A DNA stretch of 37,595 bases from Beijerinckiaceae bacterium (GTDB lineage Bacteria > Pseudomonadota > Alphaproteobacteria > Rhizobiales > Beijerinckiaceae): positions 1-37,595 of the forward strand of contig CANMLK010000011.1 of assembly GCA_947498445.1 (NCBI GenBank), written 5' to 3'. Below the pieces are notes generated by a model that saw nothing but the letters and a program-made list of their open reading frames with translations, was not told where the DNA came from and searched no databases. Every line of letters begins with the position of its first letter. Positions within the stretch are counted from its first letter, which is position 1. Shown piece by piece: positions 1 through 37,595 of this stretch. A program made the position numbers and the translations under genes.

Positions 1-129
1 CGAAATCTCATCGAGCGCTTCTTCCTGAAGCTCAAACACTTCAGGCGCATCGCAACGCGCTACGAACAAACACCGAGAGCATTCATGTCCATGCTATCAA
101 TCGTCAGCGCGCATATTTGGACACGATGA
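1..129 (+). mobile_element. C-terminal fragment of IS5-family transposase (truncated by window edge)
   Basis: Frame 1 from base 1 reads RNLIERFFLKLKHFRRIATRYEQTPRAFMSMLSIVSAHIWTR*; the NLIERFF-KLKHFRRIATRY motif is typical of the IS5-group DDE transposase C-terminus. Confidence 0.85.
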
Positions 130-142
130 ATGTCAACGCGCT

Positions 143-397
143 CTAGGCCCGTTTAACTTTCTTGATAGGCCGGCGCGGCAGACCAGACCTTTCCGCTATG
201 GCCTCGTCTTGCTCCTCGATGGCGAGCTTGGCGGGCTCGTCACCGTCAAAACCGCCTAGAAGAGCTTTCGGCACGCGCCGATTTGATCTGATCGCACCAT
301 CCTCGTACTCGACGTCGAAGAGCACGTATCCAGTCTCAATTTTTTCCTTCTTACGCGCCAATTTTATTGCTCCTGTCGAGTCGCGGACGCCACGCAT
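143..397 (-). CDS. small hypothetical protein (84 aa)
   Basis: ORF with protein-like composition (EKIETGYVLFDVEYEDGAIRSNRRVPKALLGG); the overlapping plus ORF is low complexity. Confidence 0.5.
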   Translation of the reverse strand: MRGVRDSTGAIKLARKKEKIETGYVLFDVEYEDGAIRSNRRVPKALLGGFDGDEPAKLAIEEQDEAIAERSGLPRRPIKKVKRA

Positions 398-489
398 TGT
401 TTACGAGCCAGCAGTCACCATGAGCGAACAGGGTACAACCTCCCCGTCTGCCACTCGCAAGATTGGTGTAATAACGCGAATCAGGCCGC

Positions 490-717
490 TTAACTGCGGC
501 GTACACCCTTTACGCCAGCAGCCTGGCTTGTGTGCGTCTCGCAGTAGACATTAGCTGGATCGCACGACGCACCGCAATACATCTGCTCCCCCTCCGGACC
601 TGAGCCCGTAGGCCATCTGCACCGGCCATCGCGCAAAGTCATGATGCCTATGTCGCCGCTGCCGTAAAGTTCTCTTGGCTTCAGCTTGGATTTTGGCTGT
701 TTGGATGATTCTTTCAT
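490..717 (-). CDS. small protein with GcrA-C-terminus-like Cys/His motif
   Basis: CRWPTGSGPEGEQMYCGASCDPANVYCETH resembles the CRWP-G...FCG...YC..H motif of GcrA-family cell cycle regulators; the N-terminal HTH is not present. Confidence 0.55.
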   Translation of the reverse strand: MKESSKQPKSKLKPRELYGSGDIGIMTLRDGRCRWPTGSGPEGEQMYCGASCDPANVYCETHTSQAAGVKGVRRS

Positions 718-1007
718 TTATTGAATGTAGTACGCCATCGGGCGGTCCGCTAGCGCTTCACTTGAAACACCCGCTCCCCTCGCTTGTGTGCTTCGCATTT
801 TAGTCGCCAGAGCGCCTGATTGGCGCCGACGCTCATAATTCTGGCGTTCCCGTTTGATCCCGCAGATCTCCCTGAGAGGCCCGCGCGTTTGGCCGCTTGC
901 GTCCTGCTGCGCTGTTGCGCGCAAGTCGTTGATGACTCCCGCTCATATGCGGTCCTATGATGCGCCATCATCCAAACCGCTCAGGCGATTCACGGGGAGT
1001 TTTCGGC

Positions 1008-1583
1008 ATGTCGGATGTCGAGTCGGCGCATCAACAAACAGGAACGGCTCCCCTCGCGGAGGTCTTCTGGTCTTTTCTTAAGATAGGCGGCTCTGCTTTT
1101 GGCGGCTCGACCCAGGCGATGATGCACCGCGAGGTCGTGGAGCGCAGAAAATGGGTGGATGACGAGGCGTTCCTCGCCGGTTTTGCGATTTCGCAGGTGT
1201 TGCCAGGGGCGAACCCGGTCAATCTCGCGCTTTACATGGGCATGAAGGCGCGCGGTGGGCTAGGCGCCGTGGTGGCCGTGACGGCGATGATTATCCCCGC
1301 CTTCTGCATCATCATGCTGATGGGCTACGCCTACCGGCAGTTTTCCGGGTTGCCGATTACGCACTTCATTCTTGGCGGCGTTGCGGCTGTAGGCATCGGC
1401 GCCACATTGGCGGTCGGCGCCAAGGTTTCCTCGAAATTGCCGCGCGATGTGCTGACCTTTCTCATCGGCCTTGCGGTGTTTCTCGCAGTGGGCGTCTTTC
1501 GATGGTCCATGCTGCCGGTCGTCGCCATCGCGGTTCCCCTGAGCATTGGCCTCGCCTGGCTTCACGTGCGGGGGGCGAAGTAA
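1008..1583 (+). CDS. chromate transporter, first half-size subunit
   Basis: KIGGSAFGGSTQAMMHREVVERRKWVDDEAFLAGFAISQVLPGANPVNLALYMG; start trimmed to ATG 1008 from the ORF-track start 957. Confidence 0.9.
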   Translation: MSDVESAHQQTGTAPLAEVFWSFLKIGGSAFGGSTQAMMHREVVERRKWVDDEAFLAGFAISQVLPGANPVNLALYMGMKARGGLGAVVAVTAMIIPAFCIIMLMGYAYRQFSGLPITHFILGGVAAVGIGATLAVGAKVSSKLPRDVLTFLIGLAVFLAVGVFRWSMLPVVAIAVPLSIGLAWLHVRGAK

Positions 1584-2114
1584 ATGGACAACAGGCTCCT
1601 CGGGCTCTTTCTCGTCTTTGCCCCGCTCTCGCTGCTGTCGTTTGGCGGCGGGCAGGCCATCGTCGCGGATATCCAGTATCAAACCGTCGAACTGCGCGGC
1701 TACCTGACCAATCAGGAATTCTCCGACATGTTCGCGATCTCGCGCGCTGCGCCGGGGCCGAGCACGCTCATCGCGGCGCTGATCGGCTACCATGTCGCCG
1801 GGCTTGTGGGCGCATTGGTCGCGTGTTTCGCCATCTATGTGCCGTCCTCGTTGCTCGTCTATGGCGTCTCCAACTGGTGGCAGCGCAACAAGGTGTCGCC
1901 CCTGAAGACCGCGATCGAGCGTGGCCTTGCGCCTGTCGCGGTGGGCCTCATCTTCGCGGGCGCCCTCGCCGTCATAAGGGCGGCAAAGGTTGGCCCGCTG
2001 GAGATAGGCACGATCCTTTTGTGTTGCGCGCTCTTCTATTTCACCAAAGTGAGCCCCTATCTTGTCGTCCTGTCAGCGGCGGCAGCCTTTGCGGCCGCGT
2101 ACTTCATTGCCTAA
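1584..2114 (+). CDS. chromate transporter, second half-size subunit
   Basis: LLSFGGGQAIVADIQYQTVELRGYLTNQEFSDMFAISRAAPGPSTLIAALIGYHVAG; starts directly after the upstream stop. Confidence 0.9.
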   Translation: MDNRLLGLFLVFAPLSLLSFGGGQAIVADIQYQTVELRGYLTNQEFSDMFAISRAAPGPSTLIAALIGYHVAGLVGALVACFAIYVPSSLLVYGVSNWWQRNKVSPLKTAIERGLAPVAVGLIFAGALAVIRAAKVGPLEIGTILLCCALFYFTKVSPYLVVLSAAAAFAAAYFIA

Positions 2115-2248
2115 ACCATAAGCGTTGCTTGTGGGGCAGGGCGCGCGGCGCCGCCTGAGAGGGCAGGGCCGCGCCTACAAATCCGACTTGCATCGGGCGC
2201 GTCCCGCTGCGAACCTTGCGCATTATTTTGGCAGCGAAAGGACAACAC

Positions 2249-3004
2249 ATGGCTCGTATATGGGAACCCTACCTGACGGACGCCGACAAGGCGCATCTGG
2301 CTGTCTCAAAAGATCGCCGCGTCGGCTTTGGCTCAAAGCCGGCTCTGCTGCTGATCGATCTTTACCGCGCTGTGTTCGGCGACAAGCCCGAACCCATGCT
2401 GGACTCTATCAAGTTGTGGCCGTCGAGCCATGGCATGGCGGGCTGGAACGCGCTGCCGCATATTCAGCAGGTGCTGGAAGCCAGCCGCGCGGCGCAGATC
2501 CCGGTCATCCACATCACGATGCTGGCCGACTCTGGGATGCTCGGCTGGTTCGACGCCGCCCATCGCGACAGCGGCGGGCGTGCGGGCGTGGGACGTGGCG
2601 GCGACATGGACGCTGCTGCGCTGGACCGCAAGAAGCGCGCGGCCCAAATCGTCGATGAAGTCGCGCCCATCGCGGGCGAAGTGGTGTTGAAGAAAACCGC
2701 CCCAAGCTCCTTTTGGGGCACGCCGCTGGCGGGACATCTCACCTTCCACGGCATCGACACCCTGATCGTCTGCGGCGAAGCGACAAGCGGCTGCGTGCGC
2801 GCGTCCGTGGTTGAAGCAGCGTCGCATCGCTATCGCGTGCAGGTTGTCGAGGAAGGTTGCTTTGATCGCCATGAAGCGACGCATGCGCTGAACCTCTTCG
2901 ACATGCATCAGAAATACGCGGACGTCATTCCTGCCGCAAAAGCGCTGGAATGGCTCGAAGACTTCCGCGTCCCCGCTAAGGTGAAAGAGCCCGCGCTCGT
3001 CTGA
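2249..3004 (+). CDS. isochorismatase-family cysteine hydrolase (N-carbamoylsarcosine amidase-like)
   Basis: Candidate Asp-Lys-Cys triad: PALLLIDLYRA, EVVLKKTAPSSFWGT, LIVCGEATSGCVRASVVEA; AAAGGA upstream of ATG 2249. Confidence 0.85.
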   Translation: MARIWEPYLTDADKAHLAVSKDRRVGFGSKPALLLIDLYRAVFGDKPEPMLDSIKLWPSSHGMAGWNALPHIQQVLEASRAAQIPVIHITMLADSGMLGWFDAAHRDSGGRAGVGRGGDMDAAALDRKKRAAQIVDEVAPIAGEVVLKKTAPSSFWGTPLAGHLTFHGIDTLIVCGEATSGCVRASVVEAASHRYRVQVVEEGCFDRHEATHALNLFDMHQKYADVIPAAKALEWLEDFRVPAKVKEPALV

Positions 3005-3052
3005 CGGCCAAACGCAAGGCTTCTGCAAGAAAAACGCACGGCTCTGCAAGGC

Positions 3053-3084
3053 AAACGCGCCGCCCATCAGCGGCGCGTTTTCTT
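3053..3084 (+). terminator. Rho-independent terminator candidate
   Basis: AAACGCGCCGC-ccatca-GCGGCGCGTTT, perfect 11-bp stem followed by TTCTT. Confidence 0.75.
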
Positions 3085-3188
3085 GTCATGGCGAGGCGCG
3101 CAGCAACTTCCTTGACGAGCCTGCCCGGGTGCAGTGAAACTGCAGCACAAAGCGCGGCGACAAAAGCCGCGCGACCGGGGAGGAAACA

Positions 3189-4211
3189 ATGGATCGTAGA
3201 CAGCTGCTTGGCGCGGTGGGCGCCTTTGCCTGTGCGGGCGCGCCGTTGCGCAGCGCCGTGGCGCAAAACGAACCTGTCGAGCAATTCTACAAGCGCCGCC
3301 AGTTGACGATCATTTCCTATTCGCCCGGCGTCAGCGAAAATTATGCGCGCCTGCTCGCGCGGCACATGGGCAAGCATATGCCCGGCGAGCCGACCTTCAT
3401 CGTACCGGGCATGCCCGGCGCAGGCGGCATGAAGGCCATTGATTATCTCAACACCGTTGCGCCGCGCGATGGCACAGTCATTTGCTCCATGGGGCCCGGT
3501 GTGCCGTTCGAGCCAATGCTGGGCCGCTCTCCAGTCAAGTTCGATCCCTTCGCGATGTCGTGGATCGGAAGCATGTCAACGAGCACGGCGATCGCCATGT
3601 CGTGGCATACGTCGAAATTGCGCACACTCGACGATCTGCTGCGCAATGAGCTGGTGGTGCCCGGAACGGGCGCGGGCGCCGATACGCAGATCGTGCCGGC
3701 GGCGATGAACAATCTCGTCGGAACGAAATTCAAGATCATCCCCGGCTATCAAAACATCCTGCAGGCGGCGCTCGCCATGGAGCGCGGCGAAGTTGATGGC
3801 ATGGGCTATTGGACGCTGAGTTCGATGCAGGCCGCGCAGCCGACCTGGTTACCCGAAAAGCGCGTGAACATCCTGTTCCACACTGCGCGCAAGCAACCCG
3901 CCGCTTTGCCCGGCGTGCCGATGATCCGTGAACGCGCCCGCAACGCCGTTGACGCGCAGGCTCTTGATTTCATCCTCGCGCGCGAACTTATTTCACGCCT
4001 GTTCGTCGGCCCACCCGGCGTCGCGCCCGAGCGCAACATGGTCTTGCGCGCCGCATTCATGGCCACGATGCGAGATGCCGATTTCCTGGCGGAAGCCGCG
4101 AAAATGCGCCTTGAGATCGACCCTCTGAGCGGCGAGGAGGTCGTGGACCTCCTGCGCAAGGCCGCAGCCTCGCCGCCGGAGGTTCTGGAGCGGGTCATGA
4201 AATCAGCCTGA
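3189..4211 (+). CDS. Bug/TctC-family tripartite tricarboxylate transporter substrate-binding protein (divergent ligand loop)
   Basis: Signal peptide MDRRQLLGAVGAFACAGAPLRSAVAQ, then QFYKRRQLTIISYSPGVSENYARLLARHMGKHMPGEPTFIVPGMPGAGGMKAIDYL; SD ggggagg. Confidence 0.85.
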   Translation: MDRRQLLGAVGAFACAGAPLRSAVAQNEPVEQFYKRRQLTIISYSPGVSENYARLLARHMGKHMPGEPTFIVPGMPGAGGMKAIDYLNTVAPRDGTVICSMGPGVPFEPMLGRSPVKFDPFAMSWIGSMSTSTAIAMSWHTSKLRTLDDLLRNELVVPGTGAGADTQIVPAAMNNLVGTKFKIIPGYQNILQAALAMERGEVDGMGYWTLSSMQAAQPTWLPEKRVNILFHTARKQPAALPGVPMIRERARNAVDAQALDFILARELISRLFVGPPGVAPERNMVLRAAFMATMRDADFLAEAAKMRLEIDPLSGEEVVDLLRKAAASPPEVLERVMKSA

Positions 4212-4309
4212 GAGCCGGGCGCGGCGCCCAACCATCTCGCAAGTCACAGACAAGGCTGATCTGGAATAGGTCTTGCTTCGTACATTAAACGTACGACAAG
4301 AAGGCTACC

Positions 4310-4402
4310 ATGATCCGCAGTGACGACTTCATTGCTTTGGCGACTGTCCTGATCGGCGTCGCCTTGTCCGTGGCATGGCTCGCGACGACAATTGAACTTT
4401 GA
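4310..4402 (+). CDS. putative 30-aa single-TM small membrane protein
   Basis: ATG...TGA encodes MIRSDDFIALATVLIGVALSVAWLATTIEL with AGAAGG upstream; not in the supplied ORF track because of its size. Confidence 0.4.
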   Translation: MIRSDDFIALATVLIGVALSVAWLATTIEL

Positions 4403-4458
4403 TCCCTGCAGCACAGGTCGGTGGCTGCTGACCGCCGGTTCCCATAGCTAGATGGCGA

Positions 4459-5412
4459 TCACGACAATGCGCCCAGCTTCCGGGCTATGCGCGTAGCCTC
4501 GATGACCATGCGGTCGACGTCCTCACGTTTGCACAATTCCGTGCCCGGCGTGAGAACTGCAGCCGTGCCTGCCGCCACGCCATGCAGGAACGCCTCGCGC
4601 GTTGGCAGTCCGCGTGCGAGCGCTAGCGTCATCGCAGCGACGAAACTGTCGCCAGCGCCCACCGCGCTCTTGGCTTCGACAGGCAAGGCGGGCATGCGGA
4701 ACGGCCCGTCCGCATCCACCAGCAGCGCGCCCTCGTGGCCGAGCGTCAGGCAGATCATCGCGACCTTGCCGCTGGCCACAATCTCAGTCGCCGCTCTTTC
4801 CTGAGAGGCGTGATCGGCCAGCTTGGCGCCGACCAGATTCTCAAACTCTCCAAGGCTCGGCTTCACAAAATGCAGGCCGCCGCCAGCCACAGCCTGTTTC
4901 AGGGCTTCACCCGATGAATCAATGACGCACATTGCGCCGCGCGCACGCGCAACGTCCGCAACCTGCGTGTAGAAGTCGGTCGGAGCCCCGCGCGGCAGGC
5001 TGCCGCTCGCCACGAGCCAATCAAATTCAACGCTGCGAAGCGTATCGAGCAGGCGCTCGCATTCCTGCTGATTGACCAATGGCCCCTCCGGCACAAAGCG
5101 AAACTCGCGCCCGCTGGATGTTTCAAAAACCGTCTGGCTGATGCGGGTGTGGCCCTCGATGTCCACCCGCAGACGCGGCACTTTCCGCGTTTCGATCAGA
5201 GCGTCGAAAACTGGGCCCGTCGCGCCGCCAGCCAGATAAACCGCCAGCGTGTCGCCACCCAGCTCGCGCACGACGCGGCTCACGTTAATGCCGCCGCCGC
5301 CCGGATCGAATCGTTCGTTGCGGGTGCGCACCTTGTGGATGGGACGCACCTCGTCGGCTTCGCTGGCGCTGTCGATGGCTGGGTTTAACGTCAGGGTTAA
5401 AATCGGCTGCAT
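4459..5412 (-). CDS. pfkB: 6-phosphofructokinase II / 1-phosphofructokinase family (PfkB)
   Basis: MQPILTLTLNPAIDSASEADEV...FDPGGGGINVSRVVRELGG...CVIDSSGEALKQAV...SAVGAGDSFVAAMTL; closely follows the E. coli PfkB motif order; start trimmed from 5478. Confidence 0.9.
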   Translation of the reverse strand: MQPILTLTLNPAIDSASEADEVRPIHKVRTRNERFDPGGGGINVSRVVRELGGDTLAVYLAGGATGPVFDALIETRKVPRLRVDIEGHTRISQTVFETSSGREFRFVPEGPLVNQQECERLLDTLRSVEFDWLVASGSLPRGAPTDFYTQVADVARARGAMCVIDSSGEALKQAVAGGGLHFVKPSLGEFENLVGAKLADHASQERAATEIVASGKVAMICLTLGHEGALLVDADGPFRMPALPVEAKSAVGAGDSFVAAMTLALARGLPTREAFLHGVAAGTAAVLTPGTELCKREDVDRMVIEATRIARKLGALS

Positions 5413-5590
5413 GGGTTGGTCGTTTCGGGATCTGCTGAATCGGCGCCCGAGTTGAGCGGGTCTTCGTGACACGCGCAAGGACCGTTATCAGCGCACTCGT
5501 CAGACAGAGGTTCCTGTTGCTCTTTGCGGGCATCAACGGGTATTGACGTTCAACAGCGCCATCTGCCTGAGCGCGGTCCTGCGAGCGCGC

Positions 5591-6847
5591 ATGAACTCAC
5601 CTCAAAATAATCAGCATTCAAGCCGTGTAAGGGCCGTCTGGCGGCATCGCAATTATACGGTGTTCATGGTGGGTCTCGCTCCGGCGGCTGTCTCCTCCTG
5701 GATGCAACGGGTGGGCATCGGCTGGCTGGCTTGGGAATTAACCCATTCCACTGTTTGGCTTGGCGTTATCGCCGCCGCAGATCTTGTGCCGATCCTGATC
5801 CTCTCGCCCTTTGCAGGCGCGGTGACGGATCGCATGTCGGCGCTGACGATGGTGCGCATTACGCAATGGCTGCAGTTTGTGCAGGCGGCGCTGCTTGTGG
5901 GATTGATGGCCGTCGGCTTGTTGACGATCGAAGTGCTTTTGGTCATGACGCTGTTGCTGGGCGCGGTCCACGCGTATTCAACTGCAGGGCGTCATGCTCT
6001 TGTGCCGCTCACCGTCCCGCGTGAACTCGTGCCCACAGCAATTTCGCTCGATTCGGCGTCGTTTCAGGCAAGCCGCTTCGTGGGCCCGGCGATCGCAGCG
6101 CTGACAATCCCTTTTTGGGGCGTTTTGGGAACATTCGTCGCTCACGCGATAGGCACGTTCATCTTCGCGTCGATGATGCACATGATGACGCAGCCTGAGC
6201 GAGTCGGGACGCACCACCGCTCCCGCAACCTGCTGCGCGACGTTGGTGAGTCGATTACGTATGTGCGCACCCATGCCGGCATCTGGCCGTTGATGATCAT
6301 GCTGACTGTCGCCTCTGTTTTTGTGCGGCCTTTGCAAGACATGCTTCCCGCCTTTTCGGGACAGATCTACGGCGCCGGCGCGTCCGGTCTCGCCTGGCTC
6401 ACATCCGCGATGGGCGTTGGCGCGATGGTGAGCGCCTTGTGGATCGCTATTCACGGGCGCACGAGCGGCTTGACCAATATGTGTTTCATCGGCGGCGCGC
6501 TGTCGGGCCTGTCGCTTGTGGGACTGGTCTCCACGACCACGCTCTGGATCGGCCTCAGCTTTGCAGCCTTGTCAGGCTATGCGCTCAATACGCTGTCCAC
6601 CAGCGTGCAGGCGCTCGTCCAGTCTGCGGTCGACGATTCCTTGCGCGGCCGCGTGATGAGCCTTTATACGCTGATTTTTCGCGGGCTGCCGGCCGTTGGG
6701 GCGCTTGGGTTTGGCGTCATGGCCGAATTCGTGGGCCTGCGCTGGACATTTGCGGCGGCGGGCGTCGCGTGCCTTGTGGCAGGCTTGCTCGTGGCGCCAA
6801 AACGCCGGACAATGATTAACGCGCTTGAGACGAAACGCACCCATTAA
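5591..6847 (+). CDS. MFS transporter (EntS/MFS_3-like)
   Basis: About 12 hydrophobic segments; WLAWELTHSTVWLGVIAAADLVPILILSPFAGAVTDR and SLRGRVMSLYTLIFRGLPAVGALGFGVMAE. Confidence 0.88.
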   Translation: MNSPQNNQHSSRVRAVWRHRNYTVFMVGLAPAAVSSWMQRVGIGWLAWELTHSTVWLGVIAAADLVPILILSPFAGAVTDRMSALTMVRITQWLQFVQAALLVGLMAVGLLTIEVLLVMTLLLGAVHAYSTAGRHALVPLTVPRELVPTAISLDSASFQASRFVGPAIAALTIPFWGVLGTFVAHAIGTFIFASMMHMMTQPERVGTHHRSRNLLRDVGESITYVRTHAGIWPLMIMLTVASVFVRPLQDMLPAFSGQIYGAGASGLAWLTSAMGVGAMVSALWIAIHGRTSGLTNMCFIGGALSGLSLVGLVSTTTLWIGLSFAALSGYALNTLSTSVQALVQSAVDDSLRGRVMSLYTLIFRGLPAVGALGFGVMAEFVGLRWTFAAAGVACLVAGLLVAPKRRTMINALETKRTH

Positions 6848-6929
6848 CGCCGTTTGACCCGCACGGGCGCGCAACTATTCTGCGTCGTTCTCGCGAACGC
6901 GCACAACACATCGAAGGATGGAAAAGATT

Positions 6930-7562
6930 ATGAAGCTGATCGGCTTTTTCAGGAGCGGCGCGTCTTATCGTGTGCGCATAGGGCTCAACCTTAAGGGCCT
7001 CACTGCTGAACATGCGTTTCGCCACCTGCGCAAGAATGAGCACAAGGCGGCGGACTATCTGGCGGTCAATCCGCAGGGTCTTGTGCCCACGCTCTTCACC
7101 GATTCCGGCGAGGCGCTCACGCAATCCATCGCGATTCTTGAATGGCTGGACGAGACGCACCCCACGCCGTCGTTCCTGCCAAAAGATCCGCTGCAGCGCG
7201 CGCGCGTGCGCGCCTTCGCGCTCGCCATCGCGTGCGATGTTCATCCCGTTCAAAATTTGGGCGTGCTGAACAAGCTCAAGGCTTACGGCCTTGATGAAGC
7301 GAAGGCCAATCAATGGGCGAAAGAAACAAACTACGACGGCCTGGCGGCCTGCGAGCTCATGCTTGCAAAAGAAAAGGGCCCGTTCTGCTTTGGGGCCGAG
7401 CCCACGCTTGCAGACATTTGTCTCGTTCCGCAATTGGTTAACGCCCGACGCTTTGGCGCTGACGTGAGCGGGTTCAAGCGCATTCTGGAAGCAGAAGCTG
7501 CATGTCTGGCCCATCCGGCGTTCGCGGCCGCCGCGCCCGAAAAGCAGCCTGACGCTGAGTAA
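6930..7562 (+). CDS. maiA: maleylacetoacetate isomerase / zeta-class glutathione S-transferase
   Basis: MKLIGFFRSGASYRVRIGLNLKGL...YLAVNPQGLVPTLFTDSGEALTQSIAILEWLDE...DVHPVQNLGVLNKL. Confidence 0.88.
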   Translation: MKLIGFFRSGASYRVRIGLNLKGLTAEHAFRHLRKNEHKAADYLAVNPQGLVPTLFTDSGEALTQSIAILEWLDETHPTPSFLPKDPLQRARVRAFALAIACDVHPVQNLGVLNKLKAYGLDEAKANQWAKETNYDGLAACELMLAKEKGPFCFGAEPTLADICLVPQLVNARRFGADVSGFKRILEAEAACLAHPAFAAAAPEKQPDAE

Positions 7563-7735
7563 GCTTGACAGATATAATAGAAAATCTGCCGGCGCCTCTT
7601 GCAGGTTGATGAGGCGCCTCCCACATACGCTTCATCCGGTCGCGGTGGCGTTGCCCCCCCGTAAGCCATAGCGACCGCGACGCTCTTGATTGTTCGACCA
7701 CGGATGTACTGGCGGAGATTGATGAGCGTTTGGGA

Positions 7736-7765
7736 AGCTCCGGGTGAAAACCCCGGGGCTTTTTC
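7736..7765 (+). terminator. Rho-independent terminator candidate
   Basis: AGCTCCGGG-tgaaaa-CCCCGGGGCT followed by TTTTT. Confidence 0.6.
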
Positions 7766-7786
7766 CAATTTGAGGGCCTGCATTTA

Positions 7787-8818
7787 TCAGGGCCTTATGG
7801 CGTCTTTCGCCCGCTCTATCACTGCAGCCGGTGACGCATACATTTTCTGAATGAGCGCCTGCACCTCATCGCCCGGCGCGTAGGCCACCGTGAGCTTCAG
7901 CTTTTCGACCTCATCGAGAAGCGTCTTGTCCTTCATCACGTCAGCAAAAGCCTTGCGGAGAAGCGCGACCTTGTCAGCGGGAACCTCTGGCGCAACTGCG
8001 TAGGGGCGGCCAAACAATTGCTGTCCGGCCAGCAACTCGAGCGCCGCCTTGTCTTCAGCCGAGGTGGTCAGGTCGGCCGCTTTGGGGATCTTGAGGTCGT
8101 CCAGATCGGCTACAGGCTCAACAGGCACCTGCAGCAAATAGTTGAACGCGCCGGCGGCCACAAATTGCGGCCGCACCGCTTTCAGGCCGGTCCAGTCGTA
8201 ACCGCAAATGCCCTGCACCTCGCCACGCTCAAGCGCGAGCAAAATGTCCGCCATGCCCTTGTAGCCAGCGACGATCTTGAACTTCATGTTGTTCAGCCGC
8301 TGGTGCATGTAGGCGTAATCAAAGGAAGACGAGCCAACCGCCCCCGCGCCGATGATGACCTCGTTGGTCTGCGCGTCTTTCGCGGTCTTGATCGGACTGT
8401 TCTTCATCGTGAAACAGACGCGCGCAGTGGTGTCTGCGCTGGCGAGATATTGCAGTTTCGCCGCATCAAACTTTGCGCCGCGTCCCGCAAAGAGCGGCGC
8501 GATCAGCCCGCCGGGATTCAACGCAGCGATGACCGTGCCGTCTTTGGCCGCCGAGTGCGCCACGTAGGCAGCCGCGTTGCCGCTACCGGCGCCGGGCATG
8601 TTCTGCACCACGAAATTGGGAGCGCCAGGTACGAAGCGATCCAGGTGTCTTGCAAACAGCCGCGCGAATGTGTCGAAGCCGCCCCCGGCGTCGCTGCCGA
8701 CCACGATGCGGACAGTCTTGCCCTCATAAAAAACTTGCGCCAGAGCTGCGTGGGGCAGGGCGGTCGCCCCCGCGAGTGAAGCAGTCATCGCTGTAATCGT
8801 CAGGCTCTTCGTCAGCAT
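7787..8818 (-). CDS. Bug/TctC-family TTT substrate-binding protein
   Basis: MLTKSLTITAMTASLAGATALPHAALAQVFYEGKTVRIVVGSDAGGGFDTFARLFARHLDRFVPGAPNFVVQNMPGAGSGNAAAYV; start trimmed from 9157 to 8818 by signal peptide and SD. Confidence 0.92.
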   Translation of the reverse strand: MLTKSLTITAMTASLAGATALPHAALAQVFYEGKTVRIVVGSDAGGGFDTFARLFARHLDRFVPGAPNFVVQNMPGAGSGNAAAYVAHSAAKDGTVIAALNPGGLIAPLFAGRGAKFDAAKLQYLASADTTARVCFTMKNSPIKTAKDAQTNEVIIGAGAVGSSSFDYAYMHQRLNNMKFKIVAGYKGMADILLALERGEVQGICGYDWTGLKAVRPQFVAAGAFNYLLQVPVEPVADLDDLKIPKAADLTTSAEDKAALELLAGQQLFGRPYAVAPEVPADKVALLRKAFADVMKDKTLLDEVEKLKLTVAYAPGDEVQALIQKMYASPAAVIERAKDAIRP

Positions 8819-9137
8819 CACTGAACCTTTCCCAAGGTTGATGTGGAAGGCACTCAGCGCACGCGCCATTTGTAACAAAATTGGACCACGCCCGGACGCC
8901 TGCGTCAACGCTAAACAAAATGCGACGCATCTCGTCATAAGCCTCTGAAATATTAAATAATGAATCGGAGGCGCCTGAATCATGTGCGCTGGCTGCGCAT
9001 CTTCTCGGCGCGCCATGCCGGTTGCGAGCGTACCATTTCTGGAGTATGTCCAAAAAAAGAAGATGGATTGGCGCGCATAGCCTGCGCATGCTTCGGACAC
9101 GCGCCGGCGACTGTCGGCTGAGGGAGGATCAAAACGG

Positions 9138-10124
9138 ATGAGCAAGCTCAAACTCACCCTCGCGGTTGGCGACTACGAAATCACCAAGCCGCTGAAGGAC
9201 GGAACCGTCACGCCAGACGGCATTGAGCTGAACGTGCTCACCGCGATGGATTCGACAACGCGCCATTGGCGCTTCCTGCGCAACCAGGATTTCGACATCG
9301 CGGAAGTATCCTGCTCGTCCTACATCGCATCCAAGGACAAGGGATTTCCGTTCGAGGCCATTCCGGTGTTCCTGCATCGCCGCTTCCGTCACGGCTTCAT
9401 CTTCATCAACACAACGAAGGGCATCAAGGAGCCGAAGGATCTCATCGGCAAGAAGGTTGGCCTGAAGCAATATCAATCGAGCGCGATTCTCTGGCTGCGC
9501 GGCTTGCTCGATCATCAATACGGCGTGCCGTTCAAGTCGATCGACTGGTACACCGAGCTTGAAGAAGCCATCGACTTCAAAAAGCCGGAAGGGCTTCGCC
9601 TGCAGCGTATTCCCGACGACAAGTCTATTGAGACAATGCTGGCCGAAGGCGAGATTGACGCGCTTATTCATCCCGATCTCATCCAGCCGCTGCTGGACAA
9701 GGACCCCCGCGTTGGCCGCCTCTTTCCCAACTACAAGCAGGAAGAGGTCGACTTCTACAAGCGCACGCAGATATTCCCGATCATGCACGTTGTCGGCATC
9801 AAGAAAGAGATCGTCGAGCAGTATCCCTGGGTGCCGCTTAATCTCTTCCACGCCTTCAACGCCGCAAAGAGCGTCGGCATGAAGCGCATGGAAAATCCCC
9901 GCGTCGCGCCGCTCGCGTGGTATCGCGAAGCATGGGAAGAGCAGGAAGAGATTCTGGGTTCCGATCCGTGGGAATACGGCCTGACCGAGAAGAATCGCTA
10001 CCAACTCGAAATGCTTGTGCGCTTTTCGCACGAGCAGGGATTGCTCAGCCGCGAAATCCCGCTGGAAGAATTGTTCCTGCCGGTTTCGCAAGGTCACAAG
10101 CGCGGTCACGTTTTCCGCGTGTAA
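9138..10124 (+). CDS. 4,5-dihydroxyphthalate decarboxylase-like protein (PBP-fold, no signal peptide)
   Basis: LTLAVGDYEITKPLKDGTVTPDGIELNVLT...FDIAEVSCSSYIASKDKG...VFLHRRFRHGFIFINTTKGIKEPKDLIGKKVGLKQYQSSAILWLRGLL, Pht5-type motif series. Confidence 0.88.
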   Translation: MSKLKLTLAVGDYEITKPLKDGTVTPDGIELNVLTAMDSTTRHWRFLRNQDFDIAEVSCSSYIASKDKGFPFEAIPVFLHRRFRHGFIFINTTKGIKEPKDLIGKKVGLKQYQSSAILWLRGLLDHQYGVPFKSIDWYTELEEAIDFKKPEGLRLQRIPDDKSIETMLAEGEIDALIHPDLIQPLLDKDPRVGRLFPNYKQEEVDFYKRTQIFPIMHVVGIKKEIVEQYPWVPLNLFHAFNAAKSVGMKRMENPRVAPLAWYREAWEEQEEILGSDPWEYGLTEKNRYQLEMLVRFSHEQGLLSREIPLEELFLPVSQGHKRGHVFRV

Positions 10125-10187
10125 TTCGATACGACGCCGCGGCGCGTCACGCGCGCCGCTCAATTCCTTCGAACGGCGCGAGACAGA

Positions 10188-11057
10188 ATGAAACTTCCGC
10201 AATTCGACTACCAGGCGCCCGCCAGCCTCTCCGAAGCCGTCGCGCTTCTGATGGCCGGCAACGGCGACGCCCGTCCCCTGTCCGGCGGACAGAGCATCTT
10301 GCCAATCATGGCGTTTCGCCTCGCCGAGCCCAGCTTGCTCGTCGATCTTCGTAACATTCCCGATCTGCGCGGGATTGAAATTAGCGCTGCGGGCGTGCGC
10401 ATTGGCGCAATGGTTCGCTGGCGCGACATTCTCGACAACGCGCAATTGAAAGTCGTGTTGCCGCTTCTGCCCGAAGCGATCGAGCACGTCGCCCATTACC
10501 AGGTGCGCAATCGCGGCACGATTGGCGGCAGCCTCGCCCATGCCGACCCCGCATCGGAAATGCCCGCCGTGGCGCTGGCGCTGGACGCTGTCATCGAAGT
10601 CGTTGGCGCCAAGGGCAAACGTGATATCGCGGCTGGCGATCTCTTCACCGGTTCGTTGTCGACGTCGCTGTCTCATGACGAGATCATCGTCGCTGTACGC
10701 TTCCCCGCCTGGCCCGCGGCGCGCGCTTACGCCTTCGAAGAGTTCGCGCGCCGCCGCGGCGACTTTGCGCTGGCGGGCGTAGCGGCTTGTTACGATGTTG
10801 ACGCCCAGGGCCGCGCCAAGAACGTGCGCGTCTCGGCGCTCTCCATCGCTGACACGCCTATCCGCCTTAAAGCCGCCGAAGCTGCGATGGAAGGCCGCGT
10901 CATGGACGCGGACGCGATCAAGGCTGCTTCCGCCGCCGCATCGGCAGAGGTCGATCCGGCTGGCGACATTCACGCGAGCGCACGTTATCGCAAGGCGCTC
11001 GTCGGCACACTCCTTGGCCGTGCGCTCACGCGCGCCGCCGCCCGCACAGCGAGGTAA
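10188..11057 (+). CDS. Mo-hydroxylase FAD-binding (medium, CoxM-like) subunit
   Basis: MKLPQFDYQAPASLSEAVALLMAGNGDARPLSGGQSILPIMAFRLAEPSLLVDLRNI...VRNRGTIGGSLAHADPASEMP. Confidence 0.95.
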   Translation: MKLPQFDYQAPASLSEAVALLMAGNGDARPLSGGQSILPIMAFRLAEPSLLVDLRNIPDLRGIEISAAGVRIGAMVRWRDILDNAQLKVVLPLLPEAIEHVAHYQVRNRGTIGGSLAHADPASEMPAVALALDAVIEVVGAKGKRDIAAGDLFTGSLSTSLSHDEIIVAVRFPAWPAARAYAFEEFARRRGDFALAGVAACYDVDAQGRAKNVRVSALSIADTPIRLKAAEAAMEGRVMDADAIKAASAAASAEVDPAGDIHASARYRKALVGTLLGRALTRAAARTAR

Positions 11058-11058
11058 C

Positions 11059-11541
11059 ATGTCCGTCCGCTTTGAGGTGAACGGCAAGTCCGTTTCCGTT
11101 GACGTTTCCCCACGCACGACGCTGGCAGACTGCCTGCGTCACGAACTGCATCTCACAGGCACGCATGTGGGCTGTGAGCATGGCGTTTGTGGCGCTTGCA
11201 CCGTGATCGTGAATGGCGACGCCGTGCGCTCGTGCCTCATGCTTGCAGTGCAAGCCAATGGCGCAAAAGTAACGACGGTTGAAGGCCTCTCGCCAGAAGA
11301 GGGGCTTTCGCCGCTGCAGACTGCGTTCAAGACGCATCACGCGCTGCAATGCGGCTTCTGCACGCCGGGCATGCTGACCACGATTCATGCGCTGCTCAGC
11401 GAAGAGCCGAACGCCGATGAAGACCGCATCCGCGACGTGATCTCCGGCAATCTCTGTCGCTGCACGGGCTACATCACAATTGTCGAAGCGGCGATGGATG
11501 CGCGCGCGTCCTATCAGCAGAGCCGGGGTGACAAAGAATGA
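11059..11541 (+). CDS. Mo-hydroxylase 2Fe-2S (small, CoxS-like) subunit
   Basis: GTHVGCEHGVCGACTVIVNGDAVRSCLML and CGFCTPGMLTT...GNLCRCTGY; true start ATG 11059 (the ORF-track start 10795 lies inside the upstream gene). Confidence 0.95.
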   Translation: MSVRFEVNGKSVSVDVSPRTTLADCLRHELHLTGTHVGCEHGVCGACTVIVNGDAVRSCLMLAVQANGAKVTTVEGLSPEEGLSPLQTAFKTHHALQCGFCTPGMLTTIHALLSEEPNADEDRIRDVISGNLCRCTGYITIVEAAMDARASYQQSRGDKE

Positions 11542-13844
11542 AACCGCATCACGGCGCTCACACGAGCAACACATACATCGGCGCCCATATCGAGCGCGTC
11601 GAGGATTATCGCTTCCTGCGCGGTGAGGGAAAATACCTCGACGACATATCGCGCGAAGGCCAGTGGCACGCCGCGTTCGTGCGCAGCCAGATTGCGCATG
11701 GCGTCATCCGTTCCATCGATGTTTCCAAGGCGCTCGCCATGCCGGGCGTTCGCGCGGTCATCACCGCCGCTGACATCGAAGGCGACATTCCGACGATTCC
11801 GTTCCGTCGCCCCAACCCGACCATTGGCCCCTACGCGCAACCCATCATAGCGCGCGACAAGGTGCGCTATTTTGGCGAACCGATTGCGATGATCCTTGCG
11901 GACTCGCCCGAGCTGGCTGAAGACGCGCTGCAGGGCGTGACCGCAGATATCGAGCAATTGCCAGTCATCATCGACTGCAAGAGCGCGATGGCGGACAAGT
12001 CGCTCCTGTTCGACGTCACCGGCTCGAACCTCGCCTCCATCTTCAACGCCGACAAGGGCGATGTGGACGCAGCGTTCGCGGCCGCGGACTTTATTATTCG
12101 CGATCAGCTTTCAACGCAGCGCCAGACTGCGTTGCCCATGGAGACGCGCGGGCTTCTGGCCGAGTGGGACGCCAAGAACGGCAAGCTCACCGTTTCTGGC
12201 GCCGCCAAACTGCCGTTCTTCAACCGCTCGACCATGGCCGCAATGATGAACCTGCCGGAAACGGCTGTCGATTACATCGAACTCGATGTCGGCGGCGGTT
12301 TTGGCGCACGCGGCGAATTCTATCCGGAAGATTTTCTCGTCGCGTTTGGCGCGCGCAAGTTCGACCGGCCTGTGAAGTGGATTGAAGATCGCCGCGAACA
12401 TCTCATGGCCATTGGCCATTCGCGCGAAGCGTCCTGCGATGTCGAACTTGCGTTCAGCAAGGACGGCGTGATGCTGGGTATGCGCGGTGACCTGTTTCTC
12501 AACATCGGCGCTTATGTGCGCCCCAACGGCATGACGCCGGTGCGCAACGCCGCGCAATTCATGTCTGGCCCGTATCGTATGCCTGCAATTCACATTGCAG
12601 CTTACGCATGCGTGACGAACAAGACGCCCGCAGGCACGTATCGTGGGCCCGGTCGCTATGAAGGCAATTTCTTTATCGAACGCTTGATCGATCAGGCCGC
12701 TGCGGGCCTTGGCGTCGACAGGCTTGAAATTCGCCGGCGCAATTTGCTGACGCACGAAGAAATGCCTTATTCACTCGCCACGGTGCTGCCGAGCGACGGG
12801 CGCGCCGACACGCAATGCGACTCGGGCGATTATCGCGTCTGCTTTGACGCCTGCGTGCAGGAAGCCAACTGGGCGGAGAAGTCCAAGCTGCAGGGCAAAC
12901 TGATTGACGGCCGTTATCACGGCGTCGCAATCGGCTGCTTCATTGAAGGCGGCGCATCGGGACCGCAGGAAAACGCCCGCATGGTGCTGGAGAAGAACGG
13001 CGACATCTCGCTCTTCGCCGGCTCGTCGGGCATCGGGCAGGGTATCGAAACAATCCTTGCGCAGATCGCAGCGGACTATCTCGAAATCCCCATGGAGCGC
13101 ATCACTGTGTTCCATGGCTCGACCAACCTTCTCAAGCAAGGCTGGGGCTCTTACGGATCGCGCGCCACTGTAATGGGCGGCTCTGCTGTTATCGACGCGT
13201 GCAAGAAACTGCTGGCGCTGTTCCGTATCTCGGCCGCAAAGAGGCTTGGCGTCGAGCCCGATGCGATCACGATTGCTGAAGGCGTTGCGCGCCTGGCGGA
13301 CGGCCGCTCAGTGCCGTTGGCGGAAGTTGCGTCCGATCATCTTGAAGTTGACGGCAGCTTCAAGAACCAGACCCCGACATACACGTACGGCTCCGCCTTC
13401 GCCCACGTTGCGGTGGACCCCGGCACCGGCCATGTCGATGTTGTCGATTACGTCGTGGTTGACGATGTTGGGCGCATCATCAATTCAATGACGTTGCATG
13501 GTCAGGTGATGGGCGCCGCCGTGCAGGGCTTTGGCAGCGTGTTCACCGAAGAGCTGATCTACAACGACGAAGGCCAATTGCTCGTTGGTTCTCTTGCCGA
13601 CTATCTCATCCCGACTGCGAGCGATTACCCCGTCGTGCGCTGCGTCTCGATGGAGCAATTTCCGTCACCCACAAATCCGCTTGGCGCCAAGGGCGCTGGC
13701 GAAGGCGGCATCATTCCTGTCGGCGGCGTTGTTACGAACGCTGTGGCCAATGCGCTGTCTTCGTTTGGTGTGCAGCCGAAGACGTTGCCGCTCACGCCCT
13801 CGCGTGTGTGGGAAATGATCGAGGATGCGCGCGTCCGCGCATAA
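11538..13844 (+). CDS. Mo-hydroxylase large (CoxL-like) molybdopterin-binding subunit
   Basis: ERVEDYRFLRGEGKYLDDI...DVGGGFGARGEFYPED...VKWIEDRREHL...NKTPAGTYRGPGRYEGNFFIERLID...GAKGAGEGG; ATGA overlap with the upstream gene. Confidence 0.95.
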   Translation: MKPHHGAHTSNTYIGAHIERVEDYRFLRGEGKYLDDISREGQWHAAFVRSQIAHGVIRSIDVSKALAMPGVRAVITAADIEGDIPTIPFRRPNPTIGPYAQPIIARDKVRYFGEPIAMILADSPELAEDALQGVTADIEQLPVIIDCKSAMADKSLLFDVTGSNLASIFNADKGDVDAAFAAADFIIRDQLSTQRQTALPMETRGLLAEWDAKNGKLTVSGAAKLPFFNRSTMAAMMNLPETAVDYIELDVGGGFGARGEFYPEDFLVAFGARKFDRPVKWIEDRREHLMAIGHSREASCDVELAFSKDGVMLGMRGDLFLNIGAYVRPNGMTPVRNAAQFMSGPYRMPAIHIAAYACVTNKTPAGTYRGPGRYEGNFFIERLIDQAAAGLGVDRLEIRRRNLLTHEEMPYSLATVLPSDGRADTQCDSGDYRVCFDACVQEANWAEKSKLQGKLIDGRYHGVAIGCFIEGGASGPQENARMVLEKNGDISLFAGSSGIGQGIETILAQIAADYLEIPMERITVFHGSTNLLKQGWGSYGSRATVMGGSAVIDACKKLLALFRISAAKRLGVEPDAITIAEGVARLADGRSVPLAEVASDHLEVDGSFKNQTPTYTYGSAFAHVAVDPGTGHVDVVDYVVVDDVGRIINSMTLHGQVMGAAVQGFGSVFTEELIYNDEGQLLVGSLADYLIPTASDYPVVRCVSMEQFPSPTNPLGAKGAGEGGIIPVGGVVTNAVANALSSFGVQPKTLPLTPSRVWEMIEDARVRA

Positions 13845-13867
13845 CAAGGCAAGCCGGTATTAATTGG

Positions 13868-13901
13868 AGGCCCCGCAGTTCAGATGCGGGGCCTTTTTTT
13901 T
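13868..13901 (+). terminator. strong Rho-independent terminator
   Basis: AGGCCCCGCA-gttcaga-TGCGGGGCCT then an 8-T tract, just after the CoxL-like stop. Confidence 0.92.
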
Positions 13902-14132
13902 CGCGAACTCGCGACATTTCCAGATTCGCAAAAGGCGCATCACGCTTGGGCAATTTGCATCCTGCAGATGCAAAAATGGATCTCAATGTGCGTAACTTAA
14001 AATCTTGCTGGTGTCCCAAAATTGGCGTAGTTTTTCAAAAGTGGTCAGAAGGCTACTCTTCGCTGTGCACGATAAAGTTTTGATTCCATACAATGCGCCT
14101 CGCGGTCATGCGGGCGCTGACGAGGTGACATC

Positions 14133-15152
14133 ATGCGTGACACATGGCTGCGATCGCTGGCGCTTGCGTCTGTTGTATCTGCATCGACTTTTTCTGCAGC
14201 GTTGAGCCAGGCGCCGGCCGAATTCTTCAAGGGCAAGAACGTCAATCTGGTCGTCGGCTTCACGGCGGGCGGCGGATACGATCAATATGCCCGCGTCTTC
14301 GCGCGGCACTTTGACAAGCATATTCCCGGACGGCCAAACGTTGTTGTGCAGAACGCGCCCGGCGCCGGAAGCCTGACGGCGGTAAAGCGTCTCGATGCGT
14401 CGTTTCCAGCTGATGGCACAAACATCGTCACATTCAACTACGGCCTCATTACCGAGTCGCTGACGCATCCTGAAAAGACCAGTGTCAACTTCACGCAATA
14501 TCGCTGGATCGGATCTATTACGCGCGATTTTCGTGTCTGCTACACGTGGCACGAAACGGGAATGAAGACCTGGGACGATGTCGCCAAGCGCAACGAGGTT
14601 GTTTTCGGTACAACGGGGCCGGGCACGAGCGTCTACATCAACGGCGCCATTCTGCGCAATGTGTTTGGGCTGAAGGTGCGTCAGATTCTTGGCTATCCTG
14701 GCAGCGCCGAAACACGTCTTGCGCTGGAGCGCGGCGAGCTGCACGCCGATTGCAACTCATGGAGTAGCATTCCCGAGGACTGGATTCGCGACAAGAAGAT
14801 CGTGCCGTTCGTGCTCTTCACAACGGGGCGCTCGCCAGACATGCCAAAGGATTTGCCCTACATCGGCGCGTTCGCGAAGACTGATGAACAGAAAACCATA
14901 CTCGACGTGCTGACGGCGGCAGGCGAGTTGGCGCGCCCTTACATCGTCTCGCCAAAGGTGCCCGCCGATCGCGTCGAAGCTCTGCGCACAGCCTTCGACG
15001 CGACGATGAAGGACAAGGACTATCTTGCGGAGGCGGGCAAATCGTTGATGCCGGTTTACCCCATCAGCGGCGCTGAGGCTGAAGGCATCGCCGCGCGCAT
15101 TTACGCAGTGCCGCCGGAGATGGTCGCCAAGGCGAAGAAGGCGGCGGAATAA
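14133..15152 (+). CDS. Bug/TctC-family TTT substrate-binding protein
   Basis: Signal peptide, then EFFKGKNVNLVVGFTAGGGYDQYARVFARHFDKHIPGRPNVVVQNAPGAGSLTAVKRL. Confidence 0.92.
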   Translation: MRDTWLRSLALASVVSASTFSAALSQAPAEFFKGKNVNLVVGFTAGGGYDQYARVFARHFDKHIPGRPNVVVQNAPGAGSLTAVKRLDASFPADGTNIVTFNYGLITESLTHPEKTSVNFTQYRWIGSITRDFRVCYTWHETGMKTWDDVAKRNEVVFGTTGPGTSVYINGAILRNVFGLKVRQILGYPGSAETRLALERGELHADCNSWSSIPEDWIRDKKIVPFVLFTTGRSPDMPKDLPYIGAFAKTDEQKTILDVLTAAGELARPYIVSPKVPADRVEALRTAFDATMKDKDYLAEAGKSLMPVYPISGAEAEGIAARIYAVPPEMVAKAKKAAE

Positions 15153-15221
15153 AAATACGCTATCATGATGATAGCGGGCAGTCGCCCGCTTCATCGTTCA
15201 TTCTGACGCAAGGCGAGCCTG

Positions 15222-16037
15222 ATGCGCATTTCTTTCTGTCCATGTCACCGCGCGCAGTTCGCAACGCCCGCTTCATCAAGCGCGTCCCATGGCCCGGTGT
15301 CCGGCGGCGCCATCGATCCCTCACTGAAACTCGACATCGCCATCGGCAGCCGCATCTGCGCAACCGAAGACGTGTTCGACGCTTATGGCCATCTTTCGGT
15401 GCGTCATCCCCACGCCCCGGATCGTTTCCTGATGACGCGCTCCATGCCGCCTGCGCTCGCAACAAGCGACGATGTGGTTGAACTTGATCTGGAATCCAAC
15501 GGGTGCGCCGGCAACACGAAGCCGCTCTTTCTGGAGCGCTTCATCCACGGCGAAATTTACAAGACGCGGCCGGATGTGAACGCCATCGTGCACAGCCATT
15601 CGTTGTCGGTTGTGCCTTTCACAGTGGTGGAACAGCCGATGCAGGCCATGTTCCACACCGCCGCCCATGTCGCGGCGGGCGCGCCTGTGTTCGATATTGA
15701 GGACGAGTTCGGCGAAACCGACATGCTGATCAGCGATCGCATGAAGGGCGCCTCCCTCGCGCGCACGCTTGGCGACAAGAGCATCTGCCTCATGCGCGGC
15801 CACGGCTCCGTCGCTGTCGGGCCCAGCCTTCAGCACGCGGTCATGCGCGCGGTCTACACCGAGGTGAACGCCAAGCTTCAACTGAATGCAAAGCTTTTGG
15901 GCGGACGCATGAAGCCGCTGAGCGCGCGCGAGGGCGAGCTTGCGGACGCGGTGAATCTGCTTGGCGTGGGGCGTCCGTGGGAATTGTGGAAGACGCAGAC
16001 CTTGCGCGCCATGCGGGCCGAAGGCGTTCTGACATGA
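15222..16037 (+). CDS. class II aldolase/adducin-family protein (possible aldolase or decarboxylase)
   Basis: RPDVNAIVHSHSLSVVPFTVVEQPMQAMFHTAAHV...LMRGHGSVAVGPSLQHAVMRAVYTEVNAKLQ: HSHS and RGHG metal/active-site motifs. N-terminal start uncertain. Confidence 0.85.
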   Translation: MRISFCPCHRAQFATPASSSASHGPVSGGAIDPSLKLDIAIGSRICATEDVFDAYGHLSVRHPHAPDRFLMTRSMPPALATSDDVVELDLESNGCAGNTKPLFLERFIHGEIYKTRPDVNAIVHSHSLSVVPFTVVEQPMQAMFHTAAHVAAGAPVFDIEDEFGETDMLISDRMKGASLARTLGDKSICLMRGHGSVAVGPSLQHAVMRAVYTEVNAKLQLNAKLLGGRMKPLSAREGELADAVNLLGVGRPWELWKTQTLRAMRAEGVLT

Positions 16038-16040
16038 CGG

Positions 16041-16991
16041 TCAGGCGCTGCGCACTTTCTGGCGCGCCGAGAGAAACTTGCTGAAGTCCTCGACATCCAC
16101 ACGCTTGCCAGCGCTTGCGTTGTCGAGCAGATGGCGGATGCAGGCAAGCGCAGCAGGCCCCTTCAGGGCGCGCGACCACATTTCCGTGACGGACTTTTCA
16201 TGCAGCGCAATGGCGTCGGGCGCTGATGTAATCATCGCAACGCCGACGCTGACGTTGGGTTCGCCGCCAAGACGAAACGGGCTGAGCACCAGGCAGCGCC
16301 TGTCCGGCTGACGGATGAGCTGGAAGCCAGTGTGCGGCAACGTATCGAGGACGATGCCGACTTGCACGCCCATCGGCTGCTCTTCGATGAGATTGGCGAA
16401 ATGCTGAATCTCGCGACGCGCAAGCGCCTTGCGCTTGCCGAGAACGGATTCGCTCAAGCCCGCGCGACCAATGAAGCCATGGTTGAGAAAGCGCTCGATT
16501 TCAAAGGCGGAAATCAGGTTCACGACATGGGGTGTGCGCTCGCGATAGCAGCGTTTGCGCGCCTGCAGAATGTCGATGATCTTTGGGATGTCGCCCATCG
16601 CCTTTGAGCGTTCGGGCGCATTCTTGCTGATGTTCTCAGTCAGCACCTCTTGCAGCGTTGGCAAGAAGGAGTCCGAGGCCAGCAAGAAAGAGATGGGCCC
16701 GGCGAGCACAACAATGTGCTCCGCCGTTTCTTCAATTTGCCGCACGCGCTCGAAATAGCTGACGGCGGAGGGGATGTATTCGATACCTACGCCCAGAAGC
16801 GTGGGAATGGAGACGCCGAGCAGCTCGGCGAGCTTGTCGAGCGTCTCGATCTTGGCGAGTTCGCCTTTTTCAAACCGGTAGAGCGCCGTGCGCGAGATGC
16901 CAAGCTGTTTGGCGATCTCGTCCGCGCTCAGGCCCGAGCCCATGCGATAGGCCCGGAGCCTGTTTCCGATTTCATCAAAACGAAAAGCCAT
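16041..16991 (-). CDS. XRE-family transcriptional regulator with large C-terminal domain
   Basis: N-terminal HTH: IGNRLRAYRMGSGLSADEIAKQLGISRTALYRFEKGELAKIETLDKLAELLGVSIPTLLG; about 240 aa C-terminal domain not recognised. Confidence 0.9.
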   Translation of the reverse strand: MAFRFDEIGNRLRAYRMGSGLSADEIAKQLGISRTALYRFEKGELAKIETLDKLAELLGVSIPTLLGVGIEYIPSAVSYFERVRQIEETAEHIVVLAGPISFLLASDSFLPTLQEVLTENISKNAPERSKAMGDIPKIIDILQARKRCYRERTPHVVNLISAFEIERFLNHGFIGRAGLSESVLGKRKALARREIQHFANLIEEQPMGVQVGIVLDTLPHTGFQLIRQPDRRCLVLSPFRLGGEPNVSVGVAMITSAPDAIALHEKSVTEMWSRALKGPAALACIRHLLDNASAGKRVDVEDFSKFLSARQKVRSA

Positions 16992-17031
16992 GTCGATTTA
17001 CCGCGCCGAACAGCACAAGGATTGCGTCAGA

Positions 17032-18486
17032 TCACCATTCGGGCGGCAGGAACGAGCTGAACTTGTCGCGAACCTGCTTTTCGAGCTTGTCGCTGTTCTT
17101 CACCACTTCTGGCCAGGTGTCCATACGGTTCCACGGCGTGCACGCGTCGATGACCATGCGCGAGTTCATGTTGTGCTTGTCGGAGGGGTACGACATCGGA
17201 TCAAGATGCGTGCTCCAGCAGCCGTTGAGGATCTGCACATCGTCGCGCGGGTCGCAGCGCGTGCAGATCGACCAGACAACCTTGTCCATGTCGGCGGGGT
17301 CGATATCATCGTCCACGACGACGACGACGCGGTTGGCGTAGGCGCCTGCGTGGCATTGAGATGCGATGAGACCCGCTTGTTTGGAATGGCCGGCATACAT
17401 CTGCTTGATGGAAACCGTGAGCCACATGCGGCTGCCGCCCGCCTCGTGCGACCACACGCCCTTGACGCCAGGCACGCCAGCGGCCTCAAGCTCGTGCCAC
17501 ACCACGCCAGCGCGCGCTGTGCCGCGATAGAACGTGTCATCGTTGGGCGGGATGCCGGGAACCGCGCCCGTGAGGATCGGGTCGTTGCGATGCCACAGAC
17601 GCTCGATCCGGATGGCTGGGCGCATGGCGCGCCCGCCTGCGTAATAGCCGGTCCACTCGCCGAGCGGGCCTTCATCCACAAGATCGTCCTTGTGCACAAA
17701 ACCTTCAAAAGCAATTTCCGCTTCAGCGGGAATGGGCAGGCCAGTGACAGGCCCGTGGATAACGCGCACGGCGTCGCCCAGCAGGCCGCCAGCTGCGTCA
17801 AACTCGTTCTTGCCGTAAGGGATTTCGAGGCCAGCGACAGCGAACAGGCCGGGATGCACGCCGACGACGACGGCGATGGGGCAGGGCTTGCCGGCGTCAT
17901 GATACTTGCGCATCAGAATGTCACCGTGCTTGCCCTTCGAGATCATCACGGAGGCGGTCTTTTTATCGTGCGCCTGCACGCGATAGGCGCCGTAGTTCAC
18001 CCAGCCGGACTCGGGATCCTTCATGATGACCATGCAGCCGGTGCCGATGAAATAGCCGCCGTCTCCCTCATGCCAGCGCGGTGCGGGAATGGAGAGAAGG
18101 TCGATGTCATCGCCTTCAAATGAATTTTCGAGCAGAGCGCCGGTGTTCACAACCTTGGGCTCGATGGTGGGCGCATCGCGCATATAGTCGCGCCAGAAGC
18201 GCACGAGGTCGACTTCGGACGTGTTGGCGGGCAGGCCAAGCATCAACGAAATGCGCCGCACCGAGGTGAGCAGGTTCGACAGAACGCGGAAGCCGGGCTT
18301 GTAGCCGGGCACATTGTCGAACAGGACCGACGGGCGTCCCATTTTACGCATCGCGATGTCGATGATGCCGCCGATTTCCGCTTCACGGTCGGCGCCGCTC
18401 ACGTGAATCAATTCACCGGCCGCCTCCATCTGCTTGATCCAGTCTCGCAGATCCTGGCTTTGCGCCTTGCGTACGATAGCGTCCAC
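17032..18486 (-). CDS. UbiD-family (prenylated-FMN dependent) decarboxylase
   Basis: QDLRDWIKQMEAAGELIHV...PSVLFDNVPGYKPGFRVLSNLL...PAEAEIAFEGFVHKDDLVDEGPLGEWTGYY. GTG start 18486 (preceded by GAGGAGA) preferred over ATG 18567. Confidence 0.9.
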   Translation of the reverse strand: MDAIVRKAQSQDLRDWIKQMEAAGELIHVSGADREAEIGGIIDIAMRKMGRPSVLFDNVPGYKPGFRVLSNLLTSVRRISLMLGLPANTSEVDLVRFWRDYMRDAPTIEPKVVNTGALLENSFEGDDIDLLSIPAPRWHEGDGGYFIGTGCMVIMKDPESGWVNYGAYRVQAHDKKTASVMISKGKHGDILMRKYHDAGKPCPIAVVVGVHPGLFAVAGLEIPYGKNEFDAAGGLLGDAVRVIHGPVTGLPIPAEAEIAFEGFVHKDDLVDEGPLGEWTGYYAGGRAMRPAIRIERLWHRNDPILTGAVPGIPPNDDTFYRGTARAGVVWHELEAAGVPGVKGVWSHEAGGSRMWLTVSIKQMYAGHSKQAGLIASQCHAGAYANRVVVVVDDDIDPADMDKVVWSICTRCDPRDDVQILNGCWSTHLDPMSYPSDKHNMNSRMVIDACTPWNRMDTWPEVVKNSDKLEKQVRDKFSSFLPPEW

Positions 18487-18586
18487 CGACGTCTCCTCTG
18501 GTATGAAAAATGTGCAGAAGCGGTCGCCTGCCGGACCTATTGGAGCGTCCGCGATGTATCTTGGCAAGCTAGTCCGATTTTAGGGA

Positions 18587-18628
18587 TTTGTCCACAAATT
18601 GTGACGAGCAACAAAATTCGTGACAAGC
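18587..18628. promoter_or_regulatory. candidate tandem operator in the divergent ubiD/CoxL-like promoter region
   Basis: TTTGTccACAAA and CACAAATTGTG palindromes, then a second copy (CAACAAAATTCGTGACAAGC) 18 bp downstream. Confidence 0.5.
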
Positions 18629-18697
18629 TTCCGGGCCTTTGCTACCTCATTCAAATCCCGCCTGGATGGCAAGCAGGCCAGAGGAGGATCGCGTTTC

Positions 18698-21028
18698 ATG
18701 GCAAGCGTCTTCGGGCAAAGCATCGCGCGGCTGGAAGATCCGCCGTTGTTGCGCGGCAAGGGTCGTTTCGTCGACGACATAGCGCTGCCCGGCATGGTCC
18801 ATGTCGCGTTTGTTCGCAGCTCGTTTGCGCACGCTAAAATTCTCTCCATAGATTGCGACGCTGCGCGCGCCTTGCCCGGCGTCATCGCCATTTGGACTGC
18901 AGCGGATATTCTACCCCACGTCACAGAAAACAAGCTGCGCGTGGCGCTGCCCAGCCCCGCCTTCCGGCAAGAACTGGACCGCCCGATCCTCGTTGAGGAT
19001 GAAGTTGTCCATGTCGGCGAGCCCATCGCGATGATTGTTGCATGCGACCGGTATGTCGCAGAAGACGCGGCCTCGATGGTGATGATCGATTACGATCCAT
19101 TGCCTGCCGTGTCTGACTGTGTCGCCGCGCTCGAGCCCGGCGCCCCCACTGCCCACGCGGCCTCGCGGCATAATCTGTGCGCGCAATTTGACTTCAACTA
19201 CGGCGATACGAATGCTGCGTTCGCAAATGCAGCGCACGTGTTCAAGGAAACACTGTCGCAGCATCGCGGCGTCGCGCACAGCCTGGAGGGGCGCGGCGTC
19301 ATCGCCGCCTATGATGAGCTGGACGACAAGATCACCGTCTGGAGCTCCACTCAGACGCCCCATGCGGCAAAGCGTTATCTGCTCGATATTCTACGCCTTG
19401 ATGAAAACCGTTTGCGCGTGGTGACGCCAGACGTTGGCGGCGGCTTTGGCCCCAAGCTCGTTTTTTATCCCGAAGAAGTCGCCATCACGCTGGCCGCGGT
19501 GCTGCTCAAGCGGCCCGTCAAATGGATTGAAGACCGGCGCGAACATTTCGTCTCCACCACGCAAGAGCGCGATCAGATCTGGACGATGGAAATCGCTGTC
19601 GATGGGCAGGGGCGCATCCTTGGCCTGCGCGGCGACCTCGTGCATGATCATGGCGCCTGGACAGCTCGCGGCGTCAATGTCCCTTACGGCTCTGCCGCAG
19701 CGCTGACGCTGGCTTATGTCGTGCCGGCGTTAAAGCTCGACATCAAGCTGGCGCTCACTAACAAGACGCCCGTAACGCCCATTCGCGGTGCAGGCCAGCC
19801 GCAAGCCGTGTTCGTGATGGAGCGTTTGCTAGACAAGGTGGCGCGCGAACTTAATATCGATCGCGCGGAGGTGCGTCGCCGCAATCTCGTGCCAGCTGAC
19901 AAAATGCCCTATGCCACGCCGATGAAAACGCGCGGCGGCATGCAGGTTGTGCTTGATAGCGGCAATTATCCGCGCAGTCAGGCGCAAGCCCTTGAGGCCG
20001 CTGGCTGGGATGATTTTCCCGCCCGTCAGGCGCAAGCGCTCAAAGAGGGCCGCTACATCGGCATCGGCCTTGCAAACTATGTTGAAGGCACGGGGCGTGG
20101 ACCGTTTGAACCGGTGAGCGTACGCGTTGCGGAGAACAGCCGCATTCACGTCGCCACGGGCGCCGCCGCAATGGGCCAGAGCACGAAGACGATGATTGCT
20201 CAGGTCGTGGCCGAACAGCTGGGCGGCGACGTGAACAATCTTGTCATCACCACAGGCGACACAGCGGCCATTGAGCTTGGCATGGGCGGCTTCAACAGCC
20301 GACAGGCCGTGATGGCCGGCGCCTCAGCCCACGCCGCCGCGCTCGCCGTGCGCAAGAAGGCGATGACAGTTGCAAGCGCGATGCTTGATGTCGGCGAGCA
20401 GGCGCTTGAGCTGGAAGGAGATCGTGTGCGCGTGCGCGGCGCTGATGGACGATCGCTGTCGCTGGGCCAAATCTCGCGCGCTGTTGCGGGCCTGCCGGGC
20501 TATTACATGCCGGGCGGCGTCTCGCCGGGCCTTGAGGCGACCGAACGCGTCATCATCAACGACATGACCTACGCCAATGGCGCGGCGGTCGTTGAAGTTG
20601 AGGTCGATATTGCGACCGGGCAGGTGCATATCGTGAACATCACCTTTTCGCATGATTGCGGACGCATCATTCATCCGCAGATCGTTGAAGGACAGGTCAT
20701 CGGCGGGATCATTCACGGCATCGGCAATGCGCTCTTTGAGCAGATGTCGTATGACGAAAACGCACAGCCGCTGTCGATGACGCTGGCTGAATATCTGCTG
20801 GTGACGTCGACCGAGACGCCCGCGCGCATCAAGCTCCTGCATCAGGAATCGCCTACGCCGCTGAATGAACTTGGCGTCAAGGGAGTTGGCGAAACCGGCG
20901 TCATTCCCATGACAGCGGCGATCTCGTCGGCGGTGGACGATGCTCTTTCGCCATTCGGCGCGCGCGTTATTCGCACGCCCATCTTGCCGCACGACATTAT
21001 TGCATTCGTGGAGGGACGCTCCGCGTGA
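18698..21028 (+). CDS. Mo-hydroxylase large (CoxL-like) subunit, without adjacent M/S partners
   Basis: MASVFGQSIARLEDPPLLRGKGRFVDDI...DVGGGFGPKLVFYPEE...NKTPVTPIRGAGQPQAVFVMERLLD...GVKGVGETG; SD gaggagg; start trimmed from 18620. Confidence 0.95.
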   Translation: MASVFGQSIARLEDPPLLRGKGRFVDDIALPGMVHVAFVRSSFAHAKILSIDCDAARALPGVIAIWTAADILPHVTENKLRVALPSPAFRQELDRPILVEDEVVHVGEPIAMIVACDRYVAEDAASMVMIDYDPLPAVSDCVAALEPGAPTAHAASRHNLCAQFDFNYGDTNAAFANAAHVFKETLSQHRGVAHSLEGRGVIAAYDELDDKITVWSSTQTPHAAKRYLLDILRLDENRLRVVTPDVGGGFGPKLVFYPEEVAITLAAVLLKRPVKWIEDRREHFVSTTQERDQIWTMEIAVDGQGRILGLRGDLVHDHGAWTARGVNVPYGSAAALTLAYVVPALKLDIKLALTNKTPVTPIRGAGQPQAVFVMERLLDKVARELNIDRAEVRRRNLVPADKMPYATPMKTRGGMQVVLDSGNYPRSQAQALEAAGWDDFPARQAQALKEGRYIGIGLANYVEGTGRGPFEPVSVRVAENSRIHVATGAAAMGQSTKTMIAQVVAEQLGGDVNNLVITTGDTAAIELGMGGFNSRQAVMAGASAHAAALAVRKKAMTVASAMLDVGEQALELEGDRVRVRGADGRSLSLGQISRAVAGLPGYYMPGGVSPGLEATERVIINDMTYANGAAVVEVEVDIATGQVHIVNITFSHDCGRIIHPQIVEGQVIGGIIHGIGNALFEQMSYDENAQPLSMTLAEYLLVTSTETPARIKLLHQESPTPLNELGVKGVGETGVIPMTAAISSAVDDALSPFGARVIRTPILPHDIIAFVEGRSA

Positions 21029-21056
21029 GCGCCGAAAGTTTGAGAGAAGGCTCCTC

Positions 21057-22103
21057 ATGACGACACGCATCACGATCACCCGACCCGACGACTGGCACCT
21101 TCACGTGCGCGATGGCGCCATGCTCAAGGCTTCGCTGCCATTTACGGCGCGCGTCTTTGGCCGCGCCATTCTCATGCCCAATCTCGTGCCGCCCGTGCTC
21201 ACTGCCGCAGACGGAGCCGCCTATCGCCAGCGCGCAATGGCCGTTTTGCCCACCGACACAAAATTTACGCCGCTAATCACCTGCTATCTCACCGATGATA
21301 CCGATCCCGACGATGTCGAACGTGGCTTCAGGGAGGGTATCTTCACGGCCGTAAAGCTTTATCCCGCCAACGCGACGACGAATTCGGCGGCTGGCGTCGC
21401 TGATTACGCGAAGATAGAGCGTGTGCTGGCGCGCATGGAAAAAATCGGCATGCTGCTGCTGATCCATTGCGAGGAAGTTGATCCCACAGTTGATGTGTTT
21501 GATCGCGAGGCCGTGTTTATCGATCGACGCCTCATTCCCATGGCGAAAAAATTCCCCGGATTAAAAATCGTCTTCGAGCATATCTCATCGAAGATCGGCA
21601 TTGATTATGTCCGCTCCGCCGCGCCGCAAATTGGCGCCAGCGTCACGCCCTATCACATGCAACTCAACCGCACGGATTGGCTCGGATGGGGCAATCGCCC
21701 GTATATGTATTGCATGCCTGTCATTAAGACCGAGCAGGACCGCATCGCCATCCGTCAGGCCGCGACATCGGGCGAAGCCTGCTTTTTTCTGGGCACTGAT
21801 TCTGCGCCGCACCCGGTGGCGCGCAAACTCGGCGTCATTGGTTCCGCAGGCCTGTTCAATTCTCCCGTGTGCATGGAAACCTATGCGCAGATTTTTGATG
21901 AGGACGACAAGCTCGAGAATCTCGAGAAATTCGCCTCTCTCAACGGGCCCAAGCATTACGGACTGCCGCCCAATTCCGATACGATAACACTTGAAAAAAC
22001 CTCATGGACGGCGCCCGAAGAAGTTCTCTTCGATGGGCCCGAAGAGCGCGCGCTGATCTATCGCGGCGGCGAGAAAATTCCGTGGAAAGTGGTGAGCGCG
22101 TGA
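21057..22103 (+). CDS. pyrC: class II (E. coli-type) dihydroorotase homologue / amidohydrolase
   Basis: RPDDWHLHVRDGAMLK, MPNLVPPV, FTAVKLYPANATTNS, LLIHCEE, IVFEHISSK, FFLGTDSAPHPVARK; start trimmed to 21057. Confidence 0.9.
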   Translation: MTTRITITRPDDWHLHVRDGAMLKASLPFTARVFGRAILMPNLVPPVLTAADGAAYRQRAMAVLPTDTKFTPLITCYLTDDTDPDDVERGFREGIFTAVKLYPANATTNSAAGVADYAKIERVLARMEKIGMLLLIHCEEVDPTVDVFDREAVFIDRRLIPMAKKFPGLKIVFEHISSKIGIDYVRSAAPQIGASVTPYHMQLNRTDWLGWGNRPYMYCMPVIKTEQDRIAIRQAATSGEACFFLGTDSAPHPVARKLGVIGSAGLFNSPVCMETYAQIFDEDDKLENLEKFASLNGPKHYGLPPNSDTITLEKTSWTAPEEVLFDGPEERALIYRGGEKIPWKVVSA

Positions 22104-23416
22104 GCGAACCCTTCGACACTGCGCACCTTCAAAAGCTGTCCGTTGTCGAGGCTGCGGACGCCATTGCGCGCGGCCAGATCACATCGCAGCAGCTTGTGCG
22201 CGCGTTGATTGAACGCACTGAGGCGCGCGACGGCGCCGTGCGTGCATGGGCGGCTTTTGATGCGGATCATGCGCTTGCTCAGGCGCGCGCGTGCGACGAG
22301 GGCGCGACGAGCGGGCCAATGCGCGGCGTGCCCGTGGCCGTAAAGGACGTTCTCAACACGTTCGATTATCCCACGCAAATGGGCTCGCCCATTTACGATG
22401 GCTGGCAATCGCGCAACGACGCCGCCTGCGTCGCGATGCTGCGCAACGCGGGCGCCGTCGTGCTGGGCAAGACGATCACCTGCGAATTTGCCGGCACGCA
22501 TCCCAACGTGACGACCAATCCCCTTGACGCGTCGCGCACCCCCGGCGGCTCATCAAGCGGCTCTGCTGCAGCGGTCGCCGACTTCATGGCGCCCATTGCG
22601 CTTGGCACGCAGACGGGTGGTTCAGTGCTGCGGCCTGCGTCGTTCTGTGGCCTGGTAGGGTTCAAGCCGACATTCGGCGGCTACAACCGCGAAGGGATGC
22701 GTTTTGCCGCCGAATGCATCGACACCATCGGCCTGCTTTCACGCACCATCGAAGACGCCGCCTATTGCGATCACGTGCTGCGCGGCGCAATTCCATCCAC
22801 TCTTGCGCCGCTCGAAAAAGCCCCGCGCGTCGGGCTATGCCGCACCTATATGTGGAGCCTCGCGCAGAGCGAAACGCGTGATTGCGTCGCCAAGGTCGTC
22901 GCACAGATCGAGGCGGCTGGCGCGCCCGTCGAAGAATTCGAATTGCCCCCGCACTTTGCCGATCTCACCAAGGCGCGCGCTATCATCAACGATGTCGAGC
23001 GCGCCCGTTCGCTCGCGTGGGAATGGACAGCGCACCGCGACAAGCTCAGCCCCGGCCTCGTGAAAACGATGGCGAGCGGAATTGCCATATCTGACAGGGA
23101 CTATCGCGATGCGCTGCGGCAAGTCGCTTTGGCGCGCCTGGAGATCGATTCCATTTTGCGGCGATACGATGTAGTGGTGGTGCCGGCCGTCAACGGCGAG
23201 GCCCCTGTCGGTCTGCACTACGCGGGAGACCCGTCGTTTCAGGCATTATGGACGCTCCTGCACGTTCCCTCCATCACTTTGCCAGCGCATCGCGGGCCTA
23301 ACGGCATGCCGGTCGGCATCCAGTTTGTTGCGCCTGTGGGGGAAGACTCTATGCTTCTGCGAGCGGCGCTCTGGATGCAGCATGTAGCCGCCATACGCAT
23401 GGAATCTGACGCATGA
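22100..23416 (+). CDS. amidase signature-family amidase
   Basis: VAVKDVLNT (Lys), TPGGSSSGSAAAVADFMAPIALGTQTGGSVLRPASFCGLVGFKPT; GTG start overlaps the pyrC stop (GTGA). Confidence 0.92.
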   Translation: MSEPFDTAHLQKLSVVEAADAIARGQITSQQLVRALIERTEARDGAVRAWAAFDADHALAQARACDEGATSGPMRGVPVAVKDVLNTFDYPTQMGSPIYDGWQSRNDAACVAMLRNAGAVVLGKTITCEFAGTHPNVTTNPLDASRTPGGSSSGSAAAVADFMAPIALGTQTGGSVLRPASFCGLVGFKPTFGGYNREGMRFAAECIDTIGLLSRTIEDAAYCDHVLRGAIPSTLAPLEKAPRVGLCRTYMWSLAQSETRDCVAKVVAQIEAAGAPVEEFELPPHFADLTKARAIINDVERARSLAWEWTAHRDKLSPGLVKTMASGIAISDRDYRDALRQVALARLEIDSILRRYDVVVVPAVNGEAPVGLHYAGDPSFQALWTLLHVPSITLPAHRGPNGMPVGIQFVAPVGEDSMLLRAALWMQHVAAIRMESDA

Positions 23417-25041
23417 AGAATACGACCCTGACGCTGCTCGGCTACAAGCAGGCGCTGGAATTTCGCCGTCAGGGACACTGGGGCGATGACAGTATTTATG
23501 AACATGCTCGCAAGCAGGCCGAGCGTGCGCCAGAGGCTTTCGCTATTCGCGACGCCTCCCGTCGATGGACGTATGCGCACTTGCTCGCGCGCGCCGATGA
23601 GCTTGCCGCCGCCCTGCACGCGCGCGGCGTGCGTGCGGGCGAGCGCGTTGCTATTTGGTTGCCTAGCCGTGTTGAAATCGCCGCCATTATTCTGGCTTGT
23701 TCTCGCAATGGTTATGTGTGCTGCCCGTCACTGCATCGCGACCACACCGTGGGCGATGTCGCGGCGCTATTGACGCGCATGCGCGCCAGTGTGCTTTTTG
23801 CGCAAGGAGGCTATGGCGCCGACGGCAAGCGAAACAACATTTTTGACGCCTGCAAGGGCATCACGTCTTTGCGCGCTGTCTATGATCTCGAAGGCGACGC
23901 CTTGCCGCTGGACGCAGGCTCATGCTCCCGCGCGGATGATCCAGACACGATCGTCTATCTTGCATTCACATCAGGCACGACTGGTGAACCCAAAGGTGTA
24001 ATGCACTCGGACAACACGCTGCTTGCCAACGCGCTCGCCATGTCGAAGGACTGGAGCTTGGGCGCTGATGGCGTGACGTATTCCATGAGCCCGCTCAGTC
24101 ATAATCTGGGTTTTGGCGCTCTGGTGATGACGCTGGCGCGAGGTGGTGAGTTTGTGGTGCATGATCTTGGCCGCGGAGCCAGCCTTGTTGATCGTATCGT
24201 GGAAACAAACGCCAGCTTCGTCATCGGCGTGCCCACGCACGCAATCGACATGCTTGCAGAGCTGCGGCGCCGCAGCATGTCGAGCCTTGGTCGCGTGAAG
24301 GGCTTTCGCATTTCCGGCGCGTCCGTGCCGCCGAGCATCGCAGCCGGTCTGCTTGAACACGGCGTGAAGCCGCAGAGCGGCTTTGGCATGACGGAGGCAG
24401 GCTCGCATCATTACACATTGCCAGAGGATGACGCCGCAACCATCTGCGAAACGTCCGGCCGCGTCTGCGCTTCATATGAGATCAAGATTTTCCAAACTGA
24501 AAATCCCGATCAGGCGGCCGTGCCTGGCGAGGCGGGACAAATTTGCGGACGCGGCGCAAGCTTGATGCTTGGCTACTTTGATGATCAGGGCTCGACGGAA
24601 AGCAGTTTTAACGCTAGCGGCTGGTTCATCACAGGTGATCTGGGCTTGATTGACGATGACAATTGTCTGCGCGTCACGGGCCGCAAAAAGGACATCATCA
24701 TTCGCGGCGGACACAACATCTTTCCTGCGAAGATCGAAGGCCTCACGCTGCGCCACGCGTCCATCATGCGCGCGGCCGCCGTGCCCGTGCCAGATGAACG
24801 GCTGGGCGAGAAGGTTTGTCTCGCAGTGGCTTTTCGCCCTGGGCAGGCGCTGGAAGCTGACGCTGTGCTGGCCCATCTTGATGCAAGTGGGCTGTCGAAG
24901 TTCGACATGCCAGAATATTATCTTGCCATGGAGGATCTCCCGTTAACCGCCAGCGGCAAGATCCTCAAGCGCGAACTTGTGCGCGCCATTGCAGATGGCG
25001 AAGTAACGCCCCAGCCGGTTCGTTTCAAGGAGGGCACGTGA
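23413..25041 (+). CDS. AMP-dependent acyl-CoA synthetase/ligase
   Basis: IVYLAFTSGTTGEPKGVMHSD, GWFITGDLGLIDDDNCLRVTGRKKDIIIRGGHNIFPAKIE, LTASGKILKREL; ATGA overlap with amidase. Confidence 0.95.
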   Translation: MKNTTLTLLGYKQALEFRRQGHWGDDSIYEHARKQAERAPEAFAIRDASRRWTYAHLLARADELAAALHARGVRAGERVAIWLPSRVEIAAIILACSRNGYVCCPSLHRDHTVGDVAALLTRMRASVLFAQGGYGADGKRNNIFDACKGITSLRAVYDLEGDALPLDAGSCSRADDPDTIVYLAFTSGTTGEPKGVMHSDNTLLANALAMSKDWSLGADGVTYSMSPLSHNLGFGALVMTLARGGEFVVHDLGRGASLVDRIVETNASFVIGVPTHAIDMLAELRRRSMSSLGRVKGFRISGASVPPSIAAGLLEHGVKPQSGFGMTEAGSHHYTLPEDDAATICETSGRVCASYEIKIFQTENPDQAAVPGEAGQICGRGASLMLGYFDDQGSTESSFNASGWFITGDLGLIDDDNCLRVTGRKKDIIIRGGHNIFPAKIEGLTLRHASIMRAAAVPVPDERLGEKVCLAVAFRPGQALEADAVLAHLDASGLSKFDMPEYYLAMEDLPLTASGKILKRELVRAIADGEVTPQPVRFKEGT

Positions 25042-25463
25042 TGTCGCAAGCACTCCTTAAGCGTTTGAAAGTGGAGATGGCGCGGGCGCCGTATCACGCT
25101 TTTCTTCAACCCGATCCCGTGAGCGTTGATGAAGCCGCTGGCGAAGTTAGAGTGCTGTTTCGGGCCAAGCCGGAGTTTCGCCGCGCCCACGACAGCGACG
25201 ATTGGCATGGTGGCGTCATCGCGGCTCTGTGCGACATCGCAGCCCATGCAGCTGTGGCGGTGCGCCTGGGCGATTTTGCGCCCACAATTGATCTGCGTAT
25301 TGATTATCTGGCGCCTGCGCGCGGCGATCTTGTCGCCAAGGGCAAACTGCTGCGCCTTGGCCGCTCCATTGGCCGGGCCGATGTTGAGATTACTGATCCA
25401 TCAGGCAAGCTGGTGGCCGTGGGCCGCGCTGTGTTCAGCGCGCTGCTCGCGCAGGCAAAGTGA
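25041..25463 (+). CDS. PaaI-type hotdog thioesterase
   Basis: HGGVIAALCDIAAHAAVAVRLGDFAPTIDLRIDYLAPARGDLVAKGKLLRLGRSIGRADVEI; start may be GTG 25038 or ATG 25041. Confidence 0.85.
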   Translation: MSQALLKRLKVEMARAPYHAFLQPDPVSVDEAAGEVRVLFRAKPEFRRAHDSDDWHGGVIAALCDIAAHAAVAVRLGDFAPTIDLRIDYLAPARGDLVAKGKLLRLGRSIGRADVEITDPSGKLVAVGRAVFSALLAQAK

Positions 25464-25471
25464 GGCACATC

Positions 25472-26470
25472 ATGCGCGCGGTGGTGTTCGATCAGTTTGG
25501 CCCATTTGAAGACGCCCGCGTTGCGGAGGTTGCGCGACCGTCGGCGGGCCCCAATGACGTTGTGGTGGAGGTTCATGCAGCGCCCGTCAATTATGTTGAT
25601 CTTGTCGTCGTTGCAGGAAAATACCAGTTCTCCCCGCCATTGCCTTTCACACCCGGCAAGGGTCCCGCAGGCGTTGTCGTTGAAACGGGCGCGGCTGTCG
25701 CTGACTTCAAGGTTGGCGACCGGGTCCTCGCCATGGCGGAAATCGGCGGCTACGCGGAATATTCGAAAGTCGCCGCGAAAGATTGTTATCGCATTCCTGA
25801 CTCGCTCTCGTTCTCGAAAGCCGGCGCGCTCTCGCTGGCTTATGACACCGCCTATTTTGCGTTGACCGACAGGGGCCGATTGCAAAAGGGCGAAACGCTT
25901 CTTGTGCTGGGCTCTACAGGCGCTGTAGGCCGCGCTTGCATGCAGCTGGGCAAGGCGATGGGCGCGCGCGTGATTGCTGCGATCTCCTCGCCATCGCGTG
26001 CGCAGGCCGCATATGCAGGCGGCGCAGACGGCGTCGTAAATCTCGCGGCGGAAGACCTGCGCGAAAATCTGCGCAAGGAAGTTTCAGACCTGACAGATGG
26101 ACGCGGCGCCGACGTCGTGATCGACATGCTCGGCGGTGATTTGTTCGATGCGGCAATTCGCGCCGTGGCCTGGCGTGGGCGTGTTGTGATCGTGGGCTTC
26201 GCGGCGGGGCGCATTCCCACGCTCAAGGTCAATTACCTCATGTTGAAGAACATGGAGGTGAGCGGCCTGCAGATCAGCGACTACCGCAAGCGTCGCCCGG
26301 ACATGCTGCAGGATTGCTATCGCGACGTGTTTTCAATGTATGAGCGCGGGCTCATCGATCCCGGTCCCGTTGTGGAGATGCCGCTGTCGCAATTTGCGCA
26401 GGCCATGCGCATGGTCGAACAACGCAAGACGCTGGATCGCGTCATCCTCACGCCGAAGGCGCAGGTCTGA
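25472..26470 (+). CDS. NADPH:quinone oxidoreductase-like MDR protein
   Basis: MRAVVFDQFGPFEDARVAEVARPSAGPNDVVVEVHAAPVNYVDLVVVAGKY...LLVLGSTGAVGRACMQLGKAMGARVIAAISS. Confidence 0.9.
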   Translation: MRAVVFDQFGPFEDARVAEVARPSAGPNDVVVEVHAAPVNYVDLVVVAGKYQFSPPLPFTPGKGPAGVVVETGAAVADFKVGDRVLAMAEIGGYAEYSKVAAKDCYRIPDSLSFSKAGALSLAYDTAYFALTDRGRLQKGETLLVLGSTGAVGRACMQLGKAMGARVIAAISSPSRAQAAYAGGADGVVNLAAEDLRENLRKEVSDLTDGRGADVVIDMLGGDLFDAAIRAVAWRGRVVIVGFAAGRIPTLKVNYLMLKNMEVSGLQISDYRKRRPDMLQDCYRDVFSMYERGLIDPGPVVEMPLSQFAQAMRMVEQRKTLDRVILTPKAQV

Positions 26471-26607
26471 TGAAACTGCGCGCTCATCCAGATGCGTCTG
26501 TACGTTTGACACCGCGCAAAGGTGCGCCATACGGTTCTTTGCGGTCTTGCGTACAAGATGGCGTTGTAACGCCTGCGCGGTCCGCCCGGGGGGAAAGGTC
26601 GATTTGA

Positions 26608-28005
26608 ATGGTCTCACTCACGCGACTCTATGATGTTCTTGTCATCGGCGGCGGTAACGCGGCGTTATGCGCTGCGATTACTGCGCGCGAAGCTGGGGCG
26701 TCGGTGCTTCTCATCGAATGGGCGCCAAAGGCGTTTCGCGGCGGCAATACGCGTCATACGCGTAACCTGCGCGCCATGCATTCCGAGCCGACGTCCGTTC
26801 TCACCGAGAGCTATCTCGAGGATGAGTATTGGGACGACCTCAAGCGCGTCACTGGCAATAACACCAACGAAGAGTTGGCGCGCATCACGATCCGCGAGAC
26901 GGAAGGGTCTCTTCCCTGGCTTGAGGAGCGTGGCGTGCGCTTCCAGCCATCGTTGACAGGCACGCTTAATTTGTCGCGCACCAACGCGTTCTTCCTTGGC
27001 GGCGGCAAGTCGCTGGTCAATGCGCTCTTCAATCATGCCGAGCGGATCGGCGTTGAGGTTCTCTACGATACCGAGGCGACGGACCTCATCATCGACGATG
27101 GCTTTGTGCGTGAAGTCAAGATCGTCAACAAGGGTTTCCCCGCAACAGTTCGCGCAAAGGCTGTCGTCGCGTCGAGTGGCGGTTTTCAGGCCAACATTGA
27201 ATGGCTGAAGGAATACTGGGGCGCCCCGGCTGAAAACTTTCTCATCCGCGGCACGCCCTACGCAAAGGGCCGTGTGTTGCGAAGCCTGCTCGATCAGGGC
27301 GTGCATCAAATTGGCGATCCCACGCAGTGTCACGCGATTGGCATCGACGCGCGCGCGCCAAAGTTTGACGGCGGAATCGCATCACGACTCGACTCCGTAC
27401 CGTTCTCGGTCATGCTCAACCAGAACGGTGATCGCTTCTACGACGAGGGCGAAGATGTATGGCCCAAACGCTACGCGATCTGGGGTCGCCTCATTGCGCA
27501 ACAACCTGACCAGATCGGTTATTCAATCGTCGACTCAAAAGCTGAGAAGCTGTTCATGCCGTCGGTCTTCCCCGCCTACCGGGCAGACTCGATCAGAGAA
27601 CTCGCAAGTCTGCTGGGGCTTGATCCGGACAAGGTTGAAAAGACCATCAGCGAGTACAACGCGGCCGTGCAACCCGGCGTCTTCGATTCATCAAAACTTG
27701 ATGGCTGCACCACCACCGGGATAACGCCGCCCAAGACAAACTGGGCGCAGAAAATCGACACCGCGCCTTTCCTTGCTTATCCGCTGCGGCCGGGCATCAC
27801 CTTCACCTATCTTGGCGTGAAGGTGGATGACCGCGCGCGGGTGTTAATGGCCAACAATGAGCCCACAGCGAACCTCTATGCATCGGGCGAGATCATGGCC
27901 GGTAATATTTTGAGTAAGGGTTATCTGGCGGGCTTTGGCATGTCGATCGGAACGGTTTTCGGTCGCATCGCAGGACGGGAGGCAGCACGAAGTGTCCTCA
28001 ATTAA
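26608..28005 (+). CDS. tcuA: FAD-dependent fumarate-reductase-type flavoprotein, TcuA-like (tricarballylate dehydrogenase family)
   Basis: YDVLVIGGGNAALCAAITAREAGASVLLIEWAPKAFRGGNTRHTRNLRAMH...ILSKGYLAGFGMSIGTVFGRIAGREAA. Confidence 0.88.
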   Translation: MVSLTRLYDVLVIGGGNAALCAAITAREAGASVLLIEWAPKAFRGGNTRHTRNLRAMHSEPTSVLTESYLEDEYWDDLKRVTGNNTNEELARITIRETEGSLPWLEERGVRFQPSLTGTLNLSRTNAFFLGGGKSLVNALFNHAERIGVEVLYDTEATDLIIDDGFVREVKIVNKGFPATVRAKAVVASSGGFQANIEWLKEYWGAPAENFLIRGTPYAKGRVLRSLLDQGVHQIGDPTQCHAIGIDARAPKFDGGIASRLDSVPFSVMLNQNGDRFYDEGEDVWPKRYAIWGRLIAQQPDQIGYSIVDSKAEKLFMPSVFPAYRADSIRELASLLGLDPDKVEKTISEYNAAVQPGVFDSSKLDGCTTTGITPPKTNWAQKIDTAPFLAYPLRPGITFTYLGVKVDDRARVLMANNEPTANLYASGEIMAGNILSKGYLAGFGMSIGTVFGRIAGREAARSVLN

Positions 28006-29161
28006 TCTGGTTGATCTGGCGGAAGATAATTTGCGCGATGAAGCGCGCCGCGCGATGGAAGTGTGTAACGCATGCCGCTATTGCGAAGGCTATTGCGCTG
28101 TGTTTCCAGCAATGGAGATGCGTCGCGAATTTTCCGATGGCGACCTCGATTATCTCGCCAACCTTTGTCACAATTGTCAGGGCTGTTACCAATCCTGCCA
28201 ATATGCGCCGCCCCACCCATTCGGCATCAATGTGCCGAAAGCCTTCGCTGAATTACGCCTGCAGACGTACGCGGACTATGCATGGCCGCAGCCGATGGCG
28301 AAATTCTTCGATCGCAACGGTACCCTCGTCACGTTGCTGACCGCGCTCTGCGTTGCAGGCGTCATCATCGCGCTGATGCTCATTCAGGACGCCAAGGTTG
28401 TCTTCGCAAGTCATGTCGGGCCGGGGGCTTTTTACAAGGTCATCCCGTGGGGGGTAATGACTGCTTTCGCCGGCGCCACATTCCTCTTCGCCATTCTCTC
28501 ACTCGTGATGAGCTTCCGTAATTTCTGGCGCGCCTCGCAGCGGCCCGCGACAGATATCGTGCGTCCGCGAACGCTCGCGCGGGCGATGCATGATATATTT
28601 ACGCTGAAGTATCTGGGCGGCGGAGGACATGGCTGTAACGATGTCAGCGATCAGTTCTCGATGCGCCGTCGCTATTATCATCACTTTACATTTTACGGCT
28701 TTATGCTCTGCTTCGCGGCCACGTCTGTGGCGACGATTTATGATCATGTGCTTGGGCTTCAGGCGCCGTATGCATTCTTCAGCCTGCCGGTCATGCTCGG
28801 CACGATCGGCGGCATCGGCCTCGTGATCGGGCCTGTCGGACTTATCTGGATCAAAATTATCAGCGATCCGGCGCCCTTGTCGAAGAAGATGATCGGCGGC
28901 GATTACGCTCTCTTGATGCTGCTTCTTCTCATATCCGTCACCGGCCTGCTTCTACTCGGGCTTCGCGAAACCGGCGCTATGGGTATCTTGCTCGCGATCC
29001 ATCTGGGCTTCGTGCTGGCCTTCTTCATCGCCATTCCCTACAGCAAGATGGTGCACGGACTTTATCGATCAGCTGCTTTGATACGTTACGCGCTTGAGCG
29101 GCAGGAAGAGAGCGAAGCGCACGCTGCTGCGCAGGGCAAGCCCAAGGTGAAGGCCGCCTGA
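27992..29161 (+). CDS. tcuB: TcuB-like membrane Fe-S/heme partner protein
   Basis: VCNACRYCEGYCAVFPAMEMRREFSDGDLDYLANLCHNCQGCYQSCQYAPPHPFGINVPKA: two Cys-rich clusters followed by TM helices; GTG start overlaps tcuA. Confidence 0.9.
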   Translation: MSSINLVDLAEDNLRDEARRAMEVCNACRYCEGYCAVFPAMEMRREFSDGDLDYLANLCHNCQGCYQSCQYAPPHPFGINVPKAFAELRLQTYADYAWPQPMAKFFDRNGTLVTLLTALCVAGVIIALMLIQDAKVVFASHVGPGAFYKVIPWGVMTAFAGATFLFAILSLVMSFRNFWRASQRPATDIVRPRTLARAMHDIFTLKYLGGGGHGCNDVSDQFSMRRRYYHHFTFYGFMLCFAATSVATIYDHVLGLQAPYAFFSLPVMLGTIGGIGLVIGPVGLIWIKIISDPAPLSKKMIGGDYALLMLLLLISVTGLLLLGLRETGAMGILLAIHLGFVLAFFIAIPYSKMVHGLYRSAALIRYALERQEESEAHAAAQGKPKVKAA

Positions 29162-29715
29162 TGAAGATAAAAAATGAAATCAAAATCGCTGCGCCGCTCG
29201 ACGCCGTCTGGGCGACGCTCGACGATATCCCGCGGGTCGCGCGGTGTGCGCCAGGCGCCGAACTTCTCGAACAGAAAGAGGACGGCGCCTGCATAGGCCG
29301 CATTGGCGTCAAGCTTGGGCCTGTTTCGCTTCAGTTCAAGGGCAGCGTTCAATTCACCGAACGTGATGAAGTTGCGCGCCGCGTGGTCGCCAAGGCCAAG
29401 GGCGCGGAAGAAAAGGCGCGCGGCACTGCCTCTGCCGATGTCGTCTTTCAATTGCACGACGACAATGGCGGCACGAAAATTGTAGTCGAGAGTGATGTTC
29501 AATTGGCCGGCTTCATCGCCCAATACGGGCGCGGCGCTGCGCTGATCCAGAGCACGGCACAGGCCATCATGAATCAGTTCGCAAAGAATCTCGAAGCTGA
29601 TCTGACGGGCGGGCAATCGGCGCCTGCCGGCGATATTTCGCTCGCGAAAGTTGTCGCACAAGGTTTGTGGAGCGCCGGGAAGGATGCTTTTCGCAAGAAG
29701 TCCTCCACGGAATAA
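29161..29715 (+). CDS. CoxG-like SRPBCC protein
   Basis: IAAPLDAVWATLDDIPRVARCAPGAELLEQKEDGACIGRIGVKLGPVSLQFKGSVQFTERDEVARRVVAKAKG. Confidence 0.88.
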   Translation: MKIKNEIKIAAPLDAVWATLDDIPRVARCAPGAELLEQKEDGACIGRIGVKLGPVSLQFKGSVQFTERDEVARRVVAKAKGAEEKARGTASADVVFQLHDDNGGTKIVVESDVQLAGFIAQYGRGAALIQSTAQAIMNQFAKNLEADLTGGQSAPAGDISLAKVVAQGLWSAGKDAFRKKSSTE

Positions 29716-29740
29716 TTTTGTCGATTGGGAGTTTGCGGAC

Positions 29741-30781
29741 ATGACCGGTGTGAGATCGATCAACGTAACAACGGCGGCGCTGGCGAGCTTGCTCGCAGGC
29801 GCCAGTTTCTCAGGCGCTGCGCACGCGCAAGATGCAGCCAGTTTCTACGCGGGCAAGAACATCGGCGTCATCGTCGGCTTTGGACCGGGAGGCGGATATG
29901 ATCTGTATGCGCGCCTTCTCGCACGTTATTACGGCGCACACATTCCCGGCAAGCCCAACGTCATCGTGCAAAATATGCCAGGCGCGGGCGGCGTGAACGC
30001 TGCAAACTTTGTATACAACACCGCAGCAAAAGACGGCACGGTTATCGCTGGCGTCAACCAGGGCGCAGCGTTGTTTCAGCAGCTTGGCGGCAAGGGCGCG
30101 CAATATGACGCCAGCAAGTTTCGCTGGATAGGCCGCATGGCGTCTTCCAATAACGTCGCCTACACTTGGACGGCGTCCGGCGTGCGCACGATAGAAGATG
30201 CAAAAAAGCAGGAAGTGATCATGGCCGGAAGCGGCGTGATCTCAGACGCCAATATCTATCCCAACGTGATGAATGGGCTGCTCAACACGCGCTTCAAAAT
30301 CATCAATGGTTATGCTGGCACGAACGAAAGCAACCTCGCGCTGGAGCGTGGAGAAGTGCAGGGGCGCGGCGGTGGTTCTTACTCCAGCCTGCAAACCACA
30401 CGGCCGCAATGGTTGAAAGACGGCACGATTTCTCTGCTCGTGCAGATTGGTCTTGAAAAAGAGCCGGATCTTCCCAACGTTCCGAGGCTGCTTGACCTCG
30501 TCACCAGTGAACAGGATCGGCAGATCGCCACGCTCGTCACGTTGCCTGTCGAAATCGGCTATAATTACTGGTCGGCGCCAGAAATCCCGGCTGATCGTGT
30601 CGAAGCTTTACGCAAGAGCTTCGAGGTTGCGATGAAAGATCCCGCTCTGCTGGCCGAGGCGAACAAGATTTCGCTCGACATCCGTTACAAGAGCGGCGCA
30701 GAGCTTGAAGATATGGTCGCTAAAGCGTCAAAGACATCGCCCGATGTATTGAAGCGCGCGGCGCAGATTCTGGGCTGGTGA
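29741..30781 (+). CDS. Bug/TctC-family TTT substrate-binding protein
   Basis: Signal peptide, then SFYAGKNIGVIVGFGPGGGYDLYARLLARYYGAHIPGKPNVIVQNMPGAGGVNAANFVYN; start trimmed from 29651. Confidence 0.92.
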   Translation: MTGVRSINVTTAALASLLAGASFSGAAHAQDAASFYAGKNIGVIVGFGPGGGYDLYARLLARYYGAHIPGKPNVIVQNMPGAGGVNAANFVYNTAAKDGTVIAGVNQGAALFQQLGGKGAQYDASKFRWIGRMASSNNVAYTWTASGVRTIEDAKKQEVIMAGSGVISDANIYPNVMNGLLNTRFKIINGYAGTNESNLALERGEVQGRGGGSYSSLQTTRPQWLKDGTISLLVQIGLEKEPDLPNVPRLLDLVTSEQDRQIATLVTLPVEIGYNYWSAPEIPADRVEALRKSFEVAMKDPALLAEANKISLDIRYKSGAELEDMVAKASKTSPDVLKRAAQILGW

Positions 30782-30800
30782 TGCAACGCCGGGAGACGAG

Positions 30801-31673
30801 ATGAAGCCGCCGCCGTTCAGTTATTACGCGCCGACCTCTGTGCAGGAGGCGGTCGCGCTACTGGGCTCGCTTGAAAACGCGCGCGTGCTGGCGGGCGGGC
30901 AATCGCTGCTGCCCATGCTGAACATGCGTTTTGCAACGCCGGATCACGTCATCGACATCAATCGTATTCCCGACCTCACAGGCATGGCCATTCGCGACGG
31001 AGAAGTGGTGATCGGCGCCATGACGCGACAGCGTGATCTGGAGTTCAGCCCCCTCATTCGCGAGCATTTGCCGCTCATGCATGAGGCGCTGCAATTTGTC
31101 GGGCACCGCCAGACACGCAATCGCGGCACCATCGGCGGCTCCTTGTGTCACTTGGACCCCGCTGCCGAATTGCCCTGCATTGCAGCCGCGCATGATGCTG
31201 TTGTCGATGTGGTCAGTGAAAGTGGTGCGCGCGAAATTCGTTTCGCAGAATTTCCGCTTGGCTATCTGACGCCGTCGCTGGAGCCAGGTGAAATGGTTCG
31301 CGCCATTCGCTTTCCAATATGGCCAACGCGCACAGGCGCATCCTTCGTCGAGTTTGCGCGCCGTCACGGCGACTTTGCGATCGTCTCCGTCGCCGTGCTC
31401 GTGACAATGGGCGCGGATGGCGCCATCGAACGCGCGAGCCTTACGTTCGGCGGCGTCGGGTCTGGCCCCATGCGTATGCATGATGTCGAGAGCGCGTTGA
31501 TCGGCAAAAGGCTTGACGCAGTCGCTATCAAGGCAGCAGCAGAGACGTGCGGGGCGATTGAGATTGACGACGACCCCTACACGCCGCCCCATTACCGAAA
31601 GCACCTCTGCCGCACGCTTGTTGCGCGCGCCTTGGAAACCGCCGCCTCGCGCGCCAGTGGGAGCCGCCCGTGA
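30801..31673 (+). CDS. Mo-hydroxylase FAD-binding (CoxM-like) subunit
   Basis: MKPPPFSYYAPTSVQEAVALLGSLENARVLAGGQSLLPMLNMRFATPDHVIDINRI...RQTRNRGTIGGSLCHLDPAAELP. Confidence 0.95.
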   Translation: MKPPPFSYYAPTSVQEAVALLGSLENARVLAGGQSLLPMLNMRFATPDHVIDINRIPDLTGMAIRDGEVVIGAMTRQRDLEFSPLIREHLPLMHEALQFVGHRQTRNRGTIGGSLCHLDPAAELPCIAAAHDAVVDVVSESGAREIRFAEFPLGYLTPSLEPGEMVRAIRFPIWPTRTGASFVEFARRHGDFAIVSVAVLVTMGADGAIERASLTFGGVGSGPMRMHDVESALIGKRLDAVAIKAAAETCGAIEIDDDPYTPPHYRKHLCRTLVARALETAASRASGSRP

Positions 31674-32176
31674 ACGAACCCGTCGATATGCGCACCATTT
31701 CGGTCAAGGTGAACGGTGTCGAGCATCGCCGCACCGCGCCCGTACGCATGTTGCTGTCGGATTTTCTGCGGCATGAATTGCGTCTCACGGGCACGCATGT
31801 CGGATGCGAACACGGCGTGTGCGGCGCTTGCACTGTGCTGGTTGATGGGCGCAGCGCGCGCGCCTGCCTGATGCTCGCAGTGCAGTCGGATGGTTGCGAA
31901 ATTCTCACGATTGAAGGCATCGCCAATGCTGACGGAACTCTGCATCCCCTGCAGGATGCGTTTCAGCGTCACCACGCGCTGCAGTGCGGCTTTTGCACGC
32001 CCGGCATGCTGACGACGCTCATGGAGCTTCTGGCCGACAACCCCTCGCCAACGGAAGAGGACGTGAAGATCACGATCTCCGGAAACCTGTGCCGTTGCAC
32101 GGGATACGCAGGCATCGTGAAGGCTGCGCTTGATGCAGCCGCCGTGTTGCGCGGTGAAAAGGCGCCTGAGATATAG
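31670..32176 (+). CDS. Mo-hydroxylase 2Fe-2S (CoxS-like) subunit
   Basis: GTHVGCEHGVCGACTVLVDG and CGFCTPGMLTTLMELL...GNLCRCTGY; GTG start overlaps the upstream stop (ATG 31688 is the alternative). Confidence 0.95.
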   Translation: MNEPVDMRTISVKVNGVEHRRTAPVRMLLSDFLRHELRLTGTHVGCEHGVCGACTVLVDGRSARACLMLAVQSDGCEILTIEGIANADGTLHPLQDAFQRHHALQCGFCTPGMLTTLMELLADNPSPTEEDVKITISGNLCRCTGYAGIVKAALDAAAVLRGEKAPEI

Positions 32177-32179
32177 GCC

Positions 32180-34495
32180 TCAGGCGCGTCCCAACCTGTT
32201 CATGATTTTCTTCAGCCGTTGCGGCGTAATGGGCAGTTGCGTAACCGCTCCAGGGCTGCTTAACGCGTCGTCGACGGCTGACGCAATCGCAGCGCCCACA
32301 GCCGCGATGCCGCTCTCGCCAGCGCCCTTGATGCCGAGCGGATTACGCGGGCTTGGCGCATCTTCCGCGATGATGACTTCCACATTCGGCACTTCATTGG
32401 CCGTCGGCATAAGATAGTCGACGAACGTCACCGACAACGGTTCGCCGCGCTCATCGTAGAGAAACTCCTCGTACAACGCGCCTCCAAGGCCCTGCGCAAA
32501 GCCGCCAAGAATCTGTCCGCGCACAAGCACAGGATTGATCGCGCGGCCGATGTCGTAAGCAATCACATACTGCTCGACATTGACGGCGCAAGTTTCGCGA
32601 TCAATTGAAACTACGGCGATCTGGTTTCCGTACGGATACACCTGATGATCGGTGTCGAACCATCCGTCGGCGCTCAGGCCCGGTTCACGCCCACGCCGCA
32701 ATTTCGCAGCTGGCCGAAGATGGTTTGCGATCTCTCCCAGCGTGATCGAAGGGCCTTCGCTTTCTCCGCGGCGGATCACGCGACCTTCAATGATGTCGAG
32801 CATCGCCGCATCGCTTTGCAATAGTTCAGCCGCGAACGACAGCGCTTTTTCACGAACGATGAGCGCGGCGGCGTGAACCGCGTTGGCTGTCATAACCGTA
32901 GCGCGTGACGCATGCGCCCCGATGCCAAAATCAATACGGTCCGTGCGTCCATGGACAACGCGGATGTTGCGATAGTCCACGCCAAGCGCCTCAGCGCAGA
33001 CTTGCGCCATGACAGTTTCGAAGCCCTGGCCAACGGATGCGCCGCCGGTGATGACCTCAATGGCGCCGGTTGTGTCGACGCATACATGCGCGCCGTCGGT
33101 GGGCCCCAGTCCGCTTTTTTCCACGAATGTCGCCAGACCAACGCCGACAAGCTCACCGCGCTTGCGACGCTCGGCCAGTTCGCCCTGCAGTTCATCCCAC
33201 TTGATCGCCTTTAGCGATTTGTCGAGCAGACCTACGTAATCGCCTGAGTCATACGAGACGTCATCTTCCAGTACGCAAAGTGGCCGCGCGTAGGGCATTT
33301 CATCGGAGGAGATGAGATTCTGTTTGCGCACATCGATGCGCGAAATTTTGAGCTTTGCCGCTATGGCGTCGAGCAGACGCTCGCGCACGAAATTCGTTTC
33401 GTAGCGGCCGGGCGCGCGATACGTGGCGGCGGGAGTCTTGTTGGTGAGGCGATAATGCCCAAGCGCCTTGTACGCGCCAACGCGATACGGGCCGGGCAGG
33501 ATGCCGCAAGTGGTTTCCGCCACGCGCATGGCATGCGTGCGCGGATACGCGCCCTGATCGTGCCAGAACTCATTCTCGATGGCGAGCAGCGTACCCTTTT
33601 CGTCAACCGCCGCCCGCGTTTTGTGGTGCTGCTCGCGCGACTGATTTGCGGCCATCAGATGTTCGCGGCGATCCTCGATCCATTTCACAGCGCCGCCAAA
33701 CCGCAACGCTGCGGCGAGCACAAGAATGTCCTCAGGATAAATTTCGCCGCGCACGCCAAAGCCGCCGCCCACATGCGTTTCGAAAAGATGCAGCGCCGCA
33801 GCAGGCCGGCCAAACAGGCGCGCCAGCGTTTCCTTGTTCTTGTGCGGCACTTTCGCCGCGCCGTGCAATTCCAGCACATCGCGCGCCGCATCGTATCGGC
33901 CGATGGCGCCGCGCGTCTCCAGCGGCACGCCGGAGTGGCGGCCAACAGTAACGTCTATTTCAACCACGGCGTAGGCTGTCGCAAACACGCTGGCGGTGTC
34001 GCCAAAGCCCTGCGTGATAATCGCAGCTTCGCTTGAAAGTCCCGGCGCGAAGTCGCCAGTCGCCGCGCGAGCGTCCATGATGACAGGCAGATCTTCAATC
34101 TCGATTTCAACAAGGTCGGCGGCGTCTTCCGCGATGTAAGCGTCGCTGGCGAAGATAGCTGCGACAGGCTCGCCAACATAACGCACGCGATCAATCGCGA
34201 GCACAGGCTGGCGATAGGGCTCAAGCTTCTCGATCTTGCCCTCGCGAAAATCGATGGGGCCGATCTCGGGAATGTCTTGCGCCGTCCACACGGCGTGCAC
34301 GCCGGGCAGGGCGCGCGCGGCTTGCGCGTCAATGCGCTTGATAAGCCCATGCGCGCTTGTGGAGCGGACAATGCGCATGTGCAATTGGTGCGCAAACGAA
34401 ATGTCGCCGACGAACATGCCCTTGCCGATGATGAGCGGCCGGTCCTCGAGGCGCTGAACGGATTGGCCGATGACGCCTTGTGGCTTCGCGTTCAT
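32180..34495 (-). CDS. Mo-hydroxylase large (CoxL-like) subunit
   Basis: IGQSVQRLEDRPLIIGKGMFVGDI...HVGGGFGVRGEIYPED...NKTPAATYRAPGRYETNFVRERLLD...GIKGAGESG. Confidence 0.95.
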   Translation of the reverse strand: MNAKPQGVIGQSVQRLEDRPLIIGKGMFVGDISFAHQLHMRIVRSTSAHGLIKRIDAQAARALPGVHAVWTAQDIPEIGPIDFREGKIEKLEPYRQPVLAIDRVRYVGEPVAAIFASDAYIAEDAADLVEIEIEDLPVIMDARAATGDFAPGLSSEAAIITQGFGDTASVFATAYAVVEIDVTVGRHSGVPLETRGAIGRYDAARDVLELHGAAKVPHKNKETLARLFGRPAAALHLFETHVGGGFGVRGEIYPEDILVLAAALRFGGAVKWIEDRREHLMAANQSREQHHKTRAAVDEKGTLLAIENEFWHDQGAYPRTHAMRVAETTCGILPGPYRVGAYKALGHYRLTNKTPAATYRAPGRYETNFVRERLLDAIAAKLKISRIDVRKQNLISSDEMPYARPLCVLEDDVSYDSGDYVGLLDKSLKAIKWDELQGELAERRKRGELVGVGLATFVEKSGLGPTDGAHVCVDTTGAIEVITGGASVGQGFETVMAQVCAEALGVDYRNIRVVHGRTDRIDFGIGAHASRATVMTANAVHAAALIVREKALSFAAELLQSDAAMLDIIEGRVIRRGESEGPSITLGEIANHLRPAAKLRRGREPGLSADGWFDTDHQVYPYGNQIAVVSIDRETCAVNVEQYVIAYDIGRAINPVLVRGQILGGFAQGLGGALYEEFLYDERGEPLSVTFVDYLMPTANEVPNVEVIIAEDAPSPRNPLGIKGAGESGIAAVGAAIASAVDDALSSPGAVTQLPITPQRLKKIMNRLGRA

Positions 34496-34971
34496 GGGCG
34501 CCGCCTCATATCGTCAGCAGCGATGCGCACTGCGGCCAGAATATTTTCATAGCCGGTGCAGCGGCAGAGATTGGACGCCACAACTTCGCGCAACGCTTCG
34601 TCGTCCATGTGAGGCGTCTTTTCCAGCGCTGCGACGGTGAGCATCAGAAAGCCTGGCGTGCAATAGCCGCATTGCACGGCGTGCTGCTCGGTAAACGCCT
34701 TTTGCATCGGGTGGAGCGCGCTGCCTTGCGCCAGTCCTTCCACGGTGCGGATTGTCTTGCCTTGCGCCTGCACGGCGAACATGAGGCACGAGCGCACGGG
34801 CTCGCCTTCCACGATGACGGTACACGCGCCGCACACGCCATGTTCGCAGCCCGCGTGCGCGCCGGTGAGGTTGCAATCCTCGCGCAGCGCATCGAGCAAC
34901 GTCTTGCGCGCGTCGATGCTGATCGTGCGCGTCTGGTCGTTGATTGTGAGCTGGATCGTATGCTTGGTCAT
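34492..34971 (-). CDS. Mo-hydroxylase 2Fe-2S (CoxS-like) subunit
   Basis: GAHAGCEHGVCGACTVIVEGEPVRSCLMF and CGYCTPGFLMLTV...SNLCRCTGYENIL; overlaps both neighbours by 4 bp. Confidence 0.95.
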   Translation of the reverse strand: MTKHTIQLTINDQTRTISIDARKTLLDALREDCNLTGAHAGCEHGVCGACTVIVEGEPVRSCLMFAVQAQGKTIRTVEGLAQGSALHPMQKAFTEQHAVQCGYCTPGFLMLTVAALEKTPHMDDEALREVVASNLCRCTGYENILAAVRIAADDMRRRP

Positions 34972-35825
34972 TGCATGGCCTGTTCGAGTCCGCGGCGCGT
35001 GGCTGCGCGAACAATATCGCGGCGATAGGCCGCGTCCGTCATCGCGTCTTCCATCGGATCGACCGCTGCTGCTGCAGCGTCTGCGGCTGCTGCAAACGCG
35101 GCTGCGTCAGGCGCGGCGCCGTCGAGCGCGGCCTCAGCCTCATGTATGCGACGCGGATATGGCTCTGCGCCGCCGATGCTGACGCGCGGTGATGTAATGC
35201 GGCCATTCTCGACGCTAAACGCGACAATGGCCATGGCGATGGCGAAGTCGCCCTTGCGGCGGCTGAATTCATAAAAGCCGGTGCGCGTTCCCTCGCGCAG
35301 CACGGGCATGCGCGCCTCAATCACGATCTCATCAGGCGCCAGCGTTGTGCTCATCGCGCCGTCGAAATAATCGCGGACGTCGATGCGCCGCTCGCCGCGC
35401 ACGCTGTGTGCAATAATTTCGGCGTCCAAAAGCGTCGCCAGCGCGCACCATTCGGAAGCCGGATCAGCATGCGCCAGGCTGCCGCAAAATGTGCCGCGCG
35501 AGCGCACGGAATAATTGGCGATGTTGGGCATGACCTTGGCGAAAAGTTCGCCGGTCGGCCCCGCAATTGCGCCGGGGATGAAGCGCGCATGGCGAACGCG
35601 CGCGCCAATGCGTAGCGCAGCGTCTTCGATGGTCAGCACATCCAGCGCCGCAATTTCGTTGATGTCGACGAGATGGTGCGGGCGCGCAACGCGAAACGCC
35701 ATCATGGGCGCAAGGCTCTGTCCCCCTGCGATGATGCGCCCATCGTGCTCGGCGACATCGGACAGGATGCGCGCGGCCTCATCGATGCTGAGAGGCCGGT
35801 GATAGGTAAACGGGGCTGGCTTCAA
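34968..35825 (-). CDS. Mo-hydroxylase FAD-binding (CoxM-like) subunit
   Basis: MKPAPFTYHRPLSIDEAARILSDVAEHDGRIIAGGQSLAPMMAFRVARPHHLVDINEI...YSVRSRGTFCGSLAHADPASEW. Confidence 0.95.
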   Translation of the reverse strand: MKPAPFTYHRPLSIDEAARILSDVAEHDGRIIAGGQSLAPMMAFRVARPHHLVDINEIAALDVLTIEDAALRIGARVRHARFIPGAIAGPTGELFAKVMPNIANYSVRSRGTFCGSLAHADPASEWCALATLLDAEIIAHSVRGERRIDVRDYFDGAMSTTLAPDEIVIEARMPVLREGTRTGFYEFSRRKGDFAIAMAIVAFSVENGRITSPRVSIGGAEPYPRRIHEAEAALDGAAPDAAAFAAAADAAAAAVDPMEDAMTDAAYRRDIVRAATRRGLEQAMQ

Positions 35826-35903
35826 GCGGGTGACCCTGACGTTCTGTGCTCAACGCGTGTGCGGCGCATACTGGCTTCCCCGTCGTTTCAAGACAAGGGA
35901 AAA

Positions 35904-35919
35904 GTACCAAATTTGGCAC
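35904..35919. promoter_or_regulatory. candidate palindromic operator between divergent CoxM-like and Bug genes
   Basis: GTaCCAAATTTGGcAC: perfect CCAAATTTGG core flanked by GT/AC. Confidence 0.5.
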
Positions 35920-35975
35920 AGCTCTTGTATTTGGTTAGTCTGAGGCAAGCCCATTGAACGTCGGAGATTTTAAGC

Positions 35976-37058
35976 ATGACCGCCAGGAAGAAAACGACGC
36001 AAGTCACCAAAAGCCTCGGCGCCGCCGCGCTCGCCCTTGCGGCGTTGTCGTCTCTTCCCGCGCAGGCTGACCCGATTGCGGACTTTTATCGCGGCAAGAA
36101 TTTCACGATCATCGTCGGCTACAGCGCTGGCGGCGGCTATGATGTGTATGCGCGCGCCATTGCCCGCTACATCAACCGGCAAATTCCCGGCAACCCGAAC
36201 GTCATCGTCACGAACATGCCCGGCGCAGGCTCGCTGGCGTCGGTGAATTACATCTACAATATCGCGCCCAAGGATGGCACGGCGATGGCGACCTTCGGTC
36301 GCGGCATCCCGATGGAGCCGTTGATCGGCGTCGGCAAGTTTCAGTTCGAAGCGACCAAGCTCAACTGGATCGGCAGCGCGTCCACCGAACTCAGCGTCTG
36401 CGCCGTCTCGCAGAAGTCAAAGGCCCGCACGTTCGAGGATGTACTGACCACCGAGATCGCCATGGGCGGCGAAGGCGCCGGCTCCGATCCTGACACCTAC
36501 GCCAATCTGGTGCGCGCGCTCACGGGCGCGAAGCTCAAACTCGTCACCGGTTATCCCGGCGGCAACGACATGGCGCTGGCGACAGAGCGCGGCGAGCTTG
36601 ATGGACGCTGCGGCTGGTCATGGGGCTCCGTGAAAGCCACGCGCCCCACCTGGGTGAGCGGGCCGGACGCCTTGCGCGTGCTGCTGCAATTGTCGGTGGA
36701 GCGCAGCCCGGAAATGCCGAACGTGCCGACCATCTACGAACTCACCAAGTCGGAGCGCGACAAGCAGGTCGTGCGTCTCATCGTCAGCAGGCAGACCATC
36801 GCGCGGCCCTTCGCCGCGCCGCCGGACGTTCCCGCCGACCGCATCGAAGCGCTGCGCAAGGCTTTCGACGCGACGATGAAGGACAAGGAGTTTCTCGCCG
36901 AGGCCAACAAGCTGAAACTTGAAATCGTCGATCCGGTGTCGGGCGCCGACATGCAGAAGCTGATGGCCGATCTCTACAAGTCCTCGCCAGAAGTGTTGGC
37001 GCGCGCGAAGGAAGTGATGGCGGCGGGACCCGCGGCGAGTGTGGCGAAGCCGAAGTAG
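35976..37058 (+). CDS. Bug/TctC-family TTT substrate-binding protein
   Basis: Signal peptide, then DFYRGKNFTIIVGYSAGGGYDVYARAIARYINRQIPGNPNVIVTNMPGAGSLASVNYIYN. Confidence 0.92.
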   Translation: MTARKKTTQVTKSLGAAALALAALSSLPAQADPIADFYRGKNFTIIVGYSAGGGYDVYARAIARYINRQIPGNPNVIVTNMPGAGSLASVNYIYNIAPKDGTAMATFGRGIPMEPLIGVGKFQFEATKLNWIGSASTELSVCAVSQKSKARTFEDVLTTEIAMGGEGAGSDPDTYANLVRALTGAKLKLVTGYPGGNDMALATERGELDGRCGWSWGSVKATRPTWVSGPDALRVLLQLSVERSPEMPNVPTIYELTKSERDKQVVRLIVSRQTIARPFAAPPDVPADRIEALRKAFDATMKDKEFLAEANKLKLEIVDPVSGADMQKLMADLYKSSPEVLARAKEVMAAGPAASVAKPK

Positions 37059-37074
37059 TGAGCTTGTTTTAGCG

Positions 37075-37106
37075 ACACGCGGGACTATGGAAGTCCCGCG
37101 TGTTTC
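37075..37106 (+). terminator. Rho-independent terminator candidate
   Basis: ACACGCGGGACT-atgga-AGTCCCGCGTGT: perfect 12-bp stem followed by TTCAT, 17 bp after the preceding stop. Confidence 0.7.
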
Positions 37107-37257
37107 ATAAATCAAGACTTTTGCAACAAAATTAGAGAGCTGTTTCGATTGGCCAATTCCGTTGCATAACTCCGTTGCGCAATGCGGGCGTGATTTTGAT
37201 TATGCTGGCGTTTCGATACGGCGCCGCACGATGCGCAGCACGCGCGCAGGCGCTACT

Positions 37258-37595
37258 TCACCCCAAATGATGCGCCAGCATCTTGAGGCACATGCGCTCA
37301 AACGCGGCGCGCTCTTCTTCATCGAGAGGCTCGATGATCCGCTCTTGCGCGCGGCGTACGGATGCGGTTGCTAGTAATAAAGCATCACTTCCCGCATCCG
37401 TGATGGTGAGAAGATTGACGCGGCGGTCTTCGACGGAGGCCACGCGCGCCAGCCATTTCTTTTGCTCCAGCCGGTCGATGACGCCCCCTATCGTGGCGCG
37501 GTCGTAGCCGATGAGGGCGGCCAGTTGCGCCTGTCCCACGCCGGGGCGTTGCGCCACGGCGAAGAGGGCAGCGTATTGCACGGGCGTGAGATCGA
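37258..37595 (-). CDS. MarR-family transcriptional regulator (N-terminus beyond window edge)
   Basis: Reading through the edge gives DLTPVQYAALFAVAQRPGVGQAQLAALIGYDRATIGGVIDRLEQKKWLARVASVEDRRVNLLTITDAG: winged HTH with the DRR wing. Confidence 0.92.
   Translation of the reverse strand, partial: DLTPVQYAALFAVAQRPGVGQAQLAALIGYDRATIGGVIDRLEQKKWLARVASVEDRRVNLLTITDAGSDALLLATASVRRAQERIIEPLDEEERAAFERMCLKMLAHHLG

Follow-up and report, generated by a model that had tools for sequence, protein, structure and literature searches.

Genes for a probable pyridine-4-carboxylate degradation pathway, with a dihydroorotase homologue as candidate imidase, in a Beijerinckiaceae bacterium

Gene organization of the locus

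The window, i.e., the whole stretch of 37,595 nucleotides that was analysed, contains a run of 12 tightly packed, co-oriented plus-strand genes, which extends from CoxL at position 18698 to the end of CoxS at position 32176 (Table 1). The CoxL reading frame opens at 18620, and the gene was taken from 18698. Overlaps of four bases were found between PyrC and the amidase (22103/22100), the amidase and the ligase (23416/23413), the ligase and the thioesterase (25041/25038), the thioesterase and QOR (25463/25460), and CoxM and CoxS (31673/31670). TcuB and CoxG have one base in common (TGATG at 29161), and the start of TcuB, as read from the sequence, is a GTG at 27992, within TcuA. The only sizeable gap of the run is located at 26471-26607, and no promoter- or terminator-like site was seen in this gap. 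The exact junctions thus bore out the preliminary description, which had reported a packed co-oriented run with overlaps and a single sizeable gap. The run is flanked by two further complete Mo hydroxylases, UbiD, the regulator, and a homologue of a pyridine-dicarboxylate decarboxylase; the minus-strand genes CoxL3S3M3 converge on the operon. A Bug gene on the minus strand (9129-11117) was dropped as a spurious antisense ORF, the true genes being the plus-strand genes 9138-10124 and CoxM1.

Table 1. Features of the locus with their predicted functions
Feature	Position	Strand	Evidence
NMT1/SBP-like protein, no signal peptide seen; possible accessory decarboxylase	9138..10124	+	NMT1 21.6 bits, barely above cut-off
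Third complete Mo hydroxylase: CoxM1 (10188-11057), CoxS1 (within ORF 10795-11541), CoxL1 (11538-13844)	10188..13844	+	Pfam domains
Bug/TctC-like solute receptor	14133..15152	+	Weak TctC match; resembles the window's other Bug proteins by eye
Class II aldolase-type decarboxylase; a pyridine dicarboxylate is the probable substrate	15222..16037	+	Best solved relative 2z7b (Mlr6791), E 2.6e-42
XRE-type regulator, family found in orotate-utilisation operons	16041..16991	-	Orthologues 60-67%
UbiD family decarboxylase	17032..18567	-	Pfam/NCBIfam; best solved relative 7pda
CoxL-type large subunit of a Mo hydroxylase other than CO dehydrogenase	18698..21028	+	60-68% orthologues with their own S and M subunits
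Class II dihydroorotase homologue (PyrC), proposed 2,6-dioxopiperidine-4-carboxylate imidase	21057..22103	+	TIGR00856 (pyrC_dimer) 388 bits, cut-off 293 bits
Malonamidase-E2-like amidase, proposed tricarballylamate amidohydrolase	22100..23416	+	Amidase domain; best solved relative malonamidase E2, E 3.5e-76
Acyl-CoA ligase, proposed citrazinate-CoA ligase	23413..25041	+	AMP-binding domain
Hotdog (PaaI/4HBT) thioesterase; 2,6-dioxopiperidine-4-carboxylate is the proposed product	25038..25463	+	4HBT domain; on pDP3 a 55% orthologue is flanked by ligase and QOR
MDR/QOR-type reductase, proposed NADPH citrazyl-CoA reductase	25460..26470	+	Adjoins ligase in most ligase-clade loci, both plasmids included
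TcuA, FAD-dependent tricarballylate dehydrogenase	26608..28005	+	681 and 581 bits (cut-offs 369 and 373)
TcuB, 4Fe-4S/membrane partner of TcuA	27992..29161	+	TIGR02484 483 bits (cut-off 247)
CoxG-like Mo hydroxylase accessory protein	29161..29715	+	PF06240
Bug/TctC-type periplasmic receptor	29741..30781	+	PF03401 E 1.5e-5, under gathering score
Mo hydroxylase medium and small subunits: CoxM (30801-31673), CoxS (31670-32176)	30801..32176	+	Pfam
Second Mo hydroxylase CoxL3/S3/M3	32180..35825	-	Nearest solved relative 7dqx, 6-hydroxypseudooxynicotine dehydrogenase (Kdh)
Bug/TctC-type receptor	35976..37058	+	PF03401 27.6 bits

Kdh (7dqx), a pyridine hydroxylase, is the closest solved structure for all three Mo hydroxylases of the window. 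In the case of CoxL3 the E value was 2e-187, and the next solved relative followed at 9e-119. The large subunits have the conserved Glu and lack the CODH motif: the active-site loop AYRCSFR of aerobic CO dehydrogenase was absent from all three CoxL, which have the loops PIRGAGQP, TYRGPGR and TYRAPGR and score below the CODH cut-offs. CoxL3/S3/M3-like sets (55-78%) were found in the genomes G211, G778 and G611, and a set 75-85% identical to the third Mo hydroxylase is part of the main cluster of the Hyphomicrobiales MAG RYN_480.

Three further genes encode candidate decarboxylases. UbiD has orthologues of 70-79% in G778, G211, G611 and G775, and the decarboxylase role that had been proposed for it is plausible. 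For the product of the adjacent class II aldolase gene, the closest solved structure is a pyridine-dicarboxylate decarboxylase, the next solved relative having an E value of 1e-14, and a 41% homologue is present in the G211 cluster. The third candidate, the SBP-like protein, belongs to a family some of whose members are annotated as 4,5-dihydroxyphthalate decarboxylase, among them a 38.6% Massilia relative, and its gene adjoins Mo hydroxylase genes in the Hyphomicrobiales MAG L097 and others. These three proteins and the third Mo hydroxylase have roles beyond what isonicotinate, the pyridine-4-carboxylic acid considered below, would alone explain.

Conservation in other genomes and on plasmids

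A search for conserved synteny, as advised in the preliminary description, found the synteny in other genomes. L097 contains UbiD and the order CoxMSL-PyrC-amidase-CoxG-ligase-QOR-HTH-CoxM1S1L1, and G211 contains nearly all parts, TcuAB included, spread across four contigs. The uncharacterised plasmid pDP3 of Alicycliphilus denitrificans DP3 (Betaproteobacteria) has the order CoxG-ligase(56%)-thioesterase(55%)-QOR(54%)-CE4-XdhC-amidase(49%)-HTH(61%), and also two Mo hydroxylases and TcuAB. It differs from the window by a gene of the CE4 imidase family in place of PyrC, by other Mo hydroxylase types, by a LIV-type ABC transporter, and by the absence of UbiD from the annotated stretch. The Arthrobacter plasmid pLDW-10 encodes TcuA, a thioesterase, a Mo hydroxylase, two CE4 proteins, an asparaginase, a ligase and QOR. 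The Mo hydroxylase large subunits of both plasmids are only about 29-34% identical to those of the window. The gene run is real and above chance, because its set and order recur in L097, in G211 and partly on pDP3.

Among 298 genomes of the same order, none but the window genome and G211 contained the PyrC clade (at least 60%) and the ligase (at least 55%), and the same two genomes were the only ones with CoxL (at least 60%) among 398 genomes. No ligase orthologue was found in G775 and G611 at the threshold used. Apart from the window, pDP3 was the only place where an orthologue of the thioesterase was found, and the G211 contigs examined contained none. In G778 and G211, TcuAB is located away from the main cluster, and thus its position within the window operon is not a conserved one; G775 and G611 have only a 35% TcuA relative.

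The ligase and reductase genes are co-conserved with two Mo hydroxylases, and the Mo-hydroxylase-linked ligases, whose substrate is predicted, form a clade that is split from the beta-oxidation-linked ligases with a support of 1.0. A ligase/QOR pair as such was rejected as a pathway marker, because 50% relatives of Paraburkholderia and Cupriavidus sit in beta-oxidation-like clusters outside the clade. The amidase orthologues retain the GGSxxRP arginine of the malonamidase E2 type. This arginine is missing from the 30% amidases of G766, G672 and G457, which were not regarded as orthologues.

The genes might also form a patchwork in which genes for Mo hydroxylases, TcuAB and amide hydrolases lie loosely together and serve no single pathway, as the split across several loci in G211 and G778 and the high number of Bug and Mo hydroxylase genes in these two genomes could indicate. 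However, synteny and co-occurrence repeat across orders, classes and plasmids, which makes a patchwork very improbable.

The dihydroorotase homologue and the imide-opening position

The metal ligands, the carboxylated lysine, Arg20/Asn44/His254 and the Thr loop are invariant in the window PyrC and five relatives, as in 123 others (labels were transferred via an approximate E. coli PyrC sequence and may be off by 1-2 residues; conservation was counted on database sequences). Clade-specific changes are located at 201-230. The orthologues are 68-76% identical and lie in the same gene context. The source genome has a separate dihydroorotase above the TIGR00857 cut-off, and the context of the window PyrC is catabolic. 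Two other PyrC matches were rejected: the 70% PyrC of G700 adjoins PyrKD and phosphoribosyltransferases, indicating an orotate/pyrimidine context, and the one Klebsiella plasmid match inspected lies in an ordinary chromosomal-type pyrC region.

On pDP3 the PyrC slot is occupied by a CE4 gene of the PuuE/imidase family. This family includes the cyclic imide hydrolase of P. putida and HxnM of A. nidulans (PMC9304392). Each of the four ligase-positive genomes that lack the PyrC clade has a CE4 orthologue (67-75%), whereas the five genomes with the PyrC clade have none (Fisher 0.008). When only ligase-positive genomes were considered, the PyrC clade and the CE4 imidase were again mutually exclusive (3 versus 4, Fisher 0.029). 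The slot is thus filled by PyrC or CE4 in a complementary distribution, and both would act as imidases. The half-amidase would be either the malonamidase-type amidase or an asparaginase. The slots of the imidase and the half-amidase are kept in three lineages with non-orthologous replacements, indicating that a ring is opened at a C-N bond. UbiD, the ligase and the Mo dehydrogenase are also common to furoate/FDCA (hmf)-like or aromatic routes, in which they would act on a furan and PyrC and the amidase would be bystanders. An hmf set has no nitrogen-releasing enzymes, whereas here imidase and amidase genes belong to the conserved cluster, and these replacements render such a route extremely improbable.

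The regulator orthologues of G778, G211, G775, G611 and pDP3 group in a single clade that is distinct from the homologues of orotate operons. In Variovorax, pairs of HTH and PyrC lie within MFS-PyrK-PyrD-carbamoylase-PyrC-HTH operons, and in Nitratireductor and Roseicitreum the HTH gene occurs with PyrK-PyrD-hydrolase. The window shares with orotate-utilisation operons (PyrK-PyrD-carbamoylase-PyrC-HTH) the class II dihydroorotase, the XRE regulator family, and a predicted imide opening followed by nitrogen release. An operon for the catabolism of orotate or another pyrimidine, with PyrC acting on dihydroorotate and the amidase on carbamoylaspartate, nevertheless has little probability. PyrK-PyrD and an N-carbamoyl amino acid hydrolase are absent from the window, which has, unlike the orotate operons, an amidase as well as a ligase, a reductase, a thioesterase, TcuAB and Mo hydroxylases, the last five of which fit nowhere in the orotate route. 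In addition, the separate regulator clade includes pDP3, which itself lacks PyrC. The occurrence of the regulator family in orotate operons would account for the recruitment of a dihydroorotase.

Proposed pathway and its relation to known systems

Taken together, the cluster probably (at a probability of about 0.7) encodes the aerobic degradation of a pyridine-4-carboxylic acid, i.e., isonicotinate or a pyridine dicarboxylate funnelled to it, via citrazinate and tricarballylate. The reactions, substrates and regulation predicted from the gene content are as follows. If the starting compound is a pyridine dicarboxylate, as it may be, its extra ring carboxylate would be trimmed by UbiD, by the class II aldolase-type decarboxylase, or by both. 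Two of the three Mo hydroxylases would hydroxylate C2 and C6, yielding citrazinate (2,6-dihydroxypyridine-4-carboxylate). The ligase would form citrazyl-CoA, the dioxo tautomer of which would make the thioester an enoyl-type acceptor, and the QOR/MDR reductase would reduce this enoyl-type bond with NADPH. The thioesterase would release 2,6-dioxopiperidine-4-carboxylate, which differs from dihydroorotate only by CH2 for NH and could be hydrolysed by the dihydroorotase homologue to tricarballylate monoamide. The amidase would free ammonia, and TcuAB would oxidise the resulting tricarballylate to cis-aconitate, which enters the citric acid cycle. Citrazinate or one of its hydroxylated precursors is the probable signal for the XRE regulator. 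This reading is supported most strongly by pDP3, with its orthologues of the ligase, thioesterase, reductase, amidase and regulator, its two Mo hydroxylases and TcuAB, and its CE4 gene in the PyrC slot.

These results support the earlier view that a carboxylated N-heterocycle is degraded by Mo hydroxylation, opening of a cyclic imide and deamidation. CoA activation had been placed last, whereas comparative and chemical evidence puts the ligase, QOR and the thioesterase before ring opening, and TcuA, formerly regarded as a ring reductase, is now assigned with TcuB to the last step.

The same architecture could serve another N-heterocycle, so that a different acid would be formed and used by TcuAB instead of tricarballylate. 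UbiD, the pyridine-dicarboxylate-decarboxylase homologue and the third Mo hydroxylase imply that the starting compound carries more substituents, and the Mo hydroxylase sets of PyrC-type and CE4-type clusters are unlike. However, TcuA and TcuB both score above curated tricarballylate cut-offs, and TcuAB is also present on pDP3. Moreover, the carboxylate-binding residues of dihydroorotase are kept, and a 4-carboxylated glutarimide matches dihydroorotate and would yield tricarballylate. Another heterocycle is thus unlikely, and degradation via citrazinate and tricarballylate is preferred.

No described pathway had been recognised for this gene set, yet its chemistries follow the same order as those of the isonicotinate-citrazinate route, which has been described biochemically. 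In Mycobacterium sp. INA1, two Mo hydroxylations lead to citrazinate, which, as Kretzer, Frunzke and Andreesen reportedly found in 1993, is followed by CoA activation, ring reduction and tricarballylate. Each INA1 step has a candidate gene in the window. The INA1 route was defined biochemically in an actinobacterium. In the window, a dihydroorotase homologue would open the ring, and there are three additional components, namely UbiD, the class II aldolase homologue and a third Mo hydroxylase. We know of no published gene set for this route. Gene-level papers on isonicotinate genes, citrazinate, isoniazid degradation or strain DP3 were not found in the openly licensed PMC literature, a negative result of little weight. 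PMC4548258 cites the 1993 study, with isonicotinate being converted by Mycobacterium INA1 into a 2,6-dihydroxy product. The nicotinate pathway hxn of A. nidulans is similar in that a pyridine is converted to a piperidinedione, followed by a cyclic imidase (HxnM) and an amide hydrolase (HxnN); in contrast to the window, HxnM is of the CE4 type, CoA activation is lacking, and the product is hydroxyglutarate, not tricarballylate (PMC9304392).

We lean slightly towards a more specific proposal, in which a class II dihydroorotase and a regulator of the orotate-operon family were recruited together, the dihydroorotase as a catabolic imidase that acts on carba-dihydroorotate (2,6-dioxopiperidine-4-carboxylate) in place of the CE4 imidase of an otherwise orthologous pyridine-4-carboxylate pathway. 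These clusters would then provide the first set of genes for the isonicotinate-citrazinate-tricarballylate route. Pyridine-4-carboxylic acid is the core of the drug isoniazid. The proposal assigns a candidate gene to every step of a pyridine degradation route that is known from biochemical work, and bears on what becomes of isoniazid and other pyridine-4-carboxylates in soil and water. If it is true, one slot is filled by two unrelated imidases, and an enzyme of pyrimidine biosynthesis would have moved into catabolism because of an exact match of substrate shape.

Operon and surroundings

The preliminary description had claimed a packed run of co-oriented genes with one larger gap, and both were borne out. 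Neighbouring genes overlap by a few bases or lie less than 40 bases apart, with the exception of this gap, within which no promoter- or terminator-like site was seen. The first half of the operon encodes a Mo hydroxylase L, a dihydroorotase homologue (PyrC), an amidase, an AMP-binding ligase, a hotdog thioesterase and a QOR/MDR reductase (QOR); the second half encodes TcuA, TcuB, CoxG, a Bug receptor and Mo hydroxylase M and S. Profile matches were obtained for PyrC (TIGR00856, 388 bits, cut-off 293), TcuA (score 681, cut-off 369) and TcuB (483, cut-off 247). UbiD, an XRE regulator and a class II aldolase homologue are further associated genes beyond the span first described. The window is one entire contig of a 3.9-Mb assembly (332 contigs, 98% complete). 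Since this genome holds another dihydroorotase above the TIGR00857 cut-off, the operon PyrC is probably dispensable for pyrimidine synthesis.

Positions of the operon and of other features in the window
Feature	Position	Strand	Remark
Chromate transporter in two parts and isochorismatase-family gene	957-2114, 2216-3004		
Rfam ar35 alphaproteobacterial sRNA	7636-7768	+	49 bits, cut-off 45; between GST and Bug receptor genes
SBP-like protein without signal	9138-10124	+	Family sometimes annotated 4,5-dihydroxyphthalate decarboxylase; type is a recurrent neighbour of Mo hydroxylase genes
Third Mo hydroxylase (CoxL1S1M1)	10188-13844		Outside span first described
Operon, CoxL to CoxS	18698-32176	+	12 genes; CoxL ORF opens at 18620, gene taken from 18698
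Larger gap in operon	26471-26607		
Second Mo hydroxylase (CoxL3S3M3)	32180-35825		Converges on operon; outside span first described

Predicted chemistry

TcuA oxidises tricarballylate to cis-aconitate (PMC10468695). A cyclic imide that would yield tricarballylate by hydrolysis and deamidation is 2,6-dioxopiperidine-4-carboxylate, a reduced citrazinate. This compound is dihydroorotate with CH2 replacing N1-H, and both molecules have an imide nitrogen between two carbonyls and a carboxylate para to the nitrogen. Because of this shared structure, a dihydroorotase would be suited to the ring opening. No metal-binding or carboxylate-binding residue varies between the window PyrC and its relatives, nor does the Thr-Thr loop. 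The block around residues 201-230 (approximate position labels) is altered in this clade; residue 222 presumably contacts the N1/C2 side. Malonamidase E2, whose substrate is a dicarboxylate half-amide, is the closest relative of the amidase; the latter retains the arginine of the GGSxxRP motif (Arg158 in malonamidase), which more distant amidases lack.

For all three Mo hydroxylases the nearest solved structure was 6-hydroxypseudooxynicotine dehydrogenase, most clearly for CoxL3. By their CoxL sequences, they are not CO dehydrogenases. The ligases linked to Mo hydroxylases form a clade apart from those linked to beta-oxidation, and the superfamily of the QOR-type enzyme includes enoyl-CoA reductases.

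UbiD is kept alongside PyrC-type clusters; none was seen on the examined stretches of the plasmids pDP3 (Alicycliphilus denitrificans DP3) and pLDW-10 (Arthrobacter). The class II aldolase homologue is nearest to 2z7b (Mlr6791; E 2.6e-42, next 1e-14), a vitamin B6 breakdown enzyme, 3-hydroxy-2-methylpyridine-4,5-dicarboxylate decarboxylase. Based on these two genes, a pyridine dicarboxylate may be the starting substrate of the window's version, which is the weakest part of the proposal.

PyrC and CE4 in one slot: the DISPLACEMENT

On pDP3, from the Betaproteobacteria, the position of PyrC is taken by a 'polysaccharide deacetylase' of the PuuE/CE4 type, whereas the window carries PyrC there. 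It comes after CoxG, ligase (56%), thioesterase (55%) and QOR (54%) and before XdhC, amidase (49%) and regulator (61%); the plasmid also bears a pair of Mo hydroxylases, a LIV transporter and LysR-TcuA-TcuB. Members of the CE4 family are the cyclic imide hydrolase of P. putida and HxnM, the piperidinedione-opening enzyme of fungal nicotinate degradation (PMC9304392). pLDW-10 carries two CE4 genes, thioesterase, Mo hydroxylase, a CoxG-like gene, ligase, QOR and a TcuA, with an asparaginase replacing the amidase. The genome G211, of the same order as the window, is a bridge between both types: its contig C190 carries PyrC despite pDP3-type neighbours, i.e., Mo hydroxylase (65-74%), LIV binding protein (68%), regulator (68%), QOR (61%) and amidase (53%).

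CE4 orthologues (67-75%) were present in all four genomes of the class with the ligase but without the PyrC clade, in two of them on one contig with the ligase. Not one of the five PyrC-clade genomes had such an orthologue, their best match being 49%. The exclusion gave a Fisher p of 0.008, or 0.029 for ligase-positive genomes alone, with small numbers and kinship uncorrected. This exchange is the strongest evidence that PyrC acts as a cyclic imidase in these clusters.

Two further observations concern CE4 loci. The 62.8-kb pDP3 (NZ_CP051297.1) has two copies of a catabolic gene stretch of over 20 kb, at about 3.7-26 kb and 40.6-62 kb, with identical protein accessions in both and TcuAB listed once, a recent amplification or an assembly effect. 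On Variovorax sp. RA8 plasmid 2 (8346-10564) an amidase gene comes immediately after a CE4 imidase-type gene, so that an imidase/half-amidase pair also occurs in a different setting; hydantoinase genes adjoin it, and an orotate-type operon with PyrC lies nearby.

Distribution, regulator and the known route

The preliminary description had proposed a search for synteny, and the gene set indeed recurred in the Hyphomicrobiales MAG RYN_480 and in G211, with related sets in G775 and G611. The RYN_480 cluster has the order UbiD (79%) / CoxM-S-L, PyrC (76%), amidase (56%), CoxG, ligase (66%), QOR (57%), regulator (67%) and CoxM1-S1-L1 (75-85%); CoxL3 (78%) and TcuAB (60/53%) sit apart. In G211 the set is almost complete but distributed over four contigs: regulator, QOR, amidase and PyrC (C190); UbiD, CoxL3S3M3, Bug, class II aldolase and CoxLSM (C68); ligase (C199); and TcuAB (C208). 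These stretches yielded no thioesterase. Only the window genome and G211 had PyrC at at least 60% or the ligase at at least 55% (298 same-order genomes), or CoxL at at least 60% (398 same-order genomes). G775 and G611, of another order in the class, have UbiD-regulator-PyrC-TcuA relative-amidase with Mo hydroxylases.

Near CoxL3S3M3 of RYN_480 (contig C38, 15761-17757), maleate-isomerase-like and luciferase-like flavin monooxygenase-type genes, recognized by eye, suggest another N-heterocycle route. Inspection by eye also suggests a Rieske-type ring dioxygenase pair in genome G766 (contig C45, 4524-6301), where it adjoins a TcuA relative in a cluster with ligase, QOR and two Mo hydroxylases.

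The regulator family and PyrC also occur in Variovorax operons (MFS-PyrK-PyrD-carbamoylase-PyrC-regulator), and the regulator accompanies TRAP-PyrK-PyrD-hydrolase in Nitratireductor and Roseicitreum; judged by gene content, these operons serve orotate utilisation. The regulators of PyrC- and CE4-type clusters together form their own clade (support 0.98). Our inference is that these regulators respond to an orotate-like compound, for example citrazinate, and that orotate-utilisation-type operons were the source from which PyrC was recruited.

The later steps of the route of Mycobacterium INA1 are reportedly CoA activation, reduction and tricarballylate. Its conversion of isonicotinate to a 2,6-dihydroxy product is cited in PMC4548258, and no gene-level account of an INA1-type isonicotinate route was found in the literature searched, most subscription journals lying outside its scope. 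On this basis the cluster is likely the gene set for an already known route, in which the enzyme that opens the ring would be new.
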